In this document: one piece after another, positions 1 to 64,000 of the stretch
Position numbering within the stretch: position 1 is the stretch's first letter
How the letters are laid out: each line of letters starts with the position of its first letter
Source of the DNA: a virus
Direction: 5' to 3' (one strand)
IMG/VR virus record: IMGVR_UViG_3300032304_000826
Span: 1 to 64,000 of that record
DNA length: 64,000 nt
Position numbers and translations under genes: made by a program
The notes under the pieces: generated by a model
What the model was told of the DNA's origin: nothing
Databases searched by the model: none
Seen by the model: only the letters and a program-made list of their open reading frames with translations

Positions 1-358
1 CACCCCACACATAAGTATTATCAGTCTCGCAATACCATTTTCCATAAAGGACGCCCATATCGTTTAGCCAACCCTGCCACTTAGCGTGAACAGAATGACC
101 AACACTGAATATAGAACTAAGTCTAAGAGTAGGCTTCTCTCTAACCTCAACATAATTTCCATTTAATGCGTGGTAAGCCGCAAGGGCGCACCACTCAGGC
201 TTAATTATGTCAGAAGGGTGGAGCACATCCTGCGAACGCTCATCAAAAGGTTGAGCGAGCATATGACGTTCCATATACCCCAATAAACGAGTCTCTCGCT
301 TATTAGCATCTAAGAAAGCTTTGAGCTTCTTACTAGAGACTGTTTGAGATTTTGCCAC
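1..358 (-). CDS. Cas4/RecB-like PD-(D/E)XK exonuclease, N-terminal part (runs off window)
   Basis: Translating the minus strand from a GTG at 358 gives an open frame of about 119 codons that reaches the left edge, so the C-terminus and catalytic D/E-x-K residues are missing. The visible part has a basic helical N-terminus and then HPSDIIKPEWCALAAYHAL, which resembles the entry motif of Cas4/RecB-type nucleases (Ser/Asp then Cys before an aromatic helix). The GTG abuts the stop of the WhiB-like gene with no gap, implying translational coupling. Its place beside resolvase and RecA fits a recombination or end-processing nuclease. Family assignment rests on one motif. Confidence 0.55.
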   Translation of the reverse strand, partial: MAKSQTVSSKKLKAFLDANKRETRLLGYMERHMLAQPFDERSQDVLHPSDIIKPEWCALAAYHALNGNYVEVREKPTLRLSSIFSVGHSVHAKWQGWLNDMGVLYGKWYCETDNTYVWG

Positions 359-673
359 TTATTTTTCCTTTTCTAACCATTCATCCAGGGTAAGGCCTTG
401 TTTTTCATACTTACGTTTCATAGCATTACGTTCTCTGTGAGACATGCCCCCAAAGATTCCATGAAGTTCGTCGTTAATTACAGCTTCACGTAAACATTGC
501 TTGCGAACAGGGCAGGCAGACTTACCGTCTTTGCCCCAACATATCGCTTTAGCTTTGTCTGCAATTGGCTTGTATAGTGCTTTGTCTCTTGGTGGAAAAA
601 AGATTTCAGTGTCTTCGCCACGACACTTTGCATCATATCTCCAAGCCCAGGGAGGATTTTCCCTGTTGTCCAA
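359..673 (-). CDS. WhiB-like Fe-S transcription factor (variant cysteine spacing)
   Basis: WhiB-like proteins bind a [4Fe-4S] cluster with four Cys and regulate transcription by contacting the primary sigma factor; they occur only in Actinobacteria and their phages. This 104-residue protein has Cys17, Cys45, Cys54 and Cys60, followed by GIFGG (the G-[VI]-[WF]-G-G turn) and a basic tail. The usual C-x2-C between the second and third Cys is here C-x8-C, because WGKDGKSA is inserted; this is unusual and may alter the cluster. It sits at the distal end of the recombination genes. A second WhiB gene lies at 9536-9802. Confidence 0.85.
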   Translation of the reverse strand: MDNRENPPWAWRYDAKCRGEDTEIFFPPRDKALYKPIADKAKAICWGKDGKSACPVRKQCLREAVINDELHGIFGGMSHRERNAMKRKYEKQGLTLDEWLEKEK

Positions 674-991
674 TTATTCTCCTTGTAGTGAGTTTCGAAG
701 TTCAAAAAAATCCTCCTCTCCAAGTATTACGTAGTTCTCCCCGTCAAGGTGTATACCAAGAATAGGTATACGTCCATCAAGAATTGCCTCGGTAGTAATC
801 TTCTTAAGAACTTCTGATTTAACAGTGACCTGTTTTTTACCAGTCCACTTGTGTTCAATCAATAGTTCTTTGTTTCTTACATCCCCTTTTCTGGACCAGA
901 AGGCACCAGATGCAGCGGATACAGATCCTCCGATTGCTTTAGCAAGTCTTTTTTCATGCTTTTGAGATTGTTTCTGACCCTCAGTCTTCAT
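674..991 (-). CDS. Holliday junction resolvase-like PD-(D/E)XK nuclease
   Basis: A 105-residue basic protein. A Gly/Ser-rich stretch precedes the core: in numbering from an alternative TTG at 997, Gly38-Asp39 is followed nine residues on by Glu48-His49-Lys50, the D...E-x-K arrangement of PD-(D/E)XK nucleases of the archaeal Hjc and phage resolvase type. Such enzymes cut four-way junctions in recombination or before packaging. ATG at 991 is preferred over TTG at 997, which lies only two codons upstream; neither has a strong ribosome site. The start overlaps the end of recA, so the two are probably co-translated. Another small PD-(D/E)XK endonuclease role cannot be excluded. Confidence 0.65.
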   Translation of the reverse strand: MKTEGQKQSQKHEKRLAKAIGGSVSAASGAFWSRKGDVRNKELLIEHKWTGKKQVTVKSEVLKKITTEAILDGRIPILGIHLDGENYVILGEEDFFELRNSLQGE

Positions 992-2033
992 TGCCAACCA
1001 TTAAGACTGGCTGAGATTTTAGAGTGTCAAGAACAGCCTTGCTTAGCTCTTCACTAAGATCAATCTCTTCACGAAGAGAATCAATCAAAGCTTGAGCTCC
1101 TTGCCACTTCCGCTCGCCGTAGTACATCCACCCTCCACGACGATCGATAATCCCGTTAAGGATTCCTAAAGCAACAATTTCCTTGCCCCTATCATACTCC
1201 CCTCCGGGGATAGCTCCTCCACCTGAGAAGTAAAAGTCCAGGTAGGCAGTTTGCTGGGGTGGGAAGGTCTTGTTTTTAATAGTTCTAATTCGAATAGTCT
1301 GACCTATTCGTCGCTTATCTTGGCCGGTGCCTACCTCTAACCAGTCATCGCGCTTTACTTCGCAACGAATGCTATAGGCATAGTCCTTGCCTAGACCACC
1401 AGGGGTCGTACGAGGATCTCCATGCATAACACCGATCTTCATACGGTACTGGTTAATCATTAGTCCGAGTACTGGACGCTCTTCGTCAACTAGATCTCTC
1501 TTGGTAGCTGAGGCTACTTTTCTAAAGAACTTATTAGTTAATTGTGCCCCACGACCTACCGTAAACTCTTCCATATGCTTTTCATCTTCTGCGCCAGGGA
1601 CAAGGGCAGGAAGCGAATCGACAACGACCATGTCCACAGCCTTACTTTCCATAAACTGAATAACCGAATCAAATGCATCCTCCATACTATTGGTTTCAAC
1701 TAAAAGAACTCTTGTTGCGTCAACTCCGCACATCTCTGCGTAGCCGGTATCAAACTGCTCTGCTGCAATCCATACAACGGTAAAGTCTGGGTTTAACTTT
1801 TGGTTTGCCGCTATAGTCTTTAGAGCTATTGCAGTCTTACCATGTGAAGCCTCGCCAACAACCTCTACCCAGTGATTCATTGGCCAACCTCCACCGAGAA
1901 CAACATCTAGTGTTAAAGATCCGGTAGTGATTCTTTTAGGCACATGAACCTTGTCAGCAGTTACAACTGTGTGGTCTCCAAGCTTCTTATTAATTAAAGC
2001 TGCAATCTTTAGAACATCTGAATTTAGTGCCAT
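981..2033 (-). CDS. recA: RecA/UvsX-like recombinase
   Basis: A 350-residue strand-exchange ATPase. Visible features: Walker A GEASHGKT at 60-67, Walker B DMVVVDS at 134-140, and the DNA-binding loop-2 region GVMHGDPRTTPGGLGKDY at about 201-218, close to the bacterial RecA GVMFGNPETTPGG motif. It probably drives recombination-dependent replication and repair with the neighbouring resolvase, Cas4-like nuclease, polymerase and ssDNA-binding-like protein. The start codon overlaps the preceding stop as TAATG. Length matches cellular RecA (about 350), but His64 inside the Walker A and the divergent C-terminus point to a phage type. Confidence 0.9.
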   Translation of the reverse strand: MALNSDVLKIAALINKKLGDHTVVTADKVHVPKRITTGSLTLDVVLGGGWPMNHWVEVVGEASHGKTAIALKTIAANQKLNPDFTVVWIAAEQFDTGYAEMCGVDATRVLLVETNSMEDAFDSVIQFMESKAVDMVVVDSLPALVPGAEDEKHMEEFTVGRGAQLTNKFFRKVASATKRDLVDEERPVLGLMINQYRMKIGVMHGDPRTTPGGLGKDYAYSIRCEVKRDDWLEVGTGQDKRRIGQTIRIRTIKNKTFPPQQTAYLDFYFSGGGAIPGGEYDRGKEIVALGILNGIIDRRGGWMYYGERKWQGAQALIDSLREEIDLSEELSKAVLDTLKSQPVLMVGNED

Positions 2034-2422
2034 TATTGAATCCTATCTACTATGACGTTTGGTTTAAAGCCTGATCCTTGATTAGGTTGTTTAGCTGGTA
2101 TTGCCGCACCGCCACTAGAACTAGTAGAGATTACTCCGCTTCCGGCTTGTACCAAAGGATACCCACAATCATAGCAACGCATCAAGTTGGTTCCTGGAGG
2201 CGACATATAGTTTCCTGAGTTACATCCTGGGCAACGGTTGCTTTGACGAGAGCTCTGAGCTTTACTCATAGTCTGGTCGTTAGCTTGATCGTACGTAACC
2301 CGTACATTTGGGTTTCCGGGTTGATGCGTATACGGCACATTAACAGGAGGACTAGTTCGTGGAGTAGCACTAGTATTAGGTTGGCCGCTTAATTTCTTAG
2401 ACCACCAGTCGTTATTCGTCAT
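2033..2422 (-). CDS. Zinc-ribbon protein of unknown function
   Basis: A 129-residue protein. The first 75 residues are polar, Pro/Asn/Ser-rich and probably disordered. A zinc ribbon follows (C-x2-C, CPGC, then C-x2-C, CYDC, about 20 residues later). The C-terminus is Gly/Ser-rich and low complexity. No enzyme motif is visible. It is coupled to recA by a TAATG overlap and overlaps the upstream gene by 11 nt, so it belongs to the replication operon. Presence of the gene is certain; a DNA- or protein-binding accessory role is inference. Confidence 0.7.
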   Translation of the reverse strand: MTNNDWWSKKLSGQPNTSATPRTSPPVNVPYTHQPGNPNVRVTYDQANDQTMSKAQSSRQSNRCPGCNSGNYMSPPGTNLMRCYDCGYPLVQAGSGVISTSSSGGAAIPAKQPNQGSGFKPNVIVDRIQ

Positions 2423-2855
2423 CGCTTGATACCACCTTTGTTTCTAGTAAACCGAGATTCATTAAAGTTGAAATGCAGGATACTGAAGCTGACATAGACA
2501 CTAGTTTAAATAACCTAGTTAATTCTTCTAAGGCCTCTTCGCTACCTGGAACAGAGTTATTGACAAGATCTGCCTCTATAGAGTATGCCGCACAAGCAAT
2601 TTGCGCGGCTATCTCGGCATGAGAATCTATAAAAGGAAGTAGTGCGGAGAACTGTGAGATTCGTTCTTCACTTGCCCGTATTTCCATCTCTGATACCTCA
2701 TCAGATATTGGTTCTAACCCCATCATTGTTGAGATCTCATCTGCGGAGTCAAAAATTGAGTCATAAATTACCTGGCGTATAAGTATGGGCATAGACACAT
2801 TAACTACATGATCTATGATGTCATACTTCTCTTTACGCCGTTTAAATGGCCACAT
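2412..2855 (-). CDS. Hypothetical protein, helical and acidic
   Basis: A 147-residue protein I do not recognise. A short basic N-terminus (MWPFKRRKEKYD) is followed by long amphipathic helices with acidic faces; no Cys motif or nucleotide-binding loop is seen. It lies directly after the polymerase gene (stop and start nearly touching) and overlaps the zinc-ribbon gene by 11 nt, so it is transcribed with the replication genes. Confidence 0.65.
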   Translation of the reverse strand: MWPFKRRKEKYDIIDHVVNVSMPILIRQVIYDSIFDSADEISTMMGLEPISDEVSEMEIRASEERISQFSALLPFIDSHAEIAAQIACAAYSIEADLVNNSVPGSEEALEELTRLFKLVSMSASVSCISTLMNLGLLETKVVSSDDE

Positions 2856-4835
2856 TTATTTTGCCTCTCCCCAACGAGATACTATCTTAACATCTGCCAG
2901 CATAGGTATGCTGAGGGCGCGTATTTCCTCCATAGCTAAGCGGATCTGCTCTGCAGTCTCCTCAGCTAAGTAGTCCGGGGTAACTGTAACAAGCTCATCA
3001 TGAACAGTCAAAATTAGGCTTGCTTCATCAGGGATCATTGCGCTAGCTCTTACCATAGCCACCTTGATTAGATCAGCTGCAGATCCCTGGATAACGGTGT
3101 TAAACGCTTGTCGTTCAGCTCTAGAGCGCTTCCACTGTTCTTTTGCTCGAAGGTCAGGTAAGTAACGTCTACGCTTGAGTAAGGTGCTTACAAAAGGTAT
3201 AGGAGCCCTTCTCCGACTATCAGCAATAACCTGTCGCTTATAACGGTTTACAGCAGGAAACTTTGCAGAGAATGAATCTAACAACTCACGTGCCTCTGTA
3301 AGGCTACACCCAATTTCTGTAGCGATCTTATCTGGACCAACACCGTAAGCTAAAGAAAGAACTAACACTTTTCCTGCTTTACGATCTACGCCCATAGTAT
3401 TTCCAATAGTGGTGTAAATATCTTCTTTATTTTGGTACGCCTGTATCATAGTACGGTCGTGACTAAAAGACGCTATGATTCTAGGTTCTATTTGACTGTA
3501 ATCAGCAACAACTAATTTATGTCCTTCTGGAGCAACAAAAAGATTGCGAATTGCCTTACCATTAGCAGTATGCGGAGCCGGCACATTCTGCAAATTCGGA
3601 TTGCGACTCGAGAATCGGCCGGTCTCCGCACCATATTGAACAAAGTCTGTGTGAATACGCCCACGGTATAGAAGGCTTTCTTTTGCTACAAGCTTTTCTT
3701 TGCCTAACAAAGTTCTTGCTACGTCACCACCAAGGTACGGCACTACATATGTAGTAAGAAGTTTATTCAATTCAGAATACTTAAGTAAGTTACCTACTAG
3801 GGCGTCTTTCTCTCTAAACATATCTATAGCAGGCTCGGCTACTGAGTAGTCATTTACTGTAGGGGTTAAGCCGCTGTCTATTCTCTTTTGTCCTGCCGGG
3901 GTTGTTACCTTAGGCTTTAAGCCTCTACCCCCATCTTTTTTAGGCGTAAAAAGTAATTGCTGCCGCTCTGGCACAGAGTTAATATTAAAAGCTCTGCCAG
4001 CTAAACCAAAGATAGATGCTTTTGTTTTCTCTAACTGCTCGTCTAGATCATCTTTTAAAAGCGCTAGTTGCTCTACATCTACATCTGCTCCGTGCAGTTC
4101 CATGTCGCAGATAACCTTTAGAACATCCATCTCTAGGCTAAATATTCCCCATAGACCATCTGCTTTTAGGCGCTCTTCATACCGCTTGTAGAGTTTCCAA
4201 GTCCATTCAGCGTCTAATCCAGCGTAGGTAGCCACCTCATCAAAGGAGTGGTCTTCAATCTTTTTACCCACGCCCTTGACCATATCAAAATCAAATTCTC
4301 TTTTTAAACAATCATCTAACCCAAGACCAGTCCTGTCTTGGCTGTTTATTACAAAGGCTGCGTTTAGCGTACAAAAGAAAGTAGGCTCTGGTCTTCCTCC
4401 CATGTACTTAGCCACACTTTGTAGATCAAACTTTAGGTTATGTCCAACCTTTACTTTATCTCCCTTAAGTAAAGGCTTAAGTGCTTTGAATACTTCCCCC
4501 CGAGTTAGCTGCTCAGGAGGCTCAGAAAATATTTTTGTGGCCTTTCGCCCATCTTTACTGTAATCATAGTCTGGGCGCAGTTCTAATCCCTGCTCCATAC
4601 GAGCTAAGGCAGAAGGTAGCAATGGGTAGTCGGTACGAATGTATTGACCATTTGGGTGACCCATAGGAATAACATCTACTCGATCGTTGGTTGCAAGAGC
4701 AATCCAAACTACATCGTTCTGTCTTGGATCTCCTCTGTGAGGGCCCATTGTTTCTACGTCGTATACAAATGCATCAACTTTTTCGTACGCACTTACGACT
4801 TCATCTAGTTGTTCTTTAGTTAATACAATTCTCAT
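2856..4835 (-). CDS. polA: DNA polymerase I (family A) with 3'-5' exonuclease domain
   Basis: A 659-residue replicative polymerase lacking the 5' nuclease of bacterial Pol I. The exonuclease domain has ExoI D26-x-E28, ExoII NLKFD ending at D137 and ExoIII Y204-x3-D208. The polymerase domain has TGRFSS and NLQNVP at about 404-418, motif A DYSQIEPR at 444-451, the O-helix R484...K488...Y496-G497 and motif C H611-D612-E613. The O-helix residue aligned with E. coli Phe762 is Leu492, a variant known in viral PolA. The gene follows the nested inverted repeat at 4853-4921, and its likely partners are the primase, DnaB-like helicase and ssDNA-binding-like protein of this operon. Confidence 0.95.
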   Translation of the reverse strand: MRIVLTKEQLDEVVSAYEKVDAFVYDVETMGPHRGDPRQNDVVWIALATNDRVDVIPMGHPNGQYIRTDYPLLPSALARMEQGLELRPDYDYSKDGRKATKIFSEPPEQLTRGEVFKALKPLLKGDKVKVGHNLKFDLQSVAKYMGGRPEPTFFCTLNAAFVINSQDRTGLGLDDCLKREFDFDMVKGVGKKIEDHSFDEVATYAGLDAEWTWKLYKRYEERLKADGLWGIFSLEMDVLKVICDMELHGADVDVEQLALLKDDLDEQLEKTKASIFGLAGRAFNINSVPERQQLLFTPKKDGGRGLKPKVTTPAGQKRIDSGLTPTVNDYSVAEPAIDMFREKDALVGNLLKYSELNKLLTTYVVPYLGGDVARTLLGKEKLVAKESLLYRGRIHTDFVQYGAETGRFSSRNPNLQNVPAPHTANGKAIRNLFVAPEGHKLVVADYSQIEPRIIASFSHDRTMIQAYQNKEDIYTTIGNTMGVDRKAGKVLVLSLAYGVGPDKIATEIGCSLTEARELLDSFSAKFPAVNRYKRQVIADSRRRAPIPFVSTLLKRRRYLPDLRAKEQWKRSRAERQAFNTVIQGSAADLIKVAMVRASAMIPDEASLILTVHDELVTVTPDYLAEETAEQIRLAMEEIRALSIPMLADVKIVSRWGEAK

Positions 4836-4852
4836 TATTGCTCCTTGTTAAA

Positions 4853-4921
4853 GCTAAGGGGCCTAGAAGAAGGGAGGGTTTGCTCGGAAAGGCATTAACG
4901 AGCAAATCTAGGCCCCTTAGC
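4853..4921 (-). repeat. Long nested inverted repeat (hairpin) between ssDNA-binding-like and polymerase genes
   Basis: Two perfect 15-bp arms (4853-4867 and 4907-4921, GCTAAGGGGCCTAGA and its complement) enclose a second perfect 8-bp pair (4879-4886 and 4899-4906, TTTGCTCG/CGAGCAAA) with a 12-nt loop. The two stems stack directly on one side and are separated by an 11-nt purine bulge on the other. There is no T-run on either strand, so it is not a standard intrinsic terminator. Confidence 0.85.
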
Positions 4922-4933
4922 ATGGTTGAGAGA

Positions 4934-5650
4934 TTACTGACCTTGAATAATTTCTTTAGCGATTTCTTCAAGCTCCGCTGTCGTAGACATACGAAGTGCA
5001 TCAGGTCCAAGTGGCTTCATTTTTGAAGTCAATTCAGACGCAACTGCAGGATCAATCTCCCAATCTTCAACAAGATCACGCTCTTTTACTGGCATGATTG
5101 AATATGAAGTTTTGGTTCCTTGACCGGACTTACTTACCGCCCAGTAAATATCTGGACGATCTAGTGGACCAGTCTTTTTGTCAGAGTTTAGTTTCTCTAA
5201 CTGACCGCACAAACGAATACCACAAGTCATCATTTGAATTTGTGGTTCTTCATCTGAGAGGTTTACAACTGTGAAAGCAAACTTGCGTTCAGGCTTGTTG
5301 CCAACACGGGATAGTGGATCGTTTTCCCAGCCAATGAAAGACTTCTTGCCTGGACGTTGAACCCAGTGCTGCAAAAAGCTCATAGGCTCAGCAGATAGGA
5401 ACTTGATTAGTTGTACATCTTCATCAAACTTAAAATCAGCAGTATATGATTTATTTGCTTCAGACGCTGCACGCTTTGCAGCAGCCCATCCAGTTTGAAT
5501 TACAGAAGAGCGATCAGGTACTTCATTCTCTGAGTCTTCTTCGAAGAGTTCTACAGAAGTATCTACTTCTGCAGTTGGGATATCGTTAACATAAGAGTCA
5601 ACATTTGGGGCATCTTTTTTAATACGTAGTGCATTTGTTTGAACTGACAT
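4934..5650 (-). CDS. Single-stranded DNA-binding-like protein
   Basis: ATG at 5650 (238 residues) is chosen because AGGAA lies upstream and it avoids overlapping the preceding gene; the frame could extend to 5731 but no ribosome site supports that. The protein has an acidic linker (about 25-55), a mixed beta core (VQLIKFLSAEPMSFLQHWVQ, then a CGIRLCG segment) and an acidic helical C-terminus ending in a hydrophobic tail. This layout resembles phage ssDNA-binding proteins of the gp32/gp2.5 kind. Position beside polymerase, RecA and primase supports that role. No diagnostic motif is present, so the assignment is structural and contextual. Confidence 0.5.
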   Translation of the reverse strand: MSVQTNALRIKKDAPNVDSYVNDIPTAEVDTSVELFEEDSENEVPDRSSVIQTGWAAAKRAASEANKSYTADFKFDEDVQLIKFLSAEPMSFLQHWVQRPGKKSFIGWENDPLSRVGNKPERKFAFTVVNLSDEEPQIQMMTCGIRLCGQLEKLNSDKKTGPLDRPDIYWAVSKSGQGTKTSYSIMPVKERDLVEDWEIDPAVASELTSKMKPLGPDALRMSTTAELEEIAKEIIQGQ

Positions 5651-5691
5651 GTGAGTGTTAGTTCCTTTCTTAGCCATAGCCATAGGTAAAG

Positions 5692-6162
5692 TCAAGAAAC
5701 GGTTGTTTCTTGAGTGTGAATCATAGTCCAATTCTCCAATAATTCAATTGAGAGATCTGGCCAACGATTCCAATCAATCCGTGGGGAATCTAAAAGATTC
5801 CTGGATTGAAAACTGTGTAGTGCAGACTCTATCATAGCCCGGCTGTACATACGAGAACCAGGCAACTTCTTTCCGTCTACAACTATTGATTTAAGTCTAT
5901 AAGGTGCTCTCGGTATATAGCCTTTTCTTTCCCATAACCGAACGGTAACTACTGGTCGTCCTAGTGCAATACATAAAGATCCTACACTAAACAACTCAAC
6001 AGTTTTTCCTCCAGGCAAAGCTTTTACTTTACCCTGAGATTCCCACCCTTCTTTTACTTCCCTCTTTTTTGGTTCAGGAAAGGCTACAGATTTACGTTTA
6101 CGTTTAGATCCAGGATAGTACTGGTCTATGTCTTTAAACATTGAATCAATAGCATCAGACAT
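5692..6162 (-). CDS. MerR-like helix-turn-helix DNA-binding protein
   Basis: A 156-residue protein. After a basic N-terminus (KRKRKSVAF...), residues about 55-90 read VELFSVGSLCIALGRPVVTVRLWERKGYIP, a typical MerR/excisionase winged-helix segment in which V-R-x-W-E-x-x-G-x-I/L-P forms the recognition helix and wing. The rest has no sensor domain, so it may act as a DNA-architecture or regulatory factor. It begins 2 nt after the upstream stop and precedes the ssDNA-binding-like gene. A role as excisionase or repressor is possible, but no integrase lies in this window. Confidence 0.75.
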   Translation of the reverse strand: MSDAIDSMFKDIDQYYPGSKRKRKSVAFPEPKKREVKEGWESQGKVKALPGGKTVELFSVGSLCIALGRPVVTVRLWERKGYIPRAPYRLKSIVVDGKKLPGSRMYSRAMIESALHSFQSRNLLDSPRIDWNRWPDLSIELLENWTMIHTQETTVS

Positions 6163-6164
6163 GA

Positions 6165-6608
6165 TTAGCCCTTAGAAGGAATAAAAGCCCAAGTGATCTT
6201 TTTTGGAAACATCGCATCTACTTCTGTTTCAGTTAACTTACCTTCGTAAAGACAAGACATAATCTCATCCTCGTCAACTGTGGGAACAGAGCGGATGCAA
6301 CGATCTGCAAGACCGCGCTTTGTTAAAGTTAAAATTGCAGTGTCCATATCTAAAGACTGAGACACTCTACGTTGACGTTGCATAGAAACATAGCCGTCAA
6401 CTTCTTCTGGAAGAGTTACCCAAACATGACCTTTATCGTCAACTTCGCCGTGCTCTTCTACATAGTCGTTTAATTCAGCTTTAATCTCATTTTGCTTTTT
6501 AGTAAACTCGTCTACTCTTTTTTTATAAGAAATAAACTCTCGAAACTTTGCAACCAAAGGATTTACATTGACCTCAGGCTTGCGTGTTGGTTCAGCAATT
6601 TTTGCCAT
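6165..6608 (-). CDS. Hypothetical protein with coiled-coil N-terminus
   Basis: A 147-residue protein not recognised. Residues about 20-55 are charged helix (KKRVDEFTKKQNEIKAELNDYVEEHG) likely to form a coiled coil, followed by a beta-rich segment (HVWVTLPEEVDGYVSMQRQRR) and an acidic helical end. A strong ribosome site, AAGGAGG, lies 7 nt before the ATG, suggesting high expression. It sits between the ribbon-helix-helix gene and the MerR-like gene. Confidence 0.65.
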   Translation of the reverse strand: MAKIAEPTRKPEVNVNPLVAKFREFISYKKRVDEFTKKQNEIKAELNDYVEEHGEVDDKGHVWVTLPEEVDGYVSMQRQRRVSQSLDMDTAILTLTKRGLADRCIRSVPTVDEDEIMSCLYEGKLTETEVDAMFPKKITWAFIPSKG

Positions 6609-6644
6609 TTACTTACCCTCCTTGATAGGTGTTTGTACCCTACA

Positions 6645-6806
6645 TTACATTTTTTCTTCTTGCAACTCTTTGATGTACACCTCTAGTGCACGGATTATGA
6701 CATCGGTCACAGTCCTGTTTTCGTAGGCTGCCTTAGCCTTTACCGCTGCCCATAGGTCATCTGGGACTCTTATGGTGCGGGTAGGCGTCTTTGGTGCATT
6801 TGGCAC
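6645..6806 (-). CDS. Ribbon-helix-helix (CopG/Arc-type) DNA-binding protein
   Basis: A 53-residue protein starting at GTG 6806 with TAGGAG 7 nt upstream. It reads MPNAPKTPTRTIRVPDDLWA and onward: a basic strand (TRTIRVP) followed by two helices (DDLWAAVKAKA and TVTDVIIRALEVYIKEL), the classical ribbon-helix-helix fold. Such proteins bind operators as dimers and often autoregulate. It lies between the SNF2 helicase and the 147-residue gene. The palindromes at 61087-61164 are possible targets, but that link is speculation. Confidence 0.8.
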   Translation of the reverse strand: MPNAPKTPTRTIRVPDDLWAAVKAKAAYENRTVTDVIIRALEVYIKELQEEKM

Positions 6807-6815
6807 GGTCTTCTC

Positions 6816-8405
6816 CTAAACTATAGCGGACTGTAAAAAGGCCCTCAAACTGCCCGCGGTAAGGTTTACCCCTCCACGGTCGTTTATGCCCTCACCATCT
6901 ACAACAGCATTAGCTACAGCGCTCTTTTGCTCTAGAAGGGCGTGTTGCCGTTCTTCGATAGAACCCTGCATCAGGATGTCCTGAATAACTATGCTCTTCC
7001 AGGTGCTTGAGGCACGCATTATTCTACCGTTTCTTTGTACGGCTAACCCTGCATTCCAGGGTAAATCGTAATTTATTAAAAGATTGGCTTGAGGTAGGTC
7101 TACCCCGTATCCTCCGGCGTCAGAGCTGACCAGTACCCTAACATCAGGATCTGTTTGAAAACTAACCTTGGACTCTTCTTTTTCTTTAGCATTCATCTGT
7201 CCGGTGTATGGGGCACTACCCCAGTCCATAATCAAAGTATCTCTAATTATGTCTACCATTTTTACATAGCTGGTAAATATAACAACCTTATTTCCAGGAT
7301 AAGCAGACAAAAAGTTATCTACATACTCTTTTAAGACAGCAAGCTTTGGTGCTTTTTTAATTGAGTCTAATAACCCTGAGTCTTTTAATTCTGCCGCATA
7401 TTTAGATCCTTCTCCACGCATAGGGTTGTATATAGCAGCAGAATGTCGAACTAAATCTGGGTGGTCACACAACATACGTAGTGAAGTTAACTTTGACATT
7501 ATTCTGCCCCGTAGTTCGTCCATAGGCCCGCCTTGGTCGCTTTGATGGCCATAGTGGGCAAAGATGTCAAAGGATCCGCCAAAAGAGTTTAAAGCGTCGT
7601 CTAGGTCTGTTAATAGCTCAGTAACTATGGAGTTATACAAGTTCCTAGTAGCTGCGTCAAAGAGTACAAATATTGGTTCAGCCATAAGTGACTCAGGTAA
7701 GTATGGTGCTACATCAGGATCAGATTGACGCTTTCGTACACACGCCTTGCTTAAAGTCGTATGTAGGACTGGCAAATTACGGTAACGATCTACTCCGCCA
7801 AATTGATTACGAACTATAAAGGTTGAATCAAAGAGGTCGAATCTTCCTAGAACTTTAGGGTCTACAAACTGCATTATTGAATAAAGCTCTTCAGGCTTAC
7901 CGTTTTCTATTGGGGTACCCGTTAATGCAAACTTATAGGGACTTTCTAATTTTTTTACATATTTAGATCTTTTAGACCTGAAACTTTTGATTGCGGTAGC
8001 TTCGTCAATGACGATAAATCCTGTTGGGAGTTTTTCAATGTACTCCCAGTCGTTAACAACTTGCTCATAGTTAACAATGACATAATTGACGAGCGAATGC
8101 CCCCAGTCGATGGCTTCAGCATACTGCGCTGCTCGTTGCTTCGGCGTTCCATCCACGACCAAAGTTGTAGAAGATCCATCAGTAAATTTCTCAATCTGTG
8201 AGGCCCATTGATATTTAAGGGAAGAGAGACAAATTATAAGGCCTGGCTCGGTAATCTTACCCTCATCCATCAAGTTTTCTAGTGCCGCTATAGTCAAAAC
8301 AGTCTTACCTAACCCAAGGTCGTAGGCAACAAGCATCTTTTTTCTAACCATCATTCGCTCTACAGCCTCAGGTTGATACGGCAAAAGAGTACCTGTAAAG
8401 GTCAT
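6816..8405 (-). CDS. SNF2-family DNA helicase/translocase
   Basis: A 529-residue two-lobed SF2 ATPase. From ATG 8405: Walker A DLGLGKT at 29-35, Walker B DEAT at 134-137, LTGTP at 161-165, and in the second lobe SSDAGGYGVDLPQA followed by QRNGRIMR (motif VI). There is no attached nuclease or chromodomain. The start at 8405 is preferred to 8429 because it forms an ATGA overlap with the primase stop. Phage SNF2-like helicases are thought to act in fork remodelling or recombination; UvsW-like branch migration is a plausible role. Confidence 0.9.
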   Translation of the reverse strand: MTFTGTLLPYQPEAVERMMVRKKMLVAYDLGLGKTVLTIAALENLMDEGKITEPGLIICLSSLKYQWASQIEKFTDGSSTTLVVDGTPKQRAAQYAEAIDWGHSLVNYVIVNYEQVVNDWEYIEKLPTGFIVIDEATAIKSFRSKRSKYVKKLESPYKFALTGTPIENGKPEELYSIMQFVDPKVLGRFDLFDSTFIVRNQFGGVDRYRNLPVLHTTLSKACVRKRQSDPDVAPYLPESLMAEPIFVLFDAATRNLYNSIVTELLTDLDDALNSFGGSFDIFAHYGHQSDQGGPMDELRGRIMSKLTSLRMLCDHPDLVRHSAAIYNPMRGEGSKYAAELKDSGLLDSIKKAPKLAVLKEYVDNFLSAYPGNKVVIFTSYVKMVDIIRDTLIMDWGSAPYTGQMNAKEKEESKVSFQTDPDVRVLVSSDAGGYGVDLPQANLLINYDLPWNAGLAVQRNGRIMRASSTWKSIVIQDILMQGSIEERQHALLEQKSAVANAVVDGEGINDRGGVNLTAGSLRAFLQSAIV

Positions 8406-9343
8406 ATTGCTAACGCCCCCATCACACAATGCTTGGCCTGCTCAAGGCCTAAGTCTATCTGATCAGCAGACATATCTCCTATATCCTTTACGTCACTAGA
8501 GGTGTAGTTAAAGAACCAGCACTCTATTCCAACTTTTCTAAAGGTGGATAGAAGAGTTTGACTTGATTTCTTGCCCGCCTCATCGTTATCCATAGCAATA
8601 ACTAAAGTCTTTGCTCTACGCATTAGCTCTATCTGATCACTGCTTACGGTAGCCCCAAAGGTTGCTACGCCCCCTGGTATGCCCACAGAGGCTAATTTGA
8701 CGGCATCTAAAGGAGACTCAACAACAATCATCTGATCCCCATCCCAGCAGTCCATTCCAAATAAAGTCTTTGACTTTGGGACGCCTGGAGGACGGTTAAA
8801 GAATCTTCTTGAAAGCTGACCCTTTTCTTGCCAGCCAAGCAGTTTGTTGTGGTCAACTGTCCTTATCGGTAGGATCCAAGAAGAATCGTTTGCTTGCCAG
8901 CGGACCCCATACTTATTGCAAGCATCAATACTTATACCCCGCTCATTAGCTGCCCATATCGGCACGTCTCCAAAGACAGCTAGTCGAGCTTCGCTCATTG
9001 GTACGAGCTTAGGCAAATGGATGTAGGTTTTCCTAGCCTCATCTAACTGCCGGGATATAAAATCAATATCTAACTCTACGTCTGTTCTAAGCCATGACTT
9101 AGCTTTATCGAGATCCCCGTACTCAAGAAGATCTGATATTAGAGTTAGTAAGTTACCTTTGTAACCACAGGAAAAACAATTGTGTGCACCAGTTACTGCG
9201 TTTATAGACCATGACGGATTGTTATCTTTCTTTCCAGTCCGATACTCATGCATAGGGCACATAGCACCAAGCTCACGGTTTCTAGGGATTGAAACTATGC
9301 TTAGTCGCAGTAAGGTGCGCTCTACTTCTCCGTCACGAAACAT
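8402..9343 (-). CDS. DnaG-type DNA primase (CHC2 zinc finger plus TOPRIM)
   Basis: A 313-residue primase. The N-terminal zinc site is C29-x2-H32...C56-x2-C59, the CHC2 pattern. The catalytic TOPRIM domain shows E209 in VVESPLDAVKLASVG and D252-N-D254 in VIAMDNDEAG, the residues that bind Mg2+. It is shorter than bacterial DnaG (about 600) because the helicase-interaction domain is missing; the separate DnaB-like helicase lies just upstream. The start overlaps the previous stop as TAATG and the stop overlaps the SNF2 start as ATGA. Confidence 0.92.
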   Translation of the reverse strand: MFRDGEVERTLLRLSIVSIPRNRELGAMCPMHEYRTGKKDNNPSWSINAVTGAHNCFSCGYKGNLLTLISDLLEYGDLDKAKSWLRTDVELDIDFISRQLDEARKTYIHLPKLVPMSEARLAVFGDVPIWAANERGISIDACNKYGVRWQANDSSWILPIRTVDHNKLLGWQEKGQLSRRFFNRPPGVPKSKTLFGMDCWDGDQMIVVESPLDAVKLASVGIPGGVATFGATVSSDQIELMRRAKTLVIAMDNDEAGKKSSQTLLSTFRKVGIECWFFNYTSSDVKDIGDMSADQIDLGLEQAKHCVMGALAI

Positions 9344-9510
9344 TAAGGCTTATCCACTAAAGTAGGGGCTAGGGCGTACGTGCCACACAAAGCGCATTCC
9401 ATTTGAATAAGATAAGCAGAAATTTCGTAGTCCTCAAAAGAAACTTTTACGTTCCATAAGTTTGATTCACAGTGTGGGCAATCATGATGAATCTCTTCTG
9501 CATGATCCAT
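9343..9510 (-). CDS. Small zinc-ribbon protein
   Basis: A 55-residue protein: C11-x2-C14 (DCPHCE) and C39-x2-C42 (ECALCG) flank a beta-like segment, a complete zinc ribbon. The reading frame is open much further upstream (to 9834), but that part is in shadow of the WhiB gene; ATG at 9510 with AGG a few bases before it is the sensible start. It lies between WhiB and primase, coupled to the latter by TAATG. Function unknown. Confidence 0.65.
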   Translation of the reverse strand: MDHAEEIHHDCPHCESNLWNVKVSFEDYEISAYLIQMECALCGTYALAPTLVDKP

Positions 9511-9535
9511 AGTACCTGTGTAATCAGGCTTTAGC

Positions 9536-9802
9536 TCACGAATTGACTTGGGAGACGCGTGTACGTCGTCTTCTATTAATGCGGACTCTACTTCTATCTC
9601 GTGGCGTTGTGGCGCCCCATATCCCATCAAGATCCGGTTGAGATATTGCGTAATCGGCGCAAGGAGCGACAAGAGGGCACTTGTTACAGATATCTTTAGC
9701 CAGTCGAATCTGAGTGTGGCTATTGTAGTCCTGCGGAAAAAAAAGTTCCGGATCTTCCTTAGCGCATAGTTGACGGCCATCATACGGATACTCCTGAGCC
9801 AT
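9536..9802 (-). CDS. WhiB-like Fe-S transcription factor (canonical cysteines)
   Basis: An 88-residue WhiB protein with all hallmarks: C13, C39-x2-C42-x5-C48, the DGIWGATTP turn at about 58-66, and an Arg-rich DNA-binding tail (RSRVRINRRRR). WhiB factors bind an Fe-S cluster and partner sigma-A. Phage copies are known to reprogramme host WhiB-controlled promoters or block cell division genes. It overlaps the helicase stop by 23 nt. The cysteine pattern is normal, unlike the WhiB gene at 359-673, so the two probably have different roles. Confidence 0.92.
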   Translation of the reverse strand: MAQEYPYDGRQLCAKEDPELFFPQDYNSHTQIRLAKDICNKCPLVAPCADYAISQPDLDGIWGATTPRDRSRVRINRRRRTRVSQVNS

Positions 9803-11012
9803 ATTCTTCGAACCTTCCTTCTTCCCAGTCCCAAAGTAGCTCTACTTCTGCAGGGCCACAGTTACGGCTTGCAACGATCCGCAACAATCTTGAACTATCA
9901 TCGTTTTCATCTTGTCTCTGTAAAGCAAAGATCACATCCGAATCTTGATAAAAAGATGAGGAGTAACCAATAGCATCTGCGGTAACTTGACCTCTACGCA
10001 TTTTATGGGTCAATACCTGAGTAGTCATAACAATAGGTTTTTTATGCTTCTGAGCTAGTCGTTTCATAGATCTCGTTATATTAGTCAAAGCCATAGGGGT
10101 GTTTGCCTCTCCGGTAACCTCGTCAATCATTAAGTAAACTCCGTCAACAAAGATGATATCAGGTTGAAGTTTTTCAATCTTTAACGATAGTCCGGTTATG
10201 GTTGCTGCGGTCACGGAGTCAGTCAAATAAAAGTTATGCATCCCATCCATATGATCTAAAGTTTTTTGGTACCTAGCTTCTTCCAAAGGAGTTAGGGCAC
10301 CTCGTATTAAACGACCATGCGATATATGGGCACGCATAGAGTCGTGTCTACGCTGCTGCTCCATATTGCTCATCTCAAAAGATTGATACAAAGGTACAAA
10401 CCCATCTTCGTGAGTATTTACCGCCATCTGCAAAGACAGCACTGACTTACCAGTTTTAGGTGGGGCAATTACTGTGACTAGTTGACCTGGCTGTAATCCC
10501 GCTGTAGCCACATCCATTACTTGAAAACCAGTAGCAATTCCTAGTAACCCATTTGGTCGAGTCTTAATGTTTAAGTACTCGTCGTATCGAGTCTGTGTAT
10601 TTTTAGTTAAATCTATGTCGCTAGTTTGAGAAGCACCTTCGTCAGATAGTTTAGCTACGCCTGAGCCCATCAAAGCTATAGCAGAGTCATGGTCTCCAGC
10701 AGATACTGCGTCCGCAGCAAGTTGTACTACCTCGATAGTCTTTTGACGTTTGCGATACTCAACTAACTGATCTAACAAATATGAAATTGAGTCGTCAACA
10801 GCTAAAAGGCGATAGGTAGGAAAGTTATCTTTTACTGTTGTAGCTGTAGGGACTTCACTGTACTTAGTCCAATGCTGCCGTATAAATTTCCATACGGCGC
10901 GATTCTCATCGACGTAAAACCACTCGTCTTGTAATCCGCGCCCTAGTAATTCGGAGATATCCCTATCGCGTACAGCTTTAGAGATTAATCTGATCTCATT
11001 GTCAGCTGCCAC
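9780..11012 (-). CDS. dnaB: DnaB-like replicative DNA helicase
   Basis: A 410-residue helicase. GTG at 11012 is chosen because GGGGAGG lies 7 nt before it; the frame extends 7 codons further. The N-terminal domain (to about 140) is helical and like DnaB-N. The RecA-like motor has Walker A APPKTGKS at 183-190 and Walker B IIFVDGVYLM near 280, followed by KPIVMTTQ and an Arg-containing segment like the DnaB arginine-finger region. It unwinds the fork with the loader encoded at 11678-12385 and the primase at 8402-9343. Confidence 0.92.
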   Translation of the reverse strand: MAADNEIRLISKAVRDRDISELLGRGLQDEWFYVDENRAVWKFIRQHWTKYSEVPTATTVKDNFPTYRLLAVDDSISYLLDQLVEYRKRQKTIEVVQLAADAVSAGDHDSAIALMGSGVAKLSDEGASQTSDIDLTKNTQTRYDEYLNIKTRPNGLLGIATGFQVMDVATAGLQPGQLVTVIAPPKTGKSVLSLQMAVNTHEDGFVPLYQSFEMSNMEQQRRHDSMRAHISHGRLIRGALTPLEEARYQKTLDHMDGMHNFYLTDSVTAATITGLSLKIEKLQPDIIFVDGVYLMIDEVTGEANTPMALTNITRSMKRLAQKHKKPIVMTTQVLTHKMRRGQVTADAIGYSSSFYQDSDVIFALQRQDENDDSSRLLRIVASRNCGPAEVELLWDWEEGRFEEYGSGVSV

Positions 11013-11418
11013 TGTTAATCCTCCCCATATCAATAAACTTTCCGCCGTATCTTAAGCCACGTTCAGGTATATCCACAACTCCTACCAACTCTGGTCGATA
11101 GGGTAGTTCGCTTACTAAATCTGAGATGGTTTGATATGAAGTGCAGTAGTTAAAGGGGTTTGTCCCCAGGTTATCTAAATCTTCTAATATTTCTTTCATT
11201 TCTTTTTTTGTGTACCCAAATCCAGCGATCTCCATAGAGTAGCCAAACTTTTGTGCAAAATTCCAAAACAGGGATAGGGATCGACGGTTATAGGTAACCT
11301 CTTCTTTAAAAACAGGTATACCTAAAACTTTTTTCATTTCAGGTTTGCGGTCTAGTATGCAATCAAGAGTTACTACAACTCTCATTGGAACTTCGTTTGA
11401 TATGTCCCCCCCTTTCAT
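11002..11418 (-). CDS. Hypothetical protein in replication operon
   Basis: A 138-residue protein I cannot assign. An early hydrophobic strand (MRVVVTLDCIL from residue 12) and a late GVVDIPERGLRYGGKFIDM vaguely recall a HAD-type fold, but the D-x-D nucleophile motif is absent, so I do not call it a phosphatase. The start is uncertain: 11418 has a weak AGGG site 2 nt after the preceding stop, while Met12 (11385) has none. A run of seven G lies in codons 3-5. Confidence 0.55.
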   Translation of the reverse strand: MKGGDISNEVPMRVVVTLDCILDRKPEMKKVLGIPVFKEEVTYNRRSLSLFWNFAQKFGYSMEIAGFGYTKKEMKEILEDLDNLGTNPFNYCTSYQTISDLVSELPYRPELVGVVDIPERGLRYGGKFIDMGRINSGS

Positions 11419-11420
11419 CT

Positions 11421-11681
11421 CTACCCTACTTTTACTTGACCATAGCGGAGCACTAAATCACGAAACTTATCTGGAGATTTAGTAGAATCTGCTACCTCAG
11501 ATTTAGAGGCGGATCTTTTTATCTCTTTCTCTACAAGAGGCTCAACTTGTGTGGTGTGCTTGCATTTAGCTCGTAAGCTAAACCCAGTACAACTACAACG
11601 CATTTTTCCCTCATCATTTATTTGAACTTCGCTAACACCTGTCGATAGCGATATAAAAAACTGAACTGTTCTCCAAGTCAT
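11421..11681 (-). CDS. SWIM zinc-finger protein
   Basis: An 86-residue protein with C29-x-C31-x8-C40-x-H42 (MRCSCTGFSLRAKCKH), the C-x-C-x(n)-C-x-H pattern of SWIM zinc fingers, which bind DNA or proteins and occur in recombination mediators such as the Shu complex and SWI2/SNF2-linked proteins. The remainder is charged linker. It overlaps the helicase-loader stop as ATGA. SWIM proteins in a phage replication operon next to helicase and loader are uncommon; the precise role is unknown. Confidence 0.75.
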   Translation of the reverse strand: MTWRTVQFFISLSTGVSEVQINDEGKMRCSCTGFSLRAKCKHTTQVEPLVEKEIKRSASKSEVADSTKSPDKFRDLVLRYGQVKVG

Positions 11682-12385
11682 AATGCTCTCCGATCTCCTT
11701 CTGCTGACTCTACAACGATTGGCATAAATGCTTCTTTAACAAAACTACCCATAGGTTGTCCGTAGGTATCGCCCCAGTCCTTGATAGGCACGTTAGTCGT
11801 TACTATAGTCGGAAGGCCAGCATTAAAGCGAGCCCGCAGTAAAGCATCAAAAGTATTTTCTGCCCAACCTGACGCGGTCCGATATTCCTTACCGATGTCA
11901 TCTAAAACTAAAACTTTAATGTTTAGGTGTTCCGGCGCATCCCCATAGATCCCGTCCATAAGGTTTTGAATTTCATTGTCAGCGTCCTCTTCCCAGTTTC
12001 GCTTTTGCATCCGTAGAAGCTTGGGATAATCCGTAAAATACGCCGGACGGAGGGGAAGCCTTTCCGGTGTACCTATGACGTCCCGTGGGATAGTCCTTAA
12101 AAGCTCCTGGAGGACCGTAGAGGCCAGAGTAGTCTTCCCGTGACCAGGTTTACCCACCAGAAGTAAACCTAGGCCACAGGTGGACGTTCCACGCGCTTTT
12201 ATGACATTTCCCAACCTGACCGAATTAAGCCAAGCTTCTACAGAATCTAATAAGGGCCCTTGACCCTGGATGTGAGCGTATGGGCGAAGATCAGAAATCT
12301 CTAGCCCGATGCTCTTCATTGGGAGGCCCGCGGCATTTATCTGAGCCCGCACACTTGGTGCGAGATCTTTTAAGTTATAACTCAT
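11678..12385 (-). CDS. DnaC/IstB-like AAA+ helicase loader
   Basis: A 235-residue AAA+ ATPase: Walker A GKPGHGKT at 78-85, Walker B VLVLDDIGKE around 158-166, sensor-1 TIVTTN near 195-200 and a downstream Arg. Length and layout match DnaC/DnaI loaders, which open or recruit the DnaB ring. It sits between the initiator-like gene and the helicase and overlaps both neighbours by ATGA. An IstB transposition partner is unlikely because no transposase is nearby. Confidence 0.85.
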   Translation of the reverse strand: MSYNLKDLAPSVRAQINAAGLPMKSIGLEISDLRPYAHIQGQGPLLDSVEAWLNSVRLGNVIKARGTSTCGLGLLLVGKPGHGKTTLASTVLQELLRTIPRDVIGTPERLPLRPAYFTDYPKLLRMQKRNWEEDADNEIQNLMDGIYGDAPEHLNIKVLVLDDIGKEYRTASGWAENTFDALLRARFNAGLPTIVTTNVPIKDWGDTYGQPMGSFVKEAFMPIVVESAEGDRRAL

Positions 12386-13269
12386 TTGCCCTCCAACAGT
12401 TTTAACAGACGTTCTTGATTAGCAAGAGCATCCTCGTCGACAAAATCAGTTTCTGCAACTCGAGAAGTAATTCCGTGGATAGTTGGGTAGAAGGCGATAA
12501 ACCTGCGCCATATCGGTTGACCTATGCCGGCATCATTCAAAAGTCTAGGGTCAGCAAAGAACACACGGATTGCTTTTAGGATTGAAAGGTTTGTTGCGTC
12601 AGACTCTGAGATAGTTTTATTAATCCACTTCGCTAACTGCTCGCCGTTAATCTGACCTGGGATACCAGAAGCCTTTTCACGGACTAGGTCGTAAAACTCT
12701 GAGACAAGATCTTTCGAGTTCCAGGTTTCCTCTGGACGCTCGTACCTACGCATGCTTGCTGGTACAGCCTCAAACTTAGTTTTCTTGTACTTGGCATTAC
12801 GCATTGCCTTTTTGTCTTCAATCTTTCCGACAGCCCCAGGAGACTCGTCAATATCAGATCTCTTCTTTGGTAAATTCTCATCTAGGTTTGGCCAGCCCAT
12901 TTCGATTCCTTCCTTCGGTTTCAGCGCAGCTGAAGTATTAGAAGTACGTAGTACTTCTAATACATTTAGACTAGTAGTTATATCATTAGTATTAAGTAAG
13001 CTATATAGAGCGCCTGGATTACCGACGCCTGATAATCCGTCGTCGGTGAACTTCAAAGTAGTGCGCCATTGACCCCCAACTTGTGCTTTTACGGCTTTTA
13101 TGTATCCCGCATCTTTGAGTTCTTTCATGGCAGAACGGATCGCGTCCCGACCTTCAGGGACTGCTGTAGATATTTCGTCGGCAGATAAAACTCTGCCAGT
13201 CTCTATATAGAACGCATAGAGCCCGCGAGCGCGTAGTGATAGATATGGATTAGAATATGGTGATTGCAT
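12382..13269 (-). CDS. Winged-helix replication initiator-like protein
   Basis: A 295-residue protein. Residues about 10-75 form a winged helix (RARGLYAFYIETG, then LSADEISTAVPEGRDAIRSAMKELKDAGYI), like replication initiators of the DnaD/RepA kind. A charged, probably disordered linker follows (120-175), then a helical C-terminal domain rich in Trp/Phe. It heads the minus-strand replication series directly upstream of the helicase loader, the standard position for an initiator. GGGGGATCTAC precedes the ATG. A transcription regulator with similar fold is the alternative. Confidence 0.65.
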   Translation of the reverse strand: MQSPYSNPYLSLRARGLYAFYIETGRVLSADEISTAVPEGRDAIRSAMKELKDAGYIKAVKAQVGGQWRTTLKFTDDGLSGVGNPGALYSLLNTNDITTSLNVLEVLRTSNTSAALKPKEGIEMGWPNLDENLPKKRSDIDESPGAVGKIEDKKAMRNAKYKKTKFEAVPASMRRYERPEETWNSKDLVSEFYDLVREKASGIPGQINGEQLAKWINKTISESDATNLSILKAIRVFFADPRLLNDAGIGQPIWRRFIAFYPTIHGITSRVAETDFVDEDALANQERLLKLLEGK

Positions 13270-13292
13270 GTAGATCCCCCTCTACAAAAATC

Positions 13293-13568
13293 TTATATCC
13301 GATCTACCCTCTTTGGCAAACCGCGCATTTCACGGACTGATGGCCCAGTGAAAACCTGCTCTACCAGTAAGGACATAGTTAGACCTAAGAACGTTGAAGC
13401 CAGGCAATAAATCAAAAGAGGTGGCCCCGAAACCCCTAAGATTATGGAAGAAGGAATTGCTATGGCTGCGGCAAGTAAACCACGCCACTTTCCGATGGAT
13501 ACTATAAGTCCTTCAACTGCTGTTAAAACACAAGCAGTTGCTAGTGCAGCTATAACAACATTTGTCAT
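13293..13568 (-). CDS. Small membrane protein, about three TM segments
   Basis: A 91-residue hydrophobic protein starting at ATG 13568; extension to 13604 would need a TTG start and a large overlap. Hydrophobic stretches at about 2-22 (TNVVIAALATACVLTAVEGL), 28-45 and 48-70 suggest three membrane spans, ending in a basic tail (REMRGLPKRVDRI). It lies between the last tail gene and the replication operon. A holin-like or inner-membrane protein is conceivable, but the recognisable lysis genes are at the other end of the window, so function is unknown. Confidence 0.6.
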   Translation of the reverse strand: MTNVVIAALATACVLTAVEGLIVSIGKWRGLLAAAIAIPSSIILGVSGPPLLIYCLASTFLGLTMSLLVEQVFTGPSVREMRGLPKRVDRI

Positions 13569-13578
13569 AGGCCAGAGG

Positions 13579-16500
13579 CTACTCTCTAAAAACAACCCTG
13601 TCAATATGGAAGGTTTGACCTGTAGCAGCCGGGGAGGTAGAGGCGCAAGTTACGCTTAATACAGCGTAAGAAGCTCCTGCAGTATCCGCCGCGCTAATGG
13701 TGGCAGCTATGTACGCCCAACGATCTTGTCTAGTTACTAGGGCAGTAGCCGTCCTATTAATTATCTGAATGTCAAAGTCGTCATAAAATTTTATGCTTAA
13801 AGTGTAGGTTCCAAAGGCATCTTCGTTTTCAGGCTTTACTGCAACTGATGCATAGTACCCACGTAAACCTAGTACAGGAACCTGTCCTGTAGTAATACCA
13901 AACGCACTTGCTGCATTTGCGGTTACCTTACAAAACGCTGTTCCATGAGTACAGTACTCGTCAAACAAAGTACCGCGAGTTACTGTTCTTGATAGGTTAG
14001 CTGCTATTCCAGACCAAGACCCTAAACTTCTTTCAAATGATGCAGAAGGAATCAAAGAAGTTTCAAGCTCTGGATAAGGAATAGTTGATTTTCCAGCCTC
14101 TATAGACCAGCTGCTTCCATGTGGAAGAACTTTTGGTAGCGTGTAAAACAATCTAGAATACTTTTCATAGTAGTTAGCCCAATAGTTGCTCTTGCCACCA
14201 TGTGAGCTTTCTTCTCTAGAAAGGTACATATTTTTAGTTACATCTCCAGTATTTGGGCGAGTTATTACGCCAGCACCCGCAGGATCTGCAAATTTTGACG
14301 GTATTCTTCCAAACTCTGCTTGAACCCCGTCTATATAGAATACGGCAGCAGAACCAGACCCGGTTGATAACGAGATAGTTAAGGTAAAGGTAGTTTCTCC
14401 AGCAGCCGCAACTCTAGGAACATAAATTCTTGTCCAAGAGTCTTTATTAGCTTCTTCTATTTCAAATAGGTTTACTGCTTGCCCATTTGTAGATATTGAG
14501 TAAGTGCCTGCCTTGTTTCTTATATACGCCGACACAATCATATCTTCTCCACCAATAGCTGGGTTTGGAAGAGTGACTACGGTGGATATAGATCCTCCAC
14601 CAGCTTTACTTACTTTTCCTTGCTTAGCGCCATACAGTGCTGGGGATATTTCGCTTACTGAAGTAAACGTAGTACCTGATCCTGCAGCCCAACCTGTTGT
14701 ATCTTCTAGTGAAGAGTTGGATACAAAATTAACTACGTTTTTAATTTCCCAATGGCAGTCTGCTGGTACGTAAAAAGTAGAAGTATTTGGGTTTGCTGGA
14801 GTAGGGGCTCCGCTTCCTTGGAAAAATGAATCAAGTACGGGACTTTGCTCTAGTAGGGCCGCGTCAAAATAAAATACGTCGTTAATTTCTGCTGCGTCTG
14901 TATACACAGAGACTTTTGCTAAAGGTATGCCTGAGTCAGTAGTTTGTACTGGGGCTACAGAGGTAACTGATAGTCTTTGAGCCGTAGAGGTAAGAGTTAC
15001 AGAAGCAGAGTCAACATAGTAAGGATCTATAGGATAGTACTTACCCTCTGTATCATTAAGTACAGTAACTTGATCATAGTCTGACTGTTGTGAAGAGTAC
15101 TCAATTCTTGCTTTTACTGCACGAGCAGCGCCACTAGCATGAATACTAAAGGTGTAGTTTGATCCAGGAGCAACAGGCACCCAGTCAGAAACAAAAGCAA
15201 CTGTGTCATCAGATGTCGCTTTTATTTTTGCTACGGCGACCCCAAAAATTTTGGCCGTTGTTGGTGGGTTAAAGTCTTGAGATAAAGTAGCGTTTAAAGA
15301 CGACCAGCTAGAGGTACTGTTATCAAATCCAGGGTTAGGAAGAATATTTTCTTTCTCTCCCGAAACCGTTACAATAACTTTTCTAGCGTCTTGGTATTCA
15401 AGGCTATATTCAGCCTCACAAAATTGAAACATGTCAAAGTATAAATCGCCTAAAACGTGGTCGGTTTCAGCAAAGAACTGTACTGCGGCGTAGACTGAAT
15501 TAGCTGGTGCTAGGTGCCCTACTCTATCTTGATATTCAACTCCATTATCGTTACGGCCTGTATTAAATTCTTGCCAGGTGTTAGTAAAATAAACTGGGTT
15601 ACCAAAAGAACTTTGGCCTAACAAAGCGTTATCTTTGTCAAAAAAACGGATGCTGGCATAGCATACGGTGTAGTTTACAACGTTAGGTGGGTACGTAGAA
15701 CTTACTGGTCTGGCGTTTTTAGATCTGACCCACCCAGTAAAAATATATCTTTTTCCTGGGGTTACGGGGATACCTTTTTGTACATCTCTTTTTGTTGAGT
15801 AAGACCCATCTTCTGCGGGCAGTCTAAACCAACGAGTTATGTTAAACCCACCGGTTGCAGGGCCCTTAAAAGCCATAAAACCTTTATCTCGTGGAGAAAA
15901 AACTGGGTCATAAAGTCCTGGAGATGGGGGAGTTACTGTTACGCCTAAGTCTGCTAAAGAAGTAGCGTATTTTTGATGAGATATAGTTGAGGCATTTATC
16001 GTTACCAATGAGGTTCCACCCGGTTGTCCTATAGCGCCTATACCCCAGCGACCAAGAGACTCCTCAAAAGAAGAATCGTTGTAGTCAAGCATTAAGTTAT
16101 GCCCAACCCGCACATCAGTATCCCAGTGAGTTAATGATGTTGTATATGCAGATATGCCTCGAGAGGTTCCCTTAGTAGCATTAATAATGTTTCCAGATCT
16201 GTAAAGAGATCTATGATAAGTATCTCCCAGAGTAGGCTCATATGAAAACCCTAGATCTTGGATCTTATTCCGCAATAGGGCAGTAGATACTTTTTTAAAG
16301 TCTGAGCTTTTTTCTAAAATTTGTGCCTCTGCACGAAGTCGATCGTAGGCAAAAGAGTAAGCAGTTAAGATTTTGTACAGCTCATTAGATGGCTCTGTTT
16401 CGCCAACTAAGTCGCCTAGCTCACCTGAGATGTTGTTTAGCCACACTCTAGGTATCCACTTACTTACTTTATTTATAGTATCTGTATTAAGCACAGCTAA

Positions 16501-16860
16501 AGCTTTTGTATTTCCGCAGCTTATCCAATTAGCCCCATTAAACACCCAAAATGAGTAAGTAATTTCAGAGTTTTGCTCTAAAGTTTGAACGTCTATTTTA
16601 GCTAGACGATAAGAGCTTATTACATCTTCATCTACAGAGATTCCGTCATATGGGCTTAAAGGCGCACCAGAAAAAGACTTAACTAGTTTCCAGTGTGTTG
16701 GAAGAGGATCTGCGGGGTCGGTAATTACCGATCCCCAGGTTAATGATATGGTCTGATAATCGTAAGACCAGGCAGTAAGCCCGACGTTATAAAAAACACG
16801 GTTGTTTTCTATTTCACCGTATTTAGGAGACCCATATTGCGAAAACGAATATTTAGCCAT
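13579..16860 (-). CDS. Tail fibre / tail protein I-like with carbohydrate-binding modules
   Basis: A 1093-residue virion protein. Residues about 125-215 (LNNISGELGDLVGETEPSNELYKILTAY region) resemble the gpI-type baseplate-attachment domain that sits after gpJ in P2-like tails. From about 260 onward there are at least three jelly-roll modules with the N-P/S-x-[FL]-[DE]-x-x-[TS]-x-x-W signature of CBM4/9-like domains (for example NPGFDNSTSSW and NSSLEDTTGW), each with alternating beta strands. Such modules bind host surface glycan. It follows gpJ and a small tail protein, so it is probably baseplate-attached and receptor-binding. Confidence 0.75.
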   Translation of the reverse strand: MAKYSFSQYGSPKYGEIENNRVFYNVGLTAWSYDYQTISLTWGSVITDPADPLPTHWKLVKSFSGAPLSPYDGISVDEDVISSYRLAKIDVQTLEQNSEITYSFWVFNGANWISCGNTKALAVLNTDTINKVSKWIPRVWLNNISGELGDLVGETEPSNELYKILTAYSFAYDRLRAEAQILEKSSDFKKVSTALLRNKIQDLGFSYEPTLGDTYHRSLYRSGNIINATKGTSRGISAYTTSLTHWDTDVRVGHNLMLDYNDSSFEESLGRWGIGAIGQPGGTSLVTINASTISHQKYATSLADLGVTVTPPSPGLYDPVFSPRDKGFMAFKGPATGGFNITRWFRLPAEDGSYSTKRDVQKGIPVTPGKRYIFTGWVRSKNARPVSSTYPPNVVNYTVCYASIRFFDKDNALLGQSSFGNPVYFTNTWQEFNTGRNDNGVEYQDRVGHLAPANSVYAAVQFFAETDHVLGDLYFDMFQFCEAEYSLEYQDARKVIVTVSGEKENILPNPGFDNSTSSWSSLNATLSQDFNPPTTAKIFGVAVAKIKATSDDTVAFVSDWVPVAPGSNYTFSIHASGAARAVKARIEYSSQQSDYDQVTVLNDTEGKYYPIDPYYVDSASVTLTSTAQRLSVTSVAPVQTTDSGIPLAKVSVYTDAAEINDVFYFDAALLEQSPVLDSFFQGSGAPTPANPNTSTFYVPADCHWEIKNVVNFVSNSSLEDTTGWAAGSGTTFTSVSEISPALYGAKQGKVSKAGGGSISTVVTLPNPAIGGEDMIVSAYIRNKAGTYSISTNGQAVNLFEIEEANKDSWTRIYVPRVAAAGETTFTLTISLSTGSGSAAVFYIDGVQAEFGRIPSKFADPAGAGVITRPNTGDVTKNMYLSREESSHGGKSNYWANYYEKYSRLFYTLPKVLPHGSSWSIEAGKSTIPYPELETSLIPSASFERSLGSWSGIAANLSRTVTRGTLFDEYCTHGTAFCKVTANAASAFGITTGQVPVLGLRGYYASVAVKPENEDAFGTYTLSIKFYDDFDIQIINRTATALVTRQDRWAYIAATISAADTAGASYAVLSVTCASTSPAATGQTFHIDRVVFRE

Positions 16861-16868
16861 CTACTTAG

Positions 16869-17408
16869 TTACATCCCAGCTAGTAAGAAAGGGTCAAATC
16901 TAACTGCCTCTGCTTGCTCAAGGGCTGATGTAGCCGTGGTGTTTAAAGATGCGTATTCTGAGCTTCCTACGTATAGAACATTTGCAGTTCCAACCTTAGG
17001 CGCTCCTGCGCTATCTAAATTAAAACCTAGAGTATTATTGGATGCTCGACCTTCAAATAGGTTAGCAGTTCCTGCAGTAGTTTTTACAACCAAAGCTACG
17101 GTTCCTGAAGGAGGTTGAATAGAATCTCCAACTTTTTTTACGTAGGGGCTTACTGTACCTGTTCCACCAACTAAACCTGCTTCAATGTTGTTTAAGCGCT
17201 CATCTATAGAGGTCCAGGTTGTAGTAGCAGAGGTAAATGTGCCGCCAAAAGAAGACGTAAGGATATTAGTACTTGGGTTTCCGCTAAGAGATATCGCCAT
17301 AGCTCTAACTTCATCTTGAAGGGCATTTATGTGGTCCGCAAGTACAGTATCAACTAGGTCAACCTTGTTTGTAAAGGTTCTAATACCTGTGGGAAATTGG
17401 GCTACCAT
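16869..17408 (-). CDS. Tail-associated structural protein
   Basis: A 179-residue protein: a short helical N-terminus with an oligomerising look (VLADHINALQDEVRAMAISL, about 22-42), then Ser/Thr/Gly-rich beta strands and a C-terminal TSALEQAEAVRFDPFLLAGM segment. It resembles a short fibre or the trimer-stem region of tail fibres. It lies between the J-like wedge and the 1093-residue fibre in the position of a connector or short fibre. No catalytic motif. Confidence 0.6.
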   Translation of the reverse strand: MVAQFPTGIRTFTNKVDLVDTVLADHINALQDEVRAMAISLSGNPSTNILTSSFGGTFTSATTTWTSIDERLNNIEAGLVGGTGTVSPYVKKVGDSIQPPSGTVALVVKTTAGTANLFEGRASNNTLGFNLDSAGAPKVGTANVLYVGSSEYASLNTTATSALEQAEAVRFDPFLLAGM

Positions 17409-17423
17409 TTTACCTACCTATCC

Positions 17424-18968
17424 TTAGAGCAATCCGCCGGTTGGCGTAATTATTAATGCTGCTGGCAACAAATAAGGTATCTGATTCGCTGCAAGGGCTA
17501 TTGTAGCTACACCAGAGCTATTATCTGTGTTTAACTTAGTTAAAGTTATTGACTCTACGCCAGCAATTCCAGCTGCTTTTGATATAACAGACGACAGGGC
17601 AATAGTTCTTCCAAAGGTGTTGGCCTCGTAAGAAAATAAACCACCCGCGTTTAAAAAAGCCTTAGCAATATTTAGTTTTACAGCGCTCTGCTTAAAAGCG
17701 GCCCCAACAGTTACGCTCATAGACACGTATACTGGGACGTATGTAGGCTGAACAATAGTTAATGTAGTTCCTACAGGTATTTTATCAGATAGATATTCCT
17801 GAACATTGCTTTGAAGCTGTGTCCAAGTAGAAGTTGGAGATCCGCCTGTAATTCCTGGAGTATTAGTTCCATCATTTTGAGTCTGCACATACAAGGTTAC
17901 AGAGCTATAAACAGAAGATATTGCTTTAGCTCTACCAATTTGTGGAGTTTGATTTGCTAAAAATTCGTAGTCTTCTAGAGTTACTGCACGTCTACGAGCA
18001 GAGATTGCAGACTTAATTTTTGCGCGAAGCTGGTCTGTAGTATCAGCATTTGCGCCACCAACAGATGCAGCATCGTTTGTTACAGTCAGATAAGAAATTG
18101 ATTCAGGATCTATATTTCCCGGAATAAAGGTAACTTCAGTGATAGCGCTAGATATCACGTTTCCTGAAGCACCGACGCTTGTTTTATACGTGGCGCTTAT
18201 AAGCTGCCCTGTAGGAGGAACTGAGCCATTAACTCCGTCTCCAAATATAACGGTTAAGCTTCCATCCTCATTTTGAGAGGTTGTAAATACTAAGTCTGTT
18301 GGGCCATACTCAGAAAGAGTGTCAACGTAAGACCAGGCAGCAAATGCTGCTCCCTGACCAACGTACACAGTAAGAGAGTCATCAACAATCCCAAAGTCAG
18401 AGATTGTAATTTCTTGGCTTGGCTCACCTGTAGATGACCCAAGACTTGACGGTAACGGTTTGTTATTTACCGGGTTAATTAAGTCTGGTCGATCGGTGTT
18501 TACTGTTTTACCCTCTTTTGCTGTAAGGGTAATTGTTGCAGCCGCTGCAAGCTGAGTTGCAGATTGGGTAGTTTCAAAATAAACTTCCGTGTATGGGCCA
18601 TAAGTTAGGGGGGCCATTACTTGAGTTCCTGTAGGGATATCTATAGGAGCATCGCTTGTATTTGTAAAAAGTACGCTTACTGTTGAGGGAGTAGGGCCAG
18701 AAGGCTTATACCCGTACAAAGAAGCAAAATTTAAAAGAGTCTCTCGTTTTACTGCAGTGTCCACTGAAGTTTCATTAGCCACTCTGTCTAGATAGTAAGA
18801 CATTATGTCTCCCATATAGGCAAATGCTTCTACAAGAACTGACCCTAGGTCGGAAGGATCTGAGGCATCCCAATTTTTATCTGTGCGTGCACTAATAAGG
18901 TTTACAAGGTCATTCTTAAGAGCAGCAAAGTCTCTAGAAGTATAGTCAATCTGTATTTCGTTTGCCAT
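17424..18968 (-). CDS. Baseplate J-like wedge protein
   Basis: A 514-residue protein with the family features of baseplate J/gp6-like proteins: an N-terminal ASDPSDLGSVLVEAFAYMGDIMSYYLDRVANE helix region (about 37-68), a beta domain (PTGTQV...VYFETT), then a central TTDQLRAKIKSAISARRRAVTLEDYEFLANQTP (about 312-345), which is the most conserved J-family segment, and a C-terminal VPVGTTLTI-type beta domain. J proteins form the baseplate wedge that triggers sheath contraction. Neighbours are the gp25-like wedge and fibres, as in most contractile tails. Confidence 0.9.
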   Translation of the reverse strand: MANEIQIDYTSRDFAALKNDLVNLISARTDKNWDASDPSDLGSVLVEAFAYMGDIMSYYLDRVANETSVDTAVKRETLLNFASLYGYKPSGPTPSTVSVLFTNTSDAPIDIPTGTQVMAPLTYGPYTEVYFETTQSATQLAAAATITLTAKEGKTVNTDRPDLINPVNNKPLPSSLGSSTGEPSQEITISDFGIVDDSLTVYVGQGAAFAAWSYVDTLSEYGPTDLVFTTSQNEDGSLTVIFGDGVNGSVPPTGQLISATYKTSVGASGNVISSAITEVTFIPGNIDPESISYLTVTNDAASVGGANADTTDQLRAKIKSAISARRRAVTLEDYEFLANQTPQIGRAKAISSVYSSVTLYVQTQNDGTNTPGITGGSPTSTWTQLQSNVQEYLSDKIPVGTTLTIVQPTYVPVYVSMSVTVGAAFKQSAVKLNIAKAFLNAGGLFSYEANTFGRTIALSSVISKAAGIAGVESITLTKLNTDNSSGVATIALAANQIPYLLPAALIITPTGGLL

Positions 18969-18969
18969 A

Positions 18970-19365
18970 TTACCTAACCGCCGTTACTGTTCCATCAGAA
19001 CTGAATATTGCACTGCTTACATCTAAAGTCTTTATTGTACTATCTGGAAGTATTACCGTAATAGTGACCTGAGCTTGTCCGCCGTATTCTGGGAGCACGG
19101 TAGAAATGCTGCTTATTTTAATCTCTGGTAGCCAGACTGTTACTGCCGTGCTTACCGCTTGCTTTATAGAAGTGTCTAAAACGTTTTCATTTTCAAATAG
19201 GGCCCGCATAAGGTCTGTGCCGTAGGATGTAAGCATTGGTCGTTGCCCTACGTTTGTAGATAGTAGGGTCAATAAGCGGTCTAACCAAATCTTATTAGCT
19301 TGTTCGGTAGCTTCTGTGGCACCAACTGGGTCTAAACTATATGGGTAGTTTATAGCGCGGCTCAT
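18970..19365 (-). CDS. Baseplate wedge protein, gp25/lysozyme-like (GPW) family
   Basis: A 131-residue protein. ATG 19365 is chosen over 19380 because AGGAG lies 4 nt upstream and it forms an ATGA overlap with the spike gene. It shows INYPYSLDP near the N-terminus and LLSTNVGQRPMLTSYGTDLMRALFE (about 32-58), matching the GPW/gp25 signature G-x-R-x-x-x-x-x-x-G-x-x-L, followed by a beta strand pair ending in I-T-V. In the P2/T4 scheme gp25 proteins link the sheath to the J-like protein, which is the next gene. Confidence 0.88.
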   Translation of the reverse strand: MSRAINYPYSLDPVGATEATEQANKIWLDRLLTLLSTNVGQRPMLTSYGTDLMRALFENENVLDTSIKQAVSTAVTVWLPEIKISSISTVLPEYGGQAQVTITVILPDSTIKTLDVSSAIFSSDGTVTAVR

Positions 19366-19892
19366 TGCACTCCTATCCATACTGGGTACTCAGGGTCTCC
19401 CGCAACAAACATAACCCAAACTAACTGCCCGACTTTAGGTACTAGTCGATGTGGTGTGTGCTCCGCTACTCGAGGAGTTTGCTCTTGAGCATCGTTCCAT
19501 TTTTGGGTGGTATTAGCCGCGGTTTTACGTGGGTGTTTAAGGGTACCAGCACCCGCCTTAGCCACAACGGTTAACGCAGGGATAGTCACGGACCCCCCTT
19601 GAGGATCGGCTGCCGTAGTGGCTGTAGTGGTTAATAGGGTTGCAATTTGGGCAGCCGTATGTTCTTCATGGTCAGGGTGATTAGCTACGTTTGTTATTGG
19701 CTGGCAAGACCTAGCCCAACCAGATACTTCTTGACCAGTCGATTGTTGGACCTTTACTTTAATTCTATTTTTCTTTAGGGGGTCGTTTATATCTACGACC
19801 TTAGCCTCGTATATGCCAAAAAACCTAAATCGACCTGTGGGATCCATCCCATAGTCTTGGTCTCTTGTTGTCCACCCTCTACTTGTACTCAT
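19362..19892 (-). CDS. Tail spike/hub OB-fold protein (gp5/gpV-like)
   Basis: A 176-residue protein, start ATG 19892 with GGAG 7 nt upstream and a TAATG overlap. GIYEAKVVDINDPLKKNRIKV near the N-terminus and VGQLVWVMFVAGDPEYPVWIG at the C-terminus are typical of the OB-fold of gp5/gpV spike proteins and VgrG. The middle is a low-complexity Thr/Ala insertion (TTTATTAADPQGGSVTIPAL). No lysozyme or needle repeat is fused, so the membrane-piercing tip must be a separate protein or absent. Confidence 0.75.
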   Translation of the reverse strand: MSTSRGWTTRDQDYGMDPTGRFRFFGIYEAKVVDINDPLKKNRIKVKVQQSTGQEVSGWARSCQPITNVANHPDHEEHTAAQIATLLTTTATTAADPQGGSVTIPALTVVAKAGAGTLKHPRKTAANTTQKWNDAQEQTPRVAEHTPHRLVPKVGQLVWVMFVAGDPEYPVWIGVQ

Positions 19893-20491
19893 TAATAAAC
19901 TCCAGTCTTGCCATAGGCAGCCCAAGTAACTGGACGCTTAATAATAGAAAAGTCTGGGGCAGCGTCCTCACCAAGATCATTATAAGGCTTAGAGACCGCA
20001 GAGCTTGGAGCTGTAATTCCGTAGTCAGGTTCTAAAATAGAGTTGTTTACTGAAAATGAGTAATCTTGAAGTTTAGATAGGGCCGGTGATATAGCCTGAC
20101 CTGAAAGCTCTCCAGATACGTCTCTTACAGGAATAGCTTTATAGGCGTCTGGATTAGTCTGACCTAAAATGTCTGTTCCAACCTCTAGCTTCATCATATA
20201 TCTTGCTGGGATTCCACCAAATATATGCGTAACTGAAAGAACAGTCCAGTATCCAGACATGCCATCTGGCAGCCCGTCTAAGTAGATAGGCTCATAAGGC
20301 TTAACTAGGCAGTCCCCAATTAAGTTTACCTTTGCTCTATACGCGTATCTTTGAGCGTCAGCAAAGTCATTAGCAATGTACTTACTCTCTGTAAGAGTAG
20401 TGGCTACCTCAAAAACGTTATGTTTATTAAAGGCCGCTTTAGAAGCGCCGCTATTCTTTTTATTTACTTTAGAATATCTAGGGGTGCTCAT
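19892..20491 (-). CDS. Tail hub protein, C-terminal-type subunit
   Basis: A 199-residue protein from ATG 20491 (GGAGG 7 nt upstream, ATGA overlap). The segment VKPYEPIYLDGLPDGMSGYW with YMMKLEVGTDILG later corresponds to the final barrel of gpD/gp27-type hub proteins (L-x-P-x-x-x-V-x-V-x-G...G-x-Y-x-V-x-x-V-x-H). The upstream gene holds the first part of such a hub, so hub function appears divided between two polypeptides. The C-terminal 80 residues are polar and possibly extended. Confidence 0.6.
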   Translation of the reverse strand: MSTPRYSKVNKKNSGASKAAFNKHNVFEVATTLTESKYIANDFADAQRYAYRAKVNLIGDCLVKPYEPIYLDGLPDGMSGYWTVLSVTHIFGGIPARYMMKLEVGTDILGQTNPDAYKAIPVRDVSGELSGQAISPALSKLQDYSFSVNNSILEPDYGITAPSSAVSKPYNDLGEDAAPDFSIIKRPVTWAAYGKTGVY

Positions 20492-21354
20492 TGTAAGGCC
20501 TCCCAAGCTTTAAACTCAGCAGAGGTTTCTTCAGTTACAACAACGCCCTTATCCTCAAAGCTAAAATCTTTAAGCTTATGCTTTGTCTCAATAACTGTGC
20601 CTGTTTTTTCGTTATAGCCGGTAACAATTCTGTCTACTCTTGAGCCAAGCTCTGGAGATTCATCTGAAACTATTGGGTCAAACGAAACAACGCTGCCCAT
20701 TGCTCTTTCAAGACGAGTAACCGCCCCACCAAGCTCTTTATCTACATAATTAAAGTATGGGGCTTGATCCTTCTTATTCGCATAGATCTTATTTTTAGAC
20801 ACAAAGATAATGGTCGTATTCTCAACTCTTAGGGCAAACCCAGTCTGCTTAGCGAGTCGACGTAGTAGTTGCCAGTCACTTTGACCAGCTTGAACCACAG
20901 TTTTTCTTACTCTAGGGTGCCTCTGGGTAACAGCTTTCATCCCATACTTAGCAGCAATCTTTGTAACTACCTGATCTGCGGTAACATTCTTATAAATTTT
21001 CTGATCTGTATTCTTTAGTAGGTATGATGAAGCTACGCATAGAATATTTGTATTTTGAGCGTCTGCCTCATTTGTAGGCTCGACTGAGTATACATACCCA
21101 TAGAATGTCTGTTTTATATTATTTGTACTATATATAAACTGAACTGGGTCACCTGAAGAGATAGCCGTGCCGTCAGAGTAAGGCTTGCCCTTAAAATGCA
21201 GCATAAGTCGATCATGCTGATCTCTGTCTTGGTACATCTCCGCGCCTATTAAAATAAGCTCAAATCCAGGAGTCTTAGGAAAAGAGACCTTGTACGAGTT
21301 GTACTCAGCGCTAGATTCCCAGGGGAAAAATTTTCTAGGCCCATTAGTTAGCAT
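20488..21354 (-). CDS. Tail hub protein, gpD/gp27-like N-terminal part
   Basis: A 288-residue protein. After an N-terminal beta barrel it contains VTADQVVTKIAAKYGMKAV followed by QAGQSDWQLLRRLAKQTGFALRV (about 140-195), the standard late-control gene D motif [QS]-x-x-x-D-x-x-[FL]-[LI]-x-x-[LA]-A-x-x-x-G. This forms the trimeric hub under the tail tube. The C-terminal barrel usual in the family is encoded by the next gene. It overlaps the LysM gene by 11 nt. Confidence 0.8.
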   Translation of the reverse strand: MLTNGPRKFFPWESSAEYNSYKVSFPKTPGFELILIGAEMYQDRDQHDRLMLHFKGKPYSDGTAISSGDPVQFIYSTNNIKQTFYGYVYSVEPTNEADAQNTNILCVASSYLLKNTDQKIYKNVTADQVVTKIAAKYGMKAVTQRHPRVRKTVVQAGQSDWQLLRRLAKQTGFALRVENTTIIFVSKNKIYANKKDQAPYFNYVDKELGGAVTRLERAMGSVVSFDPIVSDESPELGSRVDRIVTGYNEKTGTVIETKHKLKDFSFEDKGVVVTEETSAEFKAWEALQ

Positions 21355-21625
21355 ATGGCACCTTTATCACCGTACCTGGCTCTATAGAAAATGGGTCAGA
21401 GATTAATTGGTTAATCTCTAAAATTTGCCACCAATACTTAGAATGGCCTATAAAATTTTTAGCGATCTCCCCTAAGGAATCTCCATCTTTCCATACATAG
21501 TCAATGTACTTATAGGTAACGTCATTTGGAAAATCTCTAAATACAGAGATAGTATATTCGCCCGTGTACTTGTGTTTAACCTGAGCAAGAGGCCCGTCAT
21601 AATATCTAGATACTCTTTCAATCAT
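21344..21625 (-). CDS. LysM-domain tail protein (gp53/gpX-like)
   Basis: A 93-residue protein whose C-terminal half is a LysM module: WKDGDSLGEIAKNFIGHSKYWWQI with INQLISDPFSIEPGTVIKVP. Small LysM tail proteins (P2 gpX, XkdP) sit between the tape measure and hub and may glue hub to tube or touch peptidoglycan. ATGA overlap with the upstream gene and 11-nt overlap with the hub show tight coupling. Order tape measure - structural protein - LysM - hub - spike fits the known layout. Confidence 0.85.
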   Translation of the reverse strand: MIERVSRYYDGPLAQVKHKYTGEYTISVFRDFPNDVTYKYIDYVWKDGDSLGEIAKNFIGHSKYWWQILEINQLISDPFSIEPGTVIKVPYAN

Positions 21626-23382
21626 GGGGTTGTCGCTCCTGTACTTGCAGTTTTACTTGCACTTGGATCAGCATTATTAGCTGTAGCGTCTTCTTTGTTC
21701 TTAGCCTTTAAGAACTCATCAACTGCTGCCCCTGATGGGTATCTCAAGAAGCTAATATTAACAACTGAGAGCATAGGAACCATTTTGTCGGTAAATACTA
21801 CGTGATCTACGGATATATTTTGTAGGGACCCGTAATACCGCATATTATCGTGAAGAACAAACCAAAGGGGTACGCCAGTTATGTATCCCTTATCTGCAGA
21901 CTCTCCGTTGTAAGTTAACAAAGAGTTGCCCTTCATGTCCCTGTTTCCATTAACAGCTCTATACAGATACTCAAGGTCGTACTCAGTACCGCGTAGTAAA
22001 ATGCCCTCAACTTCTTCTTTAGCTAGCTGTCTAGGGTAGTTCTTTGAATACATTGTTGGGGCGCCCTTAAGCGGCATTAACTCAGTCATATCTGCAATTC
22101 TATTTAGATACAGGGTAAAATTAACAGATATATTTCCGGCAATAAGGTTTGCAGGGTCTTGAGTAGACAGGGTCCAGTCAATAGAAGTATTCATAGGTAT
22201 GCTGTAGTTAATGCTTGTAGGGTTATACATAAATTTAAAGCCCCAAATAGGTTTTTTACCTTTTGTTTGTGTTGCAACGTTCATAGCATCTGCAGCACCT
22301 TGACTTTGAAAAATACGCCCAAGGTTGCTTCGACTATCTACAAACTGACTAAACACGCTGTTTGCTTTAAACGTGTCAATAACAATACTCTTGTTATCAC
22401 GAATAGCTGTTTCATAATCAGAAACACGTACTCCATGCGATACGCCTCTAGACACATAGTGTGCAGGAGGATTGTAGGTAATAGAGTCGGTACTAGGTAT
22501 AGTTACAGTACCTTCTTCTGGGCCCGCACTAGGGTTAGGTACCTCAATACAGTTTGCTGCGTTTGCCTCTAATAAGACCTTTTGAGCGGCTTTAGCATTT
22601 GCTTGTTTTACTGGGGATCCAACTAGGGTTCCACCAGTGTCAAACCTATATATGATCCAGCTATTTGCAGCGCCAATAGTTATGCCGCCGCTAGTTACGG
22701 GTTTAAACCCAACTTTTACTGCAACCCATTGGCTTTTACAGGCATCCCACACTATCTGATAATTAAAACTATCAACGTTAGGTACTTCAGAATAGTCGTA
22801 ATATTGTGATCTAGTAATACCTACAGTCGGTACGCTCCAGGTAGTTCCTGGAAACATAGCATCAATAATTAATTTAAAGGGCATAGTTGGCTTAGCAACT
22901 GCAACTGTAAAGTTAATTGTTGGTATCTTTCCCTTGCCGTTTTCGTTAATATTGTCTTTAACTGCGTAGGATCCGACGTTAACGTTTATTTTAGGGGTTG
23001 CTGTAGCGGCTATTTTAGAGCTTACATTAAAGATAAATACTGTTCCTCCAGTAGCAGGTTTTTGTTTTACTCCACTTACTGTTCCTTTAAAGCTTGTTTT
23101 CCAAGAATTAAAGATATTTACTTCAACTCCGCCCTCGTCGTTATCACTTAAAAAATTAAATGGGCTTTTCTTGTACACCCTAATTCTGTATTGAACTGTA
23201 TTTCTGGTACTGACAGATTTACCATCGCTAGGTATTAATACCCACTCACTACTATTGTAGGCGTTAACTTCATCTGGATCATATCCAGGAGTTTTTGGGA
23301 TGGGGGTAGTAGCGGCAATAGGAGAGATGTTTGAGTACTCGTACGCCTGAATACTGTAGTAATAGTCTGCAGCTGACGCCAT
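21622..23382 (-). CDS. Tail/baseplate structural protein, unknown family
   Basis: A 586-residue protein. The first ~280 residues contain immunoglobulin-like strands (YRIRVYKKSP, VFIFNVSSKI) and the C-terminal half has WGFKFMYNPTSINYSIPM and GNISVNFTLYLNRI, reminiscent of the N-terminal part of XkdQ/gp27-like or LysM-partner tail proteins (a strand set that recognises the next hub subunit). It lies between tape measure and LysM protein and is coupled to both (TAATG, ATGA). I infer a hub- or tube-initiator component. Confidence 0.6.
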   Translation of the reverse strand: MASAADYYYSIQAYEYSNISPIAATTPIPKTPGYDPDEVNAYNSSEWVLIPSDGKSVSTRNTVQYRIRVYKKSPFNFLSDNDEGGVEVNIFNSWKTSFKGTVSGVKQKPATGGTVFIFNVSSKIAATATPKINVNVGSYAVKDNINENGKGKIPTINFTVAVAKPTMPFKLIIDAMFPGTTWSVPTVGITRSQYYDYSEVPNVDSFNYQIVWDACKSQWVAVKVGFKPVTSGGITIGAANSWIIYRFDTGGTLVGSPVKQANAKAAQKVLLEANAANCIEVPNPSAGPEEGTVTIPSTDSITYNPPAHYVSRGVSHGVRVSDYETAIRDNKSIVIDTFKANSVFSQFVDSRSNLGRIFQSQGAADAMNVATQTKGKKPIWGFKFMYNPTSINYSIPMNTSIDWTLSTQDPANLIAGNISVNFTLYLNRIADMTELMPLKGAPTMYSKNYPRQLAKEEVEGILLRGTEYDLEYLYRAVNGNRDMKGNSLLTYNGESADKGYITGVPLWFVLHDNMRYYGSLQNISVDHVVFTDKMVPMLSVVNISFLRYPSGAAVDEFLKAKNKEDATANNADPSASKTASTGATTP

Positions 23383-26300
23383 TAGTATGTTCCTATTCCG
23401 TTTAAGCGTAGTTCGTCTTCTAATACTTTCTTAAATTTTCTAACCATAGCTTCGGCTTCAGCATTGCTTGCGTGAGCTATCTGTACGTTCATAGTTACGT
23501 TTATGTCATGTTTTGACGCTGTAGAGAAGCTAGACATATTGCGCGAACTATTAACAGCTTGTGAGCCAGTAGTTGCCCCAAGAGACATAGATTGAGCAGA
23601 CCCTACATCGTCTGAGCCACCAATACCTGCGGCTTGTTGTGTCTTTGCTGCGTCATCTAAGAACTTAGTAAACTTACCACTAGTAAAGGTTGTCCAACCC
23701 TTCCAGTGCTTGCCCTGATTACTCTTGTCATAGGCAGCAGCAATATTATAGTCACCATTTTTTAATCTACTGCCATCACGATATGGGTCATTATACTTTT
23801 GCCAATCCTTTAAAGATCTAATTTGGAAGGCGCCGTAGCTTGGGCCCCACTTCTTAGACACTAAATGTTTATCACCAACTGCGTCTGCTCTACCACCGGA
23901 CTCAGCTAAAGCAACAGCAAAAGCAGTCTGAAGAGACTTTCCTCGGAAACCTTTTGCATAGAGCATCTTCATTAAACCGGCTCTACTTCCTCCGGTCATG
24001 CCAGAGCTATCTCCTAAAGTGGGGTCTTCTTGAGAATTAAATAGTGCTGATTTCTTTTTTCCTAGGCCTACTTTACCGCCACCTTTATCTAGGTAGCTAC
24101 TAACATCTTCCCAACCAATAGGGCTTCCAGAGCGTATTTTGCTAGATACTAAAGCACCTAGCTCAGCAGAGTTTAGGTCAGATACTGACCCAAATTTAAA
24201 TGGCGTTCCGCTTCCTGACACATCTGCGTGAGGCAGCTCTTTATCAAACAACCTATTAATTACGCGCTTACCTACGTTAATTCCACTAGTAACCATGTTC
24301 TTAATAAATTGAAACGCTTTGCCAAAGAATGATCTAGGGTCTTTTCTTCCCTGAGCACCAACACCGCCGTGGTCTCTAACCTCAAAGTGAAGGTGGGGGC
24401 CAGTAGATGTTCCGGCGCCTGAAGAGCCCTTAGCTCCACCAGACTTTGCAACTTCTTGTCCGCCTGTAACTTTTTGGCCTTTTTTAACAAGTATCTGACT
24501 AAGGTGAGCGTACATAGTTGATTTGCCACCAGGGTGCTTAATAATTAAATATCGTCCGTATTGACGGTGCATTCCTGTTTCAGAAACTGTTCCATCACCT
24601 GCAGCAGCAATAGAGGTTCCCACAGCTACGCCATAGTCAATACCTGTGTGGTTTGAACTAATGCCTGGGTTTCTTGCGGCAGCTCCTGGACGTGGACCGA
24701 AAGCAGATGTAACTCTAGTGCCTGGTGGAACTGGCATCTGTAGCGTAGCTCCCTTTGAGGTTTGTGTTGAGTCTCCTCCACCCATTCCATGAGAACAGCC
24801 CATTGATCCGTGAGAACATCCTCCGTCACCACCACCAACGCCACCAGTTGCTAAGTTACCAACTCCACCCGCAGCAATACCTGCAAAAGCTCCAGGCACA
24901 CCGCCAGCAGCTAATCCAGTAATTCCACCTTGACCTAAATCAAATGCAAAGTTTCCTAGCCATTTTGCAAAGCCAGGTAAGTTCTTACCTTTTTTATTTA
25001 AATATTGTTGTAGCTTTTCTAGTCCTGCGTATGCGCCTACAGCTAATCCAGCACGGCCAAATTTACCGGCCATAGCTCCTTTACCTAAAACACCTTTAGC
25101 TGCAAACTTACCTTTACCGGTAAGCAAACTCATTAATCCTGCGCCAAGTCCTGCGCCTGCAGCACCTGCTCCGCCTCCACCACCAGCTGCAGCAGCAGCC
25201 GCTCCAGGCCCAATAATTCCAACACGCTTTGCTAAGTTAGCTGCTAGTAACATTTGCCCTATGTTCATTGCGCCACCAGCTGCCATACCGCCAAGACCTG
25301 CTAGAGTACCGCCAGTATTACCTGCGCCAGGGAATGTTTGAAGGGCGCCCTTAAAAGTCATAAGTGCTTGAGTGACTGAGGGCAGTGTTTCAGCTAAACC
25401 ACTAAACCCATCGTTTACAGCTGCAGTAGTTCTAAGGCCTACGTTATAGCCGCCTACTAAGCCAGCTTCTGTAGACTGTAGTTTTCTAGCCTCACTGCTG
25501 TTATATCTAAACTGTGATCTAATAGGGCTATCTTTACCAACACCCATTAAATCTAATGCTTTATTTGAGTTGCTTAAGTCGCCCTTAACTAGTCCGCCGC
25601 CTTTTGAGGCGCGAGCAACAACTCCTGATTGCAGCACTGCTAGGAGGTTAGGGTCTCCACCAGCAACAGCTGCAAGAGATTGATAACCCTTACTGTTTGG
25701 GTTATATACCATCTGTGCTTGAGCAGCAGTTACTTTTCTTCCGCCGTATAAGAAACGGTAAGTGTCATTAATAATTTGGTTTACTGGTCTTTGGTTACCT
25801 TGTGCGTCACGAGTTCTTACGCCCATGCGTAGGAAGTTCATACCATTCATACCAGCAATAGCGCCAGCTACTTGTTCGTTTGAGCCTCCGCTTATTGCGC
25901 TAAGGCCGCCAATTTGTCCCATAACGTTTCGGGAGCTTAAACTATTGGCTAAGTATCCGCCTTGATAGGCAAGGGCTGTAGCAGCCATAGTAGGGCCCAT
26001 AGCGCTTGTAGCACCATTACCTACTTGACGATTTGCAAGACCAAGAGCTTGACGTGTGGACATCCCGCTTCTACCAGCGTAGGTATCCAAAGCCATTCTT
26101 TGTGAAACAGCCGCCATAGTATTTGGGGCCATTGAGTACATCAAGCCACCAACAGCAGCTGTTCCTAAAGCAATACCACCAGCAATTTTTTCAGTACGAG
26201 TAAAGCTTCCTAGGCCCAGCTTATTTTGTCCGGTAAACTTTCCACCGGTAGCCTCAGCCATAGCTTTGGCGGCTCGTTCATAATTTTTGGCCATCTTGTC

Positions 26301-26420
26301 AGATAGATCAACCATGGTCTTCATATCTTTTATGAAGCCCTTACTAGCTTTATCTATCTTACTTGTGGTGCCCGCAGCCTTTTTTTCGTCGTCAGGGGTC
26401 ACCATGTTTTGACCTGCCAT
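23382..26420 (-). CDS. Tape measure protein with M23 endopeptidase and lysozyme-like domains
   Basis: A 1012-residue tape measure, which sets tail length and is ejected at infection. Layout: a charged helical start (to about 60), Gly/Ala-rich hydrophobic segments (about 360-530), a Cys/His linker (CSHGSMGCSHGMGG, about 535-550), then an M23 metallopeptidase (about 560-690) with NHTGIDYG and HLHFEV supplying the zinc ligands, and a lysozyme-like domain (about 815-925) with the putative catalytic Glu in ALAESGG and the YGAFQI signature. The last ~90 residues are polar. Having a peptidase and a glycosidase/transglycosylase suggests a thick or unusually crosslinked host wall. Confidence 0.9.
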   Translation of the reverse strand: MAGQNMVTPDDEKKAAGTTSKIDKASKGFIKDMKTMVDLSDKMAKNYERAAKAMAEATGGKFTGQNKLGLGSFTRTEKIAGGIALGTAAVGGLMYSMAPNTMAAVSQRMALDTYAGRSGMSTRQALGLANRQVGNGATSAMGPTMAATALAYQGGYLANSLSSRNVMGQIGGLSAISGGSNEQVAGAIAGMNGMNFLRMGVRTRDAQGNQRPVNQIINDTYRFLYGGRKVTAAQAQMVYNPNSKGYQSLAAVAGGDPNLLAVLQSGVVARASKGGGLVKGDLSNSNKALDLMGVGKDSPIRSQFRYNSSEARKLQSTEAGLVGGYNVGLRTTAAVNDGFSGLAETLPSVTQALMTFKGALQTFPGAGNTGGTLAGLGGMAAGGAMNIGQMLLAANLAKRVGIIGPGAAAAAAGGGGGAGAAGAGLGAGLMSLLTGKGKFAAKGVLGKGAMAGKFGRAGLAVGAYAGLEKLQQYLNKKGKNLPGFAKWLGNFAFDLGQGGITGLAAGGVPGAFAGIAAGGVGNLATGGVGGGDGGCSHGSMGCSHGMGGGDSTQTSKGATLQMPVPPGTRVTSAFGPRPGAAARNPGISSNHTGIDYGVAVGTSIAAAGDGTVSETGMHRQYGRYLIIKHPGGKSTMYAHLSQILVKKGQKVTGGQEVAKSGGAKGSSGAGTSTGPHLHFEVRDHGGVGAQGRKDPRSFFGKAFQFIKNMVTSGINVGKRVINRLFDKELPHADVSGSGTPFKFGSVSDLNSAELGALVSSKIRSGSPIGWEDVSSYLDKGGGKVGLGKKKSALFNSQEDPTLGDSSGMTGGSRAGLMKMLYAKGFRGKSLQTAFAVALAESGGRADAVGDKHLVSKKWGPSYGAFQIRSLKDWQKYNDPYRDGSRLKNGDYNIAAAYDKSNQGKHWKGWTTFTSGKFTKFLDDAAKTQQAAGIGGSDDVGSAQSMSLGATTGSQAVNSSRNMSSFSTASKHDINVTMNVQIAHASNAEAEAMVRKFKKVLEDELRLNGIGTY

Positions 26421-26422
26421 AT

Positions 26423-26578
26423 TTATCTCACCGCCTTAGGTTTCATTGCAGATTTACTTAACCAAATCATTCTCTCTCTAAAAGAAAGAGAACGGATATC
26501 GGATAACGTCCAGCCTGGATAATGCTGAGCTATAAGATCGTAGCTATCTACTAATACGTCGTAACTTGTCTCATTCTC
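26423..26578 (-). CDS. Tail assembly chaperone, second frame (+1) expressed by ribosomal frameshift
   Basis: An open frame of 51 codons, +1 relative to the gp26-like gene, reading ENETSYDVLVDSYDLIAQHY then PGWTLSDIRSLSFRERMIWL and a basic tail. It has no start codon before residue 36, and its frame is closed just upstream by TAA and TAG (about 26593-26600). It therefore needs to be entered by frameshift from the first frame (giving about 320 residues). The content (Tyr/Trp-rich, L-S-x-x-E-R) is like second frames of phage tail-chaperone pairs, which precede the tape measure as here. Confidence 0.65.
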   Translation of the reverse strand, partial: ENETSYDVLVDSYDLIAQHYPGWTLSDIRSLSFRERMIWLSKSAMKPKAVR

Positions 26579-27386
26579 GAAACAAGTCCGCTAGCGTTAG
26601 CGGTAGCGGGACCTCCTGCTCGCAAGCAGAACAGAATTTCTTAACTTCACTGAGTTGTGGGCCTGGGTTGCGGTCTGTTATTGCTGAAAGTATTACTCGT
26701 CGATCCTTGATGCTTAGATCACGGATCTGTTGGACGTTCATTACTGGCATGCCATTAATTGAACCTATGCAGCCTTTGAGCAAGATAGTGTCTAGCTCAG
26801 CTGAGTTCTTATTAGTTGCGTTGACCAGTGCTTTTTGAGTTGTTCCTGTAGGAAGGCTTAGAACTACTTTTCCAACCTTACAGTCAACTGTAAATTCTCT
26901 GTCTTCGTCCCTTAACTTTTTAATCTCAACGTCTTTTTCAAGGTCAATATCAAAAGTCTTTTCTTCTCCGCAGTTAGGGCAAATTGGTCCAACTTTTACG
27001 TCTGGGCCAAACGTAGCGATTCGGATAGCTAACAAGATCATTTCTCGATCTCCTGCAAGAAGAGAATCTAGAGTATCTTTGTCAGCAGGCTTATCGCCAA
27101 CCTTTACTGTGGCTCGTTCTAGGATAGATAAAAGTCCCTTACCAGCATCTGTGATTCTGGCAAGTTGTTCTTCGTCTGCTCCGGTTAATTCTCTAATCTC
27201 TACCGATGTAGTTAGGCCCTCAAAAGGATCTAATAGTCCACCTGGTAGTTCTACCTGAGTATCAGGAGGTGATGGGATTTCTGTTTTTGAGGCAGCTACC
27301 ACCACCTCCTGCTCAGATAAAGCTTGGTTTACAAGCTTATTAGCAAGGGCTGGATCGGCTGATGCACTGATAGTTTCTGTAGACAT
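26571..27386 (-). CDS. T4 gp26-like baseplate/tail assembly chaperone
   Basis: A 271-residue protein between tail tube and tape measure. ELPGGLLDPFEG, VEIRELTGADEEQLAR and LLAGDREMILLAIRIATFGP (about 48-155) match the T4 gp26-type baseplate family. Two C-x2-C pairs (CPNCG near 163 and CSACE near 254) form a zinc site. The N-terminus (to 45) is Ala/Ser-rich. The stop at 26571 probably serves only part of the translation, because a second frame continues (26423-26578). It likely protects the tape measure during tube assembly. Confidence 0.8.
   Translation of the reverse strand: MSTETISASADPALANKLVNQALSEQEVVVAASKTEIPSPPDTQVELPGGLLDPFEGLTTSVEIRELTGADEEQLARITDAGKGLLSILERATVKVGDKPADKDTLDSLLAGDREMILLAIRIATFGPDVKVGPICPNCGEEKTFDIDLEKDVEIKKLRDEDREFTVDCKVGKVVLSLPTGTTQKALVNATNKNSAELDTILLKGCIGSINGMPVMNVQQIRDLSIKDRRVILSAITDRNPGPQLSEVKKFCSACEQEVPLPLTLADLFRE
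26577..26585 (-). other. Probable programmed +1 frameshift site
   Basis: In the zero frame the end reads GAC TTG TTT CGA GAA TGA. A forward slip of tRNA-Phe from TTT to the overlapping TTC, while CGA waits in the A site, puts ribosomes into the +1 frame (GAG AAT GAG...). The +1 frame is open only from about 26589 downward, so the shift must occur within a few codons of here. There is no -1 slippery heptamer. Confidence 0.5.
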
Positions 27387-27407
27387 ATAGTTTTCCTATT
27401 CCTTTAA

Positions 27408-28043
27408 TTAAGAACCAAAGGTTCCGTTTGCGTTGAACTTCTTAGCTGAACCGCTGCTTGTGTAGTTTGACCCGAAAGTAACGTCAAACCCTTCATGAAC
27501 TAGAGTCATTTCTTCAACCATAAGAGTTGAAGATCCTGCATCTAGGTTGCTGTACCCAAGAGAGGTAATCCATGCATTGTGTACACGGAAGCGCATAGAT
27601 GCGTGTTGATCATACGCAGTCGCTGCAGCAGTTGTTCCTTCTGAACCAGCATATGCTGCTGGGTTTGGGTGGCTCAATACTGCGATATCAATATCGCAAC
27701 GGAAGTTAGCGCCAATGCCGCTTGTAGCATTTGGTGTTAGTACTGAGAACAGGCGGCGCATCCACTTAGCGTGAGCATCATTTCCCAACATTACGCCCTT
27801 TGAAAGGCTGATTGGGCTGAATGAGCTTTGACCAGGAATCTGGTGCACGTTTGTGTTGTAGCCACCTTCGCGGTACGCGATTGACTCTGTTGTAACGCTT
27901 AGGCCGGAGAGTGAAACAAACCCCATTTTTCCAAATGAAGCTCCCCACTTACCGTCAGCGTTCTCTGGCAGAAACTCAACCACGAACTTAAAATTACGTA
28001 CTGGATCTGTTGCCAGAGTACTTAAGGGGTTAGTGTAAGACAT
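27408..28043 (-). CDS. Tail tube protein (gp19-like)
   Basis: A 211-residue protein with the gp19/tube signature: DPVRNFKFVVEFLPE at the N-terminus, VSLSGLSVTTESIAYREGGYN (about 43-63), SPISLSKGVMLGNDAHAKWMRRL (about 76-98) and a final NAWITSLGYSNLDAGSS plus VEEMTLVHEGFDVTF. This is the conserved beta-barrel of contractile-tail tubes. It follows the sheath gene, the usual order. Likely very highly expressed. Confidence 0.93.
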   Translation of the reverse strand: MSYTNPLSTLATDPVRNFKFVVEFLPENADGKWGASFGKMGFVSLSGLSVTTESIAYREGGYNTNVHQIPGQSSFSPISLSKGVMLGNDAHAKWMRRLFSVLTPNATSGIGANFRCDIDIAVLSHPNPAAYAGSEGTTAAATAYDQHASMRFRVHNAWITSLGYSNLDAGSSTLMVEEMTLVHEGFDVTFGSNYTSSGSAKKFNANGTFGS

Positions 28044-28057
28044 TTCTTTTTATCTCC

Positions 28058-29623
28058 TTACGCCGTAGCGTTTCCTGTTAGCTGACCAAGTTTGATGACA
28101 ATAAACTCTGCTGGGTACTCTAGAGCTACGCCAATTTCGATGTTGACGCGACCTGAAGTAAGGTCAGCAGAACTGTTTGTTGATGCATCGCACCGTACAT
28201 AGAAAGCCTTGTCTGGACTTGATCCACGAAGTCCACCCTGTTGCCAGTATGAACGTAGGAAAGAGCCAAGAGCAACACGAAGCTGAGACCATAGACGTTC
28301 GTCATTGTTCTCAAAAATCGCAAATGAGCTTCTATCTGTCATTTCTTTCTTGATGTATGTTAGGGAGCGACGTACGTTGATGTAACGGTCTCCCGGGGTG
28401 TTGTTCATTGTACGTCCGCCCATTACAACAATTCCGGCACCAGGTACTTGACGGATTACGTTAACTGGACGTTGTGAGACGTTCAAGGAATCTAGTTGAG
28501 CATTAGTTAGTTGACGTTCTGCAGCTACTGCAAGAGCTACGCGGTTTGTATAACCGGCAGGAGTCTTGAATACGCCACGAGAAGCATCAGTAGCTAAGTA
28601 CTGGCCTACCATTGCAGCACCAGGTGCTTGATTACGAGTTGCAGCAGCTGAGGCACGAAGTGTGTCTGGGATGGTTACCCATGGGTAGTAGACGGCAGCA
28701 CAGCCACCATCAGATGCGGCAATAAATGCTGCAGTTACGTCATTTGCATATGTTTGAGCCTCAGCTGGTGTAAGACCTGCTGGGGTATCTACAACCGCAA
28801 ATGCATCTCCACGGCCTTCGCAATAAGCTACAAGGTCTGCTTGAACGTTAATAGAGAGTGTTCGCTCAGTAGTAGTTCCAGCAGTAGTGTAGATGTATGC
28901 AGCGTTTGGTACGTTAAATACCATAGGATTGTCAATTGGGTCAAATGACTCAAGAGCCGTTGAGTACTCAGTTCTTGTTGGTGCAGATCCGTTAAGGCCT
29001 GATGAAAGAGACTTTACTCCGTCAACCTTAGGCATATCATCTGGAGATACAGAAGCTGAGTTTAGATCAGATACTATAATAACGCCAGATTGTGAGTTAA
29101 TTACTGATACCACGTAGCGTGGATCAGTAGGATCCATGCTTAGATCTGTGTATTGCTCAAGAATATTAGAGGTTGCATTACCACCAATAGTTGGAGCTCC
29201 ATATACTACAAGAGAGAATCTATTTACTACTCCCGCAGCTTTTGTTTCTACAGATAGAAGATTTCCCCAAGTACCAGCATTTGCAGCTCTTACTAGGAGG
29301 GTGTTTAGGGGTGTTGCAGCACGATCAGTCAATGTTACCTGAGCCTGTGCAGCACCTGTTCCTACTACACGCTTTACGTATAGTTGACGGCCGCCATTGG
29401 CAAAAAAGTTATAGGCAGCCCAAGTTGTTGGATAAGCGTCTTCTAGAACTCCAAAAGTCTTGGTAAAATCTGTCCAAGAGTTTAGAAGAACAGGGTTAAC
29501 TGAAGGTCCCTTTGATAGTGGACCTACAAATGCTCCAATAGCGTTTCCGCTATCTGCAAGAGTTACCGCCTGTGGAAGTTCAACTTCCTGAATGAAAACG
29601 CCGGGTCTACTGTATGTAGCCAT
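28058..29623 (-). CDS. Tail sheath protein
   Basis: A 521-residue contractile sheath protein. N-terminus YSRPGVFIQEVELPQAV with GAFVGPLSKGP is the family start; the C-terminal third has GDRYINVRRSLTYIKKEM, FAIFENNDERLWSQLRVALGSFLRSYWQQGGLRG and FYVRCDASTN...GRVNIEIGVALEYPAEFIV, the core handshake region conserved from T4 gp18 to R-pyocins. Presence of sheath, tube, J, gp25 and gpD proteins establishes a myovirus-type tail. Confidence 0.95.
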   Translation of the reverse strand: MATYSRPGVFIQEVELPQAVTLADSGNAIGAFVGPLSKGPSVNPVLLNSWTDFTKTFGVLEDAYPTTWAAYNFFANGGRQLYVKRVVGTGAAQAQVTLTDRAATPLNTLLVRAANAGTWGNLLSVETKAAGVVNRFSLVVYGAPTIGGNATSNILEQYTDLSMDPTDPRYVVSVINSQSGVIIVSDLNSASVSPDDMPKVDGVKSLSSGLNGSAPTRTEYSTALESFDPIDNPMVFNVPNAAYIYTTAGTTTERTLSINVQADLVAYCEGRGDAFAVVDTPAGLTPAEAQTYANDVTAAFIAASDGGCAAVYYPWVTIPDTLRASAAATRNQAPGAAMVGQYLATDASRGVFKTPAGYTNRVALAVAAERQLTNAQLDSLNVSQRPVNVIRQVPGAGIVVMGGRTMNNTPGDRYINVRRSLTYIKKEMTDRSSFAIFENNDERLWSQLRVALGSFLRSYWQQGGLRGSSPDKAFYVRCDASTNSSADLTSGRVNIEIGVALEYPAEFIVIKLGQLTGNATA

Positions 29624-29671
29624 CCGGTTTTACTCCTTACTATGTTAGGTTGTTTACTGTGGGTTCCGAGT

Positions 29672-30271
29672 TTATTGACCGATTGGTGTGAAATCTGTAA
29701 ATTGCTCTTGTAGTGTGATGTTTGGTGGTGTTAGCACTTCGTATAGCTGTACAAGTTGAGCTGGGAGGAACTCCGAGCTAACTTGAACGTTGTAGATATT
29801 TCTAAACAAGCGCTTGTCTTGTTCAGTAGTATCTCGTTTTACGAACCCCATCATGTCTATCCTGCGTACAGTGCCATCTTCAGGAATTGGTAGGAGTCCA
29901 AATCTTAACGGCAGTCTCGCCGTAGAAAATAAGGCATTTATAATCTGCCTATCATGTCTAGGTTGACGAGCATATGTCGTTATTTGATAATCTAAATTTA
30001 CTGGTACTGGGTACCAGGTTGCGTACTCTTCATTAGGGTTTCCACCTTCAGGAGTATACGGCAAATCTATGTAACCTCTATGAGCCCTATCTAGTGACTC
30101 AGAAATTCCCACAAGATCAATTGTGATGTATGGGTAGCTCTGTTGACGGATCTCATTATCTGGTTGACCAAACCACACCCCTACAGGGCGGGTTGCATTA
30201 CCGGAGTCAGAAACAGTAATGCCGCTTATTAAAGTTTTTAAGGCTTTATCTTCATTAATAATATAAGGCAT
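29672..30271 (-). CDS. Tail terminator/neck-type protein
   Basis: A 199-residue protein directly upstream of the sheath gene. It reads as mixed alpha/beta with YPYITIDLVGISESL, NLDYQITTYARQPRHDRQIINALF and a C-terminal PNITLQEQFTDFTPIG. The helix-strand order and place (gp10-like protein, this gene, sheath) suit a tail terminator or sheath-stabilising neck protein. No sequence signature is decisive. The start overlaps the preceding stop as TAATG. Confidence 0.55.
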   Translation of the reverse strand: MPYIINEDKALKTLISGITVSDSGNATRPVGVWFGQPDNEIRQQSYPYITIDLVGISESLDRAHRGYIDLPYTPEGGNPNEEYATWYPVPVNLDYQITTYARQPRHDRQIINALFSTARLPLRFGLLPIPEDGTVRRIDMMGFVKRDTTEQDKRLFRNIYNVQVSSEFLPAQLVQLYEVLTPPNITLQEQFTDFTPIGQ

Positions 30272-30597
30272 TACATTATCCCCACTTCTATAAGTTTATC
30301 GACCCATTCGTCGCCAAGATCTGGCTGCATCTCACGAATGAAGTCTCTAATGACTGGATTTGGGGGGGTAGAGTCAGTTCCATACTCAAGGTCAATTACT
30401 TGGCCGTCTATAGCTTTGGGGTACTTTACAGACCACTTACCATCAGATCTATCGTTAGAAACAGATAGCTGCATGGCTATAGCGACAGGCCATCCGGACT
30501 GTCGTGCATAATTTCTGATGTTAGCGGTTAGTGTTTTCGCTTCTTTAGCTGCTGCTTTTGCGTAGGTATCTAAGAGGACTTTTGTTACTGAATTCAC
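30271..30597 (-). CDS. Head-tail joining / neck protein (HK97 gp10-like)
   Basis: A 108-residue protein starting at GTG 30597, which overlaps the preceding stop as GTGA. A helical N-terminus (LDTYAKAAAKEAKTLTANIRNYARQ) precedes beta strands (GKWSVKYP, VIDLEYGT) and a short helix (NPVIRDFIREM). This resembles HK97 gp10-type tail-completion proteins. Position before the terminator-like gene supports that. Assignment mainly from context. Confidence 0.5.
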   Translation of the reverse strand: MNSVTKVLLDTYAKAAAKEAKTLTANIRNYARQSGWPVAIAMQLSVSNDRSDGKWSVKYPKAIDGQVIDLEYGTDSTPPNPVIRDFIREMQPDLGDEWVDKLIEVGIM

Positions 30598-30755
30598 TTC
30601 TTCTTAGCCTTCGCAGTCAATACATATCCTGCAACAAGTCCAGCTAAGAATTTCTTCTTACCCTTTTTGTCGTCGAAGGCTGTAATGCCGCGAACGAACT
30701 CTTCTCGGTCTGCATCAGACTGAGCTTGGTATAGCCGTTTGGCTAGAAGTATCAT
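30594..30755 (-). CDS. Small basic hypothetical protein (53 aa)
   Basis: ATG 30755 has an excellent ribosome site (GGAGG, 7 nt upstream). The protein begins MILLAKRLYQAQSDADREEF, has a Lys cluster (DDKKGKKKF), a short hydrophobic helix (LAGLVAGYVL) and ends AKAKKK. One short membrane or membrane-surface helix is possible. It is the first gene after the terminator at 30827-30854 and is coupled to the neck gene by a GTGA overlap. Not recognised. Confidence 0.7.
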   Translation of the reverse strand: MILLAKRLYQAQSDADREEFVRGITAFDDKKGKKKFLAGLVAGYVLTAKAKKK

Positions 30756-30826
30756 AGTAAATCCTCCAGTAGAAGGCGCAGGTTAAGCAGCAGGGTTCCG
30801 GGTTTCCCCGGCGTCACTTCAAAGGA

Positions 30827-30854
30827 TAAATGAAAAAGCCCCCTTTCGGGGGCT
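30827..30854 (-). terminator. Intrinsic terminator
   Basis: On the minus strand a perfect 7-bp stem AGCCCCC/GGGGGCT with loop GAAA (30837-30854) is followed by TTTTTCATTT. It ends the run of small basic genes at 30861-31708 and so separates them from the neck, sheath and tube genes downstream. Confidence 0.88.
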
Positions 30855-30860
30855 AAGTCA

Positions 30861-31055
30861 TTACTTCTTTTTAATCTTTTTAATAATTTTGGCATCAATC
30901 TTTCGGTCTTCTGCCATAGTCTTTGGCTTCTTTTTGGCCCCATGAGCCTTGTCAGCCTTCTCAAATTTTGCCTTCTGATCCGGGGTCATGCCCTTAGTCA
31001 TTTTGGCGTCTTTCTTCTTATCCTTGGCTTCCGTGTACTTATCCTTAGTTGCCAT
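30861..31055 (-). CDS. Small lysine-rich protein
   Basis: A 64-residue protein of about one third Lys, opening MATKDKYTEAKDKKKDAKM and closing KIIKKIKKK. It is highly charged, probably disordered or helical on binding nucleic acid. It is the last of a nest of tiny genes and precedes a terminator. The upstream stop overlaps its start as TAATG. A DNA- or RNA-condensing head protein is a guess from composition. Confidence 0.7.
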   Translation of the reverse strand: MATKDKYTEAKDKKKDAKMTKGMTPDQKAKFEKADKAHGAKKKPKTMAEDRKIDAKIIKKIKKK

Positions 31056-31198
31056 TACATGCCCTTCTTTCTAACCATATTTGACTTCTTGGCTTTACCC
31101 TTAGAGTCAGACTTTTTATCGTACTTCTTGTTAGCCGCGGTCAGGGTCTTCATACCGTGCTTGTCTTTAGGCTTACCGCAGCCACAGGTAGAGCACAT
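31055..31198 (-). CDS. Small Cys/Lys-rich protein (47 aa)
   Basis: Too short for usual gene callers but flanked by TAATG overlaps on both sides. It begins MCSTCGCGKPKDKHGMKTL with three Cys in C-x2-C-x-C, then is Lys-rich (KKYDKKSDSKGKAKKS) and ends VRKKGM. The Cys cluster may bind zinc or another metal with His14. Similar design to the next gene upstream (31198-31365), so they may be diverged duplicates. Confidence 0.7.
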   Translation of the reverse strand: MCSTCGCGKPKDKHGMKTLTAANKKYDKKSDSKGKAKKSNMVRKKGM

Positions 31199-31365
31199 TA
31201 CTTTTTCTTCTTCTTTGAGCGAAGAGCAGCAAAGTCAGATCCTTCTAGCTTGCCGTCTTTGTCTGCATCAAGCTTCTTTTGCTTTGGAGACATCTTCTTA
31301 CCGCCCTTTTTGCAGGCGCCTTTACAGCCTGGCTTTGAGCAACCACATCCACATGACTTACACAT
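31198..31365 (-). CDS. Metallothionein-like / EF-hand-like small protein (55 aa)
   Basis: The first 18 residues carry six Cys (C2, C5, C7, C9, C14, C18: MCKSCGCGCSKPGCKGACKK), a metallothionein-like density. Next comes LDADKDGKLEGSDFAAL, a good match to a calcium-binding EF-hand/dockerin loop (D-x-D-x-D-G-x-[IL]-x-x-x-[DE]). The tail is RSKKKKK. TAATG overlaps on both sides make it a real member of the small-gene nest. Metal binding is inferred from spacing only; whether it is virion-bound is unknown. Confidence 0.7.
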   Translation of the reverse strand: MCKSCGCGCSKPGCKGACKKGGKKMSPKQKKLDADKDGKLEGSDFAALRSKKKKK

Positions 31366-31499
31366 TATTTCTTACCTTTCTTAGGTTTAGCGACTTTGTC
31401 TTTTCCTTTACCTTCAGGCACACAGTTTGGCACCTTCTTACCGTTTTGATTCTTCATACCAACTTGGACGTATCCGTCCCAGCAAGGATTCTTAGCCAT
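31365..31499 (-). CDS. Small basic protein with CW-x-GY-x-QVGMK motif (44 aa)
   Basis: Reads MAKNPCWDGYVQVGMKNQNG then KKVPNCVP and a Lys/Gly-rich tail. The C-W-x-G-Y-x-Q-x-G-M-K...K-x-V-P-N-C-V-P motif is one I recognise as recurring in phage head-region proteins, where it also appears fused to larger proteins; its role is not known to me. Two Cys could form a metal site or disulphide. Coupled by TAATG to both neighbours. Confidence 0.72.
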   Translation of the reverse strand: MAKNPCWDGYVQVGMKNQNGKKVPNCVPEGKGKDKVAKPKKGKK

Positions 31500-31708
31500 T
31501 ACTTACCTTTCTTATGGGGGTTCTTCTTATGCCAGTCTTTGGTGGCCTTAACGCCTTCCTTGACTGTCTTAGCCCCAGCTTTCTTAGTTAGATTAATTTT
31601 ATCGTATTTTCCAGCCTTAGCGCTAGCTTCGTGGTCAACAATAATGTCGCCTTTTTTATTCTTCTTTATTGTGTGGCCTGCGCCACCTACTTTAATTTTA
31701 GAGGGCAT
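31499..31708 (-). CDS. Small lysine-rich protein (69 aa)
   Basis: ATG 31708 with GGAG 6 nt upstream is preferred; the frame extends to 31759 but that would overlap the neck gene more and has no ribosome site. The protein opens MPSKIKVGGAGHTIKKNKKG, has a short acidic patch (DIIVDHEASAKAG) and ends with a Lys/His tail (DWHKKNPHKKGK). It begins the nest of Lys-rich genes downstream of the 191-residue connector. Not recognised. Confidence 0.65.
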   Translation of the reverse strand: MPSKIKVGGAGHTIKKNKKGDIIVDHEASAKAGKYDKINLTKKAGAKTVKEGVKATKDWHKKNPHKKGK

Positions 31709-32273
31709 CTCTAGCTCCAAACGCACTGTAGTTTGCATACTGCTGGAATTGAGGATCATTAATCATTTCTTCAGCGTTTACCTGGTTACAGTCAATACTA
31801 AAAAGGGTGTAGTCATCGGTGATAATTCCCTTAGCAAATACCTGCTTAGGGGTAAATACCTGGTTACGGAATATAATTCGGTCTCGTAAATAAGAGTCTG
31901 GGTTTGTAGGGAGATACTTGAGTTCAGGAATAATCTGAGACTCTGCTCCAGACAAGCTAGATCCGTCAATTACGTCCATATTTATAGTAACGCGAAGTAC
32001 GTCAGTATTGTAGAAACCTCTGTCGCCTTGGACAGTTACGCCTTGGAATAGTGCAGCATTGACTACAGGGATGCTGTGTGGACCATCCCATCTACGGCCA
32101 CCACTGTTGTTACCCACATCGTAGATTGGGTCTACAACGCTAGTGCTGCTGTTATAGAACCACCACTCTATATCATAACCAACAGTACGAACTACTTCTT
32201 TTGAGGTGCCAGAGATAATAGAGGCACGCTCATGCTGTACGTTAAAGCGGCCCTCCACTCTCTCGCCACGCAT
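31698..32273 (-). CDS. Head-tail connector/neck-region structural protein
   Basis: A 191-residue protein rich in beta strands and aromatic residues (YDIEWWFYNSSTS, RVTINMDVID, DRIIFRNQVFTP) with an acidic helical end. No family signature stands out. SD CAGGAGG and a TAATG overlap indicate efficient translation. The location between fibre-region genes and the neck nest suggests a neck or collar part, but function is not proven. Confidence 0.5.
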   Translation of the reverse strand: MRGERVEGRFNVQHERASIISGTSKEVVRTVGYDIEWWFYNSSTSVVDPIYDVGNNSGGRRWDGPHSIPVVNAALFQGVTVQGDRGFYNTDVLRVTINMDVIDGSSLSGAESQIIPELKYLPTNPDSYLRDRIIFRNQVFTPKQVFAKGIITDDYTLFSIDCNQVNAEEMINDPQFQQYANYSAFGARDAL

Positions 32274-32482
32274 TAGTCCTCCTGAGGAGCGGTAAACGTA
32301 CCGGTCTCTGGGTCGTAGGTGCTGCTAATAAATACGCCACCCTCTACATCGGTTACGTCAACCATTAGAGGTTCGCTTAAAAATATAGCTGCTAGACGAT
32401 CATCTGTATGGATGATATCTACTACCTCATTGTCAATAATAAATGCGACTTTATTTGGCGGCATGTTAGGTGCAGTAGTCAT
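32273..32482 (-). CDS. Small hypothetical protein (69 aa)
   Basis: ATG 32482 forms a TAATG overlap with the upstream zinc protein and is preferred over 32521. The sequence (NKVAFIIDNEVVDIIHTDDRLAAIFLSEPLMVDVTD...) is an acidic alpha/beta small domain of a type common in phage structural clusters (a viral 'I-I-D-N-x-V-V-D-I-I' two-strand start). Function unknown. Confidence 0.6.
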   Translation of the reverse strand: MTTAPNMPPNKVAFIIDNEVVDIIHTDDRLAAIFLSEPLMVDVTDVEGGVFISSTYDPETGTFTAPQED

Positions 32483-32724
32483 TAGATCTCTTCCTTGTAC
32501 GATATTTGTATGGCTTCCCACTTATGCAGTGGGCAAGAAGCATTAGGCAGCTTTGTCTTTAGCTTCATTATACACCCGCACTCTTTGCACTGCGAAGTAG
32601 ACTTTATAAATCTATCGCAGCCTTTGCAAATGTCTAGGCGCTCTGAAGCAAGCTCGTTTTCTACACGGCCTATGTTTTTATTAAAAAGGTCCCACGGCCT
32701 AGCAGGTCTTGTATTTTCAGTCAT
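32482..32724 (-). CDS. Small zinc-finger protein
   Basis: An 80-residue protein with C-x2-C (CKGC), then C-x2-C-x-C (CKECGC), and a final SCPLHKW, giving enough Cys/His for one or two zinc sites. The pattern R-L-x-I-C-x-x-C...C-x-x-C-G-C-x-M-x-x-K...A-S-C-P-L-x-K-W is one I know from many phage genomes. Its role is not known to me; it lies between the Cys-rich beta-sandwich gene and the connector genes. Confidence 0.75.
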   Translation of the reverse strand: MTENTRPARPWDLFNKNIGRVENELASERLDICKGCDRFIKSTSQCKECGCIMKLKTKLPNASCPLHKWEAIQISYKEEI

Positions 32725-32732
32725 TGCTCTCC

Positions 32733-34478
32733 TTAAATTGTTCCCAGGAAGTTATCGAGTGTTGATCCTTGAGACCCTGTTGAAGGGGCCTTAATTATAC
32801 CTACCGAGGTCCCCTTTGTAGGGCTGGTAGGCGTAATAACTATATTTGAGCCTAGTTGGCTTGTCAATCCTGCAGAAGCGTACGCCTTAGCGGTAATCTG
32901 GTTTCCAACAGTAGATACTATCAAAGAGCCTACAGTAGTGTAGGTAGTGTTTGTGTTGGTAGCTAGTCGGGTGGAGGATTGGGAAACTACGTTTCCAGAG
33001 ACTGAGCTAACTATAACTAAGTCTGTAAAGTAGGTAGTATCTCCACCAGAGTAAGATACGCCCGAACAACAGCCAGATGGCGTACACCCTGCTCCCGAAC
33101 AGGTAGCCTGTCCTCCAGAGCAAGAGCTGCTTGTTGCTATTTGATTTTGATTTAGGCCTCCGCACGCACCGCCGGAGTAGCAGTTAAACCCGATACAAGA
33201 CGCAGAGCCTGAACAGCTGCTAGAACTTACAAGCGTTGCACAGGAGTATGTTGTTGGAGTAGATGAAGAAGTAGTATGGCAATTGTAGTAATCAACGGGC
33301 ACCGTATTAGTGCTTTGGATATAGTTTCCAATGCATTTTCCTCTACTAACTGTTGAGGTCTGACAGTTATCCCAGCAAGGAATGTATGATGTTGAACAGT
33401 TTCCACTACAGCTTACGGTAGTGCCACCACTACCGGTCCTACAGCAAACAAACGCGGCATTGTTAATACAGCCTGCAGTTGATCTAGATACTTCAACGTC
33501 TCCTGGAGCGCAACCTTCTCCACCAATAAGTGGGCTTTCTGCGGGGTAATAAGAGAACCCGCTACCTCCAGTAGTTACCGATCCGGAACATTGAGTTCCA
33601 CAAGCTGGTATAGAATATGAAGTTGATTGAACAACTCCTGAGCATTGCGTACCACAGGCTGGGGTGGTATAGGTAGTTTGAGTGGTTGTACTTTGGTCAT
33701 AGGCTGTTCCTGGACAACAAGGGGAGCTTGGACTACCGACCCAACCTATAGAAAAATTTGTATAGTTACAGTAAGAGTTATCTACACTTTGATTTTGTGT
33801 AAACGCATACGTAGCGCCGCAACCTGAAGCGCAGCTGCTAAGAGTAACGCTGTTTTGAAAACTAGTACAGTTTAGGCTTCCTGGTGACGAAGTGACCGGT
33901 CCGCAACATCCTGAAGGAACACAGCCAGTGCCGCCTCCAGCACACGGGCTAGAAGTTCCATAACTTTGACTGCCTGAACAAGATGTCCCAGAAACGGTTG
34001 TATTCCAAGTAGAGTAGTAGTAACTAAAAGATTGAGATGTCGTGCAACTTCCTACAATAGCTGAAGTAGACTGAGTATATTGAGGATATGTAGCCCACCA
34101 AGATCCAGAGTCTGTTACCCAGAAAGCAACGCCAGTACCGCCTGAAACATCTGCCTGTGCAGAGATATCCGTGTTACCTAGATTAGCTGAGGCTATTGCA
34201 TAAGAGCTTCCAGCATCATCTGAGATAGCTGAGTTAGACCCACTAATACGCCAGTTACCACGAAGAGCTGTCCATACCTGTCCGCTATCTGCAGTGCCTA
34301 ATCCAGTTACTGTAGATGCTCGGTTAAACGCGTCTTGAACTTTAGAGGCAAACCATTGTCTCCATACGCCACCAACTTTAACGAATGCAGAAGTAGCGGT
34401 TTTCCATTGACCGCCTACTTTTACTGAAAGACCAGATGTGGTCCTCCAGGTACCGTTAACTTTGGATTGACCTGGCAT
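32733..34478 (-). CDS. Tail/virion beta-sandwich protein with large cysteine-rich insertion
   Basis: A 581-residue protein. Residues 1-45 are three short W-x-x-x repeats (KVNGTWRTTSGLSVKVGGQW type). Residues about 46-135 and 480-575 look like the two halves of one concanavalin-A/LamG-like sandwich: DAFNRAST...LGT..G..W near the start, GTGVAFWVTDSG before the break, then TTYFTDLVIVSSVSGNV and NQITAKAYASAGL after it. Between them residues 145-471 hold about 36 Cys in 327 residues (CC pairs, CSG, PACGTQCSG twice, SGCCxG twice), while the flanks have none. Probably a virion adhesin or decoration; disulphides or metals are inferred. Confidence 0.75.
   Translation of the reverse strand: MPGQSKVNGTWRTTSGLSVKVGGQWKTATSAFVKVGGVWRQWFASKVQDAFNRASTVTGLGTADSGQVWTALRGNWRISGSNSAISDDAGSSYAIASANLGNTDISAQADVSGGTGVAFWVTDSGSWWATYPQYTQSTSAIVGSCTTSQSFSYYYSTWNTTVSGTSCSGSQSYGTSSPCAGGGTGCVPSGCCGPVTSSPGSLNCTSFQNSVTLSSCASGCGATYAFTQNQSVDNSYCNYTNFSIGWVGSPSSPCCPGTAYDQSTTTQTTYTTPACGTQCSGVVQSTSYSIPACGTQCSGSVTTGGSGFSYYPAESPLIGGEGCAPGDVEVSRSTAGCINNAAFVCCRTGSGGTTVSCSGNCSTSYIPCWDNCQTSTVSRGKCIGNYIQSTNTVPVDYYNCHTTSSSTPTTYSCATLVSSSSCSGSASCIGFNCYSGGACGGLNQNQIATSSSCSGGQATCSGAGCTPSGCCSGVSYSGGDTTYFTDLVIVSSVSGNVVSQSSTRLATNTNTTYTTVGSLIVSTVGNQITAKAYASAGLTSQLGSNIVITPTSPTKGTSVGIIKAPSTGSQGSTLDNFLGTI
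33066..34046 (-). repeat. DNA encoding the Cys-rich insertion with internal short repeats
   Basis: This segment encodes residues 145-471 of the beta-sandwich protein. It repeats short units such as PACGTQCSG (twice within 25 residues) and G-C-[VT]-P-S-G-C-C (at both ends), plus many C-S-G triplets. Confidence 0.7.
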
Positions 34479-34714
34479 TATACGAACTGCACCCAGATAT
34501 CTCCGTCAATGCCCTGACCTGAAGTAGGGGCGTTTGCGGATGTATAAATGTTTCTAACGACTCCCGAAGAAGTAGATGCAGTAGTAACTGTTCCGTTCAC
34601 AACGTTAACAGCACCAATAGCTGAAGGAGTAATACCTAAGCTAGCTGGGTTTAGTTGTGGACTACCAAAGGCTTCCCACTGTCCTGTAGAGATGTCATAG
34701 CGCTTAATAGCCAT
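34478..34714 (-). CDS. Small tail-fibre-associated protein (78 aa)
   Basis: Begins MAIKRYDISTGQWEAFGS and ends SGQGIDGDIWVQFV. The final D-G-D-[IV]-W segment is shared with the next gene upstream (SPIDGDVWID) and with several collagen-like proteins here (PGDVWF, AGDSWFD), a motif usual at the base of phage fibres. Coupled to both neighbours by TAATG overlaps. Probably a fibre cap or stem piece. Confidence 0.6.
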   Translation of the reverse strand: MAIKRYDISTGQWEAFGSPQLNPASLGITPSAIGAVNVVNGTVTTASTSSGVVRNIYTSANAPTSGQGIDGDIWVQFV

Positions 34715-35283
34715 TAGTTAACTCCATACACTAGTGCTGTACCACCAGAGAACGTTCCAGTGGATAAAGAGATTGTCATTTTTGTGAGGGCTGTAGCTTG
34801 GGTGTATGCCTTTGTATCATCTAGCAAAGTAATTACGCTAGAGTTATTGGTATACACGCCCTTTAAGTAACCCCAAGCAAAGCTTGCTGTATCTTGAGTA
34901 TCAACAATATCTATGGTCCAATGATTTGTTGTTACCGCAGGCTTAACGTTTGGGATACTAAAAAGAGCTGATCCAGAGCTGTAGTTAGTAACGTCATCGT
35001 TAAGAGTAATATTTACGGAGGCATTGACTGAAGGTCGAACTCCTCGGAATACTACATACAAATCTTTGTACAAAGTTAGAATAGATAAGTCAACAGAAGC
35101 TCCAGTTAAACTAACGCTAGAGATTAAGTTCTTACCTGCGTTGTTTAATACGTCAGAGTCAATCCAAACGTCCCCATCTATAGGAGAGGCTGGAGTGTTA
35201 GGGCCTACGAATACTCGCTTACCCCTACGGTCATCAGTAAATTGAAGTGGGCCAAGAGGTTGGCCGTTATTTTGTACCGCCAT
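34714..35283 (-). CDS. Tail-fibre-region structural protein (189 aa)
   Basis: Contains SPIDGDVWIDSDVLNN near residue 35 and then a beta-sandwich-like run (LYVVFRGVRPSVNASVNITLNDD..., HWTIDIVDTQDTASFAWGYLKG), as in receptor-binding fibre tips. No Cys or catalytic motif. It lies among fibre genes; start and stop overlap neighbours as TAATG. Role as a short fibre or fibre tip is inferred. Confidence 0.6.
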   Translation of the reverse strand: MAVQNNGQPLGPLQFTDDRRGKRVFVGPNTPASPIDGDVWIDSDVLNNAGKNLISSVSLTGASVDLSILTLYKDLYVVFRGVRPSVNASVNITLNDDVTNYSSGSALFSIPNVKPAVTTNHWTIDIVDTQDTASFAWGYLKGVYTNNSSVITLLDDTKAYTQATALTKMTISLSTGTFSGGTALVYGVN

Positions 35284-35621
35284 TACGCACCAATTTCAGA
35301 ACCGAATGCTTGGAAGCTAAGGTTGGCTGTAGAGGCTACGACTGTTACTGAGTCTGTAGCTGAGAGGGTTACGCCAAGGGTAAAGGTAGTTGTAGTATTA
35401 CCAGGGATAACCGTGTCGTAAGCAAGGTATTGCTTATCCGCTAGGGTTGAGTTATCTTCACGTATAGCTATACGGTAGGTTGCAGAAGATGAACCACGGT
35501 TGCATATGGCTATAGTTGAAACCACAGCGCTTCCCGTGGAGCCTACAGCATATAGCTGAGTTCCTCCGGAAACGTTGGCTGCTGGTGCAACTTGGCCAAG
35601 GATCTTATATGTTGTCGCCAA
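35283..35621 (-). CDS. Small virion protein, paralogue of 49312-49644 product
   Basis: A 112-residue all-beta protein: TYKILGQVAPAANVSGGTQLY, then VSTIAICNRGSSSATYRIAI and QYLAYDTVIPGNTTTTFTLGVTL. The gene at 49312-49644 is clearly related (TYKVLGQVVSTAGV..., ISSIVVVNRGTDGTTFRLSV..., HYVAYDVPISRNDST), and 45296-45625 shares the same N-R/T-x-x-Y...A-Y plan. These look like a small trimeric or decorating domain belonging to each fibre cassette. It overlaps the glycosyltransferase stop by 17 nt. Confidence 0.7.
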   Translation of the reverse strand: MATTYKILGQVAPAANVSGGTQLYAVGSTGSAVVSTIAICNRGSSSATYRIAIREDNSTLADKQYLAYDTVIPGNTTTTFTLGVTLSATDSVTVVASTANLSFQAFGSEIGA

Positions 35622-36681
35622 GAGATTGCTCCTTCGAATAGAAAGCTAGATTAGCTGTAAGGCGGGGGTCAGTTGGGTTAAATTCTACAGCTTTAGACCC
35701 GTGTTGAACTGCTTTGTCGAACATTCCTAAATTAAAGGCGGCTATAGCGGCGTAGTCATAAGGAGCAAATCCCCAGGCAAACTCTTCGCAAAGGTACTCT
35801 AAAGGCTTTTCAGTTATCTCTAGGGCCCGTTCTGCAGCCTGTAGAGAGGCATCCCACATAGACTGTTCGTAATAAAGTTTAGATATCTCTACGTAAGCTT
35901 CTCGCCTATCTGGAGATTGAGCTATTGCTTTTTTTAACCACTCTTCTTGCTCTTGCCAGGTAGCGCTTAATTTTGCTAGGTACCTCATTGAGGCAGCTCT
36001 TTCTGGTGGCCAGACCGCTTTTGGTAAAGATAGGTGTCGTTTAAACTCTTCTGCGGATGCTTCAAATTGACTATAGAAGAATAGCTCTCGTGCGTAGTAG
36101 AAAGCATTTCTATCATCCATAGGATCTTCTTGTACGGATTGGGCTAGCAAAGGCATATACCCAGATCTAGGTTTAGAGTTATCTGCGTGGTGGTGGATTT
36201 GTAATCCCATCCAGCCCTGTGTTTCAGTAATGCGGTCTGTAACCATTACTTCGTGTACTGGATGCTTCCATCTGTAGCCATGCCGAGAATGGATCTTATC
36301 TCCGCCGTATTGAAGGCCGGGAGTACCGTCCTCTTTCCAGCTCCAGGTATATTGATACCTAGGTCTAGTCCAACCCTCTTTATGTGCTTTCTCAAGTTCT
36401 TCTCGCCAACCAGGCAATAGGACTTCGTCCATGTCTAGGGCTATGCAGTAATCTATATCGCTAGGAATTGCTGCAAGAGATGCATTACGAGCATCGTCAA
36501 ATCTCCAGGGTTTAATGGAGATGTGGGCTACATTGATCCCAAGATCTGTAGCATAGGAAACAGTATTGTCAGTAGAACCAGTGTCAGCAATAAGAAGATA
36601 ATCCGCCTCTTTAGCCGATTCATGCCAGTCCTTTACAAATTGTTCTTCGTTTAAAGCGATTGTGTATACCGCTACCCTCAT
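35605..36681 (-). CDS. Family 2 glycosyltransferase with TPR-like C-terminus
   Basis: A 358-residue cytosolic enzyme. The GT-A domain shows VAVYTIALNEEQFV at the start, IADTGSTDNT with D33-D38 and DMDE at 83-86 (D-x-D, metal/nucleotide-sugar binding), then HxxHEV-like residues. Residues about 190-358 are helical repeats like TPR (for example AAIAAFNLGMFDKAVQHGSKAVEFNP). SUN/WcaA-type GT2 plus TPR proteins modify proteins or surface glycans. It lies directly after collagen-like fibre genes, so Thr residues of Gly-Pro-Thr repeats are possible acceptors. SD AGAAGG. Confidence 0.85.
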   Translation of the reverse strand: MRVAVYTIALNEEQFVKDWHESAKEADYLLIADTGSTDNTVSYATDLGINVAHISIKPWRFDDARNASLAAIPSDIDYCIALDMDEVLLPGWREELEKAHKEGWTRPRYQYTWSWKEDGTPGLQYGGDKIHSRHGYRWKHPVHEVMVTDRITETQGWMGLQIHHHADNSKPRSGYMPLLAQSVQEDPMDDRNAFYYARELFFYSQFEASAEEFKRHLSLPKAVWPPERAASMRYLAKLSATWQEQEEWLKKAIAQSPDRREAYVEISKLYYEQSMWDASLQAAERALEITEKPLEYLCEEFAWGFAPYDYAAIAAFNLGMFDKAVQHGSKAVEFNPTDPRLTANLAFYSKEQSLGDNI

Positions 36682-36690
36682 GTGCGCCTT

Positions 36691-36801
36691 CTATTCTTCT
36701 GATGCGAATACTAAGTCGTATCCGATTACTGCTCCTGATTCATCCTTGATTTCAAACTTTTCTGCCCCAGTAGCTGGGTCAATACCTAAACTAGTTCTCA
36801 T
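36691..36801 (-). CDS. Small hypothetical protein (36 aa)
   Basis: Reads [20 protein letters not shown] then [16 protein letters not shown]. Start ATG 36801 overlaps the fibre stop as ATGA, and the glycosyltransferase follows 10 nt later with its own SD. The phage-like start (L-G-I-D-P-x-T-G-x-x-x-F) and coupling support a real gene despite its size. Function unknown. Confidence 0.6.
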
Positions 36802-38321
36802 GCAAATCGTCCCCAAACTCCGATGTTGCTAGCTGTAAAGCTAGACGCTGTTGATGGAAGGTTAGTCTGTAGTGCCACAGCTCCAGTAATTCTTGGCTCT
36901 AGAGCACTTAGTGCTGCTGGAGGATTATTGAAGGCTGTGTACACAGTTCCTGGGGTTGAACCTACTACAAGTACTGCTAGAGCATATCTATTACCAGCTA
37001 CAAGTTGATACGAAGTATCTAGGTTTCTTGTTGATGCTGTGTTAGTTGAGCTAAAGACAGTAGTGTCGTTTGCAGTAGATGCAACTAGGGTAGCAGTACC
37101 ACCGCTGAGGGAATATAACCCAAAGCGGACAAGAGAGGTTCCAGTGGAAGCTGTGCCCGCAGAAATTGCGGTGACGCTGCTAATAGTTGTTGTCCATAGA
37201 GGACTAAAGAAAGTAAAGTAAACAGTGCCGCTTGTTAGGGTGGCGTTAAAGTTACCTGTACGTGGATATACATCAACAATAGAAGTTGTCTGGTTTAGGT
37301 TACCCGCGTTATTAGCGAATAGGTCCTTCCATAAAAGTCCTGTTGCTGCTGAAGAATCTGCGGTTAAAGCAAATCCGTTTGTTCCTACGCCTAGTCTAGT
37401 TATGGTGTTAGAAGCAGTAGCAGCTAGTATGTCACCCTTTGCTGTAGCTAAGTTCATGCCCAGAATGTTTGTGGTGGCTGTAGGCAAAGTTAGGGTGCCG
37501 GTGTTAGAGATAGTAGAAATTACTGGGGTCGTAAGAGTTAAGCCCGCTACTGTTGTAGTCGTTGCGCCCAGAGTAAGTGCTGTAGATCCTAGTGTTAAGC
37601 CAGAGTTAGCTAATTTAACGTTAGTCACGTTAGCGTCTACAATCTTTTCTGTAGTAACAGATAGGTCTGCCGGAGTTCTAACATCTGAAAGACGAGTGTC
37701 ATTTCCATAAACTACCTGGGTAGATGAAGCATTTCCAGAAGCTGGAATGTCTTTTGTAGAGGCAGTTCCTAGACCTGTTACTTGGGTATTAGCAATAGAT
37801 AAAGATGATTGGTTAATGCCAATAACTGCTGCGGTAGATGTACCAGCATTAGTAATTGGGCCTGTTACAGAGATTACGCCTGAAGGTCCAGTAACTGTGC
37901 TTGCCGCTCCTGTTGGGCCCGTAACACCTTCAGGACCTGTTGGTCCTGTAGGACCTGTGACTGTGCTTGCTGCACCAGTTGGTCCTGTAGGACCAGTGGG
38001 ACCAGTTGGACCGGTAGGGCCCGTAGGACCAGTTGGACCAATAGGTAAAACTAAATTTAATGTTTGACTAGGGGCAGTTCCGCTTATAGATGCGCCAGCA
38101 CCAGCTCCAGATGTTACAGAGCCAATTGTTAAAGTATTTGCCGCACCTGTTGGTCCAGTTACGCCAGAAGAATAAGGAAGTGCGTTCCACCCTTGTGTAC
38201 CGTTACCGACTTTAAAACGACCAGTGTCGTACTCGTAACCTACTTCACCCTGTGCAAGAATTGGGTTAGCGCCAGTCCACGCAGAAGCAGTATCACGTCT
38301 AAATTGAACACGAACAGCCAT
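36798..38321 (-). CDS. Collagen-like tail fibre with Mtd-type N-terminus
   Basis: A 507-residue fibre. Residues 1-50 ([40 protein letters not shown]) match the N-terminal attachment domain seen in Mtd-like and other phage tail fibres. A collagen-like Gly-Pro-Thr tract covers about 93-150. The rest is Ser/Thr-rich beta repeats, ending in a jelly-roll-like tip ([19 protein letters not shown]...). Gly-Pro-Thr triplets form triple helices. The following gene is a glycosyltransferase. Confidence 0.85.
37905..38045 (-). repeat. Collagen-like Gly-Pro-Thr tract (coding)
   Basis: About 45 codons of tandem G-P-T/G-x-x triplets inside the fibre gene, repeating in DNA as GGACCNACN-type 9-mers. The same unit is at 38430-38590, 45680-45990 and 49700-51460, so these are the main recombinogenic repeats of the window. 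Confidence 0.85.
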
Positions 38322-38330
38322 TTAAGCTCC

Positions 38331-38693
38331 TTAACCTAACACATTTCCACAGTCAATGATAGAGGAGCCACCGTACAAAGTCGTAGCTGTACCACCATCT
38401 ATATTTTGAAAGATCGGACCTGTTGGTCCTGTTTCACCGATTGGTCCTGTTGGACCTAACAATCCTTGAGATCCAGTTGGGCCTGTAGGTCCGGTGGGAC
38501 CTGTAGGGCCGGTTGATCCAGTTAAACCTGTTGGTCCAGTTGGACCTGTAACTGATAGACCTATAGGACCAGTTGGGCCCGTAGCTCCTTGAGCAACTCT
38601 AATTCTCCATACAGCGCCATCCCAAACCCATACCTGCTCAGCAGCAGTAAATACCTGGTCAAGGGTAGGGGAGTCTGGAAAGTCAATGGGCAT
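38331..38693 (-). CDS. Collagen-like fibre protein (120 aa)
   Basis: Opens [20 protein letters not shown] and [12 protein letters not shown], a short cap domain shared with the 45626-46093 product ([14 protein letters not shown]...[12 protein letters not shown]). A Gly-Pro-Thr collagen tract spans about 37-95 and the end is [18 protein letters not shown]. It lies just before the Mtd-type fibre, so it may form its shaft or a separate short fibre. Confidence 0.8.
38430..38590 (-). repeat. Collagen-like Gly-Pro-Thr tract (coding)
   Basis: Tandem G-P-T/G-x-x triplets in the 120-residue fibre protein. Confidence 0.8.
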
Positions 38694-38702
38694 GTTTGTA
38701 TT

Positions 38703-39086
38703 TTATTGGTAAAGCCACATATCTTCAGGCTCTACCCATATCTTGTTTAATGCTTTGTAGTACCCAAGTTCTTGCATACGCTTATATACAGCTTTGCCTG
38801 CTCCTGGACCATAATAGGTCTCTACCCCATAACCCATAGCTTCTTTCTGATTGCCCACCCTAACCATGTAAAACTCTGCATACGGGCTCCAAGCAGCGTA
38901 TACGCCGTGTGCTCCGCCCCGTTCTTCAATTAATTCCCATATATCCACATCTTCTATCTTCATTTCACGGGCATAGTCCCAATTAGTTTTAGGTGGTAGT
39001 ATCAGCTTGTCAGAATCCATCCAATTAGGATCAAAGACTTCGCCAAAGTCTGTAAAGATATTGGCAGTTGATTTAAATATAGGCAT
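38703..39086 (-). CDS. Hypothetical protein, aromatic-rich (127 aa)
   Basis: Start ATG 39086 is preferred over 39101 because a -10 element (TATACT) ends exactly 6 nt before it, as in leaderless genes; neither start has a ribosome site. The protein (PIFKSTANIFTDFGEVFDPN, then DIWELIEERGGAHGVYAAWS, GVETYYGPGAGKAVYKRM) is Trp/Tyr-rich with an acidic end and is a type I recognise from other large phages without a known role. It is divergent from the carbamoyltransferase. Confidence 0.65.
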   Translation of the reverse strand: MPIFKSTANIFTDFGEVFDPNWMDSDKLILPPKTNWDYAREMKIEDVDIWELIEERGGAHGVYAAWSPYAEFYMVRVGNQKEAMGYGVETYYGPGAGKAVYKRMQELGYYKALNKIWVEPEDMWLYQ

Positions 39087-39106
39087 TGGAATAGTATACA
39101 TCTATG
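39068..39106. promoter_or_regulatory. Symmetric divergent promoter, apparently leaderless in both directions
   Basis: On the plus strand TTGATT (39068-39073), 18-nt spacer, TAGTAT (39092-39097), then 6 nt and the ATG at 39104. On the minus strand TATACT (39098-39093) then 6 nt and the ATG at 39086. The two -10 boxes share bases inside one near-palindrome. Neither gene has a Shine-Dalgarno site. No clear -35 is seen for the minus direction. Confidence 0.5.
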
Positions 39107-40723
39107 AACATCTTAGGCATATCACCAAATCATGATAGTTCTGTATGCCTACTCTCTGATGGCCGTATTAAATACTTTTCAAAAGAAGAGCGGCTATCTA
39201 GAGTAAAAAGAGCGGCTGACCCTAATTTAGCTACGCAAGAGGCCCTAAAGTTAGGGCCTATAGATCAGGTTGTTTGGTGCCCCCCTACTCAAAATCCCGA
39301 TTATCGAGATGAGTTTATAGGCGATTACTTTAAAGGCATGGAAGTAACTGTTAATGACCTGTCTGATTACCACCACTTAACCCACGCAAGTTTAGGGTTT
39401 TACAACAGCGGGTTTACCGAGGCAGCCGTAGTTGTTGTAGACCGCAATGGCTCTATCATGGGAAACTCATGTAGAGAGTCAGAGACTATTTTTATGGCCT
39501 CTTACCCAGCCACGTTTGATCAAGTATACAAAAGTTTTTGGATATACGACAATACCGCACATCAAGAGGCCCTATTGTTTAAAGAAAGAAACCCAAAGTG
39601 TGAGGTAGATGTTAGGTCTATGTACGGAGTAGTTAAAGTCTACGAAACTGCTACCGCGTTAATTAGACAACATGTTTTAGAAAATGGAAAAGTTATGGGT
39701 CTTTCTGCATATGGAAATAAAGATGCAGAGTTTGATCCGTTATTTTTTAGGGGAAACATACCCAACGATTACTACTTTGGGCATGAAGAAGTAACCAATC
39801 GAATTGCTACCCATCAAGAGTTACAGCTATTTGCTACAAATGTAGTAACTCCAGAAAACTTTCAAGTATACGCAGACTATGCGTGGCAAGTTCAAAAGCA
39901 GACTCAAGACGCAGTCTGTTACCTAATCCAAAAAGCTATAGATAAAACAGGTTCTAAGAATGTAGTTATTACTGGTGGCTACGGGATGAATGTAGTTGCC
40001 AACCATTATTACCTGACTAAATTCCCAGATATTAACTTTTTCTTTGAGCCTTTGGCTGATGACAGTGGAAACAGCATAGGTGGCGCTATGTTTATTCACA
40101 GGCTTCTTACTGGAGACACCTCTGTAAACCCTTTAAACACAACGTTTTTTAGTGGCAAACACCACTCATTAAAGAGTATTCATGGGCTACCAACACAAAC
40201 CAAAGATGTTGCAAAGTTACTTGCCAACGGTAAAAGTATTGCTGTATACCGTGGGTTGGCTGAGGCTGGGCCCAGAGCGTTAGGCAATAGGTCTATCTTG
40301 TTTGATCCTAGGAATAAAGATGCCAAAGAGATTGTTAATAAGATTAAGAGACGCGAGTGGTACCGTCCATTTGCAGCTATGGTTCTAGAAGAAGATGCCC
40401 ACATGTACTTTGATATGGGAGCAGTAACTTCAAGCCCTTATATGACTATCTCATTTCCAGCAAAACAATACGCTGTAGATAACATTCCGGGAGTAATACA
40501 TGTAGATAATACCTGCAGACTTCAAACAGTCTCTAAGTCAGATGGGTATCTCTATGAGTTGTTGTTAGAGTTTAAAGCGCTAACAGGTCACGGAGTTATT
40601 CTTAATACAAGCTTTAATTTAGCGGGAGAGCCTTTAGTAGAAACTCCAGAGGAAGCAATTAAAACATTACGTAATTCAACTTTAAACCATGTATGGTTTG
40701 AAGAAAAAAACGTTTTAGTTTAA
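39104..40723 (+). CDS. Carbamoyltransferase (NodU/TobZ/CmcH family)
   Basis: A 539-residue enzyme that uses carbamoyl phosphate and ATP to carbamoylate a hydroxyl, usually on a sugar or antibiotic. The N-terminal Kae1-like domain opens MNILGISPNHDSSVCLLSDG and carries the HH-x2-HA metal motif (YHHLTHASLGFY, about 89-100). The C-terminal domain has GLAEAGPRALGNRSILFDPRN (about 384-404) and RREWYRPFAAMVLEED, both family signatures. It is the only plus-strand gene among the fibre genes, with its own promoter and no SD. Its substrate may be a sugar attached by the nearby glycosyltransferase. Confidence 0.9.
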   Translation: MNILGISPNHDSSVCLLSDGRIKYFSKEERLSRVKRAADPNLATQEALKLGPIDQVVWCPPTQNPDYRDEFIGDYFKGMEVTVNDLSDYHHLTHASLGFYNSGFTEAAVVVVDRNGSIMGNSCRESETIFMASYPATFDQVYKSFWIYDNTAHQEALLFKERNPKCEVDVRSMYGVVKVYETATALIRQHVLENGKVMGLSAYGNKDAEFDPLFFRGNIPNDYYFGHEEVTNRIATHQELQLFATNVVTPENFQVYADYAWQVQKQTQDAVCYLIQKAIDKTGSKNVVITGGYGMNVVANHYYLTKFPDINFFFEPLADDSGNSIGGAMFIHRLLTGDTSVNPLNTTFFSGKHHSLKSIHGLPTQTKDVAKLLANGKSIAVYRGLAEAGPRALGNRSILFDPRNKDAKEIVNKIKRREWYRPFAAMVLEEDAHMYFDMGAVTSSPYMTISFPAKQYAVDNIPGVIHVDNTCRLQTVSKSDGYLYELLLEFKALTGHGVILNTSFNLAGEPLVETPEEAIKTLRNSTLNHVWFEEKNVLV

Positions 40724-41661
40724 ATTTGATACCTAACAATTACCACGCCAGATCCACCGTTTCTACCGTTCGTAGTGTTAGTATTTCCTGCTTCACCAGT
40801 TCCGCCGCCACCGCCGCCTAATCCATTAGTTCCTGCAGTTGCTCTTGCTGAGTTAACGTTGTTAGACCCAAGTCCGCCACCACCAGAACCGCCATTAGGT
40901 TCTCGTTGCCCATCCCAAGAAGTTCCTCCACCGCCACCTGCGTAAAATGTAGAGTTGCCAGAAATAGAGTACGCACGTCCTGCGCCCCCATCCCCACCAC
41001 CAACTCCGTTTGCAGCGTTTCCGCCTGCTCCACCTGCTCCGCCTCCGCCACCAGTTGGGTAACCGTTACCTGAGGCCGCACCAGAGCCACCAGCGTTACC
41101 GTAACCTAAGCCACCACCAATATTTCCTTGAGTGGCTGCGCCACCCGCACCGTTACCGTAGTTTCCGCCGCCTCCAGATCCGCCGGCTAAACCTAGGCTA
41201 TTTATTGACTCGCCTGACCCGCCACCACCGCCATTAGCAACAATGTCAGAGATACTTGAATTTCCACCATTCAAACCGTTACCAGCTGAGGTGTTGTCTC
41301 CACCATTACCTACAACAACAGAGTACGACGCTACTGGAAGTGATTTTGCTGAATGATACACAAGTCCACCGGCTCCACCGCCACCGTTGGTGTTGGACTG
41401 AGCGCCAGAGTTTCCTCCACCGCCTACAACTAGTATTTCTGCTGTAAGGGTTAGTGCAGAGTTGAAAAATGTATAGGTTCCGCCAGTTACGGCACCTGTA
41501 ACAAACGTATGGGTTCTATACCCACCAGCTGTTACAACACTGCCACCAGTTATAGAAGCAGGATTTTGTCTTAGTGCTTCTGATATGGCAGCACCTACAC
41601 CCACACCTTTATTTTCAGAGGTTGCACCAAAGGTTCCTCTCACGCTACTTACAAAAGGCAT
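40720..41661 (-). CDS. Glycine-rich tail adhesin (313 aa)
   Basis: Opens [20 protein letters not shown], has a beta region with the motif GGYRTHTF...VGGGG, then about 200 residues of Gly-rich (GGGGGSG, GGAGGNA) sequence and ends GGSGVVIVRYQI. Such proteins resemble T4-like gp38 adhesins, where polyglycine II helices pack and loops bind host receptor. Clearly paralogous to the 46093-46956 product. Its stop codon overlaps the convergent stop of the carbamoyltransferase. Confidence 0.85.
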   Translation of the reverse strand: MPFVSSVRGTFGATSENKGVGVGAAISEALRQNPASITGGSVVTAGGYRTHTFVTGAVTGGTYTFFNSALTLTAEILVVGGGGNSGAQSNTNGGGGAGGLVYHSAKSLPVASYSVVVGNGGDNTSAGNGLNGGNSSISDIVANGGGGGSGESINSLGLAGGSGGGGNYGNGAGGAATQGNIGGGLGYGNAGGSGAASGNGYPTGGGGGAGGAGGNAANGVGGGDGGAGRAYSISGNSTFYAGGGGGTSWDGQREPNGGSGGGGLGSNNVNSARATAGTNGLGGGGGGTGEAGNTNTTNGRNGGSGVVIVRYQI

Positions 41662-41671
41662 TTACTTCTCC

Positions 41672-44569
41672 TTAGAAGTTGAGGTTAGCAGAACCTAACA
41701 AGGTGTATGCAGAAGATCTACGAACTAGTGTAAGAGAAAAAATATCAATTTTTCCACTTGAAGACGTAGGAGTTGGGGTAAGTCCAGCTGCCCACTTCAT
41801 GGTTATAGCAGATCCGTTTACAGTAAATGTTGATGGGACATAACCTGTTGCGCCTTGAGTTACTAGTACGTTTATGGTAAATACGCGACCATCGGTTGTT
41901 GGAGCATTTGTGATATTCCAAGTCATGTTAGCGGAAGGAGTATTTGTAGTCCAGAAAATGTTACCTGCGCTATAGTCGAGAGTAGCTACGTTTGACGATA
42001 GAGTTACGTCTACAACGTCTTCAATCATTTCCTGAACACGAACTCCACCAGTAAAGGTTGGGGTTCCAGTAAACGAAGGTGCTCCAGAGAATACTGGGGT
42101 ACCAGAGAATGTTGGGTTACCAGAGAATGTTGCATCTCCAGCAATCGTTCCACCAAAGCTGTTTGAAGAACCACTAAGTGTTAAGTTAGCAATGCTGTTA
42201 GATCCAGCTGTAGAGGTTAATCCTGTAGATAGGGTAGCTGTAGTAGCTGTAATTGCTCCAGTACGTATAGCATCATATACAAGTCCAGCGTTTGTAAAGT
42301 CAACAGTTGTTCCCGGAGCAACAGTTAGGCCATCAAAGAACTTTGTAACGCCGTCAGATGCATCACGAACAATACCGTAGTATCTGCGTTCACGAGTCTT
42401 AGTAGCTGTTCCTGCAGGAGATACTGCAGCTGAAGTTACGTTAGCAGCACCAGTTTTTCTATAGCTAAATGTTGTAGCAGAAGGAATTGCGCTTACAACA
42501 TAAGTTCCGTTGAATGTAGCGTCCACACTTGTTACTACAACAACGTCTCCTACAGCATATGTATGGGATGCGGTTGTAGTTAGTGTAGCTACTTCAGAGG
42601 CGATTACCTTGTTGCTTACAGAGCGAACTACGTTAGATACGGCAACTGTGTACTCTGAAACAAGACCTAGATCAATAAGGTCATCAGTGTTGTTAGCAGC
42701 TGTACGAACTAATGAGTCTGCAGTTGAAAGTGTGTCAATAACTGTAGTAGTTCCAGAACCACCAAAGGTTAGGGTACCTACGATTGCAACGTTACCTGCA
42801 ATATTCATAGCACCTGAAATACCAACGCCACCAACTACGGTAAGAGCACCAGTTGTAGGAGAGGTAGAAGGTGTTGGAATTTCTAAGTGAACATTTACAC
42901 CAGGTGTAATTTCAAGTTGGGTGTCGCCAGAAGCGAAACCACCGGCTGCAAAAATAATCTTGTTTTGAGTTCCCTTATCGCCAGTAGCAAATACTAGGTT
43001 ACCTTGTGCGCCATCGTTAAAGGTTACGCTTCCAGCAGGAGATACTGCTGCAGAGGTTACGTTTGCATTTGTCTTTGCATATCTAAAGGTTGTAGTAGTA
43101 GGCACTGCAGTTACGTAGTAAGTGCCGTCAAATGGGGCACCTACGCCAGTAATAACTGCCTTAGCCCCTACAGAGATGCCGTGTGCAGCTCCTGTTGTAA
43201 GAGTAGCAACGTTAGAGGTAAGAGCCTTATTTGTAATAGTTTTTGTTACAGTCGCTGGCGCCTCGTGGAAGATATACGCATCGTTTGGACCAGTAATACC
43301 GTAGGTTTCTGCATCAAAGTCTGATCCAGTAATACCGAAGGTTGCCCAGCCACTACCGTCATCTCCGTTGTTAGAGAAAACCTGCATGTCTGCAGAAGAG
43401 GTTCGGTCCGTGTTGCGGAATGCTAATTGAGCAAAACCACTTTCTTCTGCTCCATTGCTAAATTGACGAACTTCTACTGCGTTAGTAAGAGCAGCGTCTG
43501 TCTCAAAAGTAGGCGCATCGGTGCCCGCAAAAACTTGATCATTAGCGGTAAGGGCGTCTACTGTTACGTCAGATACCCAAGTAACCGCAGTTCCATCATT
43601 AGATAGGAATTTGCCAGCTTGAGCTGAGTAGTCTGGGAAAGTACCTGCAGCTAAAACGTCCCAGTTAGCGCCCACTACTGGAGAGTTACCTGTTGTATTT
43701 CTCTTAGCAATCCAAGAAGATCCACCAAAAGTAACAATATCGTTTTTATTGTAAGTAGTTAAGGCGTTATATGTGCCCTTCCAAGAAATACCTTCAATGA
43801 GCACCGCCCAATAAAGAGTATCTGTTGGTGCACTGTTTAATGAGTCTGCAATAGCTACGTATACAAGACCACCGTAGTTAACCACGTCTCCTGATTGATA
43901 ACTAGTCAATGAAGACCATGTGCCCTCAAATTGGAAACCTTGGCTAAATAATGCCCAGTTAGTTACGTTAGTTGGAACTACTCCAGTAGAAGCGACAATA
44001 TTAATATACGCTTTACCGCCATAGGAAACGATATCGTTTAGTTTATAAGTGGTTCCTGAAGCGTAAGCGCCCTTCCATTCAACGCCGTATACAAGAATTT
44101 CCCAGTTAGCGTTTCCAGTAGCGGGAATAGAAGCAGAGTTGTTATTAGAAGCAATCCAAATGTTACCGCCGTGCTTAACTACGTCGCCTTTTTGATAAGA
44201 GGTGCCTGAAGCCCAAGTGCCCTCATACTGAATACCGTCAACAAAAACAGACCAATCTGAGGTTTCAGTTACAGGGTTATCGGCTAAAGTGTCTCGCAGA
44301 GCAATGTAGATCTTTCCACCAAACGAAACTAAATCTGAAATTAAATATTGAGTTGATGAAGACCAAATACCTCGGTAGTTAAAACCCTCAACCATTAGAT
44401 CCCAGAATGAGGTGTCTGTTGGGAGGTTGCCTGCAGTTGCAGTAGATAGTTTATAAACATAAACGTTACCACCATAGGTGACCACATCGTTACGCTCATA
44501 CGTTGTGCCGCTTGCGTAAGATCCGCGATAGTCAAAGCGGAATTTGCCCAGATCAAGAATCTGTGCCAT
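41672..44569 (-). CDS. Modular tail fibre with six chitin-binding-like repeats (965 aa)
   Basis: Residues about 9-315 hold six tandem ~50-residue modules of the pattern [FWY]-x-x-[GA]-x-[WY]-x-x-x-T-x-Y-x-x-x-D-x-V-x-x-G-G-x-x-[WY]...P-x-x-x-x-x-W-x-x-[LF]-x-x-G, like carbohydrate-binding ChtBD3/CBM5 units. Then comes a fibre body with two copies of a ~65-residue unit (SNVATLTT...GDVVVVTSVDATFNGTYVV...TTFSYRKT) and a C-terminal beta tip ending LGSANLNF. Paralogous to the 46961-49039 fibre, which has a single module. Confidence 0.85.
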   Translation of the reverse strand: MAQILDLGKFRFDYRGSYASGTTYERNDVVTYGGNVYVYKLSTATAGNLPTDTSFWDLMVEGFNYRGIWSSSTQYLISDLVSFGGKIYIALRDTLADNPVTETSDWSVFVDGIQYEGTWASGTSYQKGDVVKHGGNIWIASNNNSASIPATGNANWEILVYGVEWKGAYASGTTYKLNDIVSYGGKAYINIVASTGVVPTNVTNWALFSQGFQFEGTWSSLTSYQSGDVVNYGGLVYVAIADSLNSAPTDTLYWAVLIEGISWKGTYNALTTYNKNDIVTFGGSSWIAKRNTTGNSPVVGANWDVLAAGTFPDYSAQAGKFLSNDGTAVTWVSDVTVDALTANDQVFAGTDAPTFETDAALTNAVEVRQFSNGAEESGFAQLAFRNTDRTSSADMQVFSNNGDDGSGWATFGITGSDFDAETYGITGPNDAYIFHEAPATVTKTITNKALTSNVATLTTGAAHGISVGAKAVITGVGAPFDGTYYVTAVPTTTTFRYAKTNANVTSAAVSPAGSVTFNDGAQGNLVFATGDKGTQNKIIFAAGGFASGDTQLEITPGVNVHLEIPTPSTSPTTGALTVVGGVGISGAMNIAGNVAIVGTLTFGGSGTTTVIDTLSTADSLVRTAANNTDDLIDLGLVSEYTVAVSNVVRSVSNKVIASEVATLTTTASHTYAVGDVVVVTSVDATFNGTYVVSAIPSATTFSYRKTGAANVTSAAVSPAGTATKTRERRYYGIVRDASDGVTKFFDGLTVAPGTTVDFTNAGLVYDAIRTGAITATTATLSTGLTSTAGSNSIANLTLSGSSNSFGGTIAGDATFSGNPTFSGTPVFSGAPSFTGTPTFTGGVRVQEMIEDVVDVTLSSNVATLDYSAGNIFWTTNTPSANMTWNITNAPTTDGRVFTINVLVTQGATGYVPSTFTVNGSAITMKWAAGLTPTPTSSSGKIDIFSLTLVRRSSAYTLLGSANLNF
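43636..44545 (-). repeat. Six tandem carbohydrate-binding-like modules (coding)
   Basis: Six diverged ~150-bp units encode the repeats described for the 965-residue fibre; units differ in sequence but keep Trp/Tyr, Gly-Gly and the closing Trp. Confidence 0.8.
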
Positions 44570-44847
44570 TAGTAAACCTCCATTAGGATATGACCGGTTG
44601 CGTTAACGCTAAACCTCAGTGTATTATTGCTCCACATCCAGTTGAGGTAGTCATCTGAACGTACAGAGAAAGAGCTATCACCTAGGTTAATAGCAGTTCC
44701 ACCGGCAATAATATCAATATAAGTCTTGCCTGTATCGATGTCTTGACGAGCACCGTAGAATACTTTATCGGCAATATCCTCAAGATCAGAGGTATTTAGG
44801 GTGCCTGCCGCCCCGTCAATATTTATAAACTGCGGTACTAGAGGCAC
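44569..44847 (-). CDS. Small fibre-cassette protein (92 aa)
   Basis: Reads PQFINIDGAAGTLNTSDLED near the start and ends TLRFSVNATGHILMEVY. The closing beta strand resembles the 49040-49312 product (DQLIMEVE), occupying the same slot in the other cassette. Coupled to both neighbours by TAATG. Role unknown, likely fibre assembly or cap. Confidence 0.6.
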   Translation of the reverse strand: MPLVPQFINIDGAAGTLNTSDLEDIADKVFYGARQDIDTGKTYIDIIAGGTAINLGDSSFSVRSDDYLNWMWSNNTLRFSVNATGHILMEVY

Positions 44848-45287
44848 TACTTAACTCCTTCTGACAGCTCGATGTGAAGTGTAATAATATCCTCAAATGG
44901 GCAGGTAGCGTATAGCTTATCCCCAGTATTAAGGACAAAATCTGGAAGCACCTTGTTATACCCACTAGAAGTAGGGTTTCCGTCTTCCCCGACTCTGGAA
45001 TCTCCAGATACCACAGGAAGAACTACAAAGTTATTTTTCAAAACACGGTTTTTAGCAAGCAAATGCTTGACAGTTGGGTTGCCGCGCCCAACATAAACTT
45101 CTACTGGAAGGATTCCAGTGTCGCTTGCCCCAGTATGAATAGCGACAATTGAGTTGACGCGAGTCTTAGAGGTAGCGGTAAAAATAGTAGTAGCAGTAGA
45201 TGCTGCCGTATCAGTGACAAGGAAGCTAATGCTTTTAGCAGTTCCCGCAGAGGCTACTGCGTCAACTGGATATGCGTATCCTGGCAT
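44847..45287 (-). CDS. Small virion protein (146 aa)
   Basis: Opens MPGYAYPVDAVASAGTAKSI, with VNSIVAIHTGASDTGILPVEVYV and NFVVLPVVSGDSRV in the middle and a beta C-terminus. Same general plan as the 109- and 112-residue paralogues (an N-terminal beta strand set with a central Pro-Val-Glu-Val-x-V), but too diverged to call homologous by eye. It belongs to the first fibre cassette. Confidence 0.55.
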   Translation of the reverse strand: MPGYAYPVDAVASAGTAKSISFLVTDTAASTATTIFTATSKTRVNSIVAIHTGASDTGILPVEVYVGRGNPTVKHLLAKNRVLKNNFVVLPVVSGDSRVGEDGNPTSSGYNKVLPDFVLNTGDKLYATCPFEDIITLHIELSEGVK

Positions 45288-45295
45288 TTACTCTC

Positions 45296-45625
45296 CTAAG
45301 CCGTCTGATCTATTCCCTGGACGTAAAAGGCCATTCCTGCTGGTCCAGCAACCTTTACTACATCTGTTGGGTTTACGCCAAATCTAAATGTTTCATAGCT
45401 ATTATACGCAGGCACAATTAACTTATGTGCTATTAACCCATAGCCAGTTTCTGAGGCTCCTGAAGGAATTACATATACATAGATCTCTGCATCAGCTTCG
45501 GTAGTATTAGTAGCTATAACAGAGATTAAATAATAATCTGTAGAGGTAAACGCGGTAGTTCCAGAAGAACCGTAGGCTACTGCTGAAGATAGGCGTGTTA
45601 CCGCTAAACGTTCAATGCCTGCCAT
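45296..45625 (-). CDS. Small virion protein (109 aa)
   Basis: ERLAVTRLSSAVAYGSSG then YLISVIATNTTEADAEIYVYV and NSYETFRFGVNPTDVVKV form an all-beta domain like the 35283-35621 and 49312-49644 products. Sits between a 146-residue relative and a collagen-like protein. Likely a small decorating or trimerising domain of fibre cassette one. Confidence 0.6.
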   Translation of the reverse strand: MAGIERLAVTRLSSAVAYGSSGTTAFTSTDYYLISVIATNTTEADAEIYVYVIPSGASETGYGLIAHKLIVPAYNSYETFRFGVNPTDVVKVAGPAGMAFYVQGIDQTA

Positions 45626-46093
45626 TTATATTCCTAACCACCATGAGATTGCAGCACTGCCTGCACTTGAAGATCCAGCAGGACCGGTTGGTCCAATTAA
45701 TCCTTGTGGGCCTGTTGGGCCTACTGATCCAGTAGGACCTGTAGATCCTTGTGGAGCTGCGCCGGTTTCAACCCAGTATCCATCATAATAAATAAAAATA
45801 CTGCCTGTATTTGGATCAAACCAAGAATCACCAGCCACTGCATTAGCAGGTGGCGTTCCGGTTGTTGTTGTCCAACGACCTAAAGATCCAGTTGGTCCAG
45901 TAGATCCTGTTGGTCCAGTAGGACCTGTTGCACCAGTATTACCCGTTAAACCTGTGGGACCAGTTGGACCCGTTGGTCCAACTACAGGTGTACGAATTAC
46001 GTTCCAAGTAACACCATCCCACTTCCAAGTAGTATTACCAGAAGTAAATTCTTGATTGAGTGTAGGTGAATTAGGAAAATCAATAGCTGGCAT
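45626..46093 (-). CDS. Collagen-like fibre protein (155 aa)
   Basis: Cap domain [20 protein letters not shown] with [12 protein letters not shown], related to the 38331-38693 product; Gly-Pro-Thr tracts at about 38-70 and 117-145; between them [19 protein letters not shown] and [10 protein letters not shown], a short base domain shared with the 617-residue collagen-like protein. Stop overlaps the following gene start as TAATG. Confidence 0.8.
45680..45990 (-). repeat. Two collagen-like Gly-Pro-Thr tracts (coding)
   Basis: G-P-T/G-x-x triplets flank a short non-collagen linker in the 155-residue protein. Confidence 0.75.
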
Positions 46094-46956
46094 TAGATTG
46101 GGTACCTAATAATCACGATACCAGAGCCGCCCCTACCTCCATCAGATAAACCGGATGTACTTCCGCTTCCGCCACCTCCACCGCCAAGACCATTTGTGCC
46201 ATTGCCACCAGCACCGTTGTTACCGCCAGCTCCGCCCCCACCACTACCCCCTGATGATGCAGTTCCACCTGAACGGTTAGCGCCCCCACCGCCACCAGCA
46301 TAAAAAGTACCAAATACAGAAAGCCCTGCGCCTCCAGAACCAGCGTTTCCCTCACTAGGAACATATCCTCCAGCAGCTCCTGCGCCACCGCCACCAGCCA
46401 TACTGCAACAACCTCCAAAGGAACCTCCACCATTATTTCCTTGACCTGCAACACCTGTTCGTACTGATTGATAAGATGGGTGACCTACCCCACCTCCAGA
46501 ACCTCCATTTGATGCTGGAGCAGAACCATTACCACCACTTACCTGTTGTTCTCCAGCACCATAACCTCCACCGAAGGATGTTAAACCAAATGCTGTGCTG
46601 TCTCCGCCTTGGGTAGGCATTGAAGAGCCACTTGAACCGTTTCCATAATTTCCAACAACAATTGAGTAGTTAGTAATTGATACATTTAAGCTTCCAGTAA
46701 GCAGACCTCCCGCACCTCCGCCACCGCCTTGGTACCCACCACCACCGCCCCCACCACCAGCAACAATTAAGTATTCAACTGGTCCTGATTGATCTGGGGT
46801 AAAAGTAGATGTGCCCACAGCAGTAAAAGTATGTATGCGGTAACCACCTGCGATTGTAACTGTTCCACCAGTAGAGCCAGTGCCTATACGACCAGTTTGA
46901 GTTTTTCGTTTTCCTTGGCTGCCGTAGCTTCCCCGAACAGAGCTAACAAAAGGCAT
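46093..46956 (-). CDS. Glycine-rich tail adhesin (287 aa)
   Basis: Paralogue of the 313-residue adhesin: [19 protein letters not shown] start, [16 protein letters not shown], a Gly-rich core ([25 protein letters not shown]) and [12 protein letters not shown] end. Expected to form a polyglycine sandwich with host-binding loops. The loop content differs strongly between the two copies, as expected for alternative receptor specificities. First gene of the second fibre cassette. Confidence 0.85.
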
Positions 46957-46960
46957 TTAA

Positions 46961-49039
46961 TTACCCCCAGTTTAAGTTAGCGGAGCCTAGTACGGTCCAT
47001 GCGCTAGAAATACGAACTAGTGTAAATGTGAATACATCAATACGTCCAGCAACACTTGTTGGGGTTGGGGCCGCTGCCGCAGTCCATTTAATAGTTTGAG
47101 ATGTTCCCGCAATAGTTAATGCGCTTGGAATATAGCCAGTTGCACCTTGGGTAACAAAAACGTTAATGGTCATAATCTTATTGTTATCAGTAGGCACGTT
47201 TGTAAGAGCCACTGTAAAGTTTGCAGAAGGTGCGCTAGCAATCCAGTAGATGTTACCTGTAGACCAATCGCAAGCTGCTGAGTTAGAAGTAATAGTTGTT
47301 GCTACTAATGCTTCACGCATTTCTTGAATGTCAACTGTTCCGCTTAGTGATACTAAACCCGATGCGGTTAGTCCACCAACCTGTAGATCCGCATAAGCAG
47401 CCCCAGCTTCCGCAAAGTTTACAGTTGTAGTTGGTTTAGTTGTAGCGTCCTTAAAGATTTTAAATACGCCATCAGAAGCGTCACGAACTGCACCGCCGTA
47501 GTATCTACGGGCAGCTACCGAGCTACTGCCTGACGCAGCAGCTGAAGATACGTTTGCATTGGTTTTAGCATATGTAAATGTTGTTGAGGTAGGCACTGCA
47601 ATAATTGAGTAGGTACCGTTAAATGTAGCATCTACGCCAGTTATAACAGCCACATCTCCTGCACGATAGTTATGGCCAGCAGAGGTAGTAAGAGTTGCCA
47701 CATTTGAAGTTAACGCTTTGTTAGTAATTGTGCTAACTAGCGCTGCAATTGTACTTGCGTACTCAACTACTAAGCCTTCGTCAACAGCATCTGCTTGATT
47801 GCTTATACCAGAGAAGATCATAGGCGCAACAACTGCTAGGTTATCCGTAGTAGTAGCTCCTCCACCAAATGTGAGGTTACCAACGATAGACATATTACCT
47901 TCTACGTTGACGCTGCCTTGAATACCAACACCACCGACTACTGTTAAAGCACCTGTTGTAGATGAGGTAGATGGGGTATCAATTTCAATGTGTACGTTTA
48001 CATCTGGGGTAATTGACATTTGCTCATTGTCAGAAGCTAAGCCTCCAGCAGCAAAAATAAGCTTGTTCTCACTACCTTTGTCACCAGTAGCAAATACAAG
48101 GTTACCCTTACCAGTAGTTCCTACAGGAGCTTCTAGGAAAATGTAGCCGTCGTTTGCGCCAGTAATTGTAAACTCGGGGTCGTTAAAGTTAGAGGATGTA
48201 ATACCCATGTCAATGTAGCCAGCAAAGTCTGTACCATTATTTGCATAAGCAATGTAATCAGTAGATGAGTTTGTACCATTTCCTGAGTTTCTAAATGCAA
48301 TTTGTGCAAAGTCATCATCTGCATCAATAGCATATACAGCAGCTGCGTTGGTATATCCAGGAATAGTGGTTATTGTTCCTACAGTTGCTTGTGAAGCAAT
48401 ATTTCCTGCAGTCTTATCAAAAGTAAAGGTATTTAAAGTAGGCGTAGCGGTAATTTCATATGTGCCATCAAACGCAGCGTCTGCTGGGCTAAGGGCAATA
48501 GTTACGAACTGAAACGGGGCAAATCCGTGTGCGGTAGATGTAGTAATAGTCGCTACGTTAGAGGTCAAAGATTTTGTTTGAGCAGTCTTAGTAACAGTAC
48601 CTAAAGTTTCAGCATCTGTACGTGCTCCAGGACCTACGTATAGCTCTCCCGCAGTTGAGCCAACATCAAGGTCTCCGGTTACTCCAAGAGTTCCAAAAGA
48701 GTTAGACCAAGAGGCAGCAGTTCCGTCTGTCTTTAGAAACTTACCGGCGTTGCCTGTTTGTGTTGGGACTTGGCTTACAGTTGCAAACTGAAATGCAGAG
48801 CCAGTTGTCTGTAAGAATTGACCGTTTGTTCCTGCTGTAGGATCTGTGTACCCATCAATCATCTTAGACCAGTAGGCTGTATCTGTTGGGGCGTTGCCCG
48901 CGGTAGCGCCAGTGTTGATATAGGCGTAAAGGTTATTAGTGTACTTAACTACATCGTTAAGCTGGTATGTAGTGGCACCGCTATAGGTTCCCTTATAGGT
49001 AAAGCGAAGCTTACCTAAGTTAAAAATCTGAGCAGCCAT
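46961..49039 (-). CDS. Tail fibre with one chitin-binding-like module (692 aa)
   Basis: Opens MAAQIFNLGKLRFTYKGTYS, with one ~50-residue carbohydrate-binding-like module (to about 63), then fibre body including two copies of the SNVATITT/...DATFNGTYSII...TTFTYAKT unit, and a C-terminal beta tip (about 570-692) ending LGSANLNWG. The C-terminal 120 residues are strongly similar to those of the 965-residue fibre, so the two are duplicates that differ mainly in module number. Confidence 0.85.
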   Translation of the reverse strand: MAAQIFNLGKLRFTYKGTYSGATTYQLNDVVKYTNNLYAYINTGATAGNAPTDTAYWSKMIDGYTDPTAGTNGQFLQTTGSAFQFATVSQVPTQTGNAGKFLKTDGTAASWSNSFGTLGVTGDLDVGSTAGELYVGPGARTDAETLGTVTKTAQTKSLTSNVATITTSTAHGFAPFQFVTIALSPADAAFDGTYEITATPTLNTFTFDKTAGNIASQATVGTITTIPGYTNAAAVYAIDADDDFAQIAFRNSGNGTNSSTDYIAYANNGTDFAGYIDMGITSSNFNDPEFTITGANDGYIFLEAPVGTTGKGNLVFATGDKGSENKLIFAAGGLASDNEQMSITPDVNVHIEIDTPSTSSTTGALTVVGGVGIQGSVNVEGNMSIVGNLTFGGGATTTDNLAVVAPMIFSGISNQADAVDEGLVVEYASTIAALVSTITNKALTSNVATLTTSAGHNYRAGDVAVITGVDATFNGTYSIIAVPTSTTFTYAKTNANVSSAAASGSSSVAARRYYGGAVRDASDGVFKIFKDATTKPTTTVNFAEAGAAYADLQVGGLTASGLVSLSGTVDIQEMREALVATTITSNSAACDWSTGNIYWIASAPSANFTVALTNVPTDNNKIMTINVFVTQGATGYIPSALTIAGTSQTIKWTAAAAPTPTSVAGRIDVFTFTLVRISSAWTVLGSANLNWG

Positions 49040-49312
49040 CTACTCAACCTCCATAATAAGTTGGTCTGTGTTTGTAGTATCCCATGAAAAGTACAGTTCG
49101 TAAGGGGTTAGCGCAGTCGTATAATAAGTGTCCTCAAACCGTGCATATACTGTCCCGTCATCATTTACCTGTGGAACTACAATTTTAGCTGAAGTATCGC
49201 CCCACAAGTACTCTTCTACAGTCAACGTATCCGTTTTTGGATCATATTTAAAACCATAGAAATTCTGCTTTGATTTTGTAGAACTACCTGATAAGGATAA
49301 GAAACCGGCCAT
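49040..49312 (-). CDS. Small fibre-cassette protein (90 aa)
   Basis: Reads FYGFKYDPKTDTLTVEEYLWGD and DTYYTTALTPYELYFSWD and ends DQLIMEVE. Short all-beta protein in the slot equivalent to the 92-residue gene of cassette one. The stop and start overlap or touch neighbours. Unknown function. Confidence 0.6.
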   Translation of the reverse strand: MAGFLSLSGSSTKSKQNFYGFKYDPKTDTLTVEEYLWGDTSAKIVVPQVNDDGTVYARFEDTYYTTALTPYELYFSWDTTNTDQLIMEVE

Positions 49313-49644
49313 TAGGCTGTGATCTCCGTTCCAAATACGCTTACGCTGAGGTTGTTATTTGCCCCATTGAGCGTTATTACATCCGCAGCATCCATAGTTA
49401 TGCCAAAAGAAAGAACAGTGCTGTCATTTCTAGAGATCGGTACGTCATAAGCAACATAGTGCTTGCTTTCTACTGTAGCCCCATTAGGACGAACAGATAA
49501 TCTGAAAGTGGTGCCGTCTGTACCCCTATTAACTACCACAATGCTGCTAATAATAGCTGTGGTACTTGGGGGTACAGTGTAGACGTTAGTATCAACGCCA
49601 GCCGTGGATACGACTTGCCCTAATACTTTATATGTTGTTGGCAC
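49312..49644 (-). CDS. Small virion protein, paralogue of 35283-35621 product
   Basis: 110 residues: TYKVLGQVVSTAGVDTNVYT, ISSIVVVNRGTDGTTFRLSVR, KHYVAYDVPISRNDSTVLSF, ending SVSVFGTEITA. Nearly collinear with the 112-residue protein (which ends FQAFGSEIGA). This shows the fibre region has been built by duplication across at least 14 kb. Confidence 0.72.
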   Translation of the reverse strand: MPTTYKVLGQVVSTAGVDTNVYTVPPSTTAIISSIVVVNRGTDGTTFRLSVRPNGATVESKHYVAYDVPISRNDSTVLSFGITMDAADVITLNGANNNLSVSVFGTEITA

Positions 49645-49673
49645 TGTGTTCCTTCCTAAACTTGATTATTTTA

Positions 49674-51527
49674 CTAAATTGTTCCGAATAAAAATGGGTG
49701 TAGCGTATCTATAGCTGGACCAGTAGGCCCAGTTACACCTGCAGGCCCTGTAGGGCCTGTTGTTCCCGCAGATCCAGTTGGTCCTGTTGGACCAGTAACT
49801 GAGGGGCCAGTTGGGCCGGTAGGTCCCGCAACTGTAGAAGCAGCTCCAGTAGGGCCTGCCTCACCTGCAGGTCCTGTTGATCCTCTAGCGCCAGTAGGTC
49901 CCGTTGGACCAGCTACTGTGCTAGCCGCACCAGTTGGTCCTGTAGGACCTTCTGATCCTGCTGGACCTGTAGGGCCAGCTACGGTTGATGCTGCACCTGT
50001 TGCGCCTTGTGGTCCTGTGGGTCCTGTTGGACCGATATCAGAGTTAGCCCACTCAACCCAATATGAATCGTAGTAAACATAGTTTCGTGCATTGTTAGAG
50101 TTAAACCAAACATCTCCTGGATTTGGAGTAGAGGGTGCAGTTGCTCCCACATAAAAAATTCCTTGAGGACCAGTAGAGCCTGTAGGTCCTGTTGCTCCAA
50201 CACTTCCAGTTGGTCCTGTTACACCTTGTGAACCAGTAGGACCCTGAATATTTCCAACATTTGTCCAACTAGAAGTTGTTACTGACCAAACATAAAGTTC
50301 GCCATTTATTAAGTAACCTTGTCCTACAGAACCTGTTGGCTGAGCAGCTTGTAGTGCAGCCAGAGATGCGTAAGAACCAAGAATTGTAATTCCTGTTCCT
50401 TGTGGGCCAGTCGCACCAGTTGGACCAGTAACACCTTGAGGACCAGTAGGTCCAAGTAATCCTTGCGGACCAGTAGGTCCAGCCACTGTGCTTGCAGCAC
50501 CTGTCGCACCGGTAGCACCAGTTGGTCCCGTAGCACCAACTGCACCGGTAGGGCCAGTTACATTAGATGCAGCGCCAGTTGGTCCGGTAGGTCCTGTTGC
50601 TCCAATTGGGCCAGTAGGTCCAGTTACTGTAGACGCAGCACCAGTGGCGCCCGTAGCTCCAGTGGCACCTGTTGGTCCAATTAATCCTGTAGATCCGGTG
50701 GGACCAGTTGATCCAGTAGGGCCCACATTTCCCTGAGCTCCAGTAGGTCCAGTTGAACCCGTTGGTCCCACGCTTCCTGTATTACCTGTAGGTCCAGTCG
50801 CTCCACTTAATCCTGTGCTTCCTGTAGGTCCTGTAGATCCGGTTGGACCTTGGACTTGACCTACGTTATCCCAAGTAGCGCCTTCCCAAACATATAGTTG
50901 GCCGCCAATTAAATATGCATCACCTTTAACAGGATTTACTATTGCGCTTAACGCACCTACGTTAGCGAGTGTTCCCTGGATCTCTAGACCAGTTCCCATA
51001 GGGCCTGTAGGGCCTGTAGGACCCGCAACAGTCGATGCGGCTCCTGTAGGACCAGTTGCACCTGTAGGGCCTGTAAAACCCTGAATACCTTGATTACCTT
51101 GTGGGCCCGTAGGTCCAGCAACACCGGTAATACCTTGTGCACCTGTGGCACCAGTTGGTCCAAGAGGACCGGTATCTCCACGAGAACCTGTAGGGCCAGT
51201 AGATCCTATAGGGCCGGTAGCACCAGTAGGGCCAGGAACTGTAGAAGCTGCGCCAGTTGATCCAGTTGGGCCAGTAGCACCGGTTGCGCCTACTGCTCCG
51301 CCAGCTCCAGTTGGCCCAGTTGGGCCACGTACTGTAGATGCGGCTCCCGTAGGTCCGGTAGCTCCCGTAGGTCCGGTAGCACCATTTGTACCTGCAGCAC
51401 CAGTAGGGCCGGTAGGTCCTGTTGCTCCTGGAGCTCCAGCTGGGCCGGATCCGCCAGTATTTTCTCCAATGATTACAACAGTTGTGTCATCTGGAGTGAT
51501 TTCAATAATTTCAATTGGATCAGACAC
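49674..51527 (-). CDS. Large collagen-like fibre protein (617 aa)
   Basis: After 35 residues of acidic lead-in ([19 protein letters not shown]) the protein is almost entirely collagen-like G-P-T, G-A-T and G-A-A-S-T-V triplets, broken by three small globular inserts (about 178-220 [25 protein letters not shown]; 370-410; 435-490 [12 protein letters not shown]). Gly-Pro-Thr is by far the commonest triplet, giving dozens of Thr at the exposed Y position. It would form a long triple-helical shaft. Ends LHPFLFGTI. It overlaps the upstream adaptor stop by 8 nt. Confidence 0.88.
49700..51460 (-). repeat. Collagen-like Gly-x-x tracts with three short inserts (coding)
   Basis: Around 1.4 kb of 9-bp triplet-repeat DNA in the 617-residue protein, interrupted by three unique inserts; similar enough across copies to permit in-register length changes. 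Confidence 0.85.
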
Positions 51528-52614
51528 TAAAATCTCCGCGAGTAGTGCTTACCTGACTTCTTGTAAAGACTTTGCCTTGCAAATAAGTTTTTTCAACTCC
51601 TAGGGATGTGGTCATTTGAATATCCCAATACGCAGTTTTTGGTAATCTAGCGGTCTCTTCTCCAGTTAAAGATAGAGTAAGTGTGTCTACCATTCCACCG
51701 GTTACTGAAGCAGACTTTGTAATAGTAAACGTTCCTACAATTACTGGCCCTACTTGATTTGCAGGGTACGTTGGGAATAAACGAATTTGAGAGAGTGGGG
51801 TAAGGGTAGAGATATTAGTGTTGAACTTAAGCTTGATAGCAAAGTCATCTCCAGCATACATAGACAGATCTCTTGTAGGGACTGGACTTGGAGGAGTAGC
51901 ATCCCCGTAATCTGGCATAGGTAGATAAACTCTTTGTGGCATAGACCCATCGTCGATTTCTTGTGGGCGATAAATAGGTACATAGCGATTAGTACGTCGG
52001 CTAATCTTGCGAAGTGTAAAGACCTCAATGCGGTGCATACCAAGACCAAGCAAAACGCACAGCTCTCGATACTGCTCTTTACGAGCAGTTACTATTTCCA
52101 TAAGTTGTCTAAAACGTTCAGACCGCGGAATAGACACGCCGTCTGGTGAAATAATGTCAATGTCAAAAGCTGAGTCAGTAGCTAGGGTGTATAAAGCCAT
52201 GCTGGCGGCTAATAGTACAAGTGGGTACTCATCAATAACTGGAAGTGAGGTTAGTGTCGCCCTACTACCATTGGTATCGGTTGTACTACGAGCATGCTCA
52301 CTAAAGGCAGTATTTACGTAATATTGAATTTCTGTATCTGTAAAGTACTTAAATGCGGTTCCTGAGATAGTTATTGTCGCATCTAGTGTTGGGGCGGAAG
52401 CTAGCTCTACCATCCCAGTAACTTCTTCAATTATTGCAGTAGAAGATACGTTAGTGCTTCCAACCCTAATTAATAAGGTTGTGCCCTTTACGGGGGCGTA
52501 TGTAAGTTGAAAACGTTTATTAGAACCGTCTCCTGTAAAGGTCTCTACGAAAGAACGACCCATGTCTCCGATTTCGGCACGAAGTCTATCTGAAAGAGCT
52601 GAAAGCGTTGCCAC
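51520..52614 (-). CDS. Head-tail adaptor with Ig-like C-terminal domain
   Basis: 364 residues from a GTG start at 52614 (GGAGG 4 nt upstream). Helical N-terminal half ([13 protein letters not shown]...; [44 protein letters not shown]) is like gp6-type connectors. C-terminal ~110 residues ([17 protein letters not shown]...[23 protein letters not shown]) form an Ig-like domain seen in baseplate and fibre-anchor proteins. The pair suggests an adaptor that also anchors collar fibres. Confidence 0.65.
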
Positions 52615-52685
52615 TAATCCTCCGACTTATCTGTAAATCTAATCATCCAAGCATTTTGAATGTTAGTCAGTGTAAACAATAAGAA

Positions 52686-52721
52686 GCCCACTCTGACAGG
52701 AGGGCGTTAGTCAGAGTGGGC
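52686..52721 (-). terminator. Intrinsic terminator after the capsid operon
   Basis: A perfect 12-bp stem, GCCCACTCTGAC/GTCAGAGTGGGC (52686-52697 and 52710-52721), 12-nt loop. On the minus strand it is followed by TTCTTATTGTTTA, T-rich though not a pure run. It separates the head genes (upstream) from the adaptor and fibre genes. Confidence 0.7.
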
Positions 52722-52735
52722 AACCTAGTGGAGGC

Positions 52736-53101
52736 TTAGAGCCTGTCGTAAAGGTAGCCCTTCTCCTGAAGGTGTTGAGCCACTGCCTTAGACACTTTGT
52801 ACTTCTGACCGGATTTAAAAGAGTAATGATTACCCACACCGATAGTTACAAAGTCCAAATCTTCCGCTACTCGAATAACTGTTGAGTCGTCAGCTGAGGT
52901 AACCCCAACATTTTCAACTTCATCAATAACAGTAGGTTCGCCCGGAACTGTCAAATCGACAACTTCTGTCTCCATGCGTATTGCATCAACTGCAGTTGCG
53001 ATGGACATCTCTTCTGATCTCTTTGCTAGAGCTTCAGCATTTTGCTTAATTAGCTCTTCGCGTTGACGTCCAGTGACGTCTGTTACTTTTGCTTTTGCCA
53101 C
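52736..53101 (-). CDS. Head-region accessory protein (121 aa)
   Basis: From GTG 53101 (AGGAG 10 nt upstream). Acidic N-terminal helix (GRQREELIKQNAEALAKRSEEM), acidic linker and a C-terminal beta/alpha domain (VGNHYSFKSGQKYKVSKAVAQHLQEKGYLYD) recognisable as a short phage head domain found after capsid genes. Probable capsid-associated or head-tail protein. Bounded by hairpins on both sides. Confidence 0.65.
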   Translation of the reverse strand: MAKAKVTDVTGRQREELIKQNAEALAKRSEEMSIATAVDAIRMETEVVDLTVPGEPTVIDEVENVGVTSADDSTVIRVAEDLDFVTIGVGNHYSFKSGQKYKVSKAVAQHLQEKGYLYDRL

Positions 53102-53129
53102 GATTATTATTCTCCTGTAAGTTTGTGTT

Positions 53130-53155
53130 GGGGGCGGATTTTAAGGCCCGCCCCC
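53130..53155 (-). other. GC-rich hairpin after the capsid gene
   Basis: Eight-bp GC stem GGGGGCGG/CCGCCCCC with a 10-nt loop (53138-53147) and no U-tract on either strand. It lies just after the major capsid stop and may act as a 3' stabiliser or partial attenuator. Confidence 0.6.
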
Positions 53156-53167
53156 TAACGGGTTAAA

Positions 53168-54244
53168 TTAGTTGGTTTCTGCTAGAACTACAGACTGATC
53201 TGTGATTAGACCTAGGCCGTAGATTGCGTACCAAGCAAGCGCATGCTCACGACCGAAGTCAAGAATACCGCCATCGCGGAGCTCAACTGGTAGAGAGATT
53301 GCGTGACCGAATGCATTGTCACCAATAAAGATAGCTGTGTAGCGATCCTTATTACCGTTACCGGTCTTTGTGATTGGTGTAGTGTAACCTCCACCAGTTG
53401 GGTATGCAATGCTGCCAGCAGCAACTGCGGTGTCAGCAGAGTATCCTGAACCTGCACCGTTTGTTACCTTCTGGATCTGTGTGGTCTCGATAAATACTGT
53501 GTCGTATAGACGACCAATTTCACCAAGCATGAAGTTACCTGGAGCTGCGTACTTTGTTACTTCGATAAACTCTGGGTTGTCGCGAAGCTTACGGCTCTGG
53601 TGTGGGTGAATGAATGCAACATATGTCTCACCTAGGCGAGGAATGTTCTTTGTTGCAAGTGTTTCTACTGCGTCCTTGACAACACCTGTGGTGAGGTCAA
53701 ATGCGCCAGTTAGAGATGCACGGTTAGTACCAGCGGTACCTGTTCCGTACCAGTCATTTGCAGCTGTAAGACCTGAGCGGTCGTAGCCGTAGATAACTGA
53801 AGATGCGGCCATGAGTGTGTCACGAGCCTGACCATCAAGGTATAGGGCCATGTTACGGCCGAGTAGACGTGAGGCTGAAGCCATTACGTCATCGAATGAT
53901 GCGTTGAGTAGGAGTTCAGAAACAGCAATTGCATAACCGTGTTCAGCAACTGTGATTGAGAATTGCTGAGCTGTTAGTGCCTTAGTTTCCATACGAACGC
54001 CTTCAACAAGCGTACCGGCAAAGCCGAGGTTGTTGTAACGCATAAAGTTAATCTGAAGACCTGGTGCAACTCCTAGTTCTGTCTTCTTAACAGCGAACTG
54101 TTCGAAGCGAAGAATAGGCATTGACTGGAAAAGGATTTCCTTTGACCAGATGGTCTGAATTGCTTGTGTAAGCTGGCTGTTAGCGCCAGAATACGCTGTT
54201 GGGGCAGCGGCTAAATTGCCGGTACCAGTTACGGCTGATGCCAT
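53168..54244 (-). CDS. Major capsid protein (N4 gp56/HK97-like fold)
   Basis: 358 residues. SQLTQAIQTIWSKEILFQSMPILRFEQF (about 23-50), VTYRYNNL-like INFMRYNNLGFAGTLVEGVRMETKALTAQQFSITVAEHG and the C-terminal FIHPHQSRKLRDNPEFIEV...GEIGRLYDTVFIETT are the conserved core of N4-gp56-type capsid proteins. No N-terminal delta domain is seen; a separate scaffold gene lies upstream. Upstream AAGGAG and an (AATT)n leader are present. Probably the most abundant product. Confidence 0.92.
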   Translation of the reverse strand: MASAVTGTGNLAAAPTAYSGANSQLTQAIQTIWSKEILFQSMPILRFEQFAVKKTELGVAPGLQINFMRYNNLGFAGTLVEGVRMETKALTAQQFSITVAEHGYAIAVSELLLNASFDDVMASASRLLGRNMALYLDGQARDTLMAASSVIYGYDRSGLTAANDWYGTGTAGTNRASLTGAFDLTTGVVKDAVETLATKNIPRLGETYVAFIHPHQSRKLRDNPEFIEVTKYAAPGNFMLGEIGRLYDTVFIETTQIQKVTNGAGSGYSADTAVAAGSIAYPTGGGYTTPITKTGNGNKDRYTAIFIGDNAFGHAISLPVELRDGGILDFGREHALAWYAIYGLGLITDQSVVLAETN

Positions 54245-54258
54245 GTCGGTGTTACTCC

Positions 54259-54282
54259 TTAGTTAATTAATTAATTAATTGG
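54259..54282 (-). repeat. Short (TTAA)n / AATT tandem repeat upstream of capsid gene
   Basis: A run of AATT units (about four to five copies) lies in the 56-nt leader between scaffold stop and capsid start, just before the AAGGAG ribosome site. It keeps the leader unstructured and AT-rich. Confidence 0.6.
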
Positions 54283-54300
54283 TAGGTAATATCTTTAAAA

Positions 54301-55074
54301 CTATCCGAATATTCCCTTGCCACGATCAGTTGCTGCTTGTCCTAGCAACTTACCGCGATATTTTGCGTATTCAGTAACCGACATAGCGGCAATTTGATCC
54401 GCTGTGAACTGTTGTTGATCCGAATTAGTGTCGAGGGGTCCGGTTGGCGGCGCGGTTACCCGGCTGCCTGTCATTTCTTTACGAGCAGACTGCATAGCCT
54501 GCTGTGCAGATTCAAGGATACGGGATGACCGATCCTTTAGTCCCGCGATGCTTGCTTCAATTTCCTCGGCATTATTGCCTGAAACTAAATCAAGAAGTTC
54601 CGGGATTACGTTTTCTCGCTCTTCTTGTAGACGACGATTGCGGTAATCAGTTACTTCTGCGTACTCGCGCTCGCGCTCCAAAAGTTTGAAGGCTCTTTCA
54701 CGTTCTTGCGTTTCTGTCTCAAGACGCTCTGCCCATTCCTTCTCCTTTGATACAAGGAGTTGACGGACATCCATGTCTTCCTCAGCCTTCTTACGGGCTT
54801 CAGTTTCCTGTTCCGCACGAAGCTTCTCAGCTTCCGCCAGACGTTCTTCGCGCTCCTTCTTCAGAATGTTAAGTTCTTCTTTCAAAGAATCTATCTGAGG
54901 ATAGAGTTTGGACTTCTCCTGCTCTCTAACCCGACGAAGATCTTCTTCGGAGTAGGACTTATCAGGAGTTTGAGACTGCATTGGTGTTACAAGAGCTTCT
55001 GTTGCTACTGGCACGTCTTGGAAGAATGCTTCCTTGGCTGCCGGTGTATCAACAAGGTTTGCTGTTTCTGACAT
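54301..55074 (-). CDS. Scaffolding protein
   Basis: 257 residues. A short flexible N-terminus, a long coiled coil (about 40-180; DLRRVREQEKSKLYPQIDSLKEEL and on) and a basic, disordered C-terminus (about 200-257) ending TEYAKYRGKLLGQAATDRGKGI. This is the standard layout of HK97-fold scaffolds, with the C-terminus binding capsid. Location between portal and capsid is diagnostic. Confidence 0.85.
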   Translation of the reverse strand: MSETANLVDTPAAKEAFFQDVPVATEALVTPMQSQTPDKSYSEEDLRRVREQEKSKLYPQIDSLKEELNILKKEREERLAEAEKLRAEQETEARKKAEEDMDVRQLLVSKEKEWAERLETETQERERAFKLLEREREYAEVTDYRNRRLQEERENVIPELLDLVSGNNAEEIEASIAGLKDRSSRILESAQQAMQSARKEMTGSRVTAPPTGPLDTNSDQQQFTADQIAAMSVTEYAKYRGKLLGQAATDRGKGIFG

Positions 55075-55182
55075 ATTTATTCCTTAGGTTTAAGAGGTCG
55101 TTGTCCGAATAAGTGCCACGATGACCTGCGGATATCGTTTGTAGTAGGTTGACAAATTTCTTAGGTTTTGTCAGCCTAAACT

Positions 55183-56892
55183 TTAGTTTTCCCCGTATTT
55201 CGAGTCTTCTTTACTTCCTCGACGTTGTGGGAGCTTAGTACCATATGCTTTTGTTACTAAGTCTGCTTGCATCTGCTCAATTGTTTGGGCCTCAAATGGA
55301 GTTACTATTCCTGGTTGGCCAGAAGGTCCAGGCCCAATGCCTGCTCCAGCCTCTTGTCCAGGAGCCATTTCCAGGCCCTGTCCTTCAGGTAGTAGTCCAG
55401 TGAGTGATGCAATAGCTGAGTTGATCTGTGACTTGATGAGGTTCAAAGCTCCATCGGCCTTGGCGTCTTCGATAAGCTCTGTACGAATTTCGTCTAGCTT
55501 CTCGTCTGGGAACTCTTCACCTAGGGTACGCAACGCACCTTCTCGGCTTTCCAAGTTCATGCTCATCTTTGTCTGGATTTCGTTCAAAAGAATTAGCTTG
55601 TCTAGTGGGAGAGGCTGTGGGAAGTGCACAGAGGTCTCATACGTTAATGGATCATTAGGGTCGCATACCTGCAGTTGATCCGATTTAATTGGGCCGTTAA
55701 AGTCTGGGTTGTATACAAATAGCTCTGGTTCCTTAACTGCAAGGGTTAAAAGAACAAGTTCGTTAATTCGCTTTAAACCTTCGCTATATTGAACGATCTT
55801 TTGATTGTATCGGTTCATAAGCGGCTGGTATTGAATAGCCAATGCAACACCTGAAGTGTTAGAAATTTGCTGTACTTGACCAAGTGCGGTTTCTGGAACA
55901 CCAATCATTTCGTGCATAGATGTCTTAATGATCTTTAAGTACTCCATAGCACCGACAAGGCCTTGTCCGCCACCTTCTAGGTTGAATACTTGAGCGTCTT
56001 TTGGTAGCCCGCCCCAGACCTTTTTAGGTCCCTTTTCTAGGGACGAGGCCTTAGCACCTGTAATAACAGTAACTGGTGCCGCATGGTAGTTAACAATATC
56101 TGAGATATCAGTAGCAATTTCGTTGTAGCTACGGTTTAAAACAATAATGTCGTGGCCATCTGAAAGGCCCCATGGAGAACCAGAAACACGTACGTTAGGT
56201 ATATGAATAACCGGAACAGTTCCTAGTGGGTTTGGCCGTGAATCAATAAGCTCATCATTAATATATTCTTCAATACGGTCATCTGTAAGGATTTCAGTGT
56301 ATGTGTATACCTGGCGTGTTCCTTCAAGGGAAGTACCCCAGAAACGATACTTAAGCTTAAATCGTATTAAACGTGAGCGATCGTGTGGGTGAAACTCTGG
56401 AAAACAAAATGAAGAGTTAAGCGGAAGTACTCGCACACGTCCTGGATGAGTACGGCCTACGCTATCTGTAAACGCTTCTTCATAGGCAACCTTTACGAAA
56501 CAGTCTCCAGAAACGCCGCCTTGCTGGCCCATTTCCCACATAACGCCATGCTTATCGTTATCTGTTTCCCACACTCTTTGTAGGATGTCGGGGATGATTG
56601 CTTCTGTTGCGTGAGGGCTACGGAATGAAGCTCCGCGACCAAAACTAAAATTTACTATGTAATCTGTGAAAGCTCTGTAATAGTTAAATACCATCTGTGC
56701 TTCGCCAATTTCACGGCGGTAAGCCCAATGGTGGCCAAGGTACATTGCCCAGTTAAGGGAGTATCTATTTAGGCGTGGACCATGAACTTCGAACTCTTCG
56801 TCAGCAAGTTCTACAAGTCCTAGTGGGGAAATGGAGATTGTTAAGTCGGATGAGGCTGCCCTGTAACTCGGTGGGCTAAAGTCAATACTCAC
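55183..56892 (-). CDS. Portal protein
   Basis: 569 residues from GTG 56892. It has the portal order: N-terminal HWAYRREIGEAQMVFNYYRAFTDYIVNFSFGRG, a beta wing (VRVLPLNSSFCFPEFHPHDRSR), VPVIHIPNVRVSGSPWGLSDGHDIIVLNRSYNEIATDISDIVNY (crown/stem), then KIIKTSMHEMIGVPETALG with NTSGVALAIQYQPLMNRYNQKI (the conserved stem-helix/tunnel-loop block). C-terminal ~100 residues are Gly/Pro/Gln-rich and may bind scaffold. It is upstream of scaffold and capsid. Confidence 0.9.
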   Translation of the reverse strand: MSIDFSPPSYRAASSDLTISISPLGLVELADEEFEVHGPRLNRYSLNWAMYLGHHWAYRREIGEAQMVFNYYRAFTDYIVNFSFGRGASFRSPHATEAIIPDILQRVWETDNDKHGVMWEMGQQGGVSGDCFVKVAYEEAFTDSVGRTHPGRVRVLPLNSSFCFPEFHPHDRSRLIRFKLKYRFWGTSLEGTRQVYTYTEILTDDRIEEYINDELIDSRPNPLGTVPVIHIPNVRVSGSPWGLSDGHDIIVLNRSYNEIATDISDIVNYHAAPVTVITGAKASSLEKGPKKVWGGLPKDAQVFNLEGGGQGLVGAMEYLKIIKTSMHEMIGVPETALGQVQQISNTSGVALAIQYQPLMNRYNQKIVQYSEGLKRINELVLLTLAVKEPELFVYNPDFNGPIKSDQLQVCDPNDPLTYETSVHFPQPLPLDKLILLNEIQTKMSMNLESREGALRTLGEEFPDEKLDEIRTELIEDAKADGALNLIKSQINSAIASLTGLLPEGQGLEMAPGQEAGAGIGPGPSGQPGIVTPFEAQTIEQMQADLVTKAYGTKLPQRRGSKEDSKYGEN

Positions 56893-56934
56893 TTGCCTTC
56901 ACTCTCCATAAATCTACTTTGCCCTCTCATTTGA

Positions 56935-57204
56935 TTAAACTATGCCCCGCTCTTTTTTCTCTCTCTTAATCTTTGAAATTTTTGCTTTTTTCTTATCTTC
57001 TAATTCTTTTTTAGGATCTCGTAATTTTGGATCTACTTCGTTGATTGAGCTTACCCAATCGCCGCCTTGTCTAGAATATTCTTGACTAGCCCATTTGTTG
57101 GCTGCTCTGTTGGTACCAGCGCCTGGGCGCTTTGTTGGATACTTAGCTTTCGCTTGTCGCATCAAGCTATTCCATAGCTTTTGATTCGCTGCTACTCTAG
57201 CCAT
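56935..57204 (-). CDS. Small basic head-region protein (89 aa)
   Basis: Reads LWNSLMRQAKAKYPTKRPGAG...NRAANKWASQEYSRQGGDWVSS and ends in a Lys-rich helix (KKKAKISKIKREKKERG). The K-x-Y-P...A-x-x-W-x-x-x-E-Y...G-G segment is one I know from phages and some bacterial proteins without known function. It lies between portal and the 134-residue gene, after a hairpin at 57224-57264. Confidence 0.65.
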   Translation of the reverse strand: MARVAANQKLWNSLMRQAKAKYPTKRPGAGTNRAANKWASQEYSRQGGDWVSSINEVDPKLRDPKKELEDKKKAKISKIKREKKERGIV

Positions 57205-57223
57205 TTATCTCCTAAATAATTAC

Positions 57224-57264
57224 AGGTGCCCGGCTTCGGAGAAAGAGTACGAAGCCGGGTACCT
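57224..57264 (-). terminator. Long hairpin, probable weak terminator
   Basis: Fifteen-bp arms (57224-57238 and 57250-57264, CGAAGCCGGG core) with one G-U pair and 11-nt loop. The minus strand after it reads TGTAATTATTTAGG, T-rich but interrupted, so termination may be partial. Confidence 0.55.
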
Positions 57265-57280
57265 ATAAAGTATATCTTAT

Positions 57281-57685
57281 TTAGTCAGCAACAGCTGCAG
57301 GATTCATGCGTCCATAGCGTGATCCTGAGCGGAATACTTCCTCGATTTTGGTCTCTGCATAGTCGCTGAAAGTTCCTGTTGAGAACTCTCCAACATATGT
57401 AGGTGCCTCTACCCAAGCAGCAGATCCAACGTGAGCGCGAGCTCGCATGGTCTCTTCTGGGTATTTTTCCATAACGTTGACGTTATGGTTTGGGCGACCA
57501 GCTGGTGTGTCATAACCTTGGTTAAGACCTAGCTGGAAGTCATTTGGAACGTCTGTATCAGTAGCTACGCCTTCTTCAAAACGAAGTGGACCACGAAGTC
57601 CTGCTTGTGCTGCTGACATTTTACGCTCATAGACTGCTCCCGTGCGCTCTGGGAACGATGGAACTGGCGCAATGTTTTCTGCCAT
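57281..57685 (-). CDS. Hypothetical head-region protein (134 aa)
   Basis: An acidic, low-helix protein (ENIAPVPSFPERTGAVYERKMSAAQAGLRGPL..., TPAGRPNHNVNVMEKYPEET, EVFRSGSRYGRMNPAAVAD) with a good SD (AGGAGAAAATATAA). It is isolated between a leader (57686-57769) and the hairpin at 57224-57264, suggesting its own transcription unit and high expression. A structural role is plausible, but no family is recognised. Confidence 0.6.
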   Translation of the reverse strand: MAENIAPVPSFPERTGAVYERKMSAAQAGLRGPLRFEEGVATDTDVPNDFQLGLNQGYDTPAGRPNHNVNVMEKYPEETMRARAHVGSAAWVEAPTYVGEFSTGTFSDYAETKIEEVFRSGSRYGRMNPAAVAD

Positions 57686-57704
57686 TTATATTTTCTCCTA
57701 TAGG

Positions 57705-57718
57705 TTAAGGATCCTTAA
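57705..57718. other. 14-bp perfect palindrome in terminase-head gap
   Basis: TTAAGGATCCTTAA is a perfect palindrome in the 84-nt leader of the 134-residue gene, downstream of T/A-rich -10-like sequence (TATAAG, TATTAG) on the minus strand. It could be a regulator site; no matching copy was noticed elsewhere. Confidence 0.4.
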
Positions 57719-57769
57719 GTAAGAGTTTGGTACTAATACTTATACTTTTCTGCCTAAACTCAAAAATCT

Positions 57770-59407
57770 TTACTTAAAGAAAGGGGATGCGCTTACCTCT
57801 ACGGTAGGCATAACCATCTCTTGAGTTAAAGAACAAGCTAGGGCCAATGCGTCCACAAAGTCGTCGTGAGCATGCGCCTCTTCAGGAGCCGCCACTAAGA
57901 AATTAGGACCCTTATATTGTACTTCCGCATCGGTCATTTGTTGGTAGAAACGCTTCCACATACGTAATCTTCTAGTTTTGGCGTGAGCTGGCCAAGATAT
58001 CATCTGGCGTTGAATTAGGGCTTGAAGGTGCTTCCAACGCTTTGACTGCTCTGTAGGGCTAGAAAGGGATGAGATTACCTGCGCCCTAGGTAGCAAAATC
58101 CTTAATCTTTGGGCTACGGCATCGCCTACTCCGTTAGAGTCCACAGCAACAGCCATGACGTCATAATTACCTAAAAAGTTAACTATTTGAAAATACTGTT
58201 CTTCCCAGTCATCCCCCTGGATTTCCATCCAGTTTAAGATGCGGTGGTCGTAGTATCCAAACTCATCTGGACGATCCCAGTCAACCCATACAACTGTAAC
58301 GACTGTTGAGTCCATTTTTCTAGCTGGGTCAATACCGACTACTACAGGAGATCTATGCCAGCTTTTGACAACTTCTTGGGAAGTATCGCCAAGGTCATCC
58401 ATAACAGATGAGGTAACGAACATTCCACGTTCTAGTAGCCATTTGCAGTTATAGGAGAGCTGGAACTCGTCAGAGTCCTCTCCAATACGCAACATCTCTT
58501 TTCTAATGAACTTCTCGTAATTAGGGTTAAATTTAGCTACATCTTTCCAGTCCCATTGAAAATGGTTCTGTCTAGAGGATCTGCCTGTCTGCCTACGCTT
58601 GTTTAGTTGAATAGACCTATAAAAGTTATTCTTATGTGTAGTTGGTGTTCCTGTCTTAACCATAGTCGCGTTGTAGTACGCGCCCATAGGAGCAATAGAC
58701 TTAGAGACGATAAAGTCATCTGCTTCTTGACATTCGTCAATAACCATCAAATGAAAAGACTTAGACTCAATCTTTGCACGTGGGTTAGCTGTCATCATCA
58801 TAAGAGATGATCCTGAGTTCTTTAATTTAATATTTCTTGTTACGCCGGGAGTTTTGACGGTCATGTCATCAATTTCAGCATCCCCTAGAACTTCTAGCGC
58901 ACGTTCGCTTGTTAAGCGGGATACCGTTCTAGAAAACAAAGTTTCTGCCTGAGCTTGAATAGGGGCGAACATTCCCACCCATATACCGTCTGCAAACTTA
59001 CTTAGTAGCTCTGGATACATTCTTGCTAGGCGAGGTAGCAGAACCATTAAGGTAGCGACAGTATCGGCTACGGTCTCTGATTTACCTGACTGACGTGAGG
59101 CTAAAGCTGTTACCTCTTCGCCATCGTTAACAATTACCGACTCAATAATGCGTCTAGCTAAAGGCTTTTGATATGGGTGCAGGTCATGGCCTACTAAGAT
59201 AACCATAAAATCCATGATCTTATTTACAAGTAGATTAACAAACTCTTTAGATAACTCATCAAGCTCGTCCTCTTTATGAAGCTTTTCAAACTCTTCTACG
59301 TCGTCGTAATCGTAATCTTCATTGGGCGCATGGTCGACTTGATCTAGATCTTCGAGTTCACTTTCTTCGTCATCCTCAAAGTCTTCAAAATCAAAATCTT
59401 CTTTCAT
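57770..59407 (-). CDS. terL: Terminase large subunit
   Basis: 545 residues. An acidic N-terminus (1-50) precedes the ATPase: Walker A SRQSGKS at 104-110, Walker B MVIDE at 221-225, coupling motif TGTP near 252-255. The nuclease has GIDPARKMDS (D360, D366), VAVDSNGVGD (D423) and a terminal HAHDDFVDALALA. It packages concatemeric DNA into the prohead. The start overlaps the upstream small gene as ATGA. No conventional small terminase is certain; candidates are the 75- and 111-residue genes just upstream. Confidence 0.93.
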   Translation of the reverse strand: MKEDFDFEDFEDDEESELEDLDQVDHAPNEDYDYDDVEEFEKLHKEDELDELSKEFVNLLVNKIMDFMVILVGHDLHPYQKPLARRIIESVIVNDGEEVTALASRQSGKSETVADTVATLMVLLPRLARMYPELLSKFADGIWVGMFAPIQAQAETLFSRTVSRLTSERALEVLGDAEIDDMTVKTPGVTRNIKLKNSGSSLMMMTANPRAKIESKSFHLMVIDECQEADDFIVSKSIAPMGAYYNATMVKTGTPTTHKNNFYRSIQLNKRRQTGRSSRQNHFQWDWKDVAKFNPNYEKFIRKEMLRIGEDSDEFQLSYNCKWLLERGMFVTSSVMDDLGDTSQEVVKSWHRSPVVVGIDPARKMDSTVVTVVWVDWDRPDEFGYYDHRILNWMEIQGDDWEEQYFQIVNFLGNYDVMAVAVDSNGVGDAVAQRLRILLPRAQVISSLSSPTEQSKRWKHLQALIQRQMISWPAHAKTRRLRMWKRFYQQMTDAEVQYKGPNFLVAAPEEAHAHDDFVDALALACSLTQEMVMPTVEVSASPFFK

Positions 59408-59631
59408 TGGGCCCTTTCACGTAAGGTATCGATTATCGCTTTAAGGGCTTCAATACCCACGTTTGCTTCTTCTAGATAGAAAGTGTCCCCACTTTTTTGC
59501 CAAGTGGCCAAGTTACGACTAACTGAATAAAGAGCGTTTTCTGACCAACCTACTAGTTCAGCACTAGGTAAGCTAGCAACTCTCTTTTCAAGCTTTGTTT
59601 TCTCTCTTTGTTCTTTCTTCTTTTTGAACAT
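59404..59631 (-). CDS. Small protein upstream of terminase (75 aa)
   Basis: Basic N-terminus (MFKKKKEQREKTKLEKR) then two helices (SAELVGWSENALYSVSRNLATWQ; EANVGIEALKAIIDTLRERA). Its stop overlaps terL as ATGA. Size and two-helix plan could suit a DNA-binding or small terminase accessory subunit, but no helix-turn-helix is obvious. It overlaps the upstream gene by 44 nt. Confidence 0.6.
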   Translation of the reverse strand: MFKKKKEQREKTKLEKRVASLPSAELVGWSENALYSVSRNLATWQKSGDTFYLEEANVGIEALKAIIDTLRERAQ

Positions 59632-59923
59632 TTAGTTCGTTCTCCAAATCCATAGACCTAATAAAATCCCAATCAACCTCATCCTTTTTCAAACCCCTAC
59701 CATTTATAGCGTAGGTTAGTGCTTGATTTTCTGAGTAACCGGTTTCTTTCCAGTGCCCTATAACTATAGCTTTACAGGTAAAGGGTACCCTAATTGCTAA
59801 CCCATGGCCTCTTCTGAATGGTGCGTCAATCTCCTGCGTATCTGCAGGTTCCCATAAACCTTTAGGCTTATATGGATAAGTAAGCTCGTGCCAGTAAAAA
59901 TTACCGAAGTCTCGTGTTCTCAT
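59588..59923 (-). CDS. Hypothetical protein (111 aa)
   Basis: Aromatic N-terminal half (FGNFYWHELTYPYKPKGLWEPADT), a central TCKAIVIGHWKETGYSENQALTYAINGRGL and a charged C-terminus. The middle could be a small helix-turn-helix-like domain. ATGA overlap with the upstream gene. Candidate small terminase, unproven. Confidence 0.5.
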   Translation of the reverse strand: MRTRDFGNFYWHELTYPYKPKGLWEPADTQEIDAPFRRGHGLAIRVPFTCKAIVIGHWKETGYSENQALTYAINGRGLKKDEVDWDFIRSMDLENELNVQKEERTKRENKA

Positions 59924-60543
59924 GTGTTCTTCTTTATCTGAAGGGCTCTTGCGCCTCTGTAGGCCAGGTACCGTAGTTTAGGGGGTAGGTCTGAAGTATT
60001 GGCAGGTCCTCTAGGTTTAAAGTTTAAATGATCTGATATGTAAGCCCACTTACTACTTAAACGTTTAAAGTCTCTCCACTCGTCAATACTAACGTCATAA
60101 TAGTTATAAATTGTAGAGTCTCTAAATACTAGCGTTAGTACTGATCTTTCTGGGGAGTAAGACGCCGCAACAGTTCTTGGCCTATCTATCATACTGGTTT
60201 GTGTTGGGACCTCTGTAAAATCCTCATCATCAAAAGATGCAGGGCTATATGCAGGGTCTTCTTCTGGATAGATAGCAAGGGCATCGTCGCCAGCTTTATA
60301 GGGCCCAGTTTGGTCAATGTTGTACCCAGCGCCTCTAGCGTCAATGTCTTTGTCTATATCCGACCCAAAGGTATCTAAAACCTCTGCGAAGTCATATCGG
60401 CCCTTTTCGTAAGCCTTACGAACATTTGCTGGCAAACCGTCTAAATACTTTTGCTGGTCTACTTGATTTCTTACACTACCAATCGCAGATCTTGCTTTTC
60501 TGGCAGCTATTTGTGCGGGAGTTAGTTTTTTTCTTTCTGCCAC
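59920..60543 (-). CDS. KTSC-domain protein (207 aa)
   Basis: From GTG 60543. N-terminal helices (TPAQIAARKARSAIGSVRNQVDQQKY), an acidic middle, and at about 120-175 the KTSC-like unit SMIDRPRTVAASYSPERSVLTLVFRDSTIYNYYDVSIDEWRDFKRLSS (a family with S-x-x-[IVL]-x-x-[VI]-x-Y-x-x-x-x-x-x-L-x-[VI]-x-F-x-x-[GS]-x-x-Y-x-Y-x-x-V). Known in many phages and bacteria, with roles in lysyl-tRNA synthetase-linked and head-related genes. ATGA overlap. Confidence 0.7.
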   Translation of the reverse strand: MAERKKLTPAQIAARKARSAIGSVRNQVDQQKYLDGLPANVRKAYEKGRYDFAEVLDTFGSDIDKDIDARGAGYNIDQTGPYKAGDDALAIYPEEDPAYSPASFDDEDFTEVPTQTSMIDRPRTVAASYSPERSVLTLVFRDSTIYNYYDVSIDEWRDFKRLSSKWAYISDHLNFKPRGPANTSDLPPKLRYLAYRGARALQIKKNT

Positions 60544-60547
60544 TTAA

Positions 60548-60811
60548 TCACTCCTCGCAAATATGCGTCTCAGTTTGAGATTCAGTTAGTACTAGTTGAC
60601 AAGCGTTACAGCTAAACCATTTTGATTCTTTGAAGTTATTCTGGGCCGTTCCTTCAACAGGAAGATCTTCTTCCCCGCTATCTGACTGGCGATCATATTC
60701 GTATATGATCTTTGGTTCAGCTAATAGCTCAGGTGGGAAAGGGCCCCTAGGTTGAGTTACCTTACCTGGTACTGGGTGCCCTTGACGAGTTATGATCCGT
60801 TCAATTCTCAT
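60548..60811 (-). CDS. Small zinc-finger protein (87 aa)
   Basis: C-terminal SCNACQLVLTESQTETHICEE carries C-x2-C...H-x-C, a zinc-finger-like site. The N-terminus (ERIITRQGHPVPGKVTQPRG) is Pro-rich and flexible. ATGA overlap with the upstream gene. It lies in the packaging operon; function unknown. Confidence 0.55.
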   Translation of the reverse strand: MRIERIITRQGHPVPGKVTQPRGPFPPELLAEPKIIYEYDRQSDSGEEDLPVEGTAQNNFKESKWFSCNACQLVLTESQTETHICEE

Positions 60812-60990
60812 TCAGCTGGCGATGCTTCAGGTTCTGCCTGTGCTTTTTTCTTTACCGGCTTAACTTCTTCTTCTTTTACTTCCTCTTTAATAGCTTCTTC
60901 AATTGAAGGCGCTGGAGGTGGTGTAACTACCGGTAGCTCGCTAACGGCATTAGTAATAGAGTTTTTATACTCTTCCCAAGATAATTTCAT
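60808..60990 (-). CDS. Small acidic protein, first gene of the minus-strand operon (60 aa)
   Basis: A Glu/Lys/Pro-rich protein (LSWEEYKNSITNAVSELP, then EEAIKEEVKEEEVKPVKKK). SD AGGAG lies 6 nt before the ATG. It is the first gene after the divergent control region, so its mRNA leads the packaging operon. Not recognised. Confidence 0.65.
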   Translation of the reverse strand: MKLSWEEYKNSITNAVSELPVVTPPPAPSIEEAIKEEVKEEEVKPVKKKAQAEPEASPAE

Positions 60991-61011
60991 ATGTAGCTCC
61001 TTTTCGACCCT

Positions 61012-61019
61012 AGTTTACA
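61012..61019 (-). promoter_or_regulatory. Candidate extended -10 for the packaging operon
   Basis: Minus-strand TGTAAACT, an extended -10-like element, lies about 20 nt upstream of the ATG at 60990 and leaves a leader that includes AGGAG. No good -35 is seen, so support is weak. Confidence 0.35.
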
Positions 61020-61050
61020 CGTAGTCTATGTTTTTTATCACACTCAACGG

Positions 61051-61080
61051 TTGCGTGACCCCTGTATTTACTGCTACGGT
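61051..61080 (+). promoter_or_regulatory. Candidate promoter P1 for the plus-strand lysozyme gene
   Basis: TTGCGT (61051-61056), 18-nt spacer, TACGGT (61075-61080), which fits the actinobacterial -10 pattern TAnnnT. The predicted start is at about 61087, exactly at the ATGGCCCAG palindrome. Confidence 0.4.
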
Positions 61081-61086
61081 ATATCC

Positions 61087-61108
61087 ATGGCCCAGGAGAC
61101 TGGGCCAT
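61087..61108. promoter_or_regulatory. 9-bp inverted repeat (possible operator or leader hairpin)
   Basis: ATGGCCCAG (61087-61095), loop GAGA, CTGGGCCAT (61100-61108): perfect 9-bp arms. As DNA it could be an operator overlapping the start of P1; as RNA it is a stable GNRA-looped hairpin. Confidence 0.6.
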
Positions 61109-61140
61109 CACTAACTACGTAACAAAAGGGTTGCAGTACG

Positions 61141-61164
61141 AACTTAACAGACAGACGTTAAGTT
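61141..61164. promoter_or_regulatory. 8-bp interrupted palindrome overlapping promoter P2
   Basis: AACTTAAC (61141-61148), 8-nt spacer AGACAGAC, GTTAAGTT (61157-61164): perfect arms with centres two helical turns wide (24 bp), as for many dimeric repressors. It overlaps the -35 of P2. Confidence 0.6.
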
Positions 61165-61191
61165 GCCTCATGTGAGTGACACACATAGGGT
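61163..61191 (+). promoter_or_regulatory. Candidate promoter P2 for the plus-strand lysozyme gene
   Basis: TTGCCT (61163-61168), 17-nt spacer, TAGGGT (61186-61191). This is the best -35/-10 pair near the GTG at 61222; transcription would start about 25 nt before it, leaving room for the AGGAG site. Confidence 0.5.
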
Positions 61192-61221
61192 CAGAACTGG
61201 CCTTCTAGCCTAGGAGATAGT

Positions 61222-61749
61222 GTGCAAGGTAATGCAAAACAGAAAATTGGAATACTCGTACTATGTGCCGCACTTCCGTGGATCCCTCCAGCTATAGCAG
61301 CTGAATCAGACGGATCTACCGTAACTGTGGCCGTGCCAGTAAAAACTGGCTTAGACCTATACAGAGACGCCACCGAGCTCTCAGACCATAACCTTAAAGA
61401 CCTACTCAGCCAGGTAGGGTTCGAAGGACAAGCTCTCAGGATTGCCTGGGCGGTTGCCAAGAAGGAATCTAACGGTCGTCCAAAAGCCCATAACGGAGAT
61501 ACAAGCACTGGAGATAATTCCTATGGAATTTTCCAGATAAACATGCTTGGTAGCCTAGGGGAAGCTAGGCGGGAGAAATTCAACCTAGAAAGTGACAAGG
61601 ATCTATTTGATCCGGTTAAGAACGCCGAAATTGCTTACCACATGACAAATGGTGGCAAAGACTGGTCTTCTTGGAAGATATACCCAGGACAGAATAACGG
61701 AGAACGATACGCGGACTTTTTACAAAAGTTCCCTAAAAATCAACTCTAA
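61222..61749 (+). CDS. Secreted lysozyme-like transglycosylase
   Basis: 175 residues from GTG 61222 with AGGAG 5 nt upstream. Residues 1-27 are a signal peptide (basic QGNAKQK, hydrophobic IGILVLCAALPWIPPAIAA) with predicted cleavage after AIAA. The mature part has WAVAKKESNGRPKA (putative catalytic Glu82), then DNSYGIFQINML, the lysozyme-like goose/SLT signature, ending DWSSWKIYPG. It is on the plus strand with its own promoters and terminator, unlike the CHAP endolysin. Secretion suggests wall remodelling, superinfection control or Sec-dependent lysis. Confidence 0.8.
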   Translation: MQGNAKQKIGILVLCAALPWIPPAIAAESDGSTVTVAVPVKTGLDLYRDATELSDHNLKDLLSQVGFEGQALRIAWAVAKKESNGRPKAHNGDTSTGDNSYGIFQINMLGSLGEARREKFNLESDKDLFDPVKNAEIAYHMTNGGKDWSSWKIYPGQNNGERYADFLQKFPKNQL

Positions 61750-61755
61750 ATAAAG

Positions 61756-61784
61756 AACCCCCGGCTAATAACCGGGGGTTTTTT
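61756..61784. terminator. Bidirectional intrinsic terminator
   Basis: AACCCCCGG/CCGGGGGTT 9-bp stem (61756-61764 and 61772-61780) with 7-nt loop, followed on the plus strand by TTTTTT and on the minus strand by TTCTTTATTTAG. It ends the plus-strand lysozyme gene and the minus-strand lysis operon at the same spot. Confidence 0.92.
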
Positions 61785-61785
61785 A

Positions 61786-61878
61786 TTAACGATTGGCCCA
61801 CCAATCTCCAATAATTACTGTTGCGAGTATTGAGGCAATAAATATTCCTTGGAAAGTGACGTGAGTTAGGTAATACAT
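61786..61878 (-). CDS. 30-residue single-membrane-span peptide
   Basis: Reads MYYLTHVTFQGIFIASILAT then VIIGDWWANR: one hydrophobic span (about 8-24) with a Trp-Trp-Arg edge. The ATG overlaps the endolysin stop as TAATG, and the stop at 61786 lies only 2 nt from the terminator. Position after endolysin suggests a pinholin or lysis-tuning peptide, but this is inferred from context and composition only. Confidence 0.55.
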   Translation of the reverse strand: MYYLTHVTFQGIFIASILATVIIGDWWANR

Positions 61879-62426
61879 TACTTACCGCAAGTTGGGCACT
61901 TAGCTGCTGCTGGAGCTGATCCAGCGGCTTTAAACTTTGGGCGACCAAAGCCTACGATTGAAATCATTTCACCGGCCTTGTTTTTCTTGAAAGCACGAAG
62001 TTTCTTAGATACTTGACCGCCATTGCGTTGTGAGCCCTTTTTATCTGGGCTAGTGTTTCCTTCAATGCACCAAACAGTCCCATCTTCATTATCTTTAACA
62101 ACAATGCCTACGTGACTAATGCGATCTACACCATCTGATGGAAAATCAAAATAAACGACATCCCCTGGTTCTGGATCTGCGATGTCTCCATCAATCCATG
62201 ACCCAGCTTTCTTAAATGCCTGTGCTCCACCTGGAGTGTAGACAGTGTTAGGAATCTTTACTCCAGCTTCGTTAGCACACCAGTTTACGAAAGATCCGCA
62301 CCATGGTTGAAAGTTAGCTTTTGTATAAGCTCCGTACTTTGTTTCGTTGTCCTTAGGACCTTCGATAGTACCTAGCTCTGCTGTAGCAACTTCAATAAGA
62401 CGAGCCGCTGTTCCTTGATCTGCCAT
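61878..62426 (-). CDS. CHAP-domain endolysin
   Basis: 182 residues. The CHAP amidase/endopeptidase core has QPWCGSFVNWCANEAG (nucleophile Cys43), EPGDVVYFDF and ISHVGIVV (His105), with acid or Asn after (EGNTSP near 122-126). CHAP enzymes cut peptidoglycan peptide bonds to release progeny. The C-terminus has KCPTCGK, possibly a metal or disulphide site, and no wall-binding domain. It lies between the holin candidate and the membrane peptide, a classical lysis cassette. No signal peptide. Confidence 0.85.
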   Translation of the reverse strand: MADQGTAARLIEVATAELGTIEGPKDNETKYGAYTKANFQPWCGSFVNWCANEAGVKIPNTVYTPGGAQAFKKAGSWIDGDIADPEPGDVVYFDFPSDGVDRISHVGIVVKDNEDGTVWCIEGNTSPDKKGSQRNGGQVSKKLRAFKKNKAGEMISIVGFGRPKFKAAGSAPAAAKCPTCGK

Positions 62427-62836
62427 TATTCTTTATCCCAATCTGTATCAACTGGCTGTGCTTCTGGCATTGCGCCATCTGGCTTTGCTGCCAAACGTGC
62501 TGCTGTAGCATCAATCTCTGCTTCAAGCTTCTTATCAGCCTGTGTGTTCTTAGCGTCCATCTCTTTGTTCTGTAGTTGAGCTGCCATAACGTCTTTAGCT
62601 CCAGAAGAACCAATAAGAATGCCCGCGAGGGTTCCTGTAATAAAAGTAGCGATGCTGCCTAGAACATTGAAGAACATCTTGTCATTTTCTGACTGTGCTC
62701 CAATTGGCTGTGTTACAAACAAAAGGCCATAAAGAATGCCGAGTGATGTGCATAGCAAGATTGTTCCTAGTGTGATACCTAGAATAAACTTTAATCTAGC
62801 ATCTAGATCTTGTGGTGTTAGCTTTTCTTTAGCCAT
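62426..62836 (-). CDS. Two-span membrane protein, holin candidate
   Basis: 136 residues. Two hydrophobic segments at about 17-41 (FILGITLGTILLCTSLGILYGLLF) and 56-77 (FNVLGSIATFITGTLAGILIGS) flank a short polar loop; a cytoplasmic, helical charged tail follows. Position immediately before the CHAP endolysin, with TAATG coupling, supports a class II-like holin. The long acidic tail is unusual for a holin. Confidence 0.65.
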   Translation of the reverse strand: MAKEKLTPQDLDARLKFILGITLGTILLCTSLGILYGLLFVTQPIGAQSENDKMFFNVLGSIATFITGTLAGILIGSSGAKDVMAAQLQNKEMDAKNTQADKKLEAEIDATAARLAAKPDGAMPEAQPVDTDWDKE

Positions 62837-63035
62837 TTGGTGTTCCTTCTGGTTGAGGGGTCTTAACTAAGTCTACAGGACAACTTCCTGAAGCAGTGCA
62901 AATAGGGGGCTTACATTCTGCGGTTTCCCAGTTTTTTGGGTCTTGGCAAGGATATCTATAGAAACCTTGATAGCTGCAGCTAGTTAATGAGCTAGCCAAT
63001 AGCAAAGCAGCTAAAGCATAGCCAATTTTTTTCAT
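62829..63035 (-). CDS. Small lipoprotein
   Basis: 68 residues. Signal peptide with lipobox: MKKIGYALAALLLASSLTSC, lipidated Cys at 20 (L-T-S-C). The mature part (YQGFYRYPCQDPKNWE...CKPPICTASGSCPVDL) has four more Cys, likely two disulphides. Similar short lipoproteins recur near lysis genes of phages; roles in spanin-like envelope steps or superinfection exclusion are possible but not shown. Confidence 0.75.
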   Translation of the reverse strand: MKKIGYALAALLLASSLTSCSYQGFYRYPCQDPKNWETAECKPPICTASGSCPVDLVKTPQPEGTPNG

Positions 63036-63202
63036 TCTTCATCCTTTGGGTTACGTAGCCGGTAAGTAACCGCCCACGCAAATAGTGTTCCAACAATCGC
63101 ATATCCTACAATGGTTTTAGCTGACCCGTCTAGAACAACCCAGGCAATAAACATGCCTAGTAGTGTCCATAGCTGGTCGATCATATCTCTAAGTACTTTC
63201 AC
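63032..63202 (-). CDS. Small two-span membrane protein (56 aa)
   Basis: GTG 63202 overlaps the upstream stop (GTGA) with AGGAG 9 nt before; its stop overlaps the lipoprotein start as ATGA. Two hydrophobic helices (LWTLLGMFIAWVVLDG and IVGYAIVGTLFAWAVTY) and a basic/acidic end (RLRNPKDEE). Could be a second holin or antiholin in this four-gene membrane cassette. Confidence 0.65.
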   Translation of the reverse strand: MKVLRDMIDQLWTLLGMFIAWVVLDGSAKTIVGYAIVGTLFAWAVTYRLRNPKDEE

Positions 63203-64000
63203 GGCTTACGTCTCCTAACGCCTTTAGATTCTCCAGAAGCGCCACCGCCACCAGAACTTCCGCCCCCACTACTTCCTCCTGTTGATCCTCCAGCAGCTCC
63301 AGCAGCCGCACCTACGGCATTCATAGCAGCTCCAGCAGCAACAACAGTTGCAACAACCATATCGGTTGCTTCTTTACGTTCTTCTTCGGACATATCAGCA
63401 CCGATACTTCCAAGTGCTTGTAGGGCTTCGCCCGGATCGCTAAATAATTCACCGATTAATTCCGCAGGGTTCTCTAGTAATACAAGGGCTGCAGCAACGT
63501 CTGCTGTAATTATAACTTCATTGCCGTTTTCATCCTGCCTAACCTCAACAGGGGTCTCTGGAGGTAGGTCCTGATAAACAATGCCCGCGTCTTGAATTTG
63601 CTCTTTAGTAAGAGTCTCACCTGGGGCTACGGACTCAATAAGCGCTTCTGCAACCAATTCTTTTTCAGCAGTAGTTAATTTACCGTCAGCAGCTAGCGCT
63701 TCAGATAGGGCGCCTACTTCTTCCGCAGTAACTTCTCCGTCTGCATTTAAAGCATCCATAACAGCCTCAGCATCGGCAGCCGAAAGCTTGCCGTCAGATA
63801 GGACATCTTCTACGGCAGATGTAACCTCTTCAGTTTCTGTGATAGGCTCTGGTTCTGGCTCTGGAGCAGGTTCCGGAGCAGTTTCTTCAATAGGAGGTTC
63901 TAATGGTTCTGTGGACGGATTTTCTGGCTCTGGCTCTGGTGTCACTGGTTCTGGTGCTGGTTCCTCGGGTGTGGAAGGTTCCTGAGGCTCCTCAGGCGCT
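63199..64000 (-). CDS. Pro/Glu-rich protein with acidic helical repeats, N-terminus off window
   Basis: Open to the right edge. The visible part opens with a Pro/Glu tract (PEPEPENPSTEPLEPP...), then three ~25-residue acidic repeats (LSDGKLSAADAEAVMDAL, LNADGEVTAEEVGALSEAL, LAADGKLTTAEKELVAEAL; EF-hand- or TerB-like D-G-x-[LV] turns), a mixed segment, an Ala-rich helix (MVVATVVAAGAAMNAVGAAAGAAGG) possibly a TM span, and a Ser/Gly tail. It resembles linker or wall-spanning proteins; position before the lysis genes may mean a virion or lysis role. Start lies beyond 64000. Confidence 0.6.
   Translation of the reverse strand, partial: APEEPQEPSTPEEPAPEPVTPEPEPENPSTEPLEPPIEETAPEPAPEPEPEPITETEEVTSAVEDVLSDGKLSAADAEAVMDALNADGEVTAEEVGALSEALAADGKLTTAEKELVAEALIESVAPGETLTKEQIQDAGIVYQDLPPETPVEVRQDENGNEVIITADVAAALVLLENPAELIGELFSDPGEALQALGSIGADMSEEERKEATDMVVATVVAAGAAMNAVGAAAGAAGGSTGGSSGGGSSGGGGASGESKGVRRRKP

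Follow-up and report, generated by a model that had tools for sequence, protein, structure and literature searches.

A candidate phage adhesin with a predicted concanavalin A-like scaffold and an exchangeable cysteine-rich loop

Several routes to variation in host-recognition proteins are known in phages. In the T-even type phages S16 and PP01, the receptor loops of the tail-fiber tip protein gp38 vary, whereas its scaffold, a poly-glycine II sandwich that has glycine-rich motifs, stays constant (PMC12892980). In Mtd and other DGR tropism proteins, variation is focused in a phage host-recognition protein and alters its residues via a reverse transcriptase (PMC6199706). In the actinophage Douge, which infects mycobacteria, the baseplate protein BppU provides carbohydrate-binding modules that bind host-surface glycans (PMC13033339). 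Outside phages, the bovine ultralong CDR H3 is a hugely extended beta-sandwich loop of up to ~70 amino acids with a disulfide-rich variable element, in which the number and position of Cys vary between members; its stalk and knob have been solved, and its diversification is somatic, with AID implicated (PMC5994613, PMC12371982, PMC8602281).

The protein analyzed here was found in a lake virus and resembles each of these systems in part. It has a predicted concanavalin A (ConA)-like sandwich and, at the site of one hairpin turn, an insert of 341 residues that contains 36 Cys. The best explanation of the results, with a probability of roughly 0.58, is that this protein is a virion adhesin whose lectin-like scaffold carries a cystine-stapled, swappable, receptor-binding loop.

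Genomic setting, gene and family

The window, meaning the whole 64,000-nucleotide stretch of DNA that was analyzed, comes from a virus record of 102,347 bases (IMGVR_UViG_3300032304_000826, herein referred to as G000). The TerL, portal, and MCP proteins of this virus are 52, 58, and 72% identical, respectively, to those of Streptomyces phage BRock. A tail sheath gene was found, so the tail is judged to be contractile. Three genes of the WhiB family are present, at 419-643 (-) and 9587-9775 (-) in the window and at 78100-78300 (+) in G000. Because WhiB proteins are restricted to the phylum Actinobacteria (PMC6802176), the host is probably an actinobacterium. Another gene of the window (23382-26420, -) encodes a tail protein of 1012 aa in which M23 peptidase and lysozyme-like domains are present.

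The gene of interest lies in a fiber cassette of ~19 kb (window positions 31698-52614) that adjoins the tail genes and is located between homologues of BRock gp142 and gp143, which are neighbors in BRock. The gene block around the candidate adhesin is syntenic in many relatives while the loop varies. The relevant genes of the window are the following:

28058..29623, minus strand: tail sheath (Pfam sheath domains; 33% identity to the BRock tail sheath)
32482..32724, minus strand: DUF6171 rubredoxin-like zinc ribbon, the next gene downstream of the candidate adhesin (Pfam PF19668, E=6e-8; synteny)
32733..34478, minus strand: candidate adhesin gene, product of 581 aa predicted to be a virion protein of ConA-like fold bearing a Cys-rich loop (ORF, orthologues)
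34478-34714 and 34714-35283, minus strand: genes of the upstream conserved block (synteny)
35283-35621, minus strand: tail-fiber-like gene of the upstream conserved block (profile matches, synteny)
35605-36681, minus strand: glycosyltransferase with TPR repeats (phrog_13126), conserved beside the candidate adhesin gene (PHROG, synteny)
36798..51527, strand not assigned: rest of the fiber cassette, with an Mtd-N/collagen protein and collagen-like fibers (profile matches)
39104-40723, plus strand: carbamoyltransferase, on the opposite strand inside the fiber cassette (profile match)

The product of the candidate adhesin gene has 79-80% overall identity to its orthologues. The ORF is judged to be real because the full-length orthologues L002, L004, and L005 belong to the same length class and share the reading frame and flanks as well as the Cys residues, and because dS greatly exceeds dN among these orthologues. 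The first of the 36 Cys is residue 145 (position 34046) and the last is residue 471 (position 33066); residues 1-144 and 472-581 have none. The probability of all 36 Cys falling in a span of 327 residues by chance is 4e-10 (hypergeometric). Cys makes up 6.2% of the protein and 10.6% of its insert, vs 0-3% in the other substantial ORFs of the window. Two repeated motifs, PACGTQCSG and SGCC, occur twice each. The translation thus bears out, to the exact coordinates, the claim of the initial annotation that all 36 Cys lie within 33066-34046 between Cys-free flanks, as well as both of the repeats it named.

In a profile search of IMG/VR, 77 loci were found; with earlier scans included, these represent ~50 distinct full-length proteins, mostly on phage contigs of up to ~100 kb. 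The insert alone, a search that the initial annotation had proposed, retrieved only the known orthologues from IMG/VR. The proposal that the protein belongs to no named family also stands, since no Pfam or NCBIfam match was found for the window protein or for seven relatives. No PHROG match was found beyond the N-terminus, and no relative with a solved structure was detected by sequence, either with the protein or with a 40-row profile. Among the isolate phages of the searched collection, only the N-terminal part was matched, in Burkholderia phages FLC6 and FLC8, and the whole protein in none; a search of isolate phages with the relative L044 gave no match. A profile search of the BRock region found no homologue of the scaffold, and none of the bacterial genome contigs searched encodes a protein of this family.

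The DUF6171 gene is located closely downstream in many relatives and is also found near the Cys-free loops of L081 and L083; this neighbor was therefore rejected as a metal chaperone. In L056 (404-1360), the scaffold ORF continues into DUF6171-like zinc-ribbon sequence, indicating either a gene fusion or a frameshift.

Fold of the flanks and position of the insert

The window protein was divided into the following parts, all encoded on the minus strand:

34350..34478: residues 1-43, putative virion attachment module made up of three V-K-V-x-G-x-W-K-type hairpin repeats (PHROG 25859/36019, AF2)
34062..34349: residues 44-139, predicted first half of the sandwich, closing with strand 126-138 (AF2 models)
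33039..34061: residues 140-480, predicted loop insert in place of a two-residue hairpin turn (alignment of 39 relatives, AF2 hairpin)
33066..34046: residues 145-471, span of the 36 Cys (sequence; 36/36 invariant in 4 orthologues)
33582..33662: residues 273-281 and 291-299, two PACGTQCSG units (three units in the orthologue L005)
33429..33575: residues ~302-350, middle element with FVCC at its end (position set by inspection)
33363..33410: residues 357-361 and 368-372, two CxxNC units (three in L005)
33039..33149: residues 444-480, module that closes the loop (92-97% identity to the orthologues)
32736..33038: residues 481-581, predicted second half of the sandwich (AF2 models)

The natural relative L046, which lacks the insert, was modeled by AF2 from residues 1-245 with 39 relatives aligned (pLDDT 89.1, pTM 0.83). 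The model consists of N-terminal hairpins followed by a single sandwich, in which strands 127-138 and 141-152 are joined by a turn of two residues. The confident scaffold model is thus that of a relative; the model of the whole window protein is poor (pLDDT 38.8) and assigns no structure to the loop, where pLDDT is in the 20s. Strands 126-138 and 481-493 of the latter model are equivalent to the hairpin strands of L046 and bracket the insert. When the 39 relatives were aligned to L046, their inserts entered at one point, close to the hairpin turn at residues 139-140, which is the site of the insert in the window protein and in almost every relative.

The L046 scaffold forms the two antiparallel sheets of the ConA-like lectin/glucanase fold. 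In the PDB, Foldseek matched it to ConA-like domains of GH43, the lectin VIP36, galectin-like coronavirus NTDs, a chain of the Douge baseplate, and the Pan3 tailspike, with modest TM-scores (0.3-0.5) that indicate likeness at the level of the fold only. Among viral models, the matches were proteins of uncultured caudoviruses and minor tail proteins of Gordonia, Arthrobacter, Streptomyces, and Mycobacterium phages. Because the L046 model, the point of insertion in the alignment, and the Foldseek matches agree, the flanks are predicted to be two halves of one ConA-like sandwich, with the Cys-rich part as a loop insert at a hairpin turn. The initial annotation had read the flanks in the same way and had placed the Cys-rich segment at a loop of the fold, and both claims gain support here. 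Of the structure prediction that it called for, the sandwich of L046 came out clearly; the model of the window protein is poor overall but contains the strands on either side of the insert. A Cys-rich part at a terminus, the arrangement that it had set against a loop insertion, was found in one subgroup (L045, L046, and L048), whose members have no loop and instead carry a proline- and Cys-rich region after the sandwich; the window protein and the other Cys-rich relatives are not built in this way. The three proteins of this subgroup contain extended stretches of polyproline, and their C-terminal region has 44 Cys.

The N-terminal repeats probably represent a virion attachment module. PHROG families 25859 and 36019 match residues 4-70 of the window protein, and the repeats form six short strands in the AF2 models of both the window protein and L046; they are missing from L010-L017. 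The setting in a fiber cassette, the repeats common to PHROG families, and the Foldseek matches to minor tail proteins together suggest that the protein is located in the virion.

Loop exchange and the state of the cysteines

Loops of the family vary in length from ~55 to 440 residues; proteins of the L088 type are conveniently small, at 305 aa with 18 Cys. Most of them are Cys-rich, and those of the L011-L017 group, L079, L081, and L084 are free of Cys and contain 22-28% aromatic residues, as if stacking of aromatics at the same site stood in for disulfides. Disulfides are thus not required for the role of the loop in some relatives. Scaffolds with 70-88% identity in the N-terminal flank carry loops with 21-26% identity. 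The dN of the loop is several times that of the sandwich, and dS is high in both.

Exchange of the loop is seen in two pairs of closely related phages. Over 4.4 kb, the sequences of L023 and L025 are nearly the same apart from ~175 nt that encode the middle of the loop (CDS positions 955-1130). This block spans 191 columns of the alignment and has 86 differences, and the remaining 4192 columns together have 18. The swapped block is the non-repetitive middle element that ends in FVCC, at a place equivalent to residues ~302-350 of the window protein, and all 32 Cys are retained. L096 and L095 differ at ~165 positions over CDS positions 260-604, which encode the loop, and at only a handful in the remaining CDS; both loops have 18 Cys. 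In this pair, the loop is one among several variable blocks, and other blocks of sharp difference lie near the adhesin gene (CDS -800 to -400 and +964 to +1138). Because these parts differ on a nearly unchanged scaffold, related phages must trade either the entire loop or just the middle element as a cassette while the scaffold remains constant.

These exchanges bear on the view that the loop is a stabilized spacer or shield, serving protease resistance or reach, with no specific receptor role and with variation by drift in repetitive sequence. The loops are indeed repetitive and rich in Ser, Thr, and Gly, their repeat number varies by whole units, their lengths differ widely, and Cys-free, aromatic-rich loops occupy the same site. 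However, the replacement of cassettes on a near-unchanged scaffold in two close phage pairs is more than slippage would produce, the part swapped between L023 and L025 is not repetitive, and one lineage retains every Cys as other positions change. A spacer or shield is therefore considered unlikely, and the reading as a swappable receptor-binding loop is preferred.

Gains and losses of repeat units suggest an internal order of the loop. Relative to its orthologues, L005 has 19 additional residues with 2 Cys before the middle element and 10-11 with 2 Cys after it; its third CGTQC unit and its third CxxNC unit were gained together. Units were lost in both limbs of L036 relative to L035 and L037, and were gained in both limbs of L058 relative to L065, L068, and L073. 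In the clade with the CDQ...CC pattern, odd-Cys modules of the first part co-vary with single-Cys repeats of the second part, in numbers that are not exactly equal. This pattern hints at a long hairpin with cross-linked limbs and the middle element at its tip, a reading made post hoc from three clades in which unit counts of the two limbs are sometimes unequal. Modules may also move within loops, as suggested by the resemblance between one that lies close to the end of the window-protein loop and one at the start of the L063 loop (51% identity over 63 aa).

Among the window protein, L002, L004, and L005, all 36 of the 36 Cys are invariant vs 165 of the other 305 loop columns (54%), and the four extra Cys of L005 come from two insertions with 2 Cys each. 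The total number of Cys per loop, ranging from 8 to 64, is even in all 18 clusters (38 Cys-rich members; loop identity between clusters under 40%). By a coin-flip model, p is ~4e-6 for 18/18 even clusters, and ~7e-4 for 16/18 if L057 and L103 are taken as failures, though clusters may share ancestry. For this count, loop boundaries were corrected by hand in L059, L088, L091, L093, L095, and L103, where the script had put one loop Cys on the wrong side. One extra scaffold Cys is present in each of L057, L103, and L045/L046/L048, and those of L057 and L103 were set aside.

The even totals and the conserved positions favor intramolecular disulfides over metal sites or inter-chain bonds, and the loop Cys probably form such disulfides. 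The initial annotation had offered disulfides, zinc or iron binding, and oxidation after release; parity argues for the first of these and against metal.

Tail fibers are usually multimers, and Cys that link separate chains into a cross-linked fiber or net, rather than staple one loop internally, would suit such an assembly. Tail proteins of crAss001 are joined by inter-chain disulfides (PMC10172136), a precedent for this arrangement, which also shows that phage tails can carry disulfides and that virion disulfides would not be new as such. However, bonds between chains place no parity constraint on the Cys of each chain, whereas all loop totals are even, and extra Cys arrive as pairs within one chain; this arrangement is accordingly rated very unlikely. 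Binding of zinc, iron-sulfur, or heavy metals, in spite of several CxxC-type and CC pairs in the window-protein loop and the adjoining predicted zinc-ribbon gene, is likewise rated very unlikely, given the many loop totals that are even but no multiples of 4 (14, 18, 22, 26, 30, 34, and 38 among them) and so do not fit tetra-Cys sites, the single His of the whole protein, the few Asp and Glu of the loop, the lack of a match to any metal-binding Pfam family, and the occurrence of the same DUF6171 neighbor near Cys-free loops.

A search for thiol oxidase (PF04777) gave no match in the phage record, and none in the control genomes either. A small gene for a thioredoxin-like protein that has the motif CVFC is present in G000 (95359-95589, -). 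It was rejected as a folding partner: such genes were found in the records of 7 of 19 relatives, and some phages with Cys-rich proteins have none. No oxidizing partner was identified, because this gene tracks phage lineage and not Cys content.

Proposed mechanism and comparison with known systems

For the preferred adhesin reading, the following mechanism can be proposed. The N-terminal repeats would attach the protein to the tail or fiber apparatus, and its body is confidently predicted to be one ConA-like, lectin-type sandwich. From a single hairpin turn of this body, the 341-residue loop would extend, held by ~18 intramolecular disulfides as the conservation and parity of Cys suggest. These Cys probably oxidize after lysis, in oxic water. 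The outgoing and returning limbs, which would be cross-linked through paired gains of repeat units, may form a stalk with the middle element at its tip. Exchange of loop cassettes would most likely alter host recognition or keep pace with host surface receptors, if the loop has the receptor role proposed for it. A broader reading is put forward only tentatively: a general display system of these lake phages, in which a conserved lectin scaffold takes up, at its hairpin turn, interchangeable cassettes of 55-440 residues with a cystine-stapled stalk and tip, the tips being traded with a change of host recognition and oxidative folding occurring only after release.

Actinobacteria of lakes are abundant and difficult to culture. 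The system appears to be widespread in their phages of ~100 kb and, if the adhesin reading is true, a lectin scaffold with very long, disulfide-rich, swappable loops is a further route to variation in host recognition. The family would then amount to a naturally occurring library, with dozens of disulfide-rich folds unrelated to one another on a single scaffold. It also raises the question of what keeps proteins that have as many as 64 Cys in solution within the reducing cytoplasm, and of how they fold later.

On the preferred reading, the protein would belong to a known kind, phage adhesins with variable loops; in the open-licence PMC literature, neither a description of this family nor a report of this scaffold-and-loop form was found. 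As in gp38, variable loops are combined with a constant scaffold, but the scaffold here is predicted to be a ConA-like sandwich rather than a poly-glycine II sandwich, and the loops are Cys-rich or aromatic-rich. The scaffold match to the Douge baseplate (PDB 8ZDO chain a, E 8e-4), a chain that is presumably BppU, would link it to glycan-binding modules of an actinophage, and no long Cys-rich insert is described for the Douge protein (PMC13033339). Focused variation of a host-recognition protein is shared with DGR systems, and a protein with an Mtd_N domain is encoded in the same fiber cassette; here, however, whole blocks are replaced, with indels. A DGR origin was rejected, as reverse transcriptase (PF00078) is absent from the 102-kb record while control genomes gave matches.

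The nearest functional analogue found is the bovine ultralong CDR H3. In both cases, a long Cys-rich insert occupies one loop of a beta sandwich, and the number and position of Cys vary between members. The scaffold of the bovine loop is an immunoglobulin domain, whereas that of the phage protein is predicted to be ConA-like, and phage loops reach ~440 residues. Variation in the phage family takes the form of exchange between genomes rather than somatic diversification, and the stalk and tip proposed here have solved counterparts in the bovine loop. The likeness represents convergence and not kinship.
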